A DNA stretch of 64,000 nt from Amphiura filiformis (Eukaryota > Echinodermata > Ophiuroidea > Amphilepidida > Amphiuridae), in contig NC_092644.1 in NCBI RefSeq assembly GCF_039555335.1, positions 49,303,281-49,367,280 on the forward strand. The letters are read 5' to 3'. Both the position numbers and the translations under genes were made by a program. This document shows positions 1 to 64,000 of the stretch, one piece after another. The notes under the pieces were generated by a model. It worked only from the letters and a program-made list of their open reading frames with translations. It was not told the origin of the DNA and did not search any database. Numbering within the stretch: the stretch's first letter is position 1; each line of letters begins with the position of its first letter.

Positions 1-489
1 ATAAATCCTTGACATGTAACAGATTGTAAACAAATCACTGCATGCACTCACTACAGCAGTGAAAGGTCGTCGTCTGCAAGGAGAGGTCAAATTCATCGCA
101 AACTGTGACCACTATAGTCTCTTTTACAATACTGTAATCAACGCCGGCCGTATAGTGGGTGCGTAATGTATACGAGCGATCTGTGTATTCGGGGTTGCGA
201 ATATCCAATTTTTTAGCGGGCACAGTTGAATCTATGCCCGTGGCACAGCTGTTGCTTATGACGTCATCTTGATAGAAAAAGGGGGCACAGCTATTTTAAT
301 GACTCCACTTTTAACCAATCAGATGAGAGGAATCTATATATGAGGTATATAATACCTAATATGAAACATGGAGATACATGTGCATATAAATGAAAGATCC
401 AAGATAAAAGAAACAAACATCTCCACACAAGTTTCATAACAAATTGCCAAACTCCCTCTCCCTCCCTCATCAAAGTTGAATGTTCAACG
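1..489. other. Non-coding flank downstream of gene C
   Basis: This stretch lies 3' of the gene C stop codon on the minus strand. I see no exon with splice sites, no recognisable domain and no clear repeat arm. Open frames here are short and have no family resemblance. It should hold the 3' untranslated region of gene C, but no strong AATAAA-type signal stands out on the minus strand. Confidence 0.4.
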
Positions 490-1688
490 TTACTCCTTTG
501 GCATGGCCCTAGCTTTGTGCACAGCACCTGGAGGAAAGCGCTTTGAATTTGGCTTGTTATTAAAATGAACTAGCGCATGAGACAAATTTTGCCTGAAAAA
601 CTTAAAATCTGAGGGCTGTGGACAATCATATGTGTGGATGGGTTTGCCATTCAACATCCCTGAATGCACAATGACGTAAGCATTCTCCCCCAGCTTTTCC
701 TTACAAATTTTGTGGGCAAACTTGTTTATATTCCGCACACAGCGCTTTCCTGCCCCATCAATTTCTTCCGGGTAAGCTTCTCTGAGTAATATATTTGACC
801 AAATCAACCGTGTATTAGGCAATAATGCTCTCAACGCTGTTAAATTTTCTTCAACCCTTTGACGAATTTCCCAAATTGGAGTTGAACAAATATCATTGGT
901 CCCCACGTGTATGATAATTGTGGTCGGGGCATCCAGTTGGTGTAACTGCATCAGTCTTTTCACTCGATCTACTAAATCTGCACAACGTCCGCCTGGTAAA
1001 CCATCCCATAGCACCTTGCCACCACCATGGATTTGATTTTGATCTTTCCCTGCTTGGTCAATAATATCGTCTCCAATTATCCATGTGTGCATACCTTCTG
1101 TACTAACTTCTGCGCTTACCGCACCTGGAGGATAGTGCTTTGAATAATTACATTGGTTATTAAAATGAACTAGCGCATTAGACAAATTTTGCCTGAACAA
1201 TTCAAAATCTGAGGGCCGTGTGTAATCGTATTTGTAGCCTTCCAATATCCCTGCATGCAAAATGACATAAGCATTCTCCCCTAGCTTTTCCTTACAAATT
1301 TTGTGGGCGTACTTATTTATATTCCGCACACAGCGCCTTCCTGCCCCATCAATTTCTTCCGGGTAAGCTTCTCTGAATAATATATCTGACCAAATCAACC
1401 GTGTATTAGGCAATAATGCTCTCAACCCTATTAAATTTTCTTCAACCCTTTGACGAAGTTCCCAAGTTGGAGTTGAACAAATATCATTGGTCCCCACGTG
1501 TATGATAATTGTGGTCGGGGCATCTACATGGTGAAACTGCATCAGTTTTTTCACTCGATCCACTAAATCTGCACAACGTCCGCCTGGTACACCATCCCAT
1601 AGCACCTTGCCACCACCATGGATTTGAGTTTGATCTTTCCCTGCTTGGTTAATAACATCGTCCCCGATTATCCATGTGTGCATATCTT
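490..1688 (-). CDS. Gene C exon 3: two tandem SGNH-like domains with altered catalytic residues
   Basis: This exon encodes 398 residues and ends in TAA at 490-492. It is two repeats of about 200 residues, each starting MHTWIIGDD, followed by GGGKVLWDG, PGGRCADLV, IIIHVGTNDIC and ending near PSDF-x-FRQNLS-ALVHF. The IIHVGTND block is the SGNH/GDSL block III with its Asn. In block I the family's GDS nucleophile is GDD in both repeats, and the usual terminal Asp-x-x-His is replaced by PSDF, so hydrolysis seems unlikely; carbohydrate or acyl-group binding is possible. The repeats are also close at DNA level, so the duplication is recent. Similar SGNH modules occur in invertebrate proteins and in CR1-type LINE ORF1, so origin from a mobile element is possible. 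A T-rich tract and CAG before 1688 support an acceptor, which makes the ATG further upstream unnecessary. Confidence 0.75.
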
Positions 1689-4600
1689 CTGTAACAGTAA
1701 ATAGCGAAAACAAAAACCAGGTAACAGCAAGCCAAGTATATAATGCTTAATTAATACAAGCATAAAGTGTAAAAGAAACTTTTCCACTGCCTGTGAGGAA
1801 CGACCGAGGCCCGGCTCCAAACTGGTGGACACCCGAAAGTAGCGCTGAATTGTACCTTTCGCTTCACATCCACCCTACAATTTCTTAACCTCCTGAGCAC
1901 TACCTGCCGATCTAACATTGCCACTGATTGGTCAATTACATGATATCTTCACTTTAATCACCAATCAGAATGGAGCTTTGTAAATAATTCACCCCAATTT
2001 TTTTGTGTGGTGAAATTATTCTTACAATGTTGCTGATTGGTCCAATTGATAATAAAAACTTCTTTTTGGCCAATTGGCAGGTACATGTAGTTCTCATGGG
2101 GTTAAATCTAGATTGACAATTTTAGGAAAATAAAAACTAGAATTACATGGTTCCTAATTAAGGTATCCCCACAAAAGGTGTGTAAATAACAAAGGTTTGT
2201 AAATACAAATAAGCTCATTGATATATTCGGAAATATGCAACATGACACAAAACTATGCAGCACATCAGGCCACCATACTATCACAATACCAAGTTTGATA
2301 TAAAATTGGACGGATTGAGTGTGATACCTGAATTTATCGAATGAGAGCTAGAGTTTTCAAATATCATGCAGACGAAGTCGAGCGTGATATTTGAAAACTC
2401 TAGCGAGACTGATAAATTCAGGTATCATGCTAAATTATCCGTCAATTTTATCATTATTATGTCTTCAGAATCTTTTTTGGTCAAAAACATGATTTTTGGC
2501 CAAAAATGCGACTCTTGGTCAAAAATGATTTTTGACATGATTTTTAGTCAAAAATATGATTTTTTGTTCAAAAATGTGATTTTTGAACAAAAATGTGATT
2601 TTTTGTCAAAAATATGATTTTTGGACAAAAATTTTTGGTCAAAAATGTATTTTTTTGGTCATGGCTTGTCACATTTACAAAAAAAATCACACCAAAAGAG
2701 ACTTTTACACATAAAGTATATGAACTATGCACTCTATGAAGAGGCTACAGATATGAAAAAACCCTGTAGCTCCAGGTGACCGATACACACATTGATCAGA
2801 CAGCCAGGTTATGTACAAAGGTATAGGATGCAAGATTCTGAAGACATAATAATGAAGTTGATCGATTATTGCATTTAAGCTGCAGAGTGGATAAATGAAA
2901 ATATAGGCAAAATATACAAATAAGCTCAATGTTCATAAATATGCAAATAACATGATATAAAACTATGTATACATCAGGCCACCATATCCAATCCTCATAC
3001 CAAGTTTGATATAAAGACGTAGTCGAGTCCAATATTTTAAAACTCATAGCGAGACCAATAAATATTGGGCGTAAAGCATCCAATTGTATCATTATTATGT
3101 GTTGGATCCAATATTTTCACACACTTGGATTCATCAAAACATAATAATGATATAATATTGATGGCTGAGCATGATACCATAACATATCGGATGAGTCATA
3201 AAAATATTTTGTTTTTGTATGACGAATCCGATATGTTATGGTATCATGCGAAATAAGCCATCCAATATTATCATTATTAGGTTTTCTTAACTCCTAATAA
3301 CCCTGAAAACATAATAATGAAGTTGATCGGTCTTTGGGATTAAGCTGCAGAGTATATTAATGAAAATGTAGCCAAAATAAGCAAATCAGCCCATTAATAT
3401 TCATTATTATGCTTTGATGAGTCCAAGTGTGTGAAAATATTGGATCCAAAACATAATAATGGTAAAATTGGATGCTTTACGCCCAGTATTTATTGGTCTT
3501 GCTATGAGTTTTAAAATATATATTTTAAAACTCACAGCTCAACCAATAAAGATGGGCTCAATTGATCCAATTGTATATCATAAATATGCAAATAACACAA
3601 CACAAAACTATACAGCACATCAGGCCATCATATCCTATCACCATACCAAGTTGATCAGTTATTGTGTTGGACGTAGTGCACGTGCACCATTGGTTACTGG
3701 TTCAAGCCTGGGCTCATACACCTGTTCCGAATTATGATATGCCATAGACTTTGTGTTGTGATCATTTTGATCAGTTATTAGTAACAAAGAAGCATGAGCC
3801 AGTTGACCTAGCAATGTTCATATTCTAACGTGCACTATGCCAGCGAATTAAGTTAAATTGTCGCTGAGAGACCATATCTAATCTTGGGACAAGACTGCAA
3901 ACTGCTATATTGTTGTTTTCCCTTCATTGTCTTGAATGGCTACTTGAACGGCACTCACCTTGGTCTGGGGCAGACATTTTAAAAATGAATTTAGTAGAGC
4001 AGCAACGACACCACCTACATTACATTCCAGATGTTAAATCTACATCATATGCAAAATTTGAGGAAAATTGAACGAGGCCGTTTTATTTTAGGGCCATTTG
4101 TCTATAACTGGTCTTTACCTGTAGCCCTATATGGAGAGAGTGCCTGTTGAGGGGGCTATAACCGCCATTTTAGGAACAAAAATGTGATTTTAAAAAAACT
4201 GCCCCATGCGAATTTTCTAAAATTTTCAGAGTATGTAGTATGAATATGTAGAAATATAATCAAGTAGTTGCCCTACCTGCTCTTCTCCAAAACAATAATA
4301 AGTCCTATACCTCAATGATAATGAAACCTAGGTGCACTACAAGTGGATACTTGTGGATTAACTTCATCTAAGTCTTTTCATTTCGGACACCATTGCAGGT
4401 AATTACCTGAAACAACACAATCCTTATAGCATAACATAACAACAAGTATTTATATGCGCCTTTGCCTAGGGATTCAAGGCGCAAGAGAAAAGAAAACCAA
4501 AAAATTCAAAAATACAAAAAGCAATGGCAGCAAAGATTATGGAAATAAGTGAGTTTTGATCAATGACTTAAATTTTTGAGTCCAGGCTGATGGCATTCTT

Positions 4601-7600
4601 GATTGCAGATGGTAAGCCATTCCAAAACCTTGGGGGTAGTTAATGAAAAGGCTCTATCCCCAGCACATTTCCTGGTGTGAGGAATGATAAAATTAACACT
4701 CTCACTGGACCTAGTACTCATAGCATGTATGGAGCTCTTGAATGTGAGACAATTGGAAATGTACTGAGGAGAGAGCCCAGTCAGGGACTTGTACACAAGC
4801 GTGAGTGTCTTGAACTTGATTCTCTCATGAACTGGTAGCCAATGAAGATCTCTTAACCCTATTCTATTACCCCCTATGGCTTAATATGCATGTAAAAAAA
4901 TTATTTACACAAATAAGGTCTTATCTTTGGAACAGTTTTGATCATTTATCACTTCTCTATCAACAAAACACCTTTTTTCCTAATATAACTACCATTAACA
5001 CATCATAAAATGGTTTAAAATGTTGGAAACCTGCATATTTTGACAACTTTTAGGCCAAATTTTGCCCTAAAAATAGCCCAAAAATGTCCATAAACTTTTT
5101 AAATATGGTCCAAAGTAACTCGGATTTCTTTTTATTATATGTAGAAACATGGCAGTGTATTTAAAACTGCATAAAAAAGCCACATTGATGTACTCATACA
5201 CTTCAAAATTGTAAATGAAAATAATTTTTTGATCATATGTGACCCCTCGGCACAACTGAGCCCTGAAGTCGCCAATCATCATTTTTGAGATATTCAACCA
5301 AAATATTCTGCTTGAAATTAGCTTTAAAATGATGTATATCATGTCTATAGTACTTGACATTTAAGTAGTGAAAATCAATAAAACAGTCAATAAATCCTTT
5401 GTTTCCTATTGTTTATTGTTAAGTTCGATGGAGCATATCTCAATAGTGGCACTGGCGACATCCGGGCTCAGTTGTGCCGAGGGGTCACATATTTGGCTAA
5501 GAGCTCATTAATTATTCATGAGCTAATTTGCATAAAATTTACATAATTAAATATTAAACTTGTTTTTCTAAAAGCTTAAAGTCCAAGCTTGCCAATGGTA
5601 TGCCACTTATTGGTTTTACCCAACCAATAACACTGCAACGCAGTAGTTAATATGATACCTCCACACCACTCAAATATACCACTTTTGTGGGGGTAATAGA
5701 ATAGGGTTAAGAGTGGGCTTACATGATCAGACTTTGGCTTACGATATATCAGCTTGGCACATTTGTTCTTTAATTTCTTAATTAATTATTGATGTTCTAA
5801 ATTCATATGCCAAATTTCTATCAATCAACTTATTTCATTGTCACAAGCAAATATACCTGAATACTACCGCAGGTGGATACCTGATGGAGTTATATATTTT
5901 TGAAGTCCATAACTTAAATTTTTAACAATTCAACTTAATGACTTTGCTCTTTTTCATTGTCATGAGCAACACACACTAAATTTGCTTTTTAAATCACTTA
6001 TTGTCCCTTATTTCCACTATTGTGACGTTGTATGGGGAAATGCATGCAAGACTTATCTATCCAAACTTGACAAGCTTCAAAATGCAGCTGGTAAGATAAT
6101 CCTCGATCTTCCTCGTAGGTATCCTACCGACGTTTTGCTTGGCACCCTTGGGAGGCAAAAGCTTCATAATCGCCGCTCTATTCATTTGAATGTTATGGTT
6201 TTTAAAAGTCTTACATGCAGTCTTCCTTCCAACCTGTGCAATATTTTTAATTATGTTCATAAAACCCATAACCATGTGACAAGAGGGGTGGTGTCTAAAT
6301 GTTTAAGGGTAAACGAGGTATTGTTGGTCGAAGCAGTAAAAAAAAAAGTGATTTTCATAATCTGAATCAATATATTATTGAAAAATAACACTTTGCTGTT
6401 TTGCAAAAGTTCATTCTACAAATCATATACTTTGAAAACTTGCTTGCTTAATTTATTGTTATTAATGAGTTTTGTACGTTTTACAAAAGTGTTGTTGTTT
6501 CAGCCCTCTTTACAACATAACTCAAGAACCACAGGACCTACAAAAGTATATGATATTTGAATTCTTCTACACGCTCGATAGGAATTGAGCAATGCAATTT
6601 TTGCTAAAGCTCACTATCATTCGCAAGATGCTGTGAACTACTTTTTTTCTGCTGCTTCGACCAACAATACATCATATAACCTTAAACATTTCAAACTCAT
6701 ACAGATTTGCACATGGATGATAATTTGTCTAAAATACCTTGAAGAATAACTGGACTGATTGGAAGCCTAGCTTCCACTCATGGATTTCTCTTCTACAACT
6801 TTCTTTAAATTTTTTAATAAAAAAATTATCTGATGGATCCTGCCACCCATTAATCTTATGCTGTTGGTAAATATTGTCCGCCATGGCGGCTGACGAATTA
6901 TTTATGAAATTAGAGCGTACTGGTAAATTTATTAAAGATAGTGAATAGTAAATCGACTCGGGCTCATGTGTTAATACCCAACCCAGTCTGCATTGGTACA
7001 CTTACGATAGGCCGAGACAGAGAAATATTTGATGCCAATGAATTATTAACAAAGCATTGACACATTTATAAATGACTGTGATTTTGACAAAGGAATATTA
7101 CTAGGGACCGATGTCTTCGGAACCAGATTATTGACCTTCACATAATTTTTACCGATTACATTTTCTACACCACTATAAGCCTGTATTGGCACATTGAAGT
7201 AAGGTGATTACCTTGCCTTTATAATGAAATTACCTGCTAATAGCCTGTTTGCTTTTGACATTGGCCGAGGTCTAGACTAATTCCAATCAGTCGTCTACAC
7301 TGCTCATGTACTGTGTTATTCTTTGTAGTGATGACTGATTATCTTATAGCAGACTCATGAAAATATTCTCTTGCGACTTTGGTTAATGCGCCATAGTACG
7401 ACTGACTAGCGGCACCCGTGTACCGCACCATGTGTACTGCACCGTTGTGACAAGTTCTAAAAACAACAAACTCGGTCTTGGACACAACTGCCCAGTCTCA
7501 GTGAAAGTTTGTAACCTGCTTAATATTCATGTGCAACCAGATTCTTTTTTTCCACATAGTTTTCTCAGTCATCAATCCAGAAGGTTGACGAATGAAGGCA

Positions 7601-10600
7601 GCAGTATAGCTGAGGTCCTTGACCTTGTTGTGCCTTTACTAGTTTGATATAAAATTGGATTGGTTGAGCACATTTTTATTGGTCGAGCTATGAGTTTTAA
7701 AATATTGGACGAGATGCAGTCGAGTCCAATATTTTCAAAATCATAGCGAGACCAATAAATATTGGGCGTAAAGCATCCAATTTTATCATTATTATGTGTT
7801 GGATCCAATATTTGCACACACTTGGATCCATCAAAACATAATAATGCTCTAACTGGGATGACTGGCGCTGGGTTGTTCCGGCTTTGCTCTACTTTACGCT
7901 ATACTTCCTCTTCCACTACTATTACAGGTATGGATTGGCGTTGTTGATCAACTATGGCTTGATGATCGGACAGTGGCTGTTGAATTGCGTTTGCCTGAGA
8001 CCTTGTTTATCTCACATCGCTACTGCATGGTTAATTCTTTGTAAATTTGACTGGGTTTTACTTGACCTTCTGTTTGTAGACTTCTATCAATTCATACCCA
8101 TTATGATAATGATGCTTCTTTTTAGTATACTAAGTATAGATGTGAGCTTTTAAGTTGTAAGCTCACTGGCTGAATAATATTTTTGAGAAATGAAAATTTT
8201 CCATCTATCCCGATTGATAACAAACAAACGCAATGAAATCAAAATCGCATTTGATGTGACCTAGCGCTGAAGAGAGGGCAGCTCTCATTGGGTGAAGCCG
8301 CGACGCCGGCATACAACCATACAGGAATGACCTGACAATGCATTATTATGAAGTCACTCCATGTGGGGTCAAAAGTATTTTCTTACTGTTGCACATCAAA
8401 AATTTATATTCTGATGTGAGACTGCATGGGCCATCATCAACAAAATCATGTAGCTGTAAAGTATCATGTGATCAGCTCATTAGGTCAGTTGCCTAATGAA
8501 GTCAAATAGTATTACACAGATCGTAGCAAGTTGTAATTAAAGTAAGTTCCAGTACTCAATTTAATTTGAAGGAAAAAAAATAAAGAGAACAAAAATTGTT
8601 GATTTCAACTGAAAACTGAGAATATTCACTATTTATTATTTTGACAACCATCTATTTTGATGAGGTTTGAGATGTGCTTTCAAGATGTAGAGCTCATCTT
8701 GTTGATACTCTAAAAACAATGATTCCCAAAAGAAAAGGATTGCAAGATCCATATAATTATGTGACCAGCATACCCGGAAGAAGTTGCCAGGCATGTTTTT
8801 GAGTTATAGGCCTTTAAAGACGACATTCCCATAAAAATAATCAAATTTTGATATTCTTAATTTCATGGTATTTGACCGTGAGACTAAGTGGACTTTCTAA
8901 TCCTTGAGAGTCTTATTGAAAAGAGGTTTATTTAATTGAACTATGAAAATCCCTATTCAATCCTGTGTAAATCAGAGACCTAATTAGCATATTACTCGGA
9001 ATATCAATTTATGAAAAATATCAAGGTATCATTTACAAAATTATCCATTATCTTGAAAAGTATTGATGCTATTTGTACAATTGTGGTATCATTTTAAAGC
9101 TTATTGTCCCATGCTTATATTTTTATTCAAATCATGAAATGTCAAAAATGCGACTTGTTCTTGGTTTTGTCGGAACGGGTCACATATGATCTGGCTCAAG
9201 CTTTACACAAATAGTATGACATCCTAAACTAACAATACAAACCATCACATGCAGGGTGATAATGCCCCACCTACATGTACCCCTCATAGAGGGTTCAATA
9301 GAGGGTTTAAAGTCTGGGGTTCAAAGCTAGTCAACAATGGCCTGATTGAGAATAGGATGCCATCTAAGGTAACAACTCACCTGTCTCACTTGTCTCTTCT
9401 TGCTTCATCCCATTGTTCTCAGGTAATTCTGAAGGCATGGTCACATCAGGTAATTCTGAAGGCATTGTCACATCCTCCTGGAAGAAATAATGATAAAGAC
9501 AGAACCAATGGTTAGTGTATGGGGCCAAATCACAGCAGGCTAATTGCTTATAGAGATCTCTATAATTAGGCCCAAAAAGAATTTGTTATGTTGCCCTCAA
9601 GTGGGAAAAATGGAAAAGTTGGGTTGGTAGGTAGATTATCTTTTTGTTTTTTAAACCTTCAGTTTTTACAAATCCCCACTAAATAATAAATAATGCTTCT
9701 TCCATTAGGGACATGCTGGATACTTGTTAGATAATCAATTTAAGACTAGTGAAAAACATTGATTTTTTGAACATATCTGTAAAAATCTTCATTGAATTTT
9801 CAGGATTTAGGGTCGGTCGCTGGGGGCAACACAACTATTTTTGTGGCCTTAAATGGAACCTATAGGGCCTAATTCTTAATCATAGTCATGCATGGTCACA
9901 GGCTTGTGATACTCAGGTGTTATTATACAGTTCGGGTCTTGTATGGGCCGATGTAGTATACAGGTTGGTGATATAGTCATAGCACTCTCACCACTTTTGC
10001 CCAGCTTGGGTTCCCTTGTAAGGGAGCATGGTTGCTGGTCCATGTACCCTCTGGAATACACTACACCAGAGATGCCAACATTAACATCCAGAAAATAGGG
10101 AGGATTCAAACAAACTAGAGCGATAACCGCACCATAGCTGAACCAAGTGGGCTCGGCAGTATATTGTGGTAGGCCTATACCACTGTCACCCGGAGTCTGT
10201 AATGGACATAATCTCTGATCAAGCAGCAATACTGTGCAGGATAGTTTTAATTTTAATAAGACTGTTTCATTAATTGCCGTTTTAATATACCTTGATCGTG
10301 CGTAGCTGGCATTTTGAAAACTAGACTTTTGACCTCTGTATGACCCCCTTAATGACCTTAAATGAATTTTTAAATATTTAAAACATGTTAAGAATGTCAT
10401 AAGGATCATTCCATTTAAATTTCAGCTCAACTGAAGCATTTTGAAAACTTGACCTTTGACCCCTTTATGACCCCTTAATGACCTTAAATGAATCTTAAAA
10501 TATTTTTTAAATGTTTAGAATGAGGATCATTGCGTTTAAATTTCAGCTCAATCGGAGCATTTTGGAAAACTTGACCTTTGACCCCTTTATGACCTTAAAT

Positions 10601-13600
10601 GAATCTTAAAATATTTTTTAAATGTTTAGAATGTCATAAGGATCATTGCATTTAAATTTCAGCTCAATTGGAGCATTTTGAGAACCTTGACCTTTGACCC
10701 CTTTATGACCACTTAATGACCTTAAATAAATTTTTTAATGTTTTAAACATGTTTAGAATGTCACAAGGATCATTGCATTTAAATTTAAGCTCAATCGGAG
10801 CATTTTCAGTTAAAATGACCTTTTTTGACCCCTGTGACCCCTGGATGACATCCGACGTTTGGAAATATTTTTATTATATTCTTTATGTTTTCCTCTTTCA
10901 TATGACACCACTCATTGGGTCATACCTTCGTGGCATTTAGAGATATGTCCATTTCAGACCAAATGGTTAGTCATTAAGTAAGCTAGTAAGCTAGTAAGTA
11001 ACATTCACTCTTATAGGCTGATACCATTTCATGGTTCAGCAAAAATAGGGAGGATTTCAAAATGACATGCAACTTTAACGGCACATAACTTTTCAGAAAT
11101 AGCAAGGTTGCCAAATTTGGGTGTCAAAATGGACCATAATGTTTCCAAAAATAGGGAGCCACCCTCTAAAATAGGAGGGTTGACATCTCTGCTACACCCA
11201 TATAGGCTTAATTTTCTCATATTCCTGTTATGGGAACTGTCCATTTCTTATGGGTCTGCATTGATAACTTGATAAAGGAAACCTGAATCTATCATTACCA
11301 AATGGCAGACACTCTAGTAGAAAGCAATAATAGTAAATTAGTATTAATCCTAACTTTCTTGTACATATAACTCTCTATGCAGGAGTATGCCAGAAGTTTT
11401 ATTATCTACCCGCCTACTCCAGCCTACAACAACTTGCCTATGACTATTAACCAATGAAAGAAAGCGATAATAATAACAAATAATATATGTACTAGCGGGA
11501 CAACTTCGAACGGGTCCCAGCTAGATGAGTAAATGTTCACTCAAATTAATGAACAGGTAGACTCATTGAAAAAGCAAATTTTATTTTTCTAGACCTGTCC
11601 CTTCTTGCATTTCCTTTTTAGCTTCTTTCTTTCTTTTCAGTTTCTTCTACATGGGCATATTTTGTCTCCCCACTTTTTTAAGGAGGCTGTGTACTCTCAG
11701 ACATGCATGTAGTAAAAGTGCAATAACTTTGTAATTATTCGCGCAAGACATATAAAACTATACATTTTTATGAAGGCAAGACATCAATAAATTTTAATAT
11801 AAATACAGATTTGGGGTAAAAACAACAATTATGAAGAAAATCACAAAAAAGTTAGTTTTTGGCAATATTTGTTAGGTACATCATAACAAAAAAACACTCT
11901 TTCCAAAATATTTTATTTTGTTTTTAACTCAATCTTGAGGCTCCATTCCAAAAACGTTTTTTTATATTTTTTGATATTGGCCTTATTTTTTGAGATATTG
12001 ACAATATAAGGCATCAAAATGAACTTATTTAAAATTCACAAACGCCTATATGCACAAAATGATGCCTAAAATCGGAAATAGACCAAAATGTAAAAAAATG
12101 AGAAAACCGTTGATCATATTTGCTTACCTATAGATGCTGTATTTATTGAGTTATCGTGTACCTAAATCGTCATTTTACCGAGAAAATGAACATTGAAATA
12201 ATAGCCGTTGAAGTTTAAAGTGGTCACATTTTGCACTTGCATCGAATCTCGCAGGAGAATGCGGCAGTTTTTATTTTTCTACCTTACATTACCTAAACAT
12301 CGGGTAAATCCACGGCCCCTTGAGAAGTTTGAGCGAAATCCATTCATAACTTGATATTTAAATCGGGGGAAAGAACTTGAAAAACCCCACATTTTATCAG
12401 TTAACGGAGCCCTTTGACTACTAGGTTTTTGTGCTTCCGTGGTGTTTCCATAAGATGCGCCACAAGATGCAGATAAGCGTCGGCAGTATGCGTAAGCGTG
12501 ATTTGTGCGTTAACAAATTGCGCGATATAGAACGCGATGCGTTGTTGCGCGCTGTGTACCCTGCTGGTACAACAAAGATTTTCTTTCCTTTTCAATTTCA
12601 AACACGAGTGGAATAGTGAAATAAAATCCTTAAAATATTGCAGTTGGAGTTTACAAATCTGGATTTTCATTCCTTGTATTTATAAAAAAACATAACAAAG
12701 TACAAACATATCAAAAAAACTCAATTTTGCAAAGAAACAATATCAAGAGTACACAGCTGCCTTAAATATTTGCTGCTTAGCTTGCAATTTTCGGTTTCCA
12801 TGTTATTTATTTATTTATTTAACCCTGTTCCTATTTTTTTATTTTTTTTTAATCTGCACTTTCTTACATTTCCTTTTTAGCTTCTTTGTTCCTTTTCTTT
12901 TTCTAAATATTTTGTTCCCATTTTTTTAATATTTACTGCTTAAGCTTGTGATTTCCCACTTGCATCATATTTATTTAATTCTGTTCTTATTTTCTTTCTA
13001 TCTTTCTTATTTTTGCTTCCTTCCTTCCTCCCGTATCCTTACGAGATATAGTCTTCGTTAGCCTAATCCCGTTTTCCCATCCCATATACCATAAACCATT
13101 TTGAGGCCAATTCTTGACCGTTTTCAACAAACTTTTCGCATTATCGACGTATGAATTTGGCGACATTTGGATAGAAACTCACCCACACACACACAGTCAG
13201 TCACAACATTCCGCTATTTATAGTAAGATAATAACCAAAGGAGCAAATACGCTTTGATTTTCTTTTGCAGCTTTGTGGTTAAATGATTCAATTCCCAACA
13301 AGCTATTCAGAAATAGGTTTTCATTGTTTTCACACCAAAATGGCTACCCATATTTTTACATGCCTCACTACATGCCCTCACTGTAGACAAATCCAATTTC
13401 ACAAATTCCTACACCTCAATGGCAGCCATAGCTGGGTCCCTGTTGAGTCTATCCAACCTAAAATGTGAAATGATGCGGCCTTGGCCAGGACTTTAAACTG
13501 CAACCAATAGCCCATTGGCGTAGATCGGGGGGATGGGGGGATAAATTCCCCCAATATTTTGCCATGGGGGATGGTCCATACAATCATCCCCCCTAATGTT

Positions 13601-16600
13601 GATGCCTGTATGTGGGTTTCTGACCAAATTAACCTCATATTTGGCCATTTTAGCCCTCAAAGCCCAAATGTTTTTGTGCTACTCACAAATTTATTCGACT
13701 TTTGCACAATATTTCATCAGTTTAGCTTCAAAATGGCAACACTTTATATACCATTTGTACCATACACTTAGTCCGTCACCAAAAAGTGCCGGATTCACTA
13801 TATTTTAAGAAATTCCAACCCATCCACCCTCAATGTCAAAAAGAAATCTACGCCACTGCAATAGTCATTGCTGGGCAAGTAAACTTTTACTTCTCGGCCA
13901 ATTGTTTTATAACCATAATCACCCACATAATGACATATATGCAATCTAGTTAACATATCCTACAATTTTTTGTTTTGTTTAAAAAAACCAAAACCCATCA
14001 TGCTAAAGCACCAGGGTATTAACAGTGTTTATGCACTGTTAGACAATGCATAAGAATGTAATTATTGATATCATATTAATACCTATAATATTCCGATTAC
14101 CAACCACCTTGGATGCCATCTTTATTACCATCAGATAAAAATGAACCGCCAAGGGTCTGAACCTCCACATGCTCCAAACATATAGTAGAGATTTTTAGAT
14201 ACTCCAAGTTGTGGTCACAGAGGATTTGCCAGCTTTGACCCCTGTTGAACCAACCCGCAAGTCACTGCTTGGAGTGCAGACATACTGAAAACCAGTTATT
14301 GTCCGAACACTACATACAGTAGCAGAGTAAACTCTAAATGAAACCCAAAACAAGTAAACTAGTCTCAGAACCCAAACCTCTAAGTTGGTATTTGTTGCTC
14401 TGACTTCCCTTGAAGCTTCAGTTTAACACACTAAATACTTATGGGGTTTGAGCTGGGTCAAAACTTGGGAGTATTAAAATGCTTAGTGTGTCCACACAGC
14501 CCAAACCATCGACTGACCCTCTAGAGGTTTTTACCCTTCAAGTGCCTCCTGTGTGCAAATGGCTCATACCCTACTGTCATCATTCCATTGTATGTACATG
14601 TACCCTGTTTATTCTATGTAGTATTCATTATTGTTATTATCATAATTAGGATTATTATCATTATTGAGAAAAAAAACAGGCGTGAACACACCATAATTAT
14701 TTTTACTTAAATATTATCAATTTATTTATTATCATCTGCAAATGCAGTATTGCTGAAGCTGCGGAATGGATTATGCTGAAAAATAGCAACTATAACTTCA
14801 CACCGAGTGTCTAAGGTATTTTGTTACTACCATTGGTGCCCACAGGAGGTTCATATCATACCGGACTCAAGCCCTTCTATCTTATATAAACCATTTAAAC
14901 TTTACTATTATACAATAGGCCTATATATATTCTTGTCACTGTCACTGTTGGGATGCTTTGGACATGTGAACAGTTTACACAATCATACATGTAGCTAATA
15001 AAATGAGAAAATATGGCATGCATAAAAACAAAGAAAGTGCTACAGGATACAAATGTGTTTTAAAAGAAGTCTTGAAAACTGATATTGTTGGGAGACTATC
15101 TGATTTAGTAATCTATTAGCAGTGTTTTCCTCTGCTCCATATTCCCTTGCTCGTTACATTTGTTCTTCCTTTCCAATGAAAAATAAATGTGTAGTGCTGT
15201 TTTATGAAGAATAACCTGTGAGCCAACCACCCCCAAAAAACTACCCCCCCCCCCAAAAAAAACAACCCTAAAACAAAGCAAACAAACAAGAATCATGTCA
15301 ATCACCCCCAAAATTATTTAGTTTTGCCATAAACTTATTAATTTTTATTATATTATACTTATCTCATTATAACAAGTGTTTTTTTTTTCGCTTTCTTCTC
15401 TTTTCGACTCAGATCGTCATCCCAAAGCTTATCATAGTTCCTAAAAAACTTGCAGCTGTCATTGATAACAACAATTGATCAATTCAACTTATACTTAACT
15501 TGCATATATACTGGATCTCAACTGCCTTGCTGCTCAACCACCAAATGGCTGAATTTCCAATTGTTCCATGATGCTTTGTTGAAACTCAAAGACAGTGATG
15601 CGGTATCACCGCTTCCTGCTCGAAGGATGACTGGACAGATTATCAAACTCGAAGCAAAATGTGGATTTGCCTCGTCATTTTTAGAACCATATTAAGTCAA
15701 CCCAGAAATTTCACTAGGTACCCACCCACTTGTAACCTGCCTTTCCAGGTGTGCCCTATAGACACATTTTAATGCCTGAGACAGATACTAAACAAATAGT
15801 GCCTGAGAAAGTTCTGTGAACTCAGAAAAAAATGAACTTAGTTATCAAAGTCAAATGCCAGCATTACCATTGATGACTGAAATGCACTGTGCCTGTGCCA
15901 TCATCTAGTGTCTTAATTAGCTAGCCACCCAACCACCTGTAACCTGGGGTGTATAAATCAGGTTTAATCAGGCCTATTCATTTAAATGACAGGAGGCAGG
16001 TACTTAAAATTAGTGCATGGTCCTTGTATCTACTATAGAGGTTGTGCATATGACGCATCATACTGTAAATATGGCGGACTACTCAAATGCATTCAACAAA
16101 AGCATGATTGCAATCTACCAAGGCAGTTCGTCTCACACACATAACAAATGCACTACAATAAAATATGTTGATGACAACATTTGATTGAATGGATTGTACT
16201 GCACCATGATTACGGTGAAGGACACATATTCAAATCCTTTGTTTGGAGCCAATCGATAAAAGCATGCAGGGCCTCTATTGCCTTTACTTTGAGGCATTTA
16301 TTGTCTTACCTTATTCTTTCTATTTCTTGCTATTTTTTTTCTCGTTTTATCTACATGGGTCAGCATGCATTTTTAGGCTATAGCTAGCCTGGCTTATGCA
16401 TTTTGTATAGATCTAGACTACGGATTGTCCATGGACCCAAACATGTGTCCCTTACAGACTAACCTAAGTAAACAAACAAAAAAACAAACAAACAAACAAA
16501 CAATATGCCTAAGTATGTCAAACATCTTCCCAAAGAACAGGTGAAAATGTCATCATTCTACATTAAAAACTGTGGATTACTGAAGAAATCATACAAAAAA

Positions 16601-17011
16601 ACTATCTTGAAAAGTAAAATTTATACATTACACAAACTTAAGAAGTTTATAAAATAAATACTTGTCTCTTCAATAAAGTAGCTAGGCCTATATCATACCA
16701 AATTAGAATTTAATGTAAAAATTCATTACTCAATGTTAAAACTAATATCAAAATATGCTTAACAGGGGTCCCCTTTTCTTTGTTGGAACCCCAAAATGTT
16801 AGATTCTGTTACTTAAACAGATTTTCAGTCAAGTCGGTTCTAAAGACACAAATATACTTCATCGTTGGAAATCCAAAACATTTAGACAGTTAAAAGTTGG
16901 TCCTATATTAAGACAGATAAAATTAACTCACCTTGTCCGCCGGAGCTTTGTTGAGGGGAGTACCACTAGTCGATATGGTCGAACGAGCCGCTACACTGTT
17001 CAATGGCTTTC
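490..17011 (-). CDS. Gene C: tandem SGNH/GDSL hydrolase-like protein (three-exon model, spliced)
   Basis: Gene-level entry joining three minus-strand exons: 16932-17011 (or longer as 5' UTR), 9381-9477 and 490-1688. Their codon phases fit: the first ends phase 0 at GACAAG|GTGAGT, the second starts phase 0 after TTCCAG and ends phase 1 at ACAG|GTGAGT, and the third starts with the two bases AA after GTTACAG, giving a Glu codon. No ATG lies in frame in the first exon, so either a further 5' exon exists or translation begins in the second exon at the ATG near 9463, which has A at -3. The product would be about 430 residues with two SGNH-like domains. Other small exons in the large introns may have been missed. 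Confidence 0.55.
1690..2290. other. Gene C intron 2, 3' part, with a CCAAT-type inverted repeat
   Basis: This is intronic in the gene C model. Around 1920-2090 it has several ATTGGTC/ACCAATC words in both orientations separated by AT-rich sequence, resembling the 'GATTGGTTAC' repeat seen at 20.6 and 46.8 kb. I see no exon. Confidence 0.35.
2296..2460. repeat. Hairpin repeat (GAAGTCGAG-loop family), copy 1
   Basis: Two long arms are inverted copies of each other: GATACCTGAATTTATC and GCTAGAGTTTTCAAATATCA on the left pair with their complements to 2435. The short centre contains GACGAAGTCGAG, a word that recurs as GACGTAGTCGAG near 3015 and GATGCAGTCGAG near 7715. It ends in TCATTATTATG, also shared. 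It is probably a non-autonomous element. Confidence 0.65.
2465..2665. repeat. Degenerate tandem repeat of TGATTTTTGGTCAAAAA
   Basis: About ten imperfect units of 17-25 bases with core GATTTTTG-TCAAAAAT run head to tail. Each unit is itself near-palindromic. Open frames reading through it are low-complexity (Phe, Lys, Ile) and are not taken as genes. Confidence 0.75.
2930..3620. repeat. Cluster of hairpin repeats (GAAGTCGAG-loop family), copies 2-4, rearranged
   Basis: Several arms of one family are interleaved here: AGTCGAGTCCAATATTTT, GACCAATAAATATTGGGC, AAGCATCCAATT, TGGATCCAATATTTTCACAC and CATAATAATG in both orientations. A nearly perfect hairpin around CATAACATATCGGATGAG sits at 3174-3245. 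At 3459-3540 the arm is inverted relative to 3020-3090. It looks like nested or recombined insertions of one palindromic element. Confidence 0.6.
3700..3860. repeat. Interspersed repeat shared with 63,755-63,895
   Basis: The words GGCTCATACACCT, TTCCGAAT, ATGCCATAG-CTTTGTGTTG and GTGATCATTT-GATCAGT occur in the same order and orientation at both ends of the window, about 60 kb apart. The match is roughly 140 bases at moderate identity. The family is not recognised. Confidence 0.6.
4857..5706. mobile_element. TTAA-flanked MITE with CCCTATTCTATTACCCCC ends
   Basis: The left end CCCTATTCTATTACCCCC (4857) and right end GGGGGTAATAGAATAGGG (to 5706) are perfect inverted repeats, flanked by TTAA at 4853-4856 and 5707-5710. 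TTAA duplication is characteristic of piggyBac-type insertion. There is no transposase frame inside. It sits in a LINE remnant and itself carries a nested hairpin element at 5235-5492. Confidence 0.85.
5235..5492. mobile_element. Nested MITE, ATATGTGACCCCTCGGCAC ends, copy 1
   Basis: The inverted ends ATATGTGACCCCTCGGCACA and its complement enclose a palindrome of about 258 bp with arms of more than 100 bases (CAAAATATTCTGCTTG, CATTTTAAAGC and ATAGGAAACAAAGG are also seen in the second copy at 25,909). It is inserted in the TTAA element around it. No coding capacity. Confidence 0.8.
5960..6720 (+). mobile_element. LINE reverse-transcriptase remnant, split by a TTAA element
   Basis: From 5982 the plus frame reads LIVPYFHYCDVVWGN, SKLDKLQNAAGKII and SIHLNVMVFKSL: the typical 'Y-D-vvWgn ... 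kLqkLQN-AaR-i' thumb region of CR1/jockey-like reverse transcriptases. The frame is broken after VSKCL by a 375-bp element at a TTAA; reading across it gives TGT TTA AAC ATT. The copy is truncated at both ends and not functional. Confidence 0.75.
6307..6681. mobile_element. TTAA-flanked MITE, GGGTAAACGAGG ends
   Basis: The left arm from 6307 (core GGTATTGTTGGTCGAAGCAG) is repeated inverted at 6646-6681. TTAA is present on both sides (6303-6306 and 6682-6685). There is no transposase. It interrupts a reverse-transcriptase frame. Confidence 0.75.
6730..7640. other. No gene seen
   Basis: This is unique-looking AT-rich sequence in the large gene C intron. Open frames are short and have no recognisable domain or splice context. 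Confidence 0.35.
7640..7855. repeat. Hairpin repeat (GAAGTCGAG-loop family), copy 5
   Basis: It has the same word order as the cluster at 3.0-3.6 kb: TTGATATAAAATTGGAT, AGTCGAGTCCAATATTTT, GACCAATAAATATTGGGC, AAGCATCCAATTTTATCA, then TTGGATCCAATATTT-CACACAC and CATAATAATG. Confidence 0.65.
7856..9380. other. Gene C intron, mostly featureless
   Basis: I see no exon. A possible degraded element lies near 8755-9187, bounded by ATGTGACC and GGGTCACATATG, matching the ends of the ATATGTGA families described elsewhere, but the internal arms are not convincing. Confidence 0.3.
9381..9477 (-). CDS. Gene C exon 2: duplicated DVTMPSELP motif
   Basis: This 97-base exon has a T-rich acceptor (TTTCTTCCAG) and a GTGAGT donor. 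It encodes EDVTMPSELP, DVTMPSELP and then ENNGMKQEETSETG, acidic and Pro/Ser-rich. The 27-base internal duplication is clear at the DNA level. Phase 0 in and phase 1 out fit the flanking exons of gene C. It is too short to carry a domain and is probably a flexible linker, or the N-terminus if translation begins at its first Met. Confidence 0.6.
9569..9848. mobile_element. MITE with TTGTGTTGCCCTCA-type ends, copy 1
   Basis: The arms GGCCCAAAAAGAATTTGTTA, then TGTTGCCCTCAAG are mirrored by GGGCAACACAACTATTTTTG and GGCC. The interior (ATAATGCTTCTTCCATTAGG, TTTTCAGGATTTAGGGT) matches the copy at 62,501-62,742. Confidence 0.75.
10310..10830. repeat. Tandem repeat, about 120-bp unit, 4.5 copies
   Basis: Units begin near 10310, 10437, 10557, 10673 and 10800, each with CATTTTGAAAACTTGACC, TTTGACCCCTTTATGACC, TTAATGACCTTAAATGAAT, AGGATCATTGCATTTAAATT and CAGCTCAAT-GGAG. 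The last is partial. Spacing varies from 116 to 127 bases. No coding function. Confidence 0.85.
11020..11230. repeat. Degenerate repeat with AAAATAGGGAGG motif
   Basis: The words AAAAATAGGGAGGAT, AAAATAGGAGGGTTGACATC and TCTGCTACACCCA are mirrored by CTACACCAGAGATGCCAACA and AAAATAGGGAGGATTCAAA at 10,060-10,115, in inverted order. The pair may be the two ends of one element of about 1.1 kb that contains the 120-bp tandem array. Confidence 0.4.
11240..11677. other. No gene seen
   Basis: AT-rich intronic sequence with a T/C-rich tract at 11,580-11,675. No splice-bounded exon is evident. Confidence 0.35.
11682..12761. mobile_element. TTAA-flanked element of 1,080 bp, GGAGGCTGTGTACTCT ends
   Basis: The ends GGAGGCTGTGTACTCT and AGAGTACACAGCTGCC are inverted repeats, with TTAA at 11678-11681 and 12762-12765. 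It is longer than its relatives here, but no transposase frame is visible; the interior has AT-rich arms and a CG-richer centre around 12,460-12,560. Confidence 0.7.
12770..13512. other. Low-complexity T/C-rich stretch and unique sequence
   Basis: From 12,800 to 13,030 the sequence is a run of TTTATT, TTTCTT and TTCCTTCC words. The remainder looks unique. The Pro/His-rich frame near 13,283-13,468 has no family signal. Confidence 0.35.
13513..13858. mobile_element. hAT-like MITE with near-perfect 8-bp target duplication
   Basis: The ends CATTGGCGTAGAT and ATCTACGCCACTG are inverted repeats of the hAT type. They are flanked by CAATAGCC (13505-13512) and CAATAGTC (13859-13866), which agree at seven of eight bases. 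The interior contains G/C-homopolymer blocks and no transposase. Confidence 0.7.
13870..16930. other. Gene C intron 1: little seen
   Basis: Unique AT-rich sequence with a short C-homopolymer at 15,245 and a (CAAA)n run near 16,467-16,502. Around 15,705-15,960 the words CCACCCA-C-ACCTGTAACCTG occur twice, a possible degraded direct repeat. No additional gene C exon could be defended. Confidence 0.3.
15512..15695 (+). pseudogene. Possible exon or retrocopy fragment of unknown gene
   Basis: A plus-strand frame reads LNFQLFHDALLKLKDSDAV, PLPARRMTGQIIKLE and AKCGFASSFLEPY before a stop at 15,693. Its composition is more protein-like than neighbouring frames, with balanced charged and aliphatic residues, but I do not recognise a family and see no strong acceptor. 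It may be a last exon or a processed fragment, or chance. Confidence 0.2.
16932..17011 (-). CDS. Gene C exon 1 (5' exon, coding status uncertain)
   Basis: The donor CGGCGGACAAG|GTGAGTT is strong. The frame that fits exon 2 reads KPLNSVAARSTISTSG, then TPLNKAPADK, without stops; it stays open upstream to an in-frame TAA near 17,041 but has no ATG. Either an acceptor such as TAGTACAG at 17,012 brings in an upstream exon, or this is a 5' untranslated exon and translation starts in exon 2. Local CpG content is higher than in the surrounding introns, favouring a transcription start nearby. Confidence 0.4.
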
Positions 17012-17138
17012 CTGTACTATATGAAATGTGGCGGGCGATTTAAAATGCACATGCCCTTAGCAAACTACGATGCGTACGCACACTGCAGGGCAAAGAACAA
17101 TGGAAATTGCCATAATGCGCGCGCATAGTGCTGGGCAA

Positions 17139-17146
17139 TGACGTCA
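17139..17146 (-). promoter_or_regulatory. CRE-like site TGACGTCA in CpG-rich segment
   Basis: A perfect palindromic cAMP-response element lies about 130 bases upstream of the gene C 5' exon, next to a GCGCGCGC run at 17,118-17,124. This combination is typical of animal promoters; activity is inferred. Confidence 0.4.
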
Positions 17147-17199
17147 CATGGCAAGTGGTCTATAGCTTACAGATTCTAATGCAGTTACTCCGTAGTAGC

Positions 17200-19220
17200 A
17201 GCACTGATGCTGTGTATTCGTCATATAACAATTTGCACAATTATTCGATAAATGCTTAAATATGAATAAAATAATTTTAAACGTGCTGTCGCTATGGAAT
17301 AAAAAGAGTATAATGGACTCCAAACATTTTATAAGTAGTCCCCTTACAAGATGATCATCCCGCTGCTACAAGAGGGGAAAAGTGACTTCTTGATACACTT
17401 GATAACGCGTCTTTGTTAACCAAATAGCAATTAACTAATTTGTTGCACAGTACGATATGTTATAAGCAGACCAATCAAGTTATTGTGCAGACCAATCAAG
17501 TGTATGCAATACACCAATCGAAACGGTATAACAATTGAAATGGCAGCCATGTTGGAGGACAGTTCTAAGATAACTTAAGATGACAGAGGGACAGGTCTCT
17601 AGATCGATTCCATAACCATTCACACCTATCACCTGTTTTATTGCATTATTTTGCTAATTGCCCCTTATGGAGGACAGAATTTTATTTAAACAAGGATGAG
17701 TCTGTCATGAATGTCATAGTCTTGAATACCCTCTAGGCCTATAATCATTATCAAGCCAGTTCAATTTTACCACAAGAACAAAAATATAAAAAATATGACA
17801 GTGGGGACTAGAGCTTGTACCGTTACACATGAGATAACCAGGCTGCTCAAAAATAATAATCTATATGGCATTAAACACCATAGACAATAATATCGGCATC
17901 TAAATTTATCACTAGGGTATCTGTTGAACTGTCCTAACTCATCACTTGGCTGTCTCTATTATACCCAACGGTTTCATTCTGTTAACTCCCATTCACTTCA
18001 CCATCTCCTATTTCTTTGTGGTGTTCCTCAATGCTCTATCCTTGGGCCTTTGTTTTTTCTCAATGTTTATGGCATCTTCTCTCTCATCTCATAAAACATT
18101 TCCCTTGTCTATTTGATGACCCCAACCCAATATCTTTCCATCTCTTACCCCCATGTAGGCACTCTCATCAGCACTGTGATCAAGTGCATCATAAAATGGT
18201 ACAAACACACTCCTTGATGTCAGCAAAAATATATTCACTCCACTGATAAAAAGAAACACAATAATTAATAACAAAGACGAGTAGCATATCCTAAAGATAA
18301 TACCAAAATCACTGGTGTTGTAATTGATAGAGATCTTAACTGCAAAAGAAAACAAAAATATCGAGGCCACTTAACAATTTTTCAAAAGTACTAGCATCCA
18401 AAAATAGCTTTACCACATTAGCTACCCTGAAACTTATGTTCACTGTATAAAAGTCTAATGCTTCCATGAATATTTTATATTGCAACATTTGCTTGAGCAA
18501 TAAAAGCCCATAATATGATAACTATTTTGCCTATAAATTTTATTCTAGCCCAAACCTTTCAAGTTACAAAAAAGACTGATTATTAATTAGTTCTTTCACA
18601 AATTTAAGCACACTTATCATCTTTAACACTTTTCTTGTATTGCTTCAGCAATAATAACAATAATTTGATATATAAACATGATTAGAAACAGAACATAATA
18701 TCAGATATTATGCTGATACCATAAAAGAATTTCAAATTAAAGTTACTTAATAATACCCCATAATAATCAAACACAAAATTAGTCCCAACATGATATTCTA
18801 AGAAATACAAATTCATTCAGTTCCTCTGCAACTTGAAATTAGGCTTCTGTGCACTTTTTAATTCCTGACTTTTATTTAAATTTCCATTTTATATCTCACA
18901 TAACAGGCATATATAGGTGTCAATTTACATGACCAAACTTAACCAGTTGCACTATCATTGTTTTTCCCCCCCCTCCCGTGCTAGTCTCCTTTTGAATTTT
19001 TTTATGTCCTCCAATTTATCCCACTCCGGTCATATCTAAAAAAAATGTTGTTTAGTCTTGGTTTGCCCCCATCTCCATAATTATCCAGCCCATGTCTGAT
19101 ACTCTCCTATTTTTACTCACTCTTCTATATCACCTTCATCTTTTTTAGCACTACAAGGTAGAACCAACAAAATAGCTTTTACCAATTTATAAGTCCACCC
19201 TATCCCCTTATTTATACATC
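17200..19220. other. Intergenic between genes A and C: no gene seen
   Basis: AT-rich sequence. Three ACCAATC words lie at 17,470-17,520. Possible frames near 18,016-18,370 overlap on both strands and lack splice context. No element ends were identified. Confidence 0.3.
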
Positions 19221-19225
19221 AATAC

Positions 19226-19440
19226 CTACCTACAAGACAGCATCACACATTTCTGCATGTGACACCTGAAATGAATGGTATCTCCTCGAAGCTGTAAGGT
19301 TTGAGCTATGAGTACAGTTCCTGTCCATCCCAAATCTTGCAAGGTCCTTTTGAAAGATGTTCTGGGTCTGCCTGGTCTGCACCTTCCATACCACTGAAGC
19401 TGCCTCTTCCTGATCACAGGGGTGAGCTAGGAGTTTCCTG
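19226..19440 (-). mobile_element. LINE remnant (C-terminal fragment)
   Basis: The minus frame reads IRKRQLQWYGR and RPGRPRTSFKRTLQDLGW. The 'R-LqWyGH ... RGRPR-tW' pattern is typical of the last part of many non-LTR retrotransposon ORF2 proteins. The copy is short and broken. Confidence 0.55.
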
Positions 19441-19859
19441 ATCTTATAATCTTATGTGACTACAATGTGAGACATGCTGACACCTGATCATTAGATTTTT
19501 TTTTATTGGGGATCACATGTCAAATGCATCAATTCTAGCCTCAAAAATGAGTGCTAGGTTGTGTTTGAGCCCTTGAGGTGCTATTATATTGTGAACCTAG
19601 GCAAACACTACCTTAATTGCATTTCACCAACCAATGTGTACTGGCATATGCTGGAAAGGTAAATAGACTTGCTATATGGGAGGAGTACCAACCCCCTCCC
19701 CCACCACACACCCCCACACATAGCATGTTGCTGTGAGGAGTGAGGTATCACTAAGCCCTGGGCTATCAAGGTGCAATCATACATGTAGCAGCTAATGAAG
19801 ATATTACTGAGCTGTCAATGTATTCATTATTGTACCATACACTATATAATACCTTGTGA

Positions 19860-20460
19860 TTCAGATATGAGAAAGTATGCTAATACAAACTATCTCAATC
19901 TGTCACATCTAAATACCCTCAAAATAACTGATGCAAAGTCATTAACCTCATTATAATAATGATATGTCAATACAAATAATCTCAACCTAAATACCTGTAA
20001 AATTATTGTCATTTATAACAATGTTGTATGTCAATAAAACACAATCTGACCCTGAATACCCTCACAATAACTGATGCAAAGTCATTAACCTCATTATAAT
20101 AATGTTATGTCAATACAAATAATCTCAATCTGAATACCTGTAAAATTATTGTCAATTATAACAATGTTGTATGTCAATAAAACACAATCTGACCCTGAAT
20201 ACCCTCACAATAACTGATGCAAAGTCATTAACCTCATTATAATAATGTTATGTCAATACAAATAATCTCAATCTGAATACCTGTAAAATTATTGTCAATT
20301 ATAACAATAATGTCAGTAAAACACAATCTGAACTTGAATACCCTCACAATAACTGATGCAAAGTCATTAACCTCATATTGATAGAGTTTAAACCGATAAC
20401 TGATGCAAAGTCATTAACCTCATTACAACACTGATGTACGTCAATACAAACAATCTGTGC
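19860..20460. repeat. Tandem repeat, 143-bp unit, about four copies
   Basis: Units start at 19915, 20058, 20201 and 20340, followed by a truncated copy at about 20,395. Each has ATAACTGATGCAAAGTCATT, AACCTCATTATAATAATG, AATACAAATAATCTCAA and AAAATTATTGTCA. Spacing of exactly 143 twice and then 139 indicates recent unequal crossing-over or replication slippage. It lies just downstream of gene A's last recognised exon. Confidence 0.9.
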
Positions 20461-20564
20461 ATATCAATATTTTCTTCTGATAAACTTGTATAAATATGTA
20501 TGTTAACATAAAATGCATGTTACTATAAAAATAGAGTACTTTTGCATGTTTAAATAAAGGCAAA

Positions 20565-20775
20565 CAGTAGAACTATTTTGATTGGTTACAAAGAGGGACA
20601 TATCATGTAATTAACCAATTAGAGACATGGTACAAATAATCAATAGGGCTGAAGGGGATTTAACTTAAAATTGCTGAGAGATCTAAAAGCACTATTTTGA
20701 TTGGTTACTCACATGATCATATCATGTAATTAACCAATCAGGGGCATTGTAAGAAAGGCGGAAGTACACATGGGG
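20565..20775. repeat. TTTTGATTGGTTAC repeat, copy 1
   Basis: It contains two half-units, each with TTTTGATTGGTTAC followed by ATCATGTAATTAACCAAT, separated by AGGGCTGAAGGGGATT. The same structure occurs at 46,825-47,010. Each half can fold through its ATTGGTT/AACCAAT words. Confidence 0.65.
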
Positions 20776-20793
20776 TTAACAATTGCACATTAC

Positions 20794-21675
20794 CTGTTTC
20801 AATGCTTTCAGTTCCTCTTCTTTTGTCGGATCTTTATGCTTCACAAACACAACTCCATCACCAATCTTATGGATTCTCAGTTTGCCATCTGTTCCTTGGA
20901 CTTGTCCACTTTTAAAGGCTGCCTCGGCTTCACTTGATGATGCAAATTGGACATAACCATAATCCAATGATTTACCTGCCTTGGTAACTTTCTTCACTTG
21001 CCCGTACTGACTGAAATACTTCTGCAAAGTTGGCTCTGTGAAGGGACGCCACACTTTGTAGGTATAGACAGGACTCTACAGAAATGGGTGGACTCTCAAC
21101 TATCTCTATTGGTTGGTGTAGCTGTACATAAACAGCTGCAACCCCAATCTTGTGACTTCTAAGCTTGCCATCTTGTCCTTTGGCTTGTCCACCTTTGAAA
21201 GCAGCTTCAGCTTCACTGGATGAAGCAAATTGGACATAACCAGTAGCCAGTGATTTGCCTTCTTTGGTATCTTTTTCCACTTGCACGACTTGACCATACT
21301 GACTAAAATACTTCTTTAAAGTTGGCTCCATGAAGGATCGACACCTTTTAGGTAGAGACGGGATTCTCCAGCTGTGTCCGGAGTTTTCTCTTTTGGTTGG
21401 CTCAGCTGTACATACACAGGTCCACCCCCAATCTTATGGAATCTTGAGTTTGCTTCTCCGTGGGCTTGTCCACTTGTGAAAGCTGCCTCAGCTTGACTGA
21501 ATGAAGCAAATTGGATGTAACCATTATCCAGTGATTTGCCTTCTTTATTGGTAGCTTTCTTCACTTGCACAACTTGACCATACCGACTGAAATACTTTCT
21601 TAAAGTTGGCTCCATGTAGGATGCCACACCTTTTAGGTAGAGACGGAACTGATCCTTCTCTTTCGGTTGCTGCAC
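20794..21675 (-). CDS. Gene A exon 19: three tandem RRMs with two opposite frame breaks
   Basis: This exon is 882 bases (294 codons), phase 0 at both ends, with acceptor TTCCCACAG and donor CAG|GTAATG. It encodes three RRMs of about 90 residues. RNP2-like LYLKGV and RNP1-like NGYIQFAS, TGYVQFAS and YGYVQFAS flank helices PTLRKYFSRYGQV, PTLKKYFSQYGQV and PTLQKYFSQYGQV; each ends with HKIG and an aromatic VYVQL/VFVKH strand. Repeats one and three share a frame; repeat two is shifted by one base missing near 21,327 and one extra near 21,020 relative to the other units. The breaks cancel, as expected from two consensus errors or a compensated allele. If transcription stops here, the C-terminus is KQVMCNC. 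Confidence 0.8.
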
Positions 21676-24600
21676 CTGTGGGAATAATAGTATGATAATC
21701 AAGGAATGTATTAGGATGAATATGGGTTTTCCATATGGCCTTAATTTTTCAATAACAGATTTAACATTTATCAAAGATTTTAACAAAATATAAATAATAT
21801 ACAAAAAATGTGGTAAAATGAACTTTAGTTTAAAAACAATTCTCCCAACAAATAGGCTAAATAATAACTTGCTTTTCAAATTTTGTCACCACATCCATGA
21901 GACTTCAGCAGATTATGACTGTGCTGTAAATTTGTATTACTGTATTTTTAATGTATTTTTGATTTTAGACAAAAATGCTTCTGTATTTTTGTTGGAATTA
22001 AGAATAGGTATGACACACACTTACCTGCTGTTGTTGTACTTCTGACCCACCACTCTCTTGTTTGTATCGCTACAGACAAAAGCAAATGAAACACATTATG
22101 ATTATAGGGCCACTTGGTCACACATACTTTTCAAGCATTTCAGTCAATAAAAAGTACGACCAAAGTGAAAATTTGTGCAGATCCTGAATCAAATCTAACT
22201 TTGAAGAAAAAAAGGGGGCTGTAGTGAGCATGGTTGCTGATTCATGACAAACCATGCAGGTTCCCCCAAAGAAAGATGCACATTGCAAAGTTTGGTCACA
22301 TTTGTAAAAAAATTTAGGGAGCATATCTAGGCATTAACTGTTGAAATCTAAGAGATAACACTGATGAAGTTTCAGTCAGGCACAAGAGACATGGTGAAGG
22401 GGGTCGCTGTAGATAGCTGGTCGGGGCATATTAACAGAACAGGCAAGTGTAGCCAATAAATGGGCTTATTACCATGATCAAAACAGACTAGAAGGAGGTC
22501 TTTTATCATGGGTCATCTGCTCCGCCTTTCCCAGAAGAACCAAGGCAAGAGCAGATTTATTTTTGTCATTGTATTTATGCCAGGAGGGGGATAGGGATAA
22601 CTTACCACCCCTGCCACTCCTCCACTTGGTATGTACAAAATTAAATGAGGACATACCTGCTGATTCAAGTTAACCATAACATGATGAGGTCCTATATTAT
22701 GCTTTCTGTCCTTGCTTTTTCCTGTTGATTCACCGGCTAGATATGCTTTTTGAGCACCATCTGCATACTTGTAATGTATGAAACCGTAGTTGCAATTGGC
22801 AGGCATGTCTAGTTTGTCTATCGTTCCATATTTGCTGAAATGTGCAAGTAGATCATCTCTGGTATAGCATACCACATTGAGAACAAACAGCTTTTTACTC
22901 TCATTACTCTGAAATAAGAAAATGTACAACAAAATATGCATACAGGGTGAGTGAATGTGACCAACCAATTGTATAAAAATCTTTAAAATACTCATCAGTA
23001 ATAAATCATTAAAATTGCAGGACATGATAACTAATGTGTTGTCCAAAATTGAAATATCAATAAGAAACCCATTTTAGTTCTGCGAATTGTGATAACTCAT
23101 TTGTCTCGATAACTCAAAATTTGTAGCCAGAGTGAATTTTTGAATCCATAAAATTGCAGATTCAAAAGTTGCACTAAAAAGCTCCTCAAGCCAGTGTCTA
23201 CATGACTGGTCAAGAATGACCCGCAGTGACCAGTGACAAACAGGCACTCTAGCAACATAAGCAATCTGTATCTTTTTCATTCAAAGGGTCACCATGACAA
23301 CAAATTTTGGGCTATGAAGACAAGTGAGTTTTGTAGAACTAAACTGGATTTCTTTTTGCTGTTATGTTTTAACATTTGAGTTAGTAATCTTAGCATCACC
23401 GATTTTTTTCCCAAAAAATCGGTGATTAGTTGTTTGGCTATCAAAAGCTTCCTTCATCCAATGGAATTTGGGGAGCTGCATAGATAATTGGTGGACGTTA
23501 CAATCTAAGTGCGGATAGGTTTGCGCCAAGTTCGGCTGCAAACCAGCCTAGTTGATGCGATCTGATTGTGATGATCCACCATGGCAGCGAAATTACAGCG
23601 CTTTGATCCCTCTAAGATCCGGAAAAGGTGCTATATAAAACACTGAAATTTATTTATTTATATTGAAGGGGGTAATTATTACTTTATGTGAACATTTGAT
23701 GAATGTACTACTTTAATTTGTGACCATGGTGACCCCTTTGAATGAAAAAGAGGTAGAATCAAAAGTTGCACCTAACTCACTGAAATTTAGTGCAACTTTT
23801 GATTCTAGAACTTTATGCATTCAAAGAGTCGCTGTGGTTACAAATCCAGACAAATAGATTATCAAAATTTGCAGAACTAAGCAGGGTTTCTTTTTGCTAT
23901 TTAGCAAAACAAGAAAATTTGTAAAAAAAACAGGTTGCATATGGACGTTCAATAAAATCACACTCTCTAGCTTCTTTTATGTGACCACAGCATATCAAAG
24001 TACACAGTGATTCCCGAACTACTAGATCGCCCAACCGTCATGGTAGTTAAAGGGGAGATATAGCAATGGCAAGATTTATGGCAATTTAACCCAATTTGAC
24101 TTTTGAACATCTCAAACTCAACCAACGACCACATGAGATACATCTATGCTGCAAAGATGGACACCCATACTCCCTCGGATGTAGAGATATTGTGTTGACA
24201 AGATTTATAGCAATCTCACCCTATTTTATTTTTAACATTTTCAAATGTGCCATGTATAGCTATGTTATGCCTCTACACCATACTCTGTGCTGTAGTCACT
24301 GCAATTAAAGCCAATTGGAAGTTTTTTTACATTCCTCTAGATTATATAAAAGCAGTGTATCATACTCACAATATTTGGCTGGCTTTCTGGCCCCCATTTT
24401 TTGGTACTCTCGTTTGATGTACTAGTAGAAGCCTTAACAAAACAAAAGTAAAACACCATCAATTAATGTTAATTTTAATTTTGAAAACTTGGTATTTGAT
24501 ACAGGTATGTTGATCAATATTGTACATAATGATATCTATCATCTCGTATTGACTATTGTGGCAAAATGTGGACAACTGCAGTGGACAAAGATATTTTTAC

Positions 24601-27600
24601 ACTTGATGTGTGACTTTTGGATTGGGCAGTTTTTGTCTTTAATTTGGGTTCATGCAGCCATGAAGTCATTGACATCTTTCATTTTCAAACAACACTTAGC
24701 AAACAGTCATAAAATCATTTCTCAGTTCGTTTTAATGGTACAAAGTTTTATTCTACAATGTTATGATATAATTTTGCGAGGGGGACTTTTGATGTGTTTA
24801 GTCCAGTTGGAAGAAGGGGTATCCTAAGTTATACAAACCGAGTCTCTAAGTTAATTGGACAGACAGTAAACTAGTGTCTTACCTGCACCAAGCTCTTCTC
24901 CTCAGTTGCGTGCATCTTACACCTCACGACAACACCTTCTATTTTGTGCTGTGAACTATCATTAATCAGAAAGCCATCATTGTAGGCTGCCGAGGCTGCA
25001 GTACGGGTATGGAATTCCACACGTCCATAGGCAGACATTTTTGAAGCATATTTGACATTCTGTTTACCATATTTGCTTTCAAAATATGTACGCAGGAGAG
25101 TCCAAGGAAAGTTTTTGGCTAATCCAAAAACATACAGGGTATTAAGATCCTGTGAAAATGTAACAGAAAAAGGATGGAAATTCACCATTCTAATCAATAG
25201 GTGCACCATTTCCTACTCTATAATATGTGAGTGGACACTACGAATGAGCCGTAAACTCGGCAAATTGTATTCTGAGATACAGTGCAAAATGTGCCGCAAG
25301 TCATATTTATAGGTGTCTCAATTAGGCGTGACATGTTTCTCATTTGATAGCGTTTAAACCAATCAATAATCCTATTGCTGAAGAGGATAATAATCTTCTA
25401 CATATAAAATCATTAAATAGCTCTAGTCTTTGTTTGCTTTGGCTAAATCCTGTTCAAGTGGTGCGTTATAATTGCATTGTATTTTGGCTGGGTATGTATA
25501 ACCAACAATTAACAATGAGAGGACATTCATGTACCTCGTTGACTCAGGGATGATTTTAAATGACCGCCAATTACCAGCAAAGTGGAAAAAGAGACACATA
25601 TAGAACCGAAAAGGGTACCATTTTGTTGAAGGAGCTGAGTTCAACAAACCATAACCCCGCTTCTGGATATCGTTTGAAGTCAAACGATATACTATTTTAA
25701 AGCTTATGATATATGTTTTCTAAACCGGGGCTGAGTTTACGGCCGATTCGTAGTGTCCAGTCACATATGATCAAGATTTTAACCAGACATGTAACAAGTC
25801 TACATTCTGATTGCTTGATTTAAATATTTAAAAAAAAAAATTTGATTAAGGGGGTACATGTACACCCCTGGGCAATTTTGTGCCTATTTTTGCATTTTTC
25901 TCAAAAATGTGACCCCTCGGCACAACTGAGCCCGGATGTCGCCAGTGCCACTATTGAGATATGTTCCATCGAACTTAATAATAAACAATAGGAAACAAAG
26001 GATTTATTGACTGTTTTATTGATTTTTCAATACTTAAATGTCAAGTGCTATAGACATGATATACATCATTTTAAAGCTAATTTCAAGCAGAATATTTTGG
26101 TTGAATATCTCAAAAATGATGATTGGCGACTTCAGGGCTCAGTTGTGCCGAGGGCAGGGGTCACAAATGATAGCACATTGGTGATAAGTAAGATATGTAT
26201 ATTATAGGAGCAAAGACTACAACAACTGCACTGGAAATTTTATTTCAGCACAGACAACAGTTGTGGAGTTACAGTCAAAAATGAGGGGAAACCAGTATTT
26301 GATCAATAAATCAATAACTACTTGCCTTGAGTTGCTGAATTTTCAGTGCAGTAGTTGTGGTCCTTGCCCCTATAATATACATATCTTACTTGTCACCAAT
26401 GCGCTACAATTTTTGAGAAAAATGCAAAAAAAGGCACAAATTTGGCCAGGGGTGTAGTACCCCCTTAATAGTAGACAATTCAATGTTGTTTTGGTTAATG
26501 AACCCTTTGTAGGTCTTTTACCAGACCAGTACAGTCAGGATATTTTTCAATGGAAATCACCTTTATTTATCTTTAATTTTCACTTGATTTATTCAATATT
26601 TTGCATTTGAGTGACAATTTGTTTGATTTTTATTTCATCTATTACAAATTAGGCAGTTTGGTAAATCAGTAATTTAATAAAGCTAAAAACTCTTACGGTC
26701 TACATTATTTTGGGAAAATATTTTTTTGCGATGCAAAGAATAGGGTCGTCTGCACCCTAATAAAACATTGATTTTGTTTTTGTTTACATTAAGGGCTGGG
26801 ATAGTGACGTTTTCGCATATTTATTGTGGAACCTGTGAGCACATCAGACATATCAAATTGCATTTTGAAACTGAGGCATGTCCTTCTAATATCAAGTAAT
26901 TTTGATTTTTTTTTTTTTTGCGATATAATACACATTATATGGTAAATGATTAAAAATTTATATTTTATGTTATGTGGTTGGGGAGCAGAAAAGTGTTAAA
27001 AATCTGATTAAATAAAAAAATTGATTCAAACAAAAATAATTTTATTTAGGTAAACAAACTGATTTACATAACTTTAAAAAAATCAATAACCCTGGATCAA
27101 TATCACAATTTCACCCAAACATATTCCTGCTGATTATGCCCCTACTTTCACGGTACATGTACCAGGTTCCTGCTAGTGGTAGCTGCTAGTGGTAGCAACA
27201 TGGGGGCATGTTCTTGATATATGAACAATGAACAATGAAATATAAAATATTTCTTATGAGAAACGTTTATTTCTTGTCACTGCGTACCATCTGTTTTGAA
27301 GTCCTTACTACTATTTAAGCCAGCTTGATGTGTGTCAATTTTATGTCAAGTAGTTTACTGGCATTTTTGTGATTGTTCAGATTATTTGCTCATAGTCGAA
27401 GCACAATGTAATTGTGTTGAGAGACCAGTTGACAATTTTCCATAAAATTAAACATATAAGGTCACCATACAGGAAACTCCATATTTTATCTCAAGATTTA
27501 TTTTGGTCAGGATGAGTAAAAATTCAAGGTTGATTGTCAAAAAGTTAGTTGCATATGTTTTACACATACTTCAGCATTTCTAATGTAATATATAGCCATT

Positions 27601-30600
27601 TGTATGCACAATTTGCTATTCCAGCTGATAATCCTTCCTTACATGACATGACCTTAATCTTCAACATAGGGAGTGTGAATTTCAAATGGGACTACCTCAA
27701 TGGGTGACTCCATGTGAAGTTCATAATCCTTGTGTCAAAGACTAAGGCCATTATCCCATAGGGTAGTGTATGGATTTTAACTGGAATAGTCCTATATGCT
27801 CCAACCACTAGGTAATTCCACAGAAAAGTCCTGGGAATTAAGAAATCTGTCCTGGGTAGGGGAGGAATAAGCACTATGCTTTGGCTCAATGTGCCCGTGC
27901 ACATTCCTTTTTCTTATTGAGTCCATTACTGCTGTTTTTAGTTTTTGCTGTAAAATCATAACATTCTGAGAAATATTTGCAATCGATATTTATACTTGAA
28001 TTGTGTTTACAAATGAACCACAATCTTATGCTGTGTACTTTCGAACACTCGCATATAACATCATAATTCAAAATTCAATTAAAAAAAATCTTTAAAAAAC
28101 CAAACGCATTCTGCATTCATTTTTTAAAACTGACAAGTGCTTTGAAACATAATAACATTTTTTTTGTTTAGCCTTATACTCACAATTTGCTGTTGATTGC
28201 TTGTTGAATTCGCTTCACCAGTAGTAGATGTGGGCTTACTCTCCTCCGGCATGAGTAATTTGCACTTCACAAAAACATTATTAATATAATGCTGGGACGT
28301 ATTGCCCACCACAAATCCACCATTGTATGATGTCAAAGCTGTTGCACGCTTGAAGAATTCAACATAGGCACTTGGTTCATTGGCATTCATAGTAGCATAC
28401 TTAACTTTACCAAATGTTTTCTCAAAGTAGCTGCGTAACACTTTCCAAGTCAAGGAAGAATTCTTTGGTATTCCAAAAACAAACAGTGTATTAGCCTCCT
28501 GTGAAGATTAAAACAGATATAAGATTGTGTGAATTAAAAAAAGTAAAAAAACCCAGCTATTTCTCTCTAAGACTAGGATGCGTTGCCCATGCCCGACTTG
28601 TTCTTGGAGATCGAGAGGTACCCAGATTGTGTATTTTGTAATATTTTCTTTGTAACATCATCTAATTATACCATTCACTACAGCCAACATATGAAGAGCT
28701 TTGTTTCAAAACCCCTTACATCCACTTGCCCATTTTGAGAACACATCAAAAATCATCAAAAAATCATTGATATACGGGGTTTGCAACAAAATAAGTTTTT
28801 GACGGGATGCTTGGGTAGAATGAGCATCCTGCCAAAAACTGTTTTTGTTGAAAAACACCTTATATCAGTGATTATTTTGATTATTTTTTGATGTGTTCTC
28901 AAAATTGGGCAAGTGGATGTAAGGGGTTTTGAAACAAAGCTCTTCATATGCTGTCTTATACATTTAGTGCTAGCAAAAATTAGGACCAAAGGTTTCCTCT
29001 CAATGTTTGGGACTGGTGACATTATACAGGGTGCACAACTTATAAGTTCCCCCTATATACTTTTTAAAATAATAAATATTTTACGAAATGTAAAAAGATA
29101 TAGCCCTATTTGTTTTACCCCTGTGTGGATTTCAACTTGAATAGCCAAATACTCACCTCAAACTTTTGGGATTTGGTAGTTGACTTAGCTTCACTTGCGT
29201 TAGGTTTCGCTACACCACCTGGCACCTGAATATACAAAAAAGTACAAGATCAGATCGAAAACAGGTCAATAACAACTCAACTTAAAGTCCCATTCAGTGA
29301 TCCTAGCACAAGTGTAAAAAAATTAAAATTGTTTAATTGCTTAAAAGTGAAGAATAAGTCATTCAAATTGTTATTTGATATTTTTGGAATGAAAAAACAG
29401 CAGTATTGATGAAGTTGAAGCCCCATTTAAATACATGTAGCTAAGTATATAAATTACATTACATTATGTTACATTATTTAAGGGGATACTACACCCCTGT
29501 GGTAAATTTTTTGCATTTTTTTCTCAAAAAATAATAATACACTGGTAACAAAAGTTATGTATATTATTGGGGCAAGGAATCCAATTACTACACTGAAATT
29601 TCAGTGACTCAAGACAAGCGGTTTCGTATATGTGATAAGAAATGAGGTACATCCTATCGGTACCTTATTTCGTATGATAAATAACAAACCGCTTGCCTTG
29701 GGTCACTGAAATTCCAGTGTAGTAATTGGATTCCTTGCCCCAATAATATATATAACTTTTGTTACCAGTGTGTGATTAGTTTTTGAGTAAAATGCAAAAA
29801 TAGACAAATTTATCGTGGGGTGTAGTACCCCCTTAAAATGCCTTATTTTGTCTCAATTACACAGCTTTTGACTGAACAACTAACAGGACATGTTAGCACA
29901 TCGGACAATGACATAGGTACCAAAATGTGAACTTTGTGGTAAATTAAAGTCATGTCTTCCATAGGGGGTGTGTTGATTTAAATTTAAATAGCCCAATACT
30001 CACCTTAGCTTCACTTGTGTTAGGTTTCACTACACCACCCGACACCTGAATATACAAAAAAAAGCACAAGATCAAAAATCGGTCAAAAACACTTTTTGGT
30101 TATGAAAGTTACAAACCTCATTAGCACTGATTATGATGGAAACTTTTTCAGGCCGGGGCTAGATTTACCACGTTATGACGTTGGCATAAGTTGCAATGTT
30201 CATCTTCCTTTGGTCCGGTGTTAGGCCAGAATTGCTCTCTAACCCCATTTTAGCAGTTGCCCCAGTAAAGAAACTTATGAATACTCAAGTAACTTGAATC
30301 AAGAATTCTTGAAAAAACTTAGTTACAGTGGTGGGGTGGAGGGTGTAACACTTCAATACGAAGAGCCAGGGGCCCAATCCTATTGCTGTGCCCAAGGGCC
30401 AGCAAAAGGCAAATCCAGCCCTGAACCTTTTGGTGCTAATATGCACTGAATAAGCTCCTAAAAGAGTTGGTTTGTCCACAACTGACCAACCCATATATTT
30501 GGAACTGGGAAAAAAAGCTTATATTAGGTAGTTTTTTTAATCAGTTTGTTCACAATTCTTAAGGGGTACTACACCCCTCGATAAATTTGTGTCTATTTTT

Positions 30601-33600
30601 GCATTTTTCTCAAAAACTAATAACATAGTGGTAACAAAAGTTATGTATATTATTGGGGCAAGGAATCCAGTTACTACACTGGAATTTCAGTGACCCAAGA
30701 CAAGCGGTTTGATATTTATGATCAGAAATAAGGTACCGCTAGGATGTACCTCGTTTCCTATCATATATACCGAACCGCTTGTCTTGAGTCACTGAAATTT
30801 CAGTATAGTAATTGAATTCCTTGCCCCAATAATATACATAACTTTTGTTACCAGTCTGTAATTATTTTTTGAGAAAAATGCAAAAATAATCACAAATTTA
30901 CCACATGGGTGTAGTACCCCCTTAACTGTTTTAAAACATGAAAAAATAATTCTTACACTGTCATTGGGCTATTCCATTTGAAATCCAAACTACCCCTGTG
31001 GAAGATTTTAAGTCTTCCACAGACGGAGTATGAGTTTTGAATCAAATAGACAATTTGGGTAACTTCCATGTGAAATACTCACTCCAGTTGTGGAAGACAT
31101 AGGTAAAGTCATAATACAGGGGGAGTATGGGTTTCAAAATAATTAACTCTGACCAATTACATTTGAAATTCATACCCCCTCCTGTGACAGATATTTCCAA
31201 AATCTTCCGCAGGGGTAGTGTGGATTTTAAATGGAATAGCTCATTATTAGTTCAATACCTGCATCATACTAAGCATTCACAAGCATAGCATTTTGTCATC
31301 ACCTATTCCACTGCTTGACTCCACAAGCAAATGCCGATGTATGGTATAGTGTCAAATCACAAGCAGTTCAAGGCAACTTTCTAGTGACAGTCATTAACTA
31401 TGACTTAATGAGTGATTTTTCAACACTTGCGACTGTTATAAGGCTGCGATCACATAGAAGTATACAGTATATGGTATTCGCTATACGATTAACGCTCATT
31501 CGATCAGGCTGAGTTCACATGAGTATACTATGTGAACTCAGCTTGATCGAACGAACATTAATCGTATAGCGAATACCGTATACTTCTATGTGATTGCAGC
31601 TTTATGATATGAGCATAACTCTCTAGGACGTACAGTTGAGGAATGAAAGCCAATACAGCTTACCTGTTGTTCATTGTTAGCACATTGATGCGTTGACAAT
31701 TTTCCAGTGACGTGACTCTTGCATTTAAAACACACTTTGGTAGTCTGAGGTCTGAAACATTAAGATTACACACATCTATTAACAAGTCTATAAATACCGT
31801 AACCACTCGGGTATAAGCCCACCCCCCTAGATGGCAGATTTCACTTCAAAAATGGGGGTGGGCTTATAATCGCGAAAGGGCTAGTGTGTGAATTTAAAAA
31901 TAAGAACAATCATCCCCCATTTGTATGCCCAATATACCAGTAATTTCTATAATCTATGTCAATTTCTTAAAATTATAAGTGTGGAATGTTAATTACCAAC
32001 TGATATTTTTTTATATTTGTTCTTAAATATGAGAGCAAAGCATTGATTTGATTTAAGAACTTGGCCAAAATTTAGTACTGGGCTTACACCTGAGTGCACC
32101 CTTGTTCCCAGAATGTTTGGAAAAATAGGGGGTGGGCTTATAGCCGAAGGTGGGCTTATACCCGGGTGGTTACGGTACACGCAGATGACAAAAATGTAAA
32201 GTGTCACACAAATTTGACAAAGTATTTAGCAACAAAAATTGCAATATTCAGTCAGTGAGTCCAGGGTCTTGGCTAGATATTTATAAGCGCTTCTTTTTGT
32301 TTGAATGAGAATCACCTCACCGAAATCACTGACCATAAAACCTGGTTTCTACACCTACTGGGGGTCATCACATTCAAATGTGCTGTTTCTATTTACATCA
32401 ATTTTCCTTTGGTCCTAGTTCACAGAACATCAAAATTTAGAATGTGTTAAAATCACTAAATTTGCCCGACTTGGGGCACACCAAGACAGGCAAATAACAG
32501 ATGGATGGGGTGGTAGCTGTAGTAAAATGCCGAATTGTTTTAAACTAAGCATAGTCCTCGCATTGTAAGTGGGCATTACGTCACATGTGTGCATCTGACC
32601 TTAAGAAATGCAACTCATTTGTAAAAAGGATATAGAGGCCGTCAGCCTTTCGCCATCTTGTAGGTACAAATGATCTGCGGGTTCATGCGTTGGACACTAC
32701 GCGCAGGGCGCTGCTTGGCACGCAGCTGTTATCACACATCAACCACGGTGATTTTGTTGTCCATGCATGGAGATCGAACAGCCATCACAGAGTGTACCCA
32801 CAAGATGGAGGCAAATGACGTCACGCTGACGGCCTCTATTGGCATTTTATTTTAGCCAAGCCTCTGTGTGAGTCTTAGGTAGGATATTGTGTCACTCCGT
32901 GTGCATTTTGCGACAGCAATTTCATGTTAAATGGGTATGAAAATACTTTTGCCAGATTCGGTTATGTACCCATTCTCCATTTGCACCATACTCACTGACT
33001 TGGATATATCCTCTGACAGGGTATCTGTGTGATATATGATAATGATGGTACAAGTATATTTTTAGTCAGACAGTAGGACTGTCAGACTAATATATGTGAC
33101 ACGATCTGGTCTATGGGGCCAAAGGCGGCAAATTTGAAACTGAGATAAAGGTAAAAATATGGAGTAAAAAACAATGAAATACATAAGAAAATAGACATCA
33201 AAAAACTTCATAACTTTAGAACCTTAGTATGCTAGACCTTTGGTGTTTTCAGTAAATATTAGCCTATTGTATGTATAATGGTTATTAAATGTAATAATTA
33301 CAGTAACTCAATTTTCATAAATGCCTCCTTTGGCCCCCATGGACCAGATCGTGTCACATATAGTAGTCTCAGATCCCTTTCCCTGCATTTTTTTTTCAGA
33401 ACTCTTGGATCTAGCATGGTTACCCAGACACTTGCAACAGCTTGAAGAAATGTCCTTATATGATCTGCATACTGGCTATAATAGGTTTTAACTTTAAAAG
33501 TCTGAGAGATATTTTCTCAAAATAATAACCACTGAACCAATACTGGGCTTGTTTGTACTCGTTTTAAGATATTGTTCATGCGGATTCCAAATTTAAAATT

Positions 33601-36600
33601 AAAAAAAAAAGCACAGTGATTTATTGTGCACTATGCACAGGCACAATGCTTAGACGTTAATCCACAAGCCTCAGTACACTTTACAGGAACTCTGGGATCT
33701 AGCATAGTTACAAGTTCCAACATTTAAAGAAAAATGTTGGAACTTGTCGTCTGCAGTAGACACCCGTGTGGAGAGTAGAAAACTGTCCCCATTTTTCTTA
33801 CCTTGGAGTTTGTTCAGATCCTTGGTTGCTTTGGCTGGACTTTTGTTTCAGATTATTAGCCACTAGTTCCTTATGCTTGGCTGTTTTACTATGCAGTTTC
33901 CAGCTCATTGCGTTCTTACACACCACGTTACACAAGCTACATTTTAATTCCTTCGAGTCAAGCGTTTGTGGAGTCACTTTCAGGTTTATTGGAATAACTG
34001 TCTTCTCTGGAGGCTGTATGACTGGTGGAGGCTGTATGACTGGCGGAGGCTGTATGACTGGCGGAGGCTGTATGACTGGCAGAGATGCATTCGACTTTGA
34101 TTCACTTGGTATGGTCACAACTGATGAGTCACCTGCACTGTCTTTCCCACCTAACCATCTTAAAACTTGTTTTGATTTTTCACTAATATTTGTTATACTA
34201 ACAGGGGCATGAACTGTTGATTGCACTTTTCTAGGAGGAGATTTGGACTTTCTTCTTGGTGACTTGGATCTTTGAATTGGGGACTGTGATCTCCCCAGTT
34301 GGGCATGAGAATGTCTCCTTGGAGATCGAGATTTTCTCATTGGCGATCGAGATCTTTTTGGAGATGGAGATCGTCTTCTTGGAGACGGAAATCTTCTTCT
34401 TGGAGATGGGGATCTCTTTTTTGGAGATGGAGATCTTCTTCTCATGGATGGAAAACTTCTTTTTGGGGATGGAGATCTTCTTGGAGACGAAAATCTGGAT
34501 TTTCTTCTTGGAGATGAACTTCTTTGTCTCTTAGGAGGTCTTGATGTTGATGAAGTTGTTGAATCCACTTGCACATCAGTGGATGTGCTTTCTCCACTCT
34601 AAACACATAAAATGAACACATAAAAAAAGGTTACAACAGGGTGGAATATTGATGTTTCAAACAGTCTGACACTAATTAACCTGAGAAAGTCCAAATATGG
34701 ACATGGATATTCCTCTCTTAACCATTAATATCTTAGATTTCCGTTTTCACATTGAACGCAACAAAAAACAAATACTTGCACCATGGTTTTGTGTAAGTAC
34801 ATTTTTTGTAGAGGCAGACCTCCACCCTATATGTGACCCGTTTCAACGAAAGGTTCCTTATGTCAGCTGCTACATGTGTTTTCTTTTCCCCATTGTTGGA
34901 ATAAAAACTTCAAACAATCATAACAATCTGAAGTGGCGGTCATTTCAAATCATCCCGAAGTAAACAAGGTCAAAGAATGTCCTCTCATTGTTAGTTGGTG
35001 GCTAATACATACCAACACAAATACAATACAATGCTTTTACCACTTCAGGGATTAGCCATAGTAAAAAAAAAGACTGGAGATGTATGACAAACATTTCTAT
35101 AGACTATAGGTACAAGCTTATTATCCTCTTCAACAATAGGAGTAATGATTGGTTTAGAATGTGCTTGGCACTAGAAAATAAGACATATGTAGCACCCGAC
35201 TTAAGGTACCTTCTGCTGTAACAGGTCACATATATCTGCATATGTCTCTCTCTCTCTCACACAGGAGACAAGGAGAGTTTGGCCTTCTGGTATATATCAT
35301 GACAACTCTATGTTTGTGTGTTACTCATGGTGGGTTAAATCCACTTTGATAATATGTTTTGATAATAGGTTTTCAACCAAATTCCTATAAATTTATATTT
35401 TTTAAAATAAATTTTGTACATTAATATGTGCAGATAATATAGGAGAGAAACGAGAAGATAGGCAGTATCAGGCCTAGCAAACCCACTTATTATTATATCT
35501 GGGGAATTTAATTCAAAATTACTGTTGTCATAGTTATTTACCAATTTCTTTTTGAAGTTGTAAAAAGTAGTATGTTTTCATTATTGTTGGTTAAAGATGC
35601 ATTGATTCACGTGTGAAATAGCTACCTTGCCAAGATGATAAATATGACCATCCACCACAAATGAGCCCAGAAGCTACAGTGCAAAATATCCAAAAATTTC
35701 ACATTTTGAGAAAAATTATATTTGAACAGATTTGAAATAATTCACACCTTTCTTATACAGCTGCCAGGTTATACAGCTGTACAAAAACTAAAAGTAATTA
35801 AAAATTTACATTTATGGAGCTGGTTTCAACAGAAATAATAGAATTACTGTAAGTGCAGTTTTTTAAGTGTTGCGCCCTGTTGTAAGGCAAAATTTGAAGA
35901 AATGTAACTTTATTTCAGGATATCATATAAGGTTGGTTGAAGTGTCAGTTTGTAGCTTCAGGTATGATCTTTCCAACTCTCTTAACTTTGTGAAGGGCTA
36001 ACTTCTGGGCTCATATGTGGTGGACGGTCACAAATGTTATAGTGGGTAGGAGGTATTGGTAGTGGGACATCTGTCTTACCTGTTCATACTTTCCACCTTG
36101 AATTCTGACAAAGATAACATCTCTTAAGTTGTGTCCAATGTTGTGTTGACTTACTAGTTGTCCAAGATGTGTTGATCTTACACCAGCCTTAAAAGCTGCA
36201 CGGGCTTCAATGGCATTTTCATATCTTATTATACAAAATGGCTTTGGGCATCCAAAACTAATATCAAATTTAACAAAAAATCCATATTGACTGAAATGAT
36301 CTTTAATAGCACCGCCGTTTTTTGGTATCCTGCCCACTGCCACTAGTTGACGCTGTGAGATGTCCTGTGATGGGAAAACAATGAAACATGTATGTAATTG
36401 ATTTCATGCATGCTACAAAATGTAGTCATAAAGTACTAAGGGATATATGGCTTCAATACCCAACCTTCGGTCAACCATTATCACATGACTGCTCAATTTA
36501 CCGTATTGGTCCGAGTATAGTCCCACCCGTTTTTGGTGAACATTTTTCACAATTGGGGGGTGGGATTATACTCTAATTTCAAAAAAAAAAAAAAAATGTT

Positions 36601-39600
36601 TGTTGTTTTTTTTTAAGTTTTTTTTTTTTTTCGGTTTTGGAGTGTCCCTGGACCTAGACCTAGATGCTAGGATCATTCATGGTTGACCTAAAAAAAATTG
36701 AATTTGAATGCATTTTGATATCCTTAATAGAGTATGACATGAATACAAAATATCAATTTTCATATTAAAAATACAAAACATCTTGAATTTTTTTTTTTTT
36801 TTTTTTTTTTTTTAGGTCAACCATGAATGATCCTAGCATCTAGGTACAATTTCTGGAATTTTTCGAAAAATGGGGGGTGGTACTATACTCGAACGTGGGA
36901 CTATACTCGGACGAATACGGTACTACAAAAGAAAACAGACATATACTGCCAGGGGTATATTTCACCAATATAAACACAACACAAAGAGAAAGTCCTCACT
37001 CCAATGACCCATCATAAATCTAAACCTAGTCATGTTATGACAATTTGATTGATACTGGTTGTGTTTCAAATTTGGATCTGATACAAGAACTATGGGTAGT
37101 GGATACTACAGATAGTAAATATTCATGTGAAAGATAATTTTTTTTGTACCCAGATTTTGTATTTTCAGCCTATTTACAAGTTGACCTCAAATGACTTGTG
37201 ACCTCAGTATGTGACCTTGAACACCACCATTACTGTTACATGCAAGCTCCCTTAATGCAGATTTGGCTCAAGTTTGATTGCCTTGCATAATTGTTGACGG
37301 ACACACTGTTGACACACTGACACTCAACTAGTGATGCCATAAGGTCTTTTCCTAACAAGGTCTGCAATTACTTGGAATAAAGTACCACAAAATGTTTGCC
37401 TAAACTTTGATCCTGAACAAATTCAAAAAATGAAAAAAGCAGTAAATCATTTATTCAGAAACTGAGACTTATTATTTTAGTTTTTTATGCAATATTAAGC
37501 ATCATATTTTAATTACCAGATGTAAGCATTTCAACTTTTTCCTACAATTTTTATCCAAAAACTTGGAAATGGTGCTTAAAGAGAAATTCAGAAATTTGTT
37601 CTCAAAACATGGATCAAATTGTTTAAAATGCAACTGAGATTTTCAGTTGGAATTTAACATAAAGCAGTATATGAGCGTGGACTGTCATAGACCAAAATAT
37701 AGGCCATTTAGGTAGCAGCCTGAAATATGTAATGTCAAAGCAGAAAGCAAGCACACCTGTATAGCTCATACAAAGGTACCCCTCCATGGTGTACTACACA
37801 CTAGGTGAGAGCAACCAAGATTTGTTTAACCTTGCTATTGGGTTTTACACATAATCTATAAATTTGCAGTGTGTAATGAATCAATAGTTTATCATTTTAA
37901 ATCTATAGGAGTTAGAGAGTCAACTCCACTGCAAATCCTGTTTTTGATTATTTTGGTATTGCTGCCAAATGGAATGAAGCTGCCATGTTAGCTACAGGTA
38001 TATCCAGTCTGCATACATCACACTTCATGTGTGATGTGTCCAGCTAATCTATACAAAGACAGTGTACATGGATAACCTGGAGGAGCTGTCAAAAATACAC
38101 ACATTTCAAAACAAGGATAACTGCACCCATTATGAAAATTCACACAAACGCATCATTTTCAAAATACATTGAACCCCTTATTCCAATTTCCAATTTGTCA
38201 AATTCATGTCTCAGAATGTTTATATTTTGTAGACTGATAAATGTTTCCATATATTGCACCCAAGTGTCAGTGCTAAACCCCTTGTGTGGAGCAAATAATA
38301 TTACCAGTAGTCAATTTGACCAAACATAGCTATTCTTCCCCCTCCATAATGTGTCTTGAAGCTTGTACGGGCAACATTTTTCTATCTGTCAAGGCTTAAG
38401 TGACACCATGTCATAACCCGATTGGCTAAAACCAAACATTATTAACACTGTTGGCCTAAAGCCCAGCTCTTTCAGTGAGTATGGAAATTTCCATTACCAG
38501 TGTATTGAAAAGCACCTGATCAGTGAAGTGTATCAAAGAAATAAATTGGGTTTTTTTAAAGACTTGATGCAGACTATAAGGTTACATGTTGTATGTAAAG
38601 GCCTACAGGCTGCAGTTTGCCATGTGCTAATGGGTGGTAAGTTTGATCAGAGGAATTTATATGGTGGAATAACATTTATTCATCATTTTTGGCAACAAAT
38701 TTCACCCAAATTGTTATTTTAAAAGGATATTCTTACAGAAGGACTTCTCCTAATCAAATTTAGCCACAAAAGACAATGGTGAGTAAGTAACTTGTTGTAA
38801 AAAAAATCTGCTGTACATGGACAGCATGATTTCCTAGTTTCTATGTGGATTGTTAGTTGATAATGATACCATTTTCCGCATGTAAGCTACAGGTATGAGA
38901 ATGATTTTTTAAAAACTGCCTGAAAAAATGTGTGAATGTGAAAAAAAAAATGGGTAAATTTGGACAACAAAACTGCCTAAAAATTCTCATGCCTGCAGCT
39001 ACTGTCTTCTGTTACATAACATACCTCATTGTTGGGATTGCTGTTGGGATTGCGTGATTTTCCTTTTTTAGAAAGCCACACATGACAGCTCCCAATGTTG
39101 TGTCGTCTCTTTATATCCCCTTCCACAGGCTCACCAGCTTGGAATGCTGCCTCTGCTTCAGCGGCGGTGTGAAAATACAGATAACCAAAATTTTCTGATA
39201 CAGTCTGGACACGTTCAAATCTGTCTAAACCATATGTGTTGAAGTATGCAATAAGCTCTCGTTTTCTTCCTTTAGGTACACCACCAACAAACAAGACATT
39301 ACCACATCTGTTTGGCATTAAAGCATCATTACAGGTGGAGCTGGCAGGGGATTCAGGTACTTGTTGAGCTTGTTTTTGCTGTACTGAAGAGGTGTTTGTC
39401 CCTGTACTTGTATCAACAGTTCCAACAAATGGCTGAAATAATAAAAAACCCAAGAATAATGTAGTGTGTAAATAGGCAATTCTACTTGATATCCACACAC
39501 CCCCTAAGGTAGACACAACCTTAATTCCATTCAGGGAACTCCATTTAAAATTCACACTCCCTGTCATATCTGTCATAGGGGGTCTATGGATTGTAACCGG

Positions 39601-42600
39601 AATAGCCCAATATGCCCTTCAAAGACACATTAGGAATGGCTTCAGACTGTCAGAACCGACAGTTTAACTGCATTCAATAATAATCATTGTTCTGAACAAT
39701 AGAGACCAGGTCCAATCATCAGTTCCACCATGGTGTCGGCGGACAAAAGGCGGTTGGAGAAGCTATCCCTTACATGTTTGTAACAGGCTGATAATGATTA
39801 CACACACATACACACAGGGGTTATTGATATCAATCAATGACTTCTGTGGGTGACAGGGACTACATGGTACAATGGTGACTGAAAAGTTTTTCCTCCAATT
39901 GCAGTAAGGCCATCTTCTAATAGTTCATCTTAAATGCCCTGTTTGCATCAGTAAAATTGCCCGTTTGTTGTGTGTTATTCATTATTTTACGCTGTTTTAT
40001 TTTTTCCAAATCCACCACACAAAAATCTCACGTCTGACATTGCCAGATGTCAAAATAGCCTAAAATGTCAATCCCAATAAAATTCTTCATCTTGACCACA
40101 GTGAAACCTTCTTGAAAGATGAAAAGGTGGTATATTCTTGTCGAAAAGCTCATCCCACAAATAACAAAAATTAAAGTAAAAAATAAAAACTCTGCATTAT
40201 GTTTTTAACTTGGGAAATTAAGATGGCCTAATTGGTTGTTAGCAGTAAGCCCATTTTATCCTGTTCAATTTTCATAGGTCAAAATGAAAATTGTTATCTT
40301 TACAAATATCAAAGAAAAAAAAAATCTTGTTGTTTTCTAAAGTGAGAAGTTGAGAAGTGACTGTTACAAATTAATAAGTTAATAAATTTCCATCAGTTAT
40401 ATGTTTTCCATTGTGAAAAATCTAAACATTTTGCTTGTACCATAGAATGTTCCTTGGGGCGCACTCGGGGTACGCACTTCAGCTCCAAGGGTGATTTTCA
40501 CAATGCCCTCAAAACAACTGATACTAAATACTAGGTTATTAACCCAAAATCAATGATACTAAACTTACCTTGCAGTCTATGACTGTTTGTTCAATACAGT
40601 GATGTGATTTCTTTGTGAGTCCATCTTTGTAAGCAGCTTCCACATCATGAGGCATTGCAAACTCTAGATAACCACAGCCATTAGCTACCTTGATGTCCTT
40701 CATCTGACCATATTTGCTGTAGTACAGGGCTATATCCATGTCCGTAACATTGTGTGCATCTTTTACAAATAGCCTACATGGGTTGAATTGCTGTAATTAA
40801 ATGATAAGCATGTATTTAGCTTTGCAATACGTCAAAGTGCCCAGTGAAGAAAAAGGCCTCCTCCTGAACACAAAGATGACAATAATACTGGTTGTAGAGA
40901 GAAGGGAGCCAAGATGAGTTTGTGACCAGATTGAGGTGAAGCAATTTGAATACCTGGGCTCAATGATTAAAAGGGGTCTCCAGTAATCATAACATTATGC
41001 CTTATATGTTAGAAAAATAATTATCAAGCATGAATCATATGATCTTATTTAAAACAAACTCATATTGACCATACAAAACGAATAAAAACAGTCGGCTCTC
41101 AACATGCGATATTCAAAATTCCCGCACCAAAATTGTCTAAATGCAATGACATAATGGTTACTTGTCATCAAATGTCATTAGCCTTCATTGTATTACTTGG
41201 ACGTCATTGCACTCGACAATTTCGGCACCCGGGAATTTTGAATATCCCGTGTTGAGAGACAGATGTTTTTATTCGTTTTTATGGTCACTATGAGTTTGTT
41301 TTAAATAAACAATGTGATTCCTGCTTGAAAACTATTTTTCTTACTATTAATTAATTAATGTTGTGATTGCTGGAGACTTCCTTTAACAACATCGGTGAAG
41401 ACGGGCTATTGCAAGGATAACTGTGCAAGGCATGCCAAGGATATGGAAAAGCCAAGGCCTATCCATTGATCTCAAGGTGCACCTATTACGTGCAGTTGTG
41501 TACTACTAACAGACGTGGGTCTTGGGCTATGACCAAGAATGAAATGGAAAGACAGGAAAACAAATTCCTGGTTTCTAGACAAGATGTGTTCAAGATTTAC
41601 CATCAAAAATGGCATGATATAATGGAGAAAGAAAAAGTACTTTGGCCATATTGTCAGGAAACATGCGGGTAGAAAACAAATTTTGCAAGGAGCTATATAC
41701 ATTTAACTAACATCTTGGACTAATGATGTTTGAAGGTGGTCTAGCCAAGGAATGCACGTTGAAATGCACCAGACATCAGATTGACCTTTTTGATAAATCC
41801 CATGAGCCTTTGCGAGTATACCTGAAATGTCTTCATTTGAACGTCAGTACGCATCAGGCCAATGCACACATCGTTTATCGAACATCGTTACTGCGCATTG
41901 CAAGTCGGTGTGACGTCAAATGACAACATCTCAGGTGTACTCGCAAAGGCTTATGGGATTTACCGAAAAGATCAATTGAGCCAGATACTATACTCTTGTT
42001 CAGACCACAGGCATAAATCCACTCACCTGTACACCATCATTGACAGGTCTGAAGCATTCTACCAAACTCTTGTTAATATTATGCTCTGATTTCTCCCATT
42101 TCAGTCCTGCTTTGTAAGCAGTATCTGCAGCAAGGTCTGACTCAAATGCAACAAATCCATATCTATATAAGCCTTGGTGTTCTAGTCTTTGCAGGATGCC
42201 CACGGATGTCACTCCTCCATAATTGCTGAAGTACTTCTCAATCTGACCTTCTGTCAGATCTTTCAAACGGCTTATGAGTAGGCAGTTCTGAAGTAAAGAA
42301 AATTATTCATAATTAAAACTACATTTTTGTTGCTATTTTTCATCTTGGTGAGTCACTAACTTCAATGTGTTGAGGCAATTGTTTGGTGTATGCATCTATG
42401 CTTTGTCTTTAAACGCATCTCTTGCTACCAAAAACAAGGTTCTCCCTGCAAATGCATGCACAGAAAGTGCATTTTTTATTTCTAATGCTCTTCTAGCAAC
42501 GTGACAGGCTTTTGCAAAGCATATTCAGTTATTAAAGCATGCTTTCAACTTCTCTGTACTTCACTTGCCCATTGTGCATACTCTGACTATTACATTTAAG

Positions 42601-45600
42601 CATTAAACTTTGATTTGTATTAATTTGTGTATGATTGATAGATTTTCACATCTGATCTTTTCAATAACTATACATACTCTCTCTGTTAGCTTCCCAAGTG
42701 GACTACTTAATTTGGATTGTGGTTAACATGCTTAGCCCAGTTGTCTATTGAAAGATTGTTGAATTTCTGGCCTACTAAAAATCTTGTATACATCGTATAC
42801 AGCTATCTGTGGAATTTGTGGCGCTTTGTGTTGGCGCAAAACTAAAACTCTTAACTTGTTGCATAGATGTACATCTAGCGCGTCTTGTATTTCCATGCTT
42901 TTACTTGCGGTTAAATTGGATTGATAAACAAGTATGGTTGACGCTAGGACACGCTAGCGACATATTGATCAGATATCAGCAATCGCCTTTCCGTTAAGTT
43001 ACAGCACAAAATACACTATGCTCCTTGAGATTTACCTTTCCCCCTAGTCCTATAATTCTTTGCGGCTAGACTCTAGATGCTGTCATTTGATGTCACACCC
43101 ATGTGCACATCGTTAAGCGAACATCTAACTGCATATTTCAAAGCTGTGAAGCACCCAGTAACAATGTGTAACGGCAAAGAATTACGGGATTTACCGAAAA
43201 GGTGAATTGCTTAGTATGATATTGGTATTATTCTGCAGGTTAGTGCCGTGTAATATCACAGCTTAAGTACTCACCTCAGGACATCTTGATTTGCATGAGA
43301 GAGCTTTCCCCTTGATCCAATGAGTACACATGCCTGCTTCACCACTGCTTTGTCCAGCCTTTATTGCTAACTCAACATGATTTGGAGATTCAAACTCGAC
43401 AACACTAGAGCCAGCTGTTTTCATAGTGATTTGAGTCAAGGTCCCGAACAGACCAAAGTAATTTCGGAGATCATCTTCAGTAATATCATTCTGTATGCCA
43501 CTCACATGTAATTCATAGGGATTACTTGTAGCAACCTAAAGAAATTAACACAAACAATCAAATAAATGAAATAAATACAAAGGTACTAAAGTATATTTTA
43601 TAATTCTTCTGTCACTGATCCCAATGGAAACAAGCTTCCTTTTGGAAGCTTTCTTGGGCTGTCCATGGTCATAATTCAACGCTGTTTAAAAATTTAATTA
43701 CCGTAACCACTCGGGTATAAGCCCACCCCCTAGATGGGCAATTTCACTTCAAAAGTGGGGGTGGGCTTATAACCGAGGAGGGGCTAGTAGTTGAATTTAA
43801 AAATAAGAAAAATCTTCCCCATTTGTATATGCCCAATGTATCAGTAATTTCTATCATCTTTGTCAATTTATTTACAATTTTAAGTATGGAACTTAACTTT
43901 TAACTGATATTTTTAAAATATTTGTTCTTAAATGTGAAAGAAAAGCATTGATATGATTTAAAAATTGAGTCAAAATGACTACTGGGCTAATACCCGAGTG
44001 CACCCTTGTTCCCTGAATGGTTTGAAAAATAGGGGGTGGGCTTATAGCCGAAGGTGGGCTTATACCCGAGTGGTTACGGTATTTCTATACTACACCCATT
44101 TGCAAAGATCTTTCGCAGTGCTCGATTTGGAGCAGTTTACGGTGTAAATATAAAGTTGGGTTCTACTTGGGTAATTAAATCATGTCATCATCACATCAGC
44201 ACCTCATTTGCTGATCAATCTGCGTAAAGCATTGTGCGACACAGGCATGACCTAATTCTTTTTACATGATCGATCGGCAGCAGTGTGAAGGGTCTTTGCA
44301 AAAGCCTGCAGCAGGAGACCTGAAATCAATCAATCAATCTATGCACCAATGACCAATGGGGCAACCATGTTTGTGTCATGACTGAAGATCAGCCACTCAC
44401 TGTGACTGCTTTCACTTCCGTGCCATACGCTCGATGCATAGCACATACCGCAGTAGAAACAACTTGTTTGAAGTCAGATTATATGCATGTCTTTGCATGA
44501 CAAATTATGCCAACTTACACCTGTTCATGCCCACTCTGTATAGGATGGTTATATCAAGGTAAAAAAAAGTTTTATGGTCGGTCTGTAGGACGTGTTTCTT
44601 TCCAAAAATGTCTTAAATGACCCTTAAAATATCACAAAAATTAACAAACAAAATGAGATTTGACATGTGTTGTGAAGTCAAAATCAGTCTTATATGATTT
44701 ATGGTCTTACTTCAAATTCTTTCTGTAAGTTGCACTGGAATAGAACAGTCTTAACCAGATGACTTGATTGTCCTGAGTGTCCCATGCCAAGTCCATCTTG
44801 GTAGGCTTTCTTCACCTGATCCATGCTATCAAACTCTACATGACCTCTACCTTCACTATCAGACTCTACCTCAACACTTTTGATTTGCCCATACTTGCTG
44901 AAGTACAGAAGCAGGTCCATTTTGGTCAGACTAGATAAGCCTTGCAGATACAAGAGGTTGGATGGAAATTGCTGTAATGAAGGGAGAAAAAAAAACTTAT
45001 GAAAAAAGAAGACAGCATATGACAGCTTTTAAATCCCATTATCATTGTTGGGCAGGAAAACTCTCCTATGTGTTTGTGGCCCCTGAACATGTTTAAAACA
45101 AAACTGCCAACCGGTTACATGGAAGGTTTTGCTCTAAACATGTTCATGGGCCAATGACACATAGGGTTTTTTTTCAGCCCAACAACATTATGTGATTTTC
45201 TGTGCAAAACATTTGACCTAGATTCATAAACTGGCTCAGAAATCCAATCACCATCATCAAAATATCTCTTTACAGTTCAAATAAATATTACTTCATTCAA
45301 ATTCTCTTATTTATTTCTGTGATTCCAACATACCTGTGCAGTATCATGTTGCTGTTGGTTTGACAACCCCAAATCATCTATCATCGCTGAGACATTCTTT
45401 CCTGATAGCCCTGTGTTGGTGTAGCCAAATCAGTATTTCTAACACTGGTATCAGTGATCATTTGCCAATCTGATAATAGGTTCTTCTGAGTAGGAGTCAA
45501 CTCAGATGAGAGTAAGTCTGGATTGTGAGGAGGAGTTTGCCTTCCAGGTATACCAGGAATGGTATGTTGTTGTGAATATCCTGCTGAACCTGTTGCATTG

Positions 45601-48600
45601 TTGGAGTACTGTGCGCCCTGGTCTGGATAAACGGTATTCACAGCAGTGGGATAAGTTTGATTTGTTGGTGCTACTGGTAAATTACCGCTAGTATTTGCTG
45701 TTGATGTGTAACCTGTGTAAGCGGAGGCAGTATTACCGCCTACACGCATTCCAGTCTGTCCAGAACTGTCATAGGTCGTTGTTGGCCAATTTGTTGCATA
45801 TGATTGGGCACTGTAACTAGATTGCATTGGCTGTTGAATATTTGTGTATCCTCCTGTAGCAGTTGTCTCATATGATGAAGTTGATGCGCTTTGTGGCCAA
45901 TTTGTATTATACGATCCATACTGATAACTATAGCTAGCCTGATGTCCTGATGGAGCTGGCAGACTCCCATACGGCATTGAAGACGCAGTTGCACTATGCC
46001 TATCACTTGAACCTGATCTGGAGGCTGTGTCCGGTTTATCACGTCCAGCTTTCAATTCATCTTTCTCTCGCAATATTTGGCCCAATTCAGCAAGCAGTTT
46101 AACAGTTTTAGAGCTTGCATTTCCAGATTCAATGTGTTTGACAATATCTGTCATTTCTCTTGGATCAATATTTGACTTTGTATAATCATCTTCTGAAAAA
46201 GTAAAAGGAGAAAACCCTTATTTTAACCAACTTGAAAAAACAAAACAAAGTTGTTGATCAAAAGTTAAAAAAAAAATACACACAACAAACACAAACACTC
46301 CACAACATCAAAAGTAATATGCTGGCGAGGTTACGTAATAATCGGATTAACTACCATAGCAATAGGTACAAAAATTTTTTTGATTATATCGCTGCACTAC
46401 TACGCTCATGCAGTACCTCTGCATTGAACCATAGATGTCAAAGAAATGCTAATCACTTGCACCTGTAAGGTTAGTCTCTTTGAAAAGAGCGGTATTGTAT
46501 TCAATCTATTATATGATTGACGACAGGTGATGAGTGTAACCTGCTTGTAGTGCAGCGCGGTATATTCAAAATTGTTTGTACCTATTGCTATGGTAGTAAG
46601 TCCGATTAATTACGTAACTTGGCCAGCGTATACTCTCATAGGAACCCTTTCCTTTTAGTAGGTTTTATGGTTCTTGGTTCAAGACAGCTAGCCTAGCCAA
46701 GTTTATGGGGATATGCAGTCTTTACCCAATATCAACAAAACATGTCCTGATTCAAATCCTACCGGTAACGTAGTATCAACACCTTTTGTATCACAAAGGG
46801 CACTACCGGCCAAATTATCAGTCTCTAGTTTGATTGGTTACAAAGAGGTGTATATCATGTATTGAGCCAATCAGAGATACCGTAAGAATAACCAGCAGGG
46901 CTGAAGGTGATTAAGCTGAAAATTGCTATGAGTTCTAATAGCTCTATTTTGATTGGTTACTGGTTATCATGTACACCAATCAGAGGCTCTGTAAGAAATA
47001 CTGTTATGGCAGATTACCCATTGTAAGGACAAACCAATGAAGTAGAACCAAAGAGTACTGAATCAGCCATGTGTGCATGTTGCTAATGGAAGGAAAATGC
47101 ACCTCCAAATAATTCTATTCTAAATGTGTGGTTGTTTGTCGATCTGTATAATGCGTTGTACCAAAACTGTGCACTAAGCGCCGAGTGTGCAAATCTAATG
47201 TATAAGGGATCTGGAATGAGCATTTTGAGCGTTTCGACAGTATTTTTTGTGGGACATGAGAGCCCATCACACATATCGAATTGCATTCTGAATACGAAGA
47301 ATGTCTTTCTGATATCAAATAATTTTCATTTTTTGAAATTCACGATATAATACATATTTTATGATAAATTATTTAAATTTGATATTTTTCACATTTTGAT
47401 AACAGTCCTCAAGTAAATTTTATAAATCTAATGATATATTCTTAAAGTGTATGTAGCTGGGAGGAAAAGCCGATGATCAATTGAAAATTTTGACCTTTCC
47501 TATTGAAGATATGGATTTTTTTCCCAAAAAGACTTAATTTTTTTTAGATCTTCGATACGAAAGGTCAAAATTTTCAATTGATCGTCAGCTTTTCATCCCA
47601 CCTACATATACATCAAGTATAAATCATCAGATTTATAAAGTTTGCTTCGAATACTGTTAAATATAATTATAATTATAAAAAAATATCAATTTTTAATCAT
47701 TTGCCATAAAATGTGTATTACATTGTGAATTTTAAAAAAAATCAAAAATTATTTGATATCAAAAGGACATTCTTCGTATTCAGAATGGAATTCGATATGT
47801 CTGATGTGCTCTAATGTCCCACAATAAATACTGTCCAAACGTTCATACCCCATCCCTAAAGCATAACTAGAATTATGTGGTTCATAATTAAGGTGGCCCC
47901 CACAACAAAGGTTGGTATATATAAGGAATACTATCCTGTTTCCTCCCTTAAAATATGATATGGCAAAACCATTGAAACCACCATTTAACACTTACTTGAT
48001 CCAACAGATGATCTCTCTTTTGAACGTGATCTAGATCTGCCATGTCTGCTCTTTGACCTGTACGGTGATGTCTTGCGTTTCCATGGTGACCTACTTCGTG
48101 ATCTTTTGTGCCTACTTGGTGATTTACTATGTCTCTGTGGTGATTTGGTGCGCTGGGGTCTGTCTCTGGATCTGTCTCTGATTCAGAATGGAATTCGATA
48201 TGTCTGATGTGCTCTAATGTCCCACAATAAATACTGTCCAAACGTTCATACCCCATCCCTAAAGCATAACTAGAATTATGTGGTTCATAATTAAGGTGGC
48301 CCCCACAACAAAGGTTGGTATATATAAGGAATACTATCCTGTTTCCTCCTTAAAATATGATATGGCAAAACCATTGAAACCACCATTTAACACTTACTTG
48401 ATCCAACAGATGATCTCTCTTTGAACGTGATCTAGATCTGCCATGTCTGCTCTTTGACCTGTAACGGTGATGTCTTGCGTTTCCATGGTGACCTACTCGT
48501 GATCTTTTGTGCCTACTTGGTGATTTACTATGTCTCTGTGGTGATTTGGTGCGCTGGGATCTGTCTCTGGATCTGTCTCTGAATCGGTCTCTGGATCTTC

Positions 48601-51600
48601 TAGGTGAAGGTGATCGGTGAGATCTTCTAGGAGAAGAACCTCTTCTATCAGCACTTGACTAAATAATGAGAGGAAAAAGGAAAGAAAGGAGAAATTTTGA
48701 CTATGTACTTAATTATGGTAACCACATTTTTTTTTTTTTTTAAATTTATGTTTCAAAAATTGACAGAATACTGGATCTGCATCGGCACCGCCTGCTCTGG
48801 AGGATCACACCAATACTTCCTTGTTAATCGCACTACTATTACGGGTGGGATTTTGGGGTACACCTATGCAATTTATGGGCAAGTACATGTACCAGGAGTA
48901 CAAGTACAGCAGGGATTCAGACAAAGTAGAGTGCCAAATTTAAAAATGGTCTCTTGGTATAGCAATGATATTTATGAAAATATATCCAAATCTGCAACGT
49001 AAAATATTTACAGCTTTGTTTGACAGTGAAACCACCTGAGCTATTTAAGGTCATGTCAATAGGGACACAAAGTGATGAGTTAATTTGAGATGCAAAATGA
49101 GAAGTCTCGCCACGATTTGCTCACCGATGAGCTTCACATTCAAGGCTCTTACCGTTGCATTCGTAATCTAGTCAGATTCGCTGAAGCATGACACTGTGTA
49201 AAGCAATGGAAGTTCAGAAGTAAATACAGGAGATCACGACAGGCGATCGCATCAAAAATGTTGCTAAACTGCACTTCAACAAAAGGTTGGACTACAGGTT
49301 TGAAATAGGCAATCTTTACTTTTAAAAAGATATCTACTTAGGAGTCATTCCATGCCAACTCAACATGAAAGTTAAGCCATACTCGTGGATTTTTTTCTTA
49401 TTTTGTGTACTGGTAGTTTAAAACAATTTGTAACACATTTTAGCGCAAGTAGGGAGAAGGTGGGCAGGTTGGCAGCATTTTGAGGGCATTTTACAGGTTT
49501 TACACAGTGCTCTATGGGAAAAGTATAGTGTAGACATAGCCTATGAACTAGTTAAACACACCTTGTATGCTAATTATAAGATAAAGATAGCATTAAGGGG
49601 GTACTACACCCTTCGATAAATTTGTGTCTATTTTTGCATTTTTTTCAAAAACTAATAACACAGTGGTAACAAAAGCTATGTATATTATAGGGGCAAGGAA
49701 TCCAATTACTACACTGGAATTTCAGTGGCCCAAGACAAAGCGGTTAGTTATTTTTGATAAGATATAAGGTACCGCTAGGATGTACCTCATTTCCTATCAT
49801 ATATACTGAACCGCTTGTCTTGAGTCACTGAAATTTCAGTGTAGTAATTGGATTCCTTGCCCCAATGATATACATAACTTTTGTTACCAGTGTGTTATTA
49901 TTTTTGAGAAAAATGCAAAAATAGTCACTAAATTTACCACAGGTGTAGTACCCCTTAATTAAATATTTCAATTTTAAATCATTTATTTATTAATTTTATA
50001 AATTACATACGTTTATAAATAGATTTCTTCTTCTAGAAGACTAGATAATTATTTTTCAAATCATAAAATAACGAACAAATAAAGGAATTTCCCAGTACAA
50101 AATTCGCAAATAATGAATTCGCTTGATTAGCAATTAATTAGCATATTATCCTTATTTAGGGTTATTTCATGTAAACATTAAACAAATTTAGCTAAAAGAT
50201 ACAATTTGACTTTAATTTTTATAAAATAAGTAAAATACTTCATTCGACAGAAAAATCTGTTAACTTTGAATATTTAATTAGCGCTAATCAGCATACGCAG
50301 CATTAATTTAAAAATTCTGTTACTTTGTTACGTCCACAACATCATAAGCTTCAAAATGCTTCTAAAAACCGGACAGCCTTATTTCTATAGATCTGCTGCG
50401 CATTCAAATTGCATTGTAATGTATTGCATCGTAATTTCATTTGTGTCCATGCTAATTATGTTTGTAAACGCAACATGAACTCACATGTTTTCAAGCAAAT
50501 TCGCCGATAATAGGTGATCAAAAGCGATCGGAATATTGCAAAAGTACAGATCGCAATCAGCTTACTTCATATGAGATGACCTTTGGAAAAATACGGCATA
50601 ATTTGTCATGGTGCTTGCGGAATGCCATGCAGTAAAATATTAAAACGTTGCGGCAATGCATGATTGACAACTAAAAATCGGCGTGTTGCCCGTATCCTCT
50701 GCTGTCAATTTCTTATCCACTCACTAATCCTCACAAAAGCTTTGTGTTGATTACTTATGTGTGGAGGCAATTGCAATAAGTACAATGAAATAATGAGTAG
50801 GGCGGGCTCCGGGCGGGTTTCTTCTTCATCTTACGTAACAGTAGGCCTATTGTTCTAAAAAAACCCGGAAGCTTGTTGTCTGGCGCTCTAGCTGAAATAC
50901 AGCAAGATAAGGCCTATGAAAGTCAATTCCGAGTTTATCGTCACTTTTTTTTTCCAGGTTGGTGAGGTGACTTTTTCATTTTTCATTATTTCATCAGATT
51001 TCATTATTGACCTAAAATGCATGTTGATTTAAAGCAAAATGGAAATAAATGCGACGAAGAAATTTTCACGAAAGGTAGGGACTAAATAAGTTAGAAAAGA
51101 ACCTGGTTTTGCTTCCAAGTTATGAATTTATATGTTTTACAAACAAAACTATATGTTTCCAATTGCTAAAACTGGGGAAAACAATTTGACGTGGGTATTT
51201 TTGGTTTCCAAAAAGTGATGCGGGCGGGGGACGATAAACTCGGAATCGACTTTCATGCACCTAATGTAAGAGAGTAAATGTAAACCTGTATTTTAGCTAG
51301 AGTATCTCGAGCTAGGGTAGCATTAGTTCACCACGTAAACTTGTATGGTTCAAAATTCGGACCGCTCGCCATTAAGTTTACTGATTTCTGTGTTTTGAAA
51401 TTTGTTGACGTTTTAAGGGGGTACTACACCCCTGCTCAATTTTGTGACTATTTTGCATTTTTCTCAAAAATTATAGTGCATTGGTGACAAGTAAGATAGG
51501 TATAATATAGGGGCAAGGACTACAACTACTGCACTGGAAATTTTATTTCAGCACAGACAACAGTTGTGTAGTTACAGTCAAAAATGAGGGAAAACCAATA

Positions 51601-52751
51601 TTTGATCAATAAATCAATAACTACTTGCCTTGAGTTGGTGAATTTTCAGTGCAGTAGTTGTAGTCCTTGCCCCTATAATATACATAGCTTACTTACCACC
51701 AATGCGCTATAATTTTTGAGAAAAATGCAAAAATAGGCAGGCACAAAATTGGCCAGGGGTGTAGTACCCCCTTAATGATCCCCGATTTCCGGTCAATTAT
51801 TTTAGCTGTGTCATGTCACATGCATGACGCTGGTGGTGGGTACCAGCCAAACTTCAGAAGAAAAAAACACGATCGCCGATAAACGATATGAAAACGACAT
51901 CGAATTACAGAGATATTTCTTCCCAAAATTTGACCATTTGTAGGCAAGTTGGCCCTACTTTGTCTGCGTTATGTGAAAAGGGACAGTCTTTAAGTAAGTA
52001 GGTATGCCAGGTGAATTTAAATTTGCCATCAAACTGCATCATTTTATTTATCAAATTAAAGCCCTTGAGTAAAGAAAGCCAAAACTGAAACCCTTTTTGT
52101 CATAGCACTTTCCGTGGCAAAGTTACATCTTTTCAAAGATCGACTTTCATCAAAAAGATTCTGCCAGCAAAATTCCCCAAAACAACATTACAGAGGTGTT
52201 TCTAGATCTTAGTCTCATGATGATAGCAGCTTTTTTTAATGGAACTGCTATCAAAATCCCTCTAAAATTCCATGTGTGAGTGTCTCATCACCATAAAAAA
52301 TCATATATATTTGGGTCAAGTGAAGTATAGAAAACATATTTATGTAGGTTTCCTTGACCTACCTGTTCTTGAAAAAAATTGCAATTTCTATGTAAATATG
52401 TATTGGGTATTTGTGTTTGGTCGCCGGTCTAGCCGAATTTCGCTGACTAGCAAATGTGTTACCGTAAGGTTTGCCTGGCATACCTAAAGTAAGTATACGT
52501 GCAACGGCAACGCTTTTGATGAATAAAAAAATGATGGAGCCTATTCTTGACTGTGTAATATTCCTTCACCACGCTGCCATACGGTAATACTAATAGTCTT
52601 ATACAATGGACAGATAGTATCAGTTTGTAAATGAGCCTACATGTATGAGGACATCGTATAAGTTAAGGCTGGCATTTTCGGTCGGGTAAGATGGTGGTAC
52701 CCGCCGCCGAGATTACATTACCGGGTAGGAAATACCTCCCGGTACCGAATT

Positions 52752-52786
<35 letters not shown>

Positions 52787-53076
52787 ATTTTTTTAAATTT
52801 TTTTAAGTTTTTATTTTTTCGGTTTTGTAGTGTCCCTGGACCTAGACCTAAATGCTAGGATCATTCATGGTTGACCTAAAAAAAAAAAAATAAATAAATA
52901 AATAAATTAAAGATATTTTGTTATTTTTAATATGAAAATTGATAATTTGTATTCATGTCATAGTCTATTAATGATTTCAAAATGTATTGAATTTGAATGC
53001 ATTTTGAAATCATTAATAGACTATGACATGAATAGAAATGATCAATTTTCATATAAAAAAATAACAAAATATCTTG

Positions 53077-53107
<31 letters not shown>

Positions 53108-56100
53108 GGTCAACCATGAATGATCCTGGCATTTAGGTCTAAGTCAGAGACACTACAAAACCGAAAAAATAAAACTTAAAAAAAATTTTTTTTTTTTTTT
53201 TTTTTTTTTTAATTCAGTATTGCCGTTACCCACTCGAAAATTGCGGCGGGTACCCGGGTACAAAATTACCCGAAAATGCCAGGCCTAGTATAAGTTCCTT
53301 GTACTATAGCCAAAATAACAAATTCTCGATCATGAGCGTACTTTTCATAGAATATAAACACGATAACGCGACCTGCATGACCGAACCTTGACCTTGCCTA
53401 TAGCCAAAATAATCAATTCTCGATCATGAGAGGATGTACCTTCTGTGTCAGCATATTTTTCATAGAATAACACGATCGCGCGACCTGCATGACCTAACCT
53501 TGACCTTGCCTAGCAACGACTGTGTGATTGGTCAAGTCTCAAAAGCTGTGTTTGCGCCGGTCTTTGCGTAGTACGCTCGGTGCAAATAACTGTGCGTTCC
53601 CATGTTGGCTCTCATGATCGAGAATTTATTATTTTGGCTATAGCAACGACCGTGTGATTGGTCAATTCTCAAAAGCTGTGTTTGCGCTGTAAGCGCCGGT
53701 ATTTACATAATACGCTCGGACGCAAATAACTGTCGCGTACCAAGTTGGCTCTCATGATCGAGAATTTAATATTTTGGTTATAGTACTATAGTCAAATGCA
53801 GTAAACCTTTGACGAGCGCGACTACCGTGATGTTGCAAATTCGGCGCTAACAACGCGTACGGCGCGGCGCACAGTTCATTCATAAATTTCCTCTCAGCAA
53901 CAACATATCGCCTTAGCAGCCAATCAGAGACAAGTGCGTGTAACGCAGTAAATACGTGATGTATCCTTACAATCGCTCGTCAAAGGTTTACTGCATTTTA
54001 GTATAGGGTAGCATCACCCAATGCATGCACCACTTGAACTTGAAGTTGAAGTAGCGAGATCAGCGCATACGATGATTTACGCATTTGTATCTGTTGTGTG
54101 AAACTTAGTGAAAACAACTCACCATTTCTCATCCTTTCAAAACTCCAAATACAATAGGAAATTATTTTTACAGAGTTTAAAGATGGAATTTTCCGATTAT
54201 GTAAAGTTTTCCACAAAAAAAGAACATTAAGCATGTTTTTTAATGTCATGAACTTGTTGAAGTTCAGGAGTTACGACCGTAGCGACTCGATCGACGGGAC
54301 GCCATTTTTTCGTCTGCTTGAAATTCACGAAATCTCGATTTGGATTTATCCACGAGACTCCACGAGACTTACCTGGATGATGTCATCATTTTATAGGGAA
54401 TTTTGTGACCTTTGCACTCATACCAAACACGACGGGTTTGTTTTGGGAAAGCCCTAATTTTTCAGTTTTCTGAAGTCTATTTTTAGGTAAGATTTTCATG
54501 GTTTTGGCGTAAAAGTTGTTGAAATGGAGCAAAAGGAGGTCATTACACCTATATTACACCCATATAATATGAAATTTTAGAGTATTTTAAAGATGTTTGT
54601 GGTCATTCTGCTGCAGAAATCCATCGCGCATAGATGCGCAAAGGGAATTACTGTGATGACCCGTATTTGCAATTGTCCGTGAAAATACGACAACACGGGA
54701 GAAGTGGTGAGGTGGCGGTGCACGTGCTGTTCCTGATCGGGCTGGCCTTGGGTGGGAGATGTAAGCGATATCGGGTCATGTCGTATGTGGTAAAATGCAA
54801 AATGCACACTTAATTAAAGTGATATTATTTTTGTTACTACTTTTAATCAACTCTATGATACTTTAAGAATTTATATAATTTTTTTTCAATTTTTTTTCAC
54901 TTCCTTTGTATTTTTTTTTTCAATACTAAAGTTGAGTAGTGCAGTGTCAGATGAGGTTGACAAGTAAACTAATGGCACTGGCAGAACATGTTCACATGTG
55001 TTGCATGGGTCATAATTAGATTTATGATTACATATATTCATTTGTTTATTTTTTTTTTATTTATTCCTTTATTCATTCATTCCTAAATTTACTTGTTTAT
55101 TTACTTACAATATTTATTTATTTATTTCTTGGAGGCAATATCATCGTCTCTAAAATAATGCTGTATTTATAGTACGCAAAAAATGATTCACAAAAAAACC
55201 CAGTAAACTTCACATGACTTTAAATAGGCCATATTTTAAGTTATAGAGCTGATTCTGGCACCATTGTCTTTCTTTTTTAATGCCCTTTACATTGATACCA
55301 GATTTGTAAGTGTTACTTGTAAAAATATTCAAGTGCTAGACAAATAAATCCAGGGTACCATAAACAAAAAATGACAGACAAATTCCGCTACCCTACCCTG
55401 TGTAAAGATAGTCACTTGTGCTGAGCATGAAATTGGTCACTTATCGCTCACTGTTCAAAATGTGACATCTACACCAATTACAGTCCCCGAAACTGTCTAC
55501 TTTTTAGCCGACCTCAATTCCGAAACATTTAGTGATAGTTAAAAATGCGATCCCCAACCCTTTGGTTACCTTTGGACGAATTTTTGAAATCTCCGCTGAG
55601 TCTCCGTGTCTGAAATTCCCGGTACAAACATCGAAAATGTCGCAATTCTCAGTTCTCGGTGATGATACTATATCCGCATCGCTGTTTTCATACATGAATA
55701 TGCATATCTCTGACCCTGTAAGGTCAAAAGCGTGGCGTTGATTTCAACCAATCCGATCCACCGTTTAATAAGCAGCTTGATACTGACGTCATATCTGAGG
55801 TGACCAGGAGGCAGGAGCTACCATTTTGGTAAACTGAACTCGACTAAATGCGTTCTTTTGGTTCACATAAATCGAACAAAATTTTCAATAACGGGTAATA
55901 GTATGATTTCAATTTTTTATTAATGAAGTTACTTGTAGTTTTGAGGAATGACAAAGTTGTTTTTGGAAACTTAGATGTTTGTTTCAACTGATGATGTAGG
56001 ATCGCAAGGTGAGTGAATTCGTGAAGAGATTTGCTTGTTTGAGTGATAGTAGGATACGGGATGTAGGCTAGTCCTCTGTGTTTGACCGGCTCCGACGTCT

Positions 56101-56442
56101 CAATTCACAACGTCTCAATTCGTACCTGCTTACCAGACTTGCTGTATGGAACCAGATATACCGCTACCCTTCACAACTTCAAATAGGTATAACTCCCCCA
56201 TACTTTGAGCTATAGAGCTGTTTTTGGTACCATTGTCTAAGTTTCTTAATTCTCTTTACAGTGATACCAAATTTGTAGATGTTCCTAGAATAAACCTAAA
56301 AAGTGTTGCTCGCTAGTTGAAGTCTTGCTGGCAAGACTAAAATATAGCATGATTATTTTACCTTCCTTCTGCTAGATTCAGTGGATCCAGATATCCCATA
56401 GGCCTTTCTTATGTTCTCCAGCGCATCATTTGACGAAGCCAT
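20794..56442 (-). CDS. Gene A: RS-domain, matrin-type zinc-finger, multi-RRM RNA-binding protein (spliced, at least 19 exons)
   Basis: Gene-level entry for the exons listed separately below. Reading 5' to 3' the product has: 27 residues of N-terminus; an Arg/Ser domain; a module with LLAELGQILRE followed by a Tyr/Ser/Thr/Gln-rich prion-like segment; six RRM-like repeats; RS/SP repeats and a C-x2-C-x12-H-x5-H matrin/U1-type finger; three small linkers; three single RRMs interleaved with linkers; and three tandem RRMs. The total is about 1,900 residues. Nearly all junctions are phase 0, so RRM exons can be skipped or duplicated without frame loss. The content suggests nuclear pre-mRNA binding (splicing or RNP scaffolding), by analogy with matrin-3, ZNF638 and RBM20, none of which has so many RRMs. 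The 3' end is open: the last exon ends in a usable donor, or terminates six codons later at a TAA at 20,776. Several frame breaks are noted per exon. Confidence 0.75.
22025..22069 (-). CDS. Gene A exon 18: Gln-rich linker
   Basis: This 45-base exon lies between TGTCTGTAG and a GTAAGT donor, phase 0 both sides, encoding RYKQESGGSEVQQQQ. It is a hydrophilic linker between RRM exons. The symmetrical phase means it can be skipped. Confidence 0.65.
22110..22656. other. Gene A intron 17: no repeat identified
   Basis: AT-rich with no exon seen. Frames here have no domain similarity and no paired splice sites. Confidence 0.35.
22657..22908 (-). CDS. Gene A exon 17: RRM-like repeat
   Basis: This 252-base exon is phase 0-0 (acceptor TTATTTCAG, donor CAG|GTATGT). 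RNP2-like KLFVLNV, helix LLAHFSKYGTI, RNP1-like YGFIHYKYADGAQKAYLAG, then KHNIG and the strand HHVMVNL. It belongs to the HNIG subtype with exons 8, 9 and 19. The aromatic positions of RNP1 (Phe, Tyr) are kept, so RNA binding is plausible. Confidence 0.85.
23070..23910. mobile_element. Composite inverted-repeat element with nested SINE/LINE tail
   Basis: The outer arms (AGTTCTGCGAATTGTGATAA near 23,076 and TTATCAAAATTTGCAGAACT near 23,862) are inverted. Inner arms TTTTTCATTCAAAGGGTCAC (23,274) and its near-complement at 23,730 form a second pair, and GAATCAAAAGTTGCAC (23,756) a third. Between them, about 23,560-23,670, lies a tail with GCGCTTTGATCCC, GGAAAAGGTGCTATATAAAA and ATTTATTTATTTAT, typical of SINE/LINE 3' ends. 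Several insertions seem to be nested. Confidence 0.6.
24370..24432 (-). CDS. Gene A exon 16: Ser/Thr/Asn-rich linker
   Basis: This 63-base exon has a T-rich acceptor ending TTAAG and a GTGAGT donor, phase 0 both sides. It encodes STSTSNESTKKWGPESQPN after an Ala. Its role is a spacer between the RRMs of exons 15 and 17. Confidence 0.65.
24883..25149 (-). CDS. Gene A exon 15: RRM-like repeat
   Basis: This 267-base exon is phase 0-0. RNP2-like TLYVFGLAK, helix LLRTYFESKYGK, RNP1-like YGRVEFHTRTAASAAYNDG, then SQHKIEGVVVRCKM. It is closest to exon 14 (both have LFVFG/LYVFG, YFE and SQHxI...C), indicating a local duplication. The usual RNP1 aromatic is an Arg here, so binding may differ. Confidence 0.85.
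25223..25769. mobile_element. MITE, ATATGTGAGTGGACACTACG ends
   Basis: Left end ATATGTGAGTGGACACTACG and GAGCCGTAAACTCGGC are mirrored by GCTGAGTTTACGGCCGA and CGTAGTGTCCAGTCACATAT on the right. Inner arms (AACCAATCAATAATCC, GAAGAGGATAATAATC) do not all pair, so the centre is diverged. The ends share ATATGTGA with several other families here. Confidence 0.7.
25850..26464. mobile_element. Palindromic TTAA MITE (GGGGGTACTACACCCC family), copy 1, carrying a nested MITE
   Basis: It is flanked by TTAA (25846-25849 and 26465-26468). Ends GGGGGTACATGTACACCCC and GGGGTGTAGTACCCCC. It belongs to the subfamily with GGACTACAACAACTGCACTG. A second element (25909-26164) is inserted in the left arm, after CTCAAAAAT. 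Confidence 0.85.
25909..26164. mobile_element. Nested MITE, GTGACCCCTCGGCAC ends, copy 2 (inverted)
   Basis: It is the same element as 5235-5492, in opposite orientation: GTGACCCCTCGGCACAACTG at the left and GGGGTCAC at the right, with an extra GGCA in the right end. It lies inside the TTAA MITE at 25850-26464, so it is the younger insertion. Confidence 0.8.
26785..26990. repeat. Solo arm of the GACAGTATTTATTGTGGGAC MITE family
   Basis: TTAAGGGCTGGGATAGTGAC, CATATTTATTGTGGAACC, GAGCACATCAGACATATC and ATACACATTATATGGTAAAT follow in the order of the left arm of the full element at 47,204-47,857. The right arm is absent. Confidence 0.65.
27000..28180. other. Gene A intron 14: mostly unique sequence
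   Basis: No exon is seen. Around 27,660-27,810 the words GGGAGTGTGAATTTCAAATG and ACTGGAATAGTCC match arms of the 'GGGCTATTCCATTTGAAATC' family at 30,964-31,243, so a degraded copy is likely there. Confidence 0.4.
28184..28498 (-). CDS. Gene A exon 14: RRM-like repeat with Ser/Thr/Gln tail
   Basis: This 315-base exon is phase 0-0. RNP2-like TLFVFGIPK, helix VLRSYFEKTFGK, RNP1-like SAYVEFFKRATALTSYNGG, SQHYINNVFVKCK, then a linker with ESKPTSTTGEANSTSNQQQ. It is the first RRM after the zinc-finger and linker exons and a sister of exon 15. Confidence 0.85.
28688..28950. mobile_element. Palindromic MITE, CATATGAAGAGCTTTGTTTC ends
   Basis: Arms of about 60 bases (CATATGAAGAGCTTTG, TTTCAAAACCCCTTACATCC, ACTTGCCCATTTTGAGAACA) are almost perfectly inverted at 28,890-28,950. 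The centre has a second small inverted pair (GATGCTTGGGTAG/AGCATCC). No coding capacity. Confidence 0.8.
29157..29225 (-). CDS. Gene A exon 13: small linker exon, duplicate of exon 12
   Basis: This 69-base exon has acceptor GTATATTCAG and donor GAG|GTGAGT, phase 0-0, encoding VPGGVAKPNASEAK and then STTKSQKFE. Its first 14 codons are nearly identical to exon 12, as are the acceptor region and the bases after the donor, so the two arose by a local duplication of about 0.8 kb. Function is only inferred as a flexible linker. Confidence 0.65.
29482..29832. mobile_element. Palindromic TTAA MITE (GGGGGTACTACACCCC family), copy 2
   Basis: It is flanked by TTAA (29478-29481, 29833-29836). It belongs to the subfamily with AAGGAATCCAATTACTACAC and CAAGACAAGCGGTTTCG. 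The two arms meet at a centre near GGTACATCCTATCGGTACC. Confidence 0.85.
30004..30045 (-). CDS. Gene A exon 12: 14-codon linker exon
   Basis: This 42-base exon lies between TATATTCAG and GTGAGT, phase 0-0, encoding VSGGVVKPNTSEAK. See exon 13 for the duplicate. Symmetrical phase allows inclusion or skipping without frame change. Confidence 0.6.
30563..30921. mobile_element. Palindromic TTAA MITE (GGGGGTACTACACCCC family), copy 3
   Basis: It is flanked by TTAA (30559-30562, 30922-30925). It is from the AAGGAATCCA subfamily, very similar to copies 2 and 4. Confidence 0.85.
30964..31243. mobile_element. MITE, GGGCTATTCCATTTGAAATC ends
   Basis: The left arm ATTGGGCTATTCCATTTGAA, CTACCCCTGTGGAAGATTTT is mirrored at 31,195-31,243. 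Fragments of this family also abut exons 8, 12 and 13 (AATAGCCCAAT next to donor sites), so it has been active within gene A. Confidence 0.7.
31443..31600. repeat. Long near-perfect hairpin, about 158 bp
   Basis: Arms of about 74 bases (GCTGCGATCACATAGAAGTA, GGTATTCGCTATACGATTAA, CTGAGTTCACAT) pair with a short central loop GAGTATACT. Only a handful of mismatches are seen. It is 64 bases downstream of exon 11, in the intron. It may be a MITE or, if transcribed, an excellent double-stranded RNA stem. Confidence 0.8.
31664..31751 (-). CDS. Gene A exon 11: short Cys/His-bearing linker
   Basis: This 88-base exon starts with one base that completes the Arg codon of exon 10 (phase 2) and ends phase 0 at a GTAAGC donor. 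It encodes PQTTKVCFKCKSHVTGKL and STHQCANNEQQ. The cluster C-x2-C-x2-H-x7-H-x-C could bind zinc, but it does not match the CCHC knuckle spacing. It is the only non-phase-0 junction in this half of the gene. Confidence 0.7.
31795..32177. mobile_element. MITE, TACCGTAACCACTCGGGTA ends, copy 1
   Basis: The ends TACCGTAACCACTCGGGTAT, AAGCCCACC are perfectly inverted at 32,149-32,177. A second inner pair GGGGGTGGGCTTATAA and its complement is at 31,853 and 32,130. It is very similar to the copy at 43,699-44,081. Confidence 0.85.
32632..32839. mobile_element. MITE, TAGAGGCCGTCAGC ends
   Basis: TAGAGGCCGTCAGC at the left and GCTGACGGCCTCTA at the right are perfect inverted repeats; GCCATCTTGTAGGTACA pairs with TGTACCCACAAGATGG inside. 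A TGACGTCA palindrome lies at 32,817-32,824. The interior is CG-richer than the flanks. Confidence 0.7.
33091..33362. mobile_element. MITE, TATATGTGACACGATCTGG ends
   Basis: The ends TATATGTGACACGATCTGGT and CCAGATCGTGTCACATATA are inverted, continued by ATGGGGCCAAAGG/CCTTTGGCCCCCAT. The interior is AT-rich and mostly unpaired. Confidence 0.8.
33802..34598 (-). CDS. Gene A exon 10: RS/SP-rich region and matrin/U1-type zinc finger
   Basis: This 797-base exon runs phase 0 in to phase 2 out (AAG|GTAAGA). Residues about 25-125 are Arg/Ser/Pro/Lys repeats such as RSPSPKRSFPS and KKRSPSPRRR, typical of phosphorylated RS-like domains. Then comes a short acidic/Ser linker, four copies of PPPVIQ encoded by an 18-base minisatellite (34,011-34,080), and near the end CSLCNVVCKNAMSWKLHS followed by KTAKH. 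That is C-x2-C-x12-H-x5-H, the spacing of matrin/U1C-type fingers that bind RNA or DNA. The RS plus matrin-finger combination is the main reason for likening gene A to RBM20/matrin-3/ZNF638. Frames on the opposite strand are shadows of this exon. Confidence 0.85.
34828..35234. mobile_element. MITE, TATATGTGACCCGTTTC ends
   Basis: TATATGTGACCCGTTTCAAC, AAAGGTTCCTTA at the left pair imperfectly with TAAGGTACCTTCTGCTGTAA, CAGGTCACATATA at the right. The arms are diverged, so this is an old copy. Confidence 0.6.
35642..36035. mobile_element. MITE, ATATGACCATCCACCACA ends, adjacent to exon 9
   Basis: ATATGACCATCCACCACAAA and TGAGCCCAGAAG are inverted at 36,003-36,035 (CTTCTGGGCTCATATGTGGT). It ends 45 bases from the donor of exon 9. 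Confidence 0.75.
36080..36364 (-). CDS. Gene A exon 9: RRM-like repeat
   Basis: This 285-base exon is phase 0-0. RNP2-like LVAVGRIPK, helix IKDHFSQYGFF, RNP1-like FCIIRYENAIEARAAFKAG, SQHNIGHNLRDVIFVRI. RNP1 is degenerate (Cys-Ile-Ile in place of Gly-aromatic). HNIG subtype. It is the last RRM before the zinc-finger exon. Confidence 0.85.
36499..36922. mobile_element. TACCGTATTGGTCCGAGTATA-ended MITE with nested palindrome
   Basis: The outer ends TACCGTATTGGTCCGAGTA, TAGTCCCACC pair with GTGGGACTATACTCGGAC, GAATACGGTA. It is related to the TACCGTAACCACTCGGGTAT family. Inside (about 36,600-36,850) is a second palindrome bounded by poly-T/A tracts with GACCTAGATGCTAGGATC, ATTCATGGTTGACCTA; the same palindrome is inserted at 52.8 kb in an unrelated host element. 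Confidence 0.8.
36930..39020. other. Gene A intron 8: no repeat or exon identified
   Basis: About 2.1 kb of AT-rich sequence. Frames near 38,132 and 38,528 have no domain or splice support. No inverted ends were found. Confidence 0.35.
39025..39432 (-). CDS. Gene A exon 8: Thr/Ser/Gln linker plus RRM-like repeat
   Basis: This 408-base exon is phase 0-0 (acceptor TTATTTCAG, donor GAG|GTATGT). The first 48 residues are a low-complexity linker with TSTGTNTSSVQQKQAQQV. Then RNP2-like VLFVGGVPKG, helix LIAYFNTYGLD, RNP1-like FGYLYFHTAAEAEAAFQAG, RRHNIGSCHVWLS and a tail NPNSNPNNE. RNP1 is the best match to the RRM consensus in the gene. Confidence 0.85.
39470..39610. repeat. Degraded arm of the GGGCTATTCCATTTGAAATC family
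   Basis: AATAGGCAATTCTACTTGA, ATCCACACACCCCCTAAGG and TGTAACCGGAATAGCCCAAT match the arms at 30,964-31,243. It lies just upstream of the exon 8 acceptor. Confidence 0.5.
39650..40560. other. Gene A intron 7: no exon identified
   Basis: A short (CA)n run at 39,800-39,820 is the only simple repeat. The remainder looks unique. Confidence 0.35.
40569..40790 (-). CDS. Gene A exon 7: short RRM-like repeat
   Basis: At 222 bases this is the shortest RRM exon, phase 0-0. RNP2-like RLFVKDAHN, helix ALYYSKYGQM, RNP1-like CGYLEFAMPHDVEAAYKDG, SHHCIEQTVIDCK. The loop between strands two and three is reduced. H-x-I...C subtype with exons 4-6. Confidence 0.8.
40870..41690 (+). mobile_element. LINE reverse-transcriptase remnant, split by a TTAA element
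   Basis: The plus frame reads KQFEYLGSMI before 40,970 and, after the inserted element, RAIARITVQGMPRIWKSQG, LSIDLKVHLLRAVV, SWAMTKNEMER and GHIVRKHAGRK. This is the 'v-FkYLGs ... lk-wkskgLsl-tKlrLl ... EsW' C-terminal region of a non-LTR retrotransposon. Frame breaks and stops show that it is dead. Confidence 0.7.
40971..41382. mobile_element. TTAA-flanked MITE, AAGGGGTCTCCAGTAATCAT ends
   Basis: The left arm GTCTCCAGTAATCATAACAT, AAACAAACTCATA, AACGAATAAAAACA, AAAATTCCCG is mirrored at 41,232-41,382. TTAA flanks at 40967-40970 and 41383-41386. Leaving it out with one TTAA joins GGCTCAATGATTAA to CAACATCGG within the LINE frame. Confidence 0.85.
41779..41980. mobile_element. MITE with ATTTACCGAAAAG-type ends, copy 1
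   Basis: GATTGACCTTTTTGATAAAT, CCCATGAGCCTTTGCGAGTA is mirrored by TACTCGCAAAGGCTTATGGG, ATTTACCGAAAAGATCAAT. It sits directly downstream of exon 6. Confidence 0.7.
42027..42287 (-). CDS. Gene A exon 6: RRM-like repeat (261 bases)
   Basis: Phase 0-0, 87 codons. RNP2-like LLISRLKDL, helix IEKYFSNYGGV, RNP1-like YGFVAFESDLAADTAYKAG, SEHNINKSLVECF. It has the same length as exons 4 and 5, as expected for exon duplication. Confidence 0.85.
42300..43020. other. Gene A intron 5: no exon identified
   Basis: AT-rich sequence with no repeat ends recognised before the MITE at 43,027. Confidence 0.3.
43027..43212. mobile_element. MITE with ATTTACCGAAAAG-type ends, copy 2
   Basis: AGATTTACC, CCTATAATTCTTTGCGG at the left are matched by GCAAAGAATTACGGGATTTA, CCGAAAAGGTGAATT at the right. 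It shares the terminal words with 41,779-41,980 but the centre differs. Confidence 0.55.
43275..43535 (-). CDS. Gene A exon 5: RRM-like repeat (261 bases)
   Basis: Phase 0-0 (acceptor TTTCTTTAG, donor GAG|GTGAGT). RNP2-like ELHVSGIQND, helix LRNYFGLFGTL, RNP1-like SSVVEFESPNHVELAIKAG, THWIKGKALSCK. RNP1 lacks the usual aromatic residues (Ser-Val-Val), so this copy may serve structure or protein contacts more than RNA binding. Confidence 0.85.
43699..44081. mobile_element. MITE, TACCGTAACCACTCGGGTA ends, copy 2
   Basis: Ends identical to copy 1 at 31,795-32,177. Length is 383 bp in both copies and the interior is clearly homologous (CCCAATGTATCAGTAATTTC, TGCACCCTTGTTCCCTGAAT). Confidence 0.85.
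44090..44705. other. Gene A intron 4: no exon identified
   Basis: It contains a (TCAA)n run at about 44,323-44,339 preceded by CCTGCAGCAGGAGACCTGAA, perhaps a SINE-type tail, but no promoter boxes could be defended. Confidence 0.3.
44711..44971 (-). CDS. Gene A exon 4: first RRM-like repeat (261 bases)
   Basis: Phase 0-0 (acceptor CTTCATTACAG, donor GAA|GTAAGA). RNP2-like LLYLQGLSSL, helix LLLYFSKYGQI, RNP1-like RGHVEFDSMDQVKKAYQDG, SSHLVKTVLFQCN. The phase 0 start matches the shifted frame at the end of exon 3, which supports a one-base gap in that exon. Confidence 0.85.
45041..45190. mobile_element. Short palindromic MITE, about 150 bp
   Basis: ATTGTTGGGCAGGAAAAC, CTATGTGTTTGTGGCCCCTG, AACATGTTTAAAAC is mirrored by GCTCTAAACATGTTCATGG, GCCAATGACACATAGGG, CAGCCCAACAA. 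No coding capacity. Confidence 0.7.
45334..46192 (-). CDS. Gene A exon 3: LLAELGQILRE module and prion-like low-complexity region
   Basis: This 859-base exon has acceptor CTTTTTCAG and donor CACAG|GTATGT. It first reads DDYTKSNIDPREMTDIVKHI, then SKTVKLLAELGQILREKD, a helical module also found in gene B. Residues about 60-250 are rich in Tyr, Ser, Thr, Gln and Gly (YSYQYGSYNTNWPQS, SSYETTATGGYTN, SAQSYATNWPTTTYD), the composition of prion-like domains of FUS-type RNA-binding proteins. Uninterrupted reading stops at a TGA near 45,381, but a second frame (GLSGKNVSAMIDDLGLSN, QQQHDTAQ) is open to the donor and fits exon 4. A missing base in the TTT run at 45,427-45,429 would reconcile both. Confidence 0.8.
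46313..46634. mobile_element. Palindromic MITE, about 320 bp
   Basis: Arms AGTAATATGCTGGCGAGGTT, ACGTAATAATCGGATTAACT, ACCATAGCAATAGGTACAAA pair with 46,576-46,634. The middle carries a smaller GCACCTGTAAGGTTA/AACCTG inverted pair. Confidence 0.75.
46825..47010. repeat. TTTTGATTGGTTAC repeat, copy 2
   Basis: It has the same two half-units as 20,565-20,775: TTTGATTGGTTACAAAGAGG, ATCATGTA, GAGCCAATCAGAG, then AGGGCTGAAGGTGATT and a second GATTGGTTAC...ACCAATCAGAG. Confidence 0.65.
47204..47857. mobile_element. Palindromic MITE, GACAGTATTTATTGTGGGAC family, full copy
   Basis: Left and right arms of about 300 bases are inverted: GACAGTATTTTTTGTGGGAC, CACACATATCGAATTGCATT, GAATACGAAGAATGTC, then ATCAAATAATTTTCA and CAATTGA-CGTCAGCTTTTC-type words. 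Flanks TATAA and CTAAA may be an eroded TTAA. The right arm is repeated as part of the tandem duplication at 48,181. Solo arms occur at 26.8 and 61.2 kb. Confidence 0.8.
47777..48581. repeat. 404-bp tandem duplication spanning MITE arm, intron and exon 2
   Basis: Copy 1 is 47,777-48,180 and copy 2 is 48,181-48,581; both begin ATTCAGAATGGAATTCGA and end near GGATCTGTCTCTG. They differ by a few single-base changes, mainly in short homopolymers. The junction joins coding sequence of exon 2 directly to MITE sequence. The pattern fits a mis-joined overlap of two draft contigs or alleles, though a true duplication cannot be excluded. Confidence 0.85.
47996..48180 (-). CDS. Gene A exon 2, 3' portion, in tandem copy 1
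   Basis: This copy keeps a clean Arg/Ser frame to its donor: KSPSRHKRSRSRSPWKRK, TSPYRSKSRHGRSRSRSK, ERSSVGS, ending phase 1 at TCAA|GTAAGT, which fits exon 3. It lacks the 5' part of the exon, because the duplication junction cuts it at 48,180/48,181. It is therefore likely to be the correct 3' half of exon 2. Confidence 0.6.
48398..48658 (-). CDS. Gene A exon 2: RS domain, complete but frame-shifted in its 3' part
   Basis: The acceptor CATTATTTAG fits phase 0 from exon 1. The 5' part encodes SSADRRGSSPRRSHRSPSPR and RSRDRFRDRSRDRSQ, a classical SR-type RS domain for nuclear-speckle targeting and protein-protein contacts. Beyond codon about 55 the frame drifts (GHHGNARHHRYR) because this copy has one base fewer in CGAAGT, one more in CGTAC and one fewer in CAAAAG than tandem copy 1. 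It then ends phase 0, which does not fit exon 3. The 5' portion is trusted; the 3' portion is better represented by copy 1. Confidence 0.75.
48680..49596. other. Gene A intron 1, 3' part: no exon identified
   Basis: It contains a short poly-T tract at 48,728-48,741. Frames such as 48,697-49,002 on the plus strand lack domain signals. Confidence 0.3.
49597..49954. mobile_element. Palindromic TTAA MITE (GGGGGTACTACACCCC family), copy 4
   Basis: It is flanked by TTAA (49593-49596, 49955-49958). AAGGAATCCA subfamily, close to copies 2 and 3. Confidence 0.85.
49960..51412. other. Gene A intron 1: unique sequence
   Basis: AT-rich, with no exon or element ends recognised. A GCGGGCTCCGGGCGGG stretch at about 50,800-50,817 and similar GC words near 51,220 are unusual for the intron but have no further support as a promoter. 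Confidence 0.3.
51417..51771. mobile_element. Palindromic TTAA MITE (GGGGGTACTACACCCC family), copy 5
   Basis: It is flanked by TTAA (51413-51416, 51772-51775). GGACTACAACTACTGCACTG subfamily with copies 1 and 6. Confidence 0.85.
51780..52655. other. Gene A intron 1: no feature identified
   Basis: Unique-looking sequence with no paired splice sites or inverted ends. Confidence 0.3.
52665..53287. mobile_element. GGCTGGCATTTTCGG-ended element with 9-bp target duplication and nested palindrome
   Basis: The direct repeat GTATAAGTT flanks it at 52656-52664 and 53288-53296. The ends GGCTGGCATTTTCGGTCGGG and CCCGAAAATGCCAGGCC are inverted. Inside, at about 52,750-53,215, is a palindrome bounded by long poly-A and poly-T tracts with GTGTCCCTGGACCTAGACCT, TTCATGGTTGACCTA arms, the same as in the element at 36,499-36,922. 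Confidence 0.8.
53297..53783. repeat. Inverted and tandem repeats around TTCTCGATCATGAGAG
   Basis: CTATAGCCAAAATAA, TTCTCGATCATGAG occurs twice forward (53,300 and 53,390) and twice inverted (53,612 and 53,741), with GACCTGCATGACC, TTGACCTTGCCTA and TGTGTGATTGGTCAA units between. The array is CG-richer than its flanks. It is probably a MITE that has undergone internal duplication. Confidence 0.65.
53784..54005. mobile_element. MITE, AAATGCAGTAAACCTTTGAC ends
   Basis: TACTATAGTCAAATGCAGTA, AACCTTTGACGAGCG is mirrored by CGCTCGTCAAAGGTTTACTG, CATTTTAGTATA. The interior is CG-rich (GGCGCGGCGCAC). Confidence 0.75.
54010..55740. other. Gene A intron 1, 5' part: no exon identified
   Basis: T-rich simple stretches occur at 54,880-54,930 and 55,050-55,130. 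No coding or repeat feature is defensible. Confidence 0.3.
55784..55791. promoter_or_regulatory. CRE-like TGACGTCA with nearby CCAAT, candidate plus-strand promoter
   Basis: A perfect TGACGTCA lies 34 bases after an ACCAAT word, followed by CTACCATTTTGG at 55,818. A downstream donor GATCGCAAG|GTGAGTG at 56,009 on the plus strand would make 55,8xx-56,008 a plausible untranslated first exon of gene B, whose first coding exon starts directly at an acceptor. This is inference only. Confidence 0.3.
56362..56442 (-). CDS. Gene A exon 1: start codon and N-terminus
   Basis: This 81-base coding part begins with ATG at 56,442 in context AAACTATGG and encodes MASSNDALENIRKAYGISG then STESSRRK, ending phase 0 at AAG|GTAAAA. 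It connects in frame with the RS domain of exon 2. The start is favoured because the sequence upstream has in-frame stops and because the peptide begins with a conventional MASS N-terminus. No signal peptide, in keeping with a nuclear protein. Confidence 0.7.
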
Positions 56443-56936
56443 AGTTTTTATAGCCTCAAAAATAAAGAAAAAAGTGTTTAAAACGTTAAGCTGTCATCCC
56501 TGTTACATGGTCTGGCTGCGAAACAATTAATACACAGAGCGCATGTGACCGTAGTTATGTAGACTAAATTTCCAGTCGTTCTGGTAGTAATTGTCTCTCC
56601 CGACAATGGCAGTGAATGCATTTCCAACTTGTAAACGACTGCGACAAGTCTAACCATTTCCATTTAGAGATGTTAGCCTTGTGTTTTAAAATGGTAAATA
56701 GCCAAACCGAGACAAGATCTACGAAAAATATGCATCAAATCATTTTAAACTTTGTATGATTAGCTGTTAAATAAGCCAGACGGCCTATTGGCTGTCGGAA
56801 CTAATTCAAAAGGTAAAGTAGCAACTTGGATGTAAATAAAATTGTTCCCAAGTGCACAGGCTGAGTATTTTAAATCACTCTTTTGTGACAAATGCAGAAT
56901 TCGGCAGCTTTACCTTTACCATTACGTTGCACAGAG
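56443..56936. other. Upstream region of gene A
   Basis: It should hold the 5' UTR and promoter of gene A. No TATA box or strong element stands out. Confidence 0.3.
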
Positions 56937-56937
56937 T

Positions 56938-57280
56938 ATCATCCACAGAGGAGTAAGATAGACAGAGCGCGTACCACCAGTCAAAGTTCCCGTGTATTGT
57001 ATGCTACCAGTTCTCGCATATTCATGAGGGCCGATTGTTCGATCGTGCGGTGTCTAACAATCACGCCAGCGCCGCGCTATGCGTGCCGCCAGATATCGCG
57101 ATAGAGCGTTAGCCGTTCGTGCGTTTTCGCGACACGCAATAGACCATGAAAATACGCTGTAATTGCGTAGCAGTCTCGCCTGTCGCATTTCATGGAACAA
57201 TCGGCCCTCATTATCGGATGAGGCGGAGACTTTGACTGGTGGTACGCGCTCTGTCTATCTTACTCCTCTGTGGTATCATC
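56938..57280. mobile_element. Palindromic CG-rich MITE between genes A and B
   Basis: Arms TATCATCCACAGAGGAGTAA, GATAGACAGAGCGCGTACCA, CCAGTCAAAGT are almost perfectly inverted at 57,228-57,280, with a second inner pair GAGGGCCGATTGTTC/GAACAATCGGCCCTC. Its CpG content could be mistaken for a promoter island. Confidence 0.8.
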
Positions 57281-57284
57281 ATGT

Positions 57285-59248
57285 TCATATAATAAATTTC
57301 CTTTGACAGCGTAACCATCGCGTGTACGTGCGCGACGTCGAGCGTGTGCAATGTGCAGTGGACCTTGTGCGAGATAATAAGCACTGGACGGCTAGCAGTA
57401 TCAGTACGCTTTTAAATTTGTAAAACTTTAAGGAAATCTGAATATTTATATTACTTTATTTATAAATTATGCGGATTACGCGCTATACATGATTACATGT
57501 AATATGAATATAGCTAGTCCGAGGTGCTCTGATGATAACACTCCGATCGCCATGCAATCTATGTTTACATGGTGTAGAACTAGGCCAGGGACAACGGAAC
57601 CACTACGTGAACGAGCTAGTATAAATAGCATGTGTGATTGGCCGATAGCTGGGCATGCCATAAACAACATTTTTGGTCATAAACAAGTCATGCTAGAACC
57701 AATGGAGTATGGACGCTCGTGAGTAGGATATGCACATATTCTTGCAAGTTATTTACGCAAACAAGCACTAATAAACTAATGATCATGATATACGCGATCG
57801 ATGTGCACGCACATCCAGACACGGCGGACTAAGCAAGTAAACGTTTTCTAACAATTAGCGATGGAAAAACTTTAAAAAAGGATGAAGGTAGTTTTTAGTC
57901 TAAAATCAGACATAGGCCTTAAGTTGTTCGAAAAGTTCTAACTTTAGTATGAACAACCGATGGCTTGTGATACGAAAGTTAGAACATGGATGTATCTCAT
58001 AATACGTCACATACTTGTTTGCGCACATGTACAAATACAATGATGTACTCAGTTGCCATGCAGGGCACAGTCAATGTCATGCATATGAATAAAAACTTCT
58101 TTCTGAAGTTTCTTATTGTCTCAAAAATATGAGGATATTGTTCTTGACATACTGTGCTATACTCCAAATCAGTTCATCATTATTTTACTTACTAAAAACA
58201 TCATTTTGTGTACATTTTTCTGGAGTAATTGTCAGACATCAATATCATGAGGCAGCCGCCATATTGTAATTAAATACATACTTGCAACACTGCCAAATTG
58301 ATGATGTGCAACCAAATTGTGCTATCAATAATGTTTCACTATCTTTTACATGTTTTCTTGGGTAATTGATTGTAAATATTAAAATAAAATAGCATGGGTA
58401 TTTTCCAATTGATTGATTTTACAAAAAGTTATTTTATTATTATAAGTTTTTTCTGTAAAAAAAAACGGACAGGGTTAATTCACCAGTCCTTCAACTGCTA
58501 CGCATGGTCATTTTGTTCCGCCATGTTAATTTTTTTGAGATCGGGCCGAGCTGTTCAATAATTAAGCAGGTGACGTATGGTACCTTGCAAGCTTGAGGCT
58601 CCATGAAGCAAGCGAGAACAAAGTCCAGGGTGACCGGTGATGGAGTCAGTCATCAAGACAACTTTGATCAAGCAAGATCACAGAATTACAGGACCTATAT
58701 TGTTTTTTAAATGGTCAGAATTTGTAAACGAAAAGAAATATAATGCCCTAATTTCTTGAGGATATGCCACATGTGATTATCTTCAAACTGGCATGAAATT
58801 TCCTATGAAAAGAGTGCGTGCGTGTTTTATGCAAAGCGACCTCACATCCTTATTTGGATGTAAAACAGCCATTTTAAGAAAACGACAACTCCAATTTTTA
58901 TGCAACTTTCAAAAATGTAATTCTAGACATCAATTACATACAAATCAACACCAACAGAATCAGGCATATATGATTGTTGATGAAAATATTGATTTTCAGA
59001 CACCTCCTCCCCCAGACCCCTGTCCAAATACTTGTTTTGGTCACCACCTTCTCATTTTTTGGCCAATTTAGATGAAAATGGTGTCAAAATGCTCAGGAGA
59101 TCATACTGCATCAAATAAGCTGGTTCCCTAAGAAATATGAAACAATGATCACCCTAATTTATAGGCTGTTTTTAACCTACCGGTACCCCTAAGTACATAC
59201 CGGGGGTACCTGATGTAACAGTTGGATTTATCAGATATACTTGTATAC
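57285..59248. other. Intergenic region between genes A and B
   Basis: No exon could be defended. A CG-richer stretch at 57,315-57,400 and a segment at 58,500-58,640 with CCGCCATGTTAAT and a donor-like CAGG|GTGACC might hold untranslated exons of gene B. A small inverted pair (AAAGTTCTAACTTT/AAAGTTAGAAC) lies at 57,933-57,985. Confidence 0.3.
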
Positions 59249-59252
59249 TTAA

Positions 59253-59607
59253 GGGTACTACACCCCTGGCCAATTTTGTGCCTATTTTTGCATTTTTCTC
59301 AAAAATTATAGCGCATTGGCCATTGGGGTCAAGTAAGATATGTATAGTATAGGGGCAAGGACTACAACTACTGCACTGGAAATTTTATTTCAGCACATAC
59401 AATAGTTGTGGAGTTACAGTCAAAAATGAGGGAAAACCAATATTTGATCAATAAATTAATAACTACTTGCTTTGAGTTGCTGAATTTTGAGTACAGTAGT
59501 TGTAGTCCTTGCCCTATAATATACATATCTTACTTGTCACCAATGTGCTATAATTTTTGAGAAAAATGCAAAATAGGCAAAAAAATTGGCCAGGGGTGTA
59601 GTACCCC
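59253..59607. mobile_element. Palindromic TTAA MITE (GGGGGTACTACACCCC family), copy 6
   Basis: It is flanked by TTAA (59249-59252, 59608-59611). GGACTACAACTACTGCACTG subfamily. Ends slightly shortened to GGGTACTACACCCC. Confidence 0.85.
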
Positions 59608-59619
59608 TTAAAATTATAA

Positions 59620-60136
59620 TACTTTAGGCCAACAATTTAGCTGTAGTGAGGTCCAAAAGTTTCTATAATTCCAGGATAGATATTTCATTTTCAATGAAAA
59701 TAATTTCAATATCCTACTCTAAAGGTTTGTGATCATCCCTAAAATGGCCATGACCGATCTTTCTCTTCAAGGGATCCACAGATTCCGCTGGATTAACCAA
59801 GGGTTGCTACATTCATCAAGGTTGGCTACCCAGGCGAATCCACAGGGTACAGTGGGCAGAACACATTAATGCATGAATAGAGCGGCTTTATGCCTAGATA
59901 CTTATCTAAAATATCACCTTTGCAAAAAATATATTAGACACAAAGATATTGGTGAAGTTTATCAAATCTGGGTCGAAACTTTTGATTTGCAATGTCATTA
60001 ATGATCAAGAAGGCATCTCATTTTGTGGGCTATCGTAATATTCTTGCTTCTTGAGTTTAATAGGTTTTATTTGTAGGTATTCTGCTACTTAATTTTAATG
60101 TATGTAAATATTTCATTATGTTAATTACATTTGTAG
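59620..60136. other. Region upstream of gene B's first coding exon
   Basis: The last 30 bases are T-rich and end in CATTTGTAG immediately before the ATG, an acceptor-like context that suggests an upstream untranslated exon. Nothing else is seen. Confidence 0.4.
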
Positions 60137-60421
60137 ATGGCTACTTTTGAAGATATGGCCCAGAGGATAAAGCACATGAGTCCAGAAGAAATTGCTGTTG
60201 TGTTCAGCCAGCTTCAACGTGGCCAGTTGGTTTTGCAAGATGGAAACTCACAAGAGCAGGATGAAAGGATGGCAGATGGTCCACCAAGGGATGGAAGAGA
60301 AGTGGACAGGTACCATCGAGAACAAGATCCTCGACCACATATGCCGCAACAAGAATTTCCAGACCAACCTGCTCAAATGCAGCAAGACTTCATGGACGAT
60401 CATCTGCAGTTAGCTCAATCG
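60137..60421 (+). CDS. Gene B exon 1: N-terminal helical region
   Basis: This exon holds 95 codons from ATG, in context TGTAGATGG, ending phase 0 at TCG|GTAAGG. It encodes MATFEDMAQRIKHMSPEEI, AVVFSQLQRGQLVLQDG, then a hydrophilic Asp/Arg/Gln/Pro-rich stretch with QEFPDQPAQMQQDFMDD. The SPEEIAVVFSQLQRG part looks like a short amphipathic helix pair. The last codons and the donor overlap a tRNA-like A-box (TTAGCTCAATCGG); see the findings. Confidence 0.7.
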
Positions 60422-63400
60422 GTAAGGCGCTAGATTTTGGAGAGTGAGTGCTTGATGGTACAAGTTCAGGTCTCCCACAGTGTCTATTTCTGTTCTCATA
60501 CAAAAACTGAGGTAGCTTGGGTTTGCACCAGTAGAGCTGCATCCCTGCTAGGAGTGAAATTGTACAAAATAATGCACGTGTACTGAGATTTTGATGCGTC
60601 TAATGCACAAGCCCTGCTGAGTGACCTACTTTACATGTCTTCATGTCCTGTGTTGGTTTGATGGGTGAGCATGGGGTGTTGCAGGTTGGGTTATAGCTGG
60701 TGAGGGGAGATCAATTCACATGTCTGACTGGTAGAGGTCACTGAGTAGATTTTCATCTTATATTCAGGGACGGATTTAAGCAGTGGCCCGGTGGCCCGGG
60801 GCCAGTGGATTTTGCTGGAAGTTTACTGGCCCGGCGGGCCACTATATTTTTGAGCCTGATATGACACTTACGAGACAAGATATCAGTGATGGTCATATTT
60901 ACAGTTGTCTGCTCTTCCTGTCACTTGAAAATTATATCTTTATTCAATTGGTTTTTTTTTGTATAATATTTATATTCTTATTCTTGCGTTGCTAGCAAGT
61001 TGGAAATATACGGCCGCTTTTTACGATGATAGTAGGCCTATGTACTACTTAGCTCTTCTATGCGCTACATAATTATATCTGATGATGATAGCGATACCGC
61101 AAATACCGCCTAGTTTGAAACTTTCGGAACTAATAAAGGCAGGACTAAGTACTACTGACTGAACTTGTGTTAGTGACTATACTCTCTACATTGAGTATAT
61201 TCAGTACAAAATAAATTAAAATGTTAAGGTTTGCTTGACTTTAAGGGCTCGGACAGTGATGTTTCCACATATTTTTTGTGGGACCTGAGAGCGCATCAGA
61301 CATATCGAATTGCATTTTGAAAATGAGGAATATCAAATAATTTTGATTTTTTGATATTTGCGATATGATACACATTGTATGATGACAAATGATTATAAAT
61401 TGATATAGATTTTTCCCCAAAAGCACCAACAAAGGTTGGGTGGGTTTTTTTTGCAGTAACATATTGAAAAAGCTGGGCCAGTAAATTTATTGCAGGGCCA
61501 CTAGATTTGCCATTTCACTGAAAACTGAAACCTAAGTCTGTCCCTGCTTACATTGTTTTTAAATATCTAGATTGCGTATATAATTGCATATATTAAGATA
61601 TAATACTATTACAGTGGGAATTCTAATTGAATGAACACAGCTTTCAACAGCTGTATTCGATCCAACCGCGATCATATTTTGCATTTTTCAAACTACAACC
61701 GTACAACGTGAACGCACAACCTTGGATACAATACTAACCAATCATGAGTGCGTTGGCAAGGTTGGATTCATTTCAGCGTTACCTACACACAGTCGCGCGC
61801 TGGCGTACATCATGCAGTGTACACAAAAAAAAGTTGTCACGCTATGTCAGGCTGTGTTCATTCAATTGGAATTTTCACTGTAGTATATCTTTATATGTAT
61901 GCAATATGCAAATCTATATGTAATGGGTTGGAGGAGTCACGCCTCTTGGTGACAGGGTCTTGATGCTTCTGTCTCTTCCAGGCTAACCACTGGGTCTCTT
62001 TTCTTGTTTTCTTTTGTATGTATTTGGTAATTTTACTTTGCTGTATGATGTATTTTAGTCAAATTTGTAAAATTGAATAAATTAAAGTAAACATCTTTAT
62101 GACTGCACTATAAATCTGTGGCTTTTGTTGCTGATTTTGCAGGGAGAGCATGATCTGATGGCCAGTCATGACTTACAGATAGAGCAAGAGCTTCTGCTGA
62201 GACGATTGCAAATGCAGAGAGAAATTGAATTACAAGTGCAGCAAGAGATGGTGATGCGTGGTGTGAGTGGAGATCTGTTGAGGGAGAGATTATTGCAGTC
62301 ACGTCTAAGTAAAGCATTAGAGTCTTCCACCTCAGATGAACAGGCAAACATATTTGCTGCAAGAATGATGGGAGCATCTGGAGACAGGATGATGGGATCT
62401 CCTAGAGACAGGATGATGGGGTCCCCTGGAGACAGGATGATGGCTGGTCCTAGTGGTAAGTCATGCCCTTTCAAGTCAAACACAGTATCTGCAGTAAATA
62501 AGGCAAAAAAATAAATTGTTGTGTTGCCCTCAAGTGGGAAAAATGGGAAAGTTTGGTAGATTTTCTTTCTTTCTTTTTTTTTTTTTTTTAAATCCCCACT
62601 AATATTAAATAATGCTTCTTCCATTAGGGGCATGGTCAATTTTTAAATATATCTGTAAAAATCGTCATTCAAAAAAACAATTTTCAGGATTTAGGGTAAG
62701 TCGCTGAGGGCAACACAACAATTTTTTTTGGGGGGGGGCCTAATAGTGATACTGTATTTTACTTCATAGTCAAGTAATATTGAATCAGTTGCCACCCAAA
62801 GTAAAAAAAAACCAATACGAACATCAAGTTCTTCATATTGACATTGAATGTTAATTTCAATCACAGTAATAATGGGTACACCCACAAACATTTTTATATG
62901 AAACAAAAAAATGTATGTCCTTTTGTTTAGAAAACAATTGCTTCAAAGATTTCTATTTTAAATATTCACTTAATTACTAATCATTCAAGGGACTCTTTTT
63001 TCAATTACAGATCCAACTGACATGGAACAATTACCTCACATTCCTTTAGAACCAGTAATACCACCGCACCTGCTGGAAGATGTATCTGTGATCAAACAAA
63101 AACTACAACAAGGAGATACTCAAATGAATGCCAAAGCCCTGGATGTCTTAGCACAGCTTGGAAGACAGCTTAGGGAGCAGCAACAAAATAGGGAATTCCC
63201 CAGCCAACCTGAACGTCAGCTGTATGATACGGATCAGGCAGTGTCTGTTACAATGCCATTGGTTTCTGAAGGTCAACTCTATGAAACTGCACAAATACCT
63301 GCTCCAGTAACATTGCCTCTGGTATCTGAGGGTCATATGGTAAGCATGAGTGAGCATGGTGTACCAGAAACTTCTGTTGGACTTGTGAACATTTCCGACA

Positions 63401-63669
63401 ATATAACACCTTCATCAGAGTTGTCTAAATGCCTTGTACCAGAATCCAGCATGACCTCATCATCCTTATCAATGATGCCAATGCCGCAAACTGTGTTCTC
63501 TGATCAGGGAGACCACCAACCTGCAGTCCTGCAAGCTGATGGTGCCCTTTCACACCTGGATAGACATGTTGGTCCAGATGTAAATTTGATACAGCCGATG
63601 ATACCAAATGAGCAAGGATTTCCCATGATGGGAAGAGTAGGCAGTGAGGCAATGGGCCAAGAAAGTGAT
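60137..63669 (+). CDS. Gene B: Gln/Met-rich protein sharing a module with gene A (spliced, partial at the right)
   Basis: Gene-level entry for three plus-strand exons: 60137-60421, 62143-62455 and 63011-63669. Phases agree (0, then 1, then 0) and the last exon ends at a good donor (GAAAGTGAT|GTAAGT), so the gene continues beyond the window. The 420 residues seen hold an N-terminal helical stretch, a Gln/Leu-rich probable coiled coil, a GDRMMGSP repeat, and a 35-residue module shared with gene A. No RRM or zinc finger is visible yet; if the similarity to gene A extends, they may lie in the missing 3' part. The name and function are not recognised. Confidence 0.7.
60422..60764. other. Gene B intron 1, 5' part
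   Basis: The first 60 bases resemble a tRNA-derived SINE head (A-box across the donor, a weak B-box AAGTTCAGGTC at about 60,462). The remainder is unremarkable. Confidence 0.35.
60765..61547. mobile_element. hAT-like element, CAGGGACGGATTTAAG ends, 8-bp target duplication
   Basis: CAGGGACGGATTTAAG at the left and CCTAAGTCTGTCCCTG at the right are imperfect inverted ends of the hAT type. Flanks CTTATATT (60757-60764) and CTTACATT (61548-61555) match at seven of eight bases. Further arms: TGGCCCGGGGCCAGTG, GTTTACTGGCCCGGCGG, and CTGGGCCAGTAAATTTATT. A solo arm of another MITE is nested at 61,241-61,410. Confidence 0.75.
61241..61410. repeat. Solo arm of the GACAGTATTTATTGTGGGAC MITE family, nested in hAT-like element
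   Basis: TTAAGGGCTCGGACAGTGAT, ATATTTTTTGTGGGACC, GCATCAGACATATCGAATTG, ATACACATTGTATGATGA follow the left arm of the full copy at 47.2 kb. The other arm is missing. Confidence 0.65.
61610..61882. mobile_element. MITE, ACAGTGGGAATTCTAATTG ends
   Basis: TACAGTGGGAATTCTAATTG, AATGAACACAGC is mirrored by GCTGTGTTCATTCAATTGG, AATTTTCACTGTA. Inner arms are CG-richer and partly paired. It lies in gene B intron 1. Confidence 0.75.
62143..62455 (+). CDS. Gene B exon 2: Gln/Leu-rich coiled coil and GDRMMGSP repeats
   Basis: This 313-base exon has acceptor GATTTTGCAG and donor TAGTG|GTAAGT, phase 0 in and 1 out. It encodes ASHDLQIEQELLLRRLQMQR, EIELQVQQEMVMRGV, with heptad-like Leu/Ile spacing, then LLRERLLQSRLSKALE. 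It ends with three copies of GDRMMGSP encoded by a 24-base tandem repeat at about 62,376-62,450. The frame beyond the donor stops within a MITE, which confirms that splicing is needed. Confidence 0.75.
62501..62742. mobile_element. MITE with TTGTGTTGCCCTCA-type ends, copy 2
   Basis: TTGTTGTGTTGCCCTCAAGT at the left and GCTGAGGGCAACACAACAA at the right are inverted. It is internally matched to copy 1 at 9,569-9,848. It begins 45 bases downstream of exon 2's donor. Confidence 0.75.
63011..63669 (+). CDS. Gene B exon 3: LLAELGQILRE-like module and repeats
   Basis: This 659-base exon has acceptor TCAATTACAG and donor GTAAGT, phase 1 in and 0 out. It encodes VIPPHLLEDVSVIKQKLQQG and MNAKALDVLAQLGRQLREQQ, which align with gene A exon 3 (MTDIVKHIESGN, TVKLLAELGQILREKD). 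Next are two copies of a repeat of about 20 residues, QLYDTDQAVSVTMPLVSEG and QLYETAQIPAPVTLPLVSEG, then a Ser/Met/Pro-rich disordered region. The shared module probably mediates dimerisation or a common partner contact; that is inference. Confidence 0.75.
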
Positions 63670-63754
63670 GTAAGTTGTAGTTTCAATCATCTGGGAATCG
63701 TAAATGAAAGAATGAATAAAATCTAGTCAACCAGATTATTCCACATACCTTGGG

Positions 63755-63895
63755 AGAAAGCCTAGGCTCATACACCTATTCCGAATCATATGCCATAGGC
63801 TTTGTGTTGTGATCATTTCGATCAGTGGTTCATAATAAAGAAAGCATGATCCAGTTGACATAGCAATGGTCATATTTTAACATAAGCGAATAAGA
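63755..63895. repeat. Interspersed repeat shared with 3,700-3,860
   Basis: Same word order as the copy at the left end of the window: GGCTCATACACCTATTCCGA, CATATGCCATAGGCTTTGTG, GTGATCATTTCGATCAGT, CATGATCCAGTTGACATAGC. It is in the gene B intron after exon 3. Confidence 0.6.
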
Positions 63896-64000
63896 CATGG
63901 CCTTAATCACCAAGAGGGAGTAGATATCAAATCAAATTGACATTTACATGGACGATTAAGGTCAATTTGATGGACAGCAGAAGAAGTATTGCACTGCTTT

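Follow-up and report, generated by a model that had tools for sequence, protein, structure and literature searches.

The locus analysed here raises two questions: whether a long row of RRM units on one strand belongs to a single gene, and whether the H-x-I signature shared by these units makes them a new kind of RRM. The window, as the whole stretch of 64 kb is called below, had been predicted to hold twelve RRM-like units on exons 4–9, 14, 15, 17 and 19, each with an H-x-I that was thought to lie outside the known RRM signatures. The units were confirmed by their exons, by their splice sites and by the recovery of exactly 12 of them in a profile search; the novelty of the signature was not borne out. 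The domain and its H-x-I are of known kinds, and what is unusual is the copy number in what looks like one gene.

Twelve RRM units on ten phase-0 exons

The units (U1–U12) are found in ten exons of the minus strand, running from 44971 to 20794 (Table 1). All ten exons have an AG acceptor, a GT donor, a length that is a multiple of three, and phase 0, which confirms the three 261-base exons and the phase 0-0 pattern described in the original prediction. A profile built from the twelve units and searched against the six-frame open reading frames of at least 20 residues in the 64-kb window recovered the same 12, the weakest with 77.5 bits. As this profile is made from the very units that it recovers, scores were also computed with the units left out one by one (U10–U12 as a group); 11 of the 12 then score 47–74 bits, and U6 scores 28.8. 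No thirteenth RRM unit was found by the profile search of the 64 kb, in which the next match had an E-value of 0.72, against 0.34 for the best match in a threefold larger shuffled set.

Regarding curated families, 11 of the 12 units match Pfam RRM_1 (PF00076) at E ≤ 1, nine of them above the curated cut-off and two (U5 and U8) below it, while U7 has no RRM_1 match. Four RRM-protein families of NCBIfam are matched, in at most five of the twelve units. The helix-one motif YFS-YG, said to be kept in every unit, is literal in five (U1, U3, U10, U11 and U12); the other seven carry the variants YFGLFG, YYSKYG, YFNTYG, HFSQYG, YFEKTFG, YFESKYG and HFSKYG.

Table 1. Coordinates in the window of the RRM exons and of the accessory and candidate exons around them, in minus-strand order
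Feature	Coordinates	Strand	Description
RS-rich candidate exon region	47778..48582	-	segment present twice; copies 98.8% identical over a 405-column alignment
Low-complexity exon upstream of U1	45334..46192	-	S, T, Y, G, Q, N 62% past the first 60 residues; charged motif
RRM unit U1, C-type	44711..44971	-	own exon, 261 nt, phase 0-0
RRM unit U2, C-type	43275..43535	-	own exon, 261 nt, phase 0-0
RRM unit U3, C-type	42027..42287	-	own exon, 261 nt, phase 0-0
RRM unit U4, C-type	40569..40790	-	own exon, 222 nt, phase 0-0
RRM unit U5, G-type	39025..39432	-	own exon, 408 nt including N-terminal linker, phase 0-0
RRM unit U6, G-type, most divergent unit	36080..36364	-	own exon, 285 nt, phase 0-0
RS/SP-rich tract (~130 aa), then C2H2 finger	33802..34598	-	one exon, 797 nt, between U6 and U7
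Candidate small exon	29157..29225	-	69 nt, phase 0; look-alike candidate at 30004-30045
RRM unit U7, C-type	28184..28498	-	own exon, 315 nt, phase 0-0; donor 5.2, weakest in the set
RRM unit U8, C-type	24883..25149	-	own exon, 267 nt, phase 0-0
Candidate small exon	24370..24432	-	63 nt, phase 0, weak score
RRM unit U9, G-type	22657..22908	-	own exon, 252 nt, phase 0-0
Small linker exon	22025..22069	-	45 nt, phase 0-0
Exon 19, tandem G-type U10 + U11 + U12	20794..21675	-	882 nt

Fold and nearest relatives of the units

AlphaFold2 models of U9 (pLDDT 93.4) and U6 (pLDDT 89.8) both have the β-α-β-β-α-β fold of RRMs. When the profile was searched against the PDB, poly(A)-binding protein and nucleolin came at the top by whole-chain score, followed by hnRNP A2/B1 and A1 and, lower, by CUGBP1, SPEN and TDP-43 (best 60 of 467 matches), and of the five PDB alignments shown for the profile, those with hnRNP A2/B1 give the highest single-domain scores. 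The best single domain reaches 34.7 bits (among those five alignments) and the top chain aligned in one stretch 40.6 bits (among the best 60 of 467), so that eleven of the units, by their scores when left out, are nearer to each other than to those solved RRMs; U6 is not. With U12 alone as the query, 14 sequences are retrieved, headed by nucleolin (E 6.1e-12) and with TDP-43 in third place, and U8 alone has no PDB match at E ≤ 1. By Foldseek and VIA-align, ALKBH8, yeast U1 snRNP, a chloroplast ribosomal protein and PUF60 rank above hnRNP A1, and the penultimate RRM of RBM19 (2cpf) takes rank 34 among many fold matches; the fold searches single out no RRM branch. In bacterial/archaeal and viral contigs, none of the 57 and 7 pattern matches, respectively, was confirmed as a relative of U12, a result that says little.

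The H-x-I signature in known RRMs

In the alignment of the units, the H-x-I column contains His in all twelve and Ile in eleven, with Val in U1, so that the signature or a close variant is present throughout, as predicted; it lies on the strand before β4. In hhalign this column corresponds to H-K-V of hnRNP A1 RRM1 (probability 97.1%), to H-M-I of TDP-43 RRM1 (96.7%) and, over half a domain, to H-E-I of Musashi-1 RRM2 (83.7%). The alignment with hnRNP A1 RRM2 (96.8%) ends short of the His, and the equivalence of its H-T-V is therefore drawn solely from the PDB letters. The same letters give H-K-L in RRM1 and H-Q-I-G in RRM2 of hnRNP D-like, and H-I-L in RRM1 of Hrp1, whose RRM2 has no His there; the alignments with the top PDB matches, poly(A)-binding protein and nucleolin, end before this position. 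Since the hnRNP, TDP-43, Musashi and Hrp1 queries were picked for their His, these comparisons establish the existence of the feature in the branch and not its frequency among RRMs.

We take an H-x-aliphatic before β4 to be a mark of the hnRNP A/D–Musashi–TDP-43 branch, in line with the PDB letters. A new motif is ruled out by the H-x-[V/I/L] of hnRNP A1, TDP-43, Musashi-1, hnRNP D-like and Hrp1 RRM1. His-x-Ile is most simply understood as a structural residue pair common to that branch, and not as a new RNA-reading feature; it links the array to a known, disease-relevant group of RRMs instead of to a new motif. Both subtypes of the array also have counterparts there. The Cys of the C-type units (U1–U4, U7 and U8) is found at Ile+7, with equal spacing in Musashi-1 RRM2 and TDP-43 RRM1, with which these units share I-x6-C-K (the K in four of the six), and the H-x-I-G of the G-type units is common to them and hnRNP D-like RRM2.

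A Gly that closes helix 2 is invariant in the units and is separated from the His by 6–12 residues, and the hhalign alignments to three branch members contain 9–10 gap positions. The RRMs of hnRNP A/D, Musashi, DAZAP1 and TDP-43 have the same fold, but they pass from helix 2 to the His over fewer residues, and neither the longer loop nor the invariant Gly is seen in them; the array differs from them further by its twelve copies and its often degenerate RNP motifs. It is thus set apart by copy number, by this Gly and by the longer loop before the His. Because the spacing between helix 2 and the His differs and the tie to the branch is not exclusive, the units are filed here as relatives, not members, of the hnRNP A/D–Musashi–TDP-43 branch.

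RNA-contact residues

The three RNP aromatics are complete in U5 (F/F/Y) and U9 (F/Y/F). Two of the three are present in U3, U4, U7, U8 and U10, and one in U1 and U6, while U2 lacks all three. In the aligned frame of U11 and U12 there is no RNP2, and these two units carry one and two aromatics, respectively, at the remaining RNP positions. The full set is missing or not alignable in 10 of the 12 units, which makes RNA binding by many of them doubtful. These residues suggest a mixed array, in which a small number of canonical binders stand beside several degenerate units.

Subtypes and growth of the array

A tree of the twelve units separates the C-type from the G-type (U5, U6 and U9–U12) with support of 80/86, in 81% of 200 bootstrap trees, and so upholds the two subtypes, H-x-I...C and H-x-I-G, that had been distinguished by eye from the letters of the signature. 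U7 and U8 are sisters at 95/96, the sole strongly supported of the nine inner branches, and U5 groups with U9 with support of 88/96; the branches are long, and the deeper history of the twelve units is poorly resolved by this tree. Growth by duplication of phase-0 exons, as originally proposed, is supported. U10–U12, which align at 77–78% (blastn), are the youngest copies, and their triplication inside one exon would catch the growth of the array at a late stage. Along the strand, four C-type units are followed by two of G-type, and beyond the RS exon two of C-type by four of G-type. Three switches or fewer occur in 6.7% of shuffled type orders, and for this reason, and with a single inner branch strongly supported, a block duplication of a C-G set is kept only as a weak possibility.

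Accessory exons and extent of the gene

The exon between U6 and U7 contains 30 Arg and 36 Ser in its first 130 residues, the RS tract, with 15 RS/SR dipeptides. The finger that follows matches zf-C2H2_jaz (E 0.0069) and zf-met (E 0.046), both below the Pfam cut-off, and the exon as a whole finds three PDB chains at E 0.25–0.74. It leaves 2 nt and is therefore not a symmetric exon, and no confident in-frame exon chain was obtained from it to U7. The low-complexity exon, we infer, belongs to the same transcript as the RRM exons. Farther upstream, the repeated segment of the RS-rich region is about 400 bp long and tandem, with small indels between the copies; the region is probably the 5′ part of the gene, or else an assembly duplication, and the repeat itself may represent either a recent duplication or unmerged haplotypes. 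Neither the start nor the end of the gene was found in the window, where automatic exon chaining toward the 5′ and toward the 3′ side yielded numerous exons of low score, which are not trusted; the 3′ donor at 20794 has a low score of 5.6.

Just downstream of the RRM exons, at 19909–20388, there are three tandem copies of a 143-bp sequence and a partial fourth. The plus strand contains divergently oriented open reading frames at 60137–60433, 62086–62514 and 62974–63726; one of them and the low-complexity exon have a short, weak motif in common (25.4 bits; E 7e-04 from a single pairwise comparison). This plus-strand gene, which lies upstream and covers 60137–63726, might be a paralogue.

Reading frame and constraint

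In exon 19, U11 is in a different frame from U10 and U12, and the phase-0 reading meets a stop just past the start of U11. As assembled, the exon is one base short at the start of U11 (−1) and has one extra base at the start of U12 (+1); the two cancel, so that the total length of the exon remains divisible by three. A third single-base frameshift is found in the low-complexity exon (46192–45334), before its donor, and this exon ends out of frame with U1. Because of these three frameshifts, the assembly as it stands encodes no continuous 12-RRM protein. Pairwise Nei-Gojobori comparison of the units of exon 19, each read in its own frame over 69–72 codons, gave dN/dS point estimates of 0.48 (U10–U11), 0.31 (U10–U12) and 0.19 (U11–U12). 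Such values favour an assembly error or very recent damage as the source of the frameshifts, and not an old pseudogene.

One gene or several

We consider it probable, to a moderate degree, that the locus is one large minus-strand gene for a multivalent, probably nuclear, twelve-RRM RNA-binding scaffold; exon structure and domain mix suggest that the gene is an animal one. Its twelve RRMs would derive from one ancestral RRM akin to the hnRNP A/D, Musashi and TDP-43 branch, copied as phase-0 exons and, toward the 3′ end, as a tandem triplet within a single exon. The same protein would contain a low-complexity region rich in S/T/Y/G/Q, the RS tract and a C2H2 finger of dsRNA-binding/matrin type. 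Strand, order and phase suggest that all exons enter one transcript. In the protein, U5, U9 and perhaps U12, which keep RNP aromatics, would make most of the base contacts, and the degenerate U1, U2 and U6 would act as spacers or bind other proteins; recruitment to splicing bodies or condensates could be the task of the RS and low-complexity parts, and skipping of phase-0 exons could tune the number of RRMs. Against the single-gene reading stand the three frameshifts, the RS exon that is not chained to U7, and U6, which is only weakly related to the other units (28.8 bits).

Alternatively, the locus could hold two or more genes, one with the low-complexity exon and U1–U6 and another with the RS/finger exon and U7–U12 (or with U7–U12 alone), arisen by block duplication of the C/G set. 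The order of types on the two sides of the RS exon would fit this arrangement, as would the pairing of U5 with U9, each of which opens the G-type part of its block, and the missing clean in-phase chain from the RS exon to U7. We find it unlikely, as all RRM exons share strand and phase 0, the donor of U6 and the acceptor of the RS exon are both phase 0, the block pattern is weak when set against the shuffled orders, and U7 is the sister of U8, the two not being partners of U1–U4.

The frameshifts bear on two further readings. If they were real and the full protein were no longer made, the locus would be a decaying pseudogene, a reading also favoured by the duplication of the RS-rich segment at 47778–48582; this is quite improbable, given that each of the remaining nine RRM exons is open and has AG/GT splice sites, that no stop codon occurs inside any unit read in its own frame, that dN/dS stays below 0.5 among U10, U11 and U12, and that the two frameshifts of exon 19 cancel across its 882 nt. 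It would be most surprising if, instead, U11 were in an intron within exon 19 (an exitron) that removes the frameshifts by splicing and leaves a protein with eleven or ten RRMs. Five internal splices do leave an open in-frame product, the best two being 21344–21036 and 21629–21036, but with donor scores of 3.1 and 6.7 they fall short of the 8.2–12.5 of 10 of the 11 matrix donors (the eleventh, that of U7, has 5.2), and their common acceptor scores 6.8, against 8.1–14.8. Both products lack six residues of the segment that links strand 1 to helix 1, and U11 is under coding constraint.

Comparison with known multi-RRM proteins

The single twelve-RRM gene favoured here resembles RBM19 in having many RRMs per chain. 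RBM proteins contain one to six RRMs, and RBM19 up to six, as stated in a passage of PMC8600070, whereas the array has twelve, together with an RS tract and a finger. In the MATR3/RBM20/ZNF638 family an RRM, an RS-rich region and a zinc finger are combined in one protein, according to a passage of PMC12795506; the array gene would have the same elements in a different copy number and order. Matrin-3-type RRMs were rejected as the source of the units, with an hhalign probability of 4.4% for MATR3 RRM1 against that given above for hnRNP A1 RRM1, and MATR3 RRM1 used as a query matches 1x4d and chains of RBM20, PTBP1 and ZNF638. As the units do not match MATR3 RRM1, the likeness to MATR3/RBM20/ZNF638 is architectural only.

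Among the matches listed in the open-access literature there was no many-RRM protein of this kind, which is not evidence of absence in print; within the literature searched, the view that the architecture has no name is supported. A long array of one small RNA-binding domain is found in vigilin (HDLBP), with its 14 KH domains. Vigilin is an analogue only, its domain being KH and not RRM, and no homology is proposed. As a tentative and rather doubtful extension, the gene could stand for an undescribed animal family with the longest known RRM array, in which a Musashi/TDP-43-like extended-loop RRM has multiplied in the form of phase-0 cassette exons and alternative splicing sets the number and choice of RRMs of a nuclear scaffold, as an RRM counterpart of vigilin. 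Twelve related RRMs with unequally decayed RNA-contact residues would be a natural experiment on the number of RRMs that an RNA scaffold needs.

Other features of the window

Rfam at gathering thresholds gave no matches in the window, and a tRNA scan of it found none. A 418-residue open reading frame on the minus strand (490–1746) contains two SGNH/GDSL lipase-like stretches in tandem and matches the OSK (Oskar) domain at E 0.00013, below the cut-off. Palindromic interspersed repeats, each roughly 370 bp long and with identities reaching 93%, are located at 29478–29839, 30555–30925 and 49593–49962, and are presumably comparable to foldback/MITE elements. Finally, a 253-bp segment at 25902–26154 is 97.6% identical to an inverted copy at 5244–5495, about 20 kb away, and the pair probably represents a recent transposable element.
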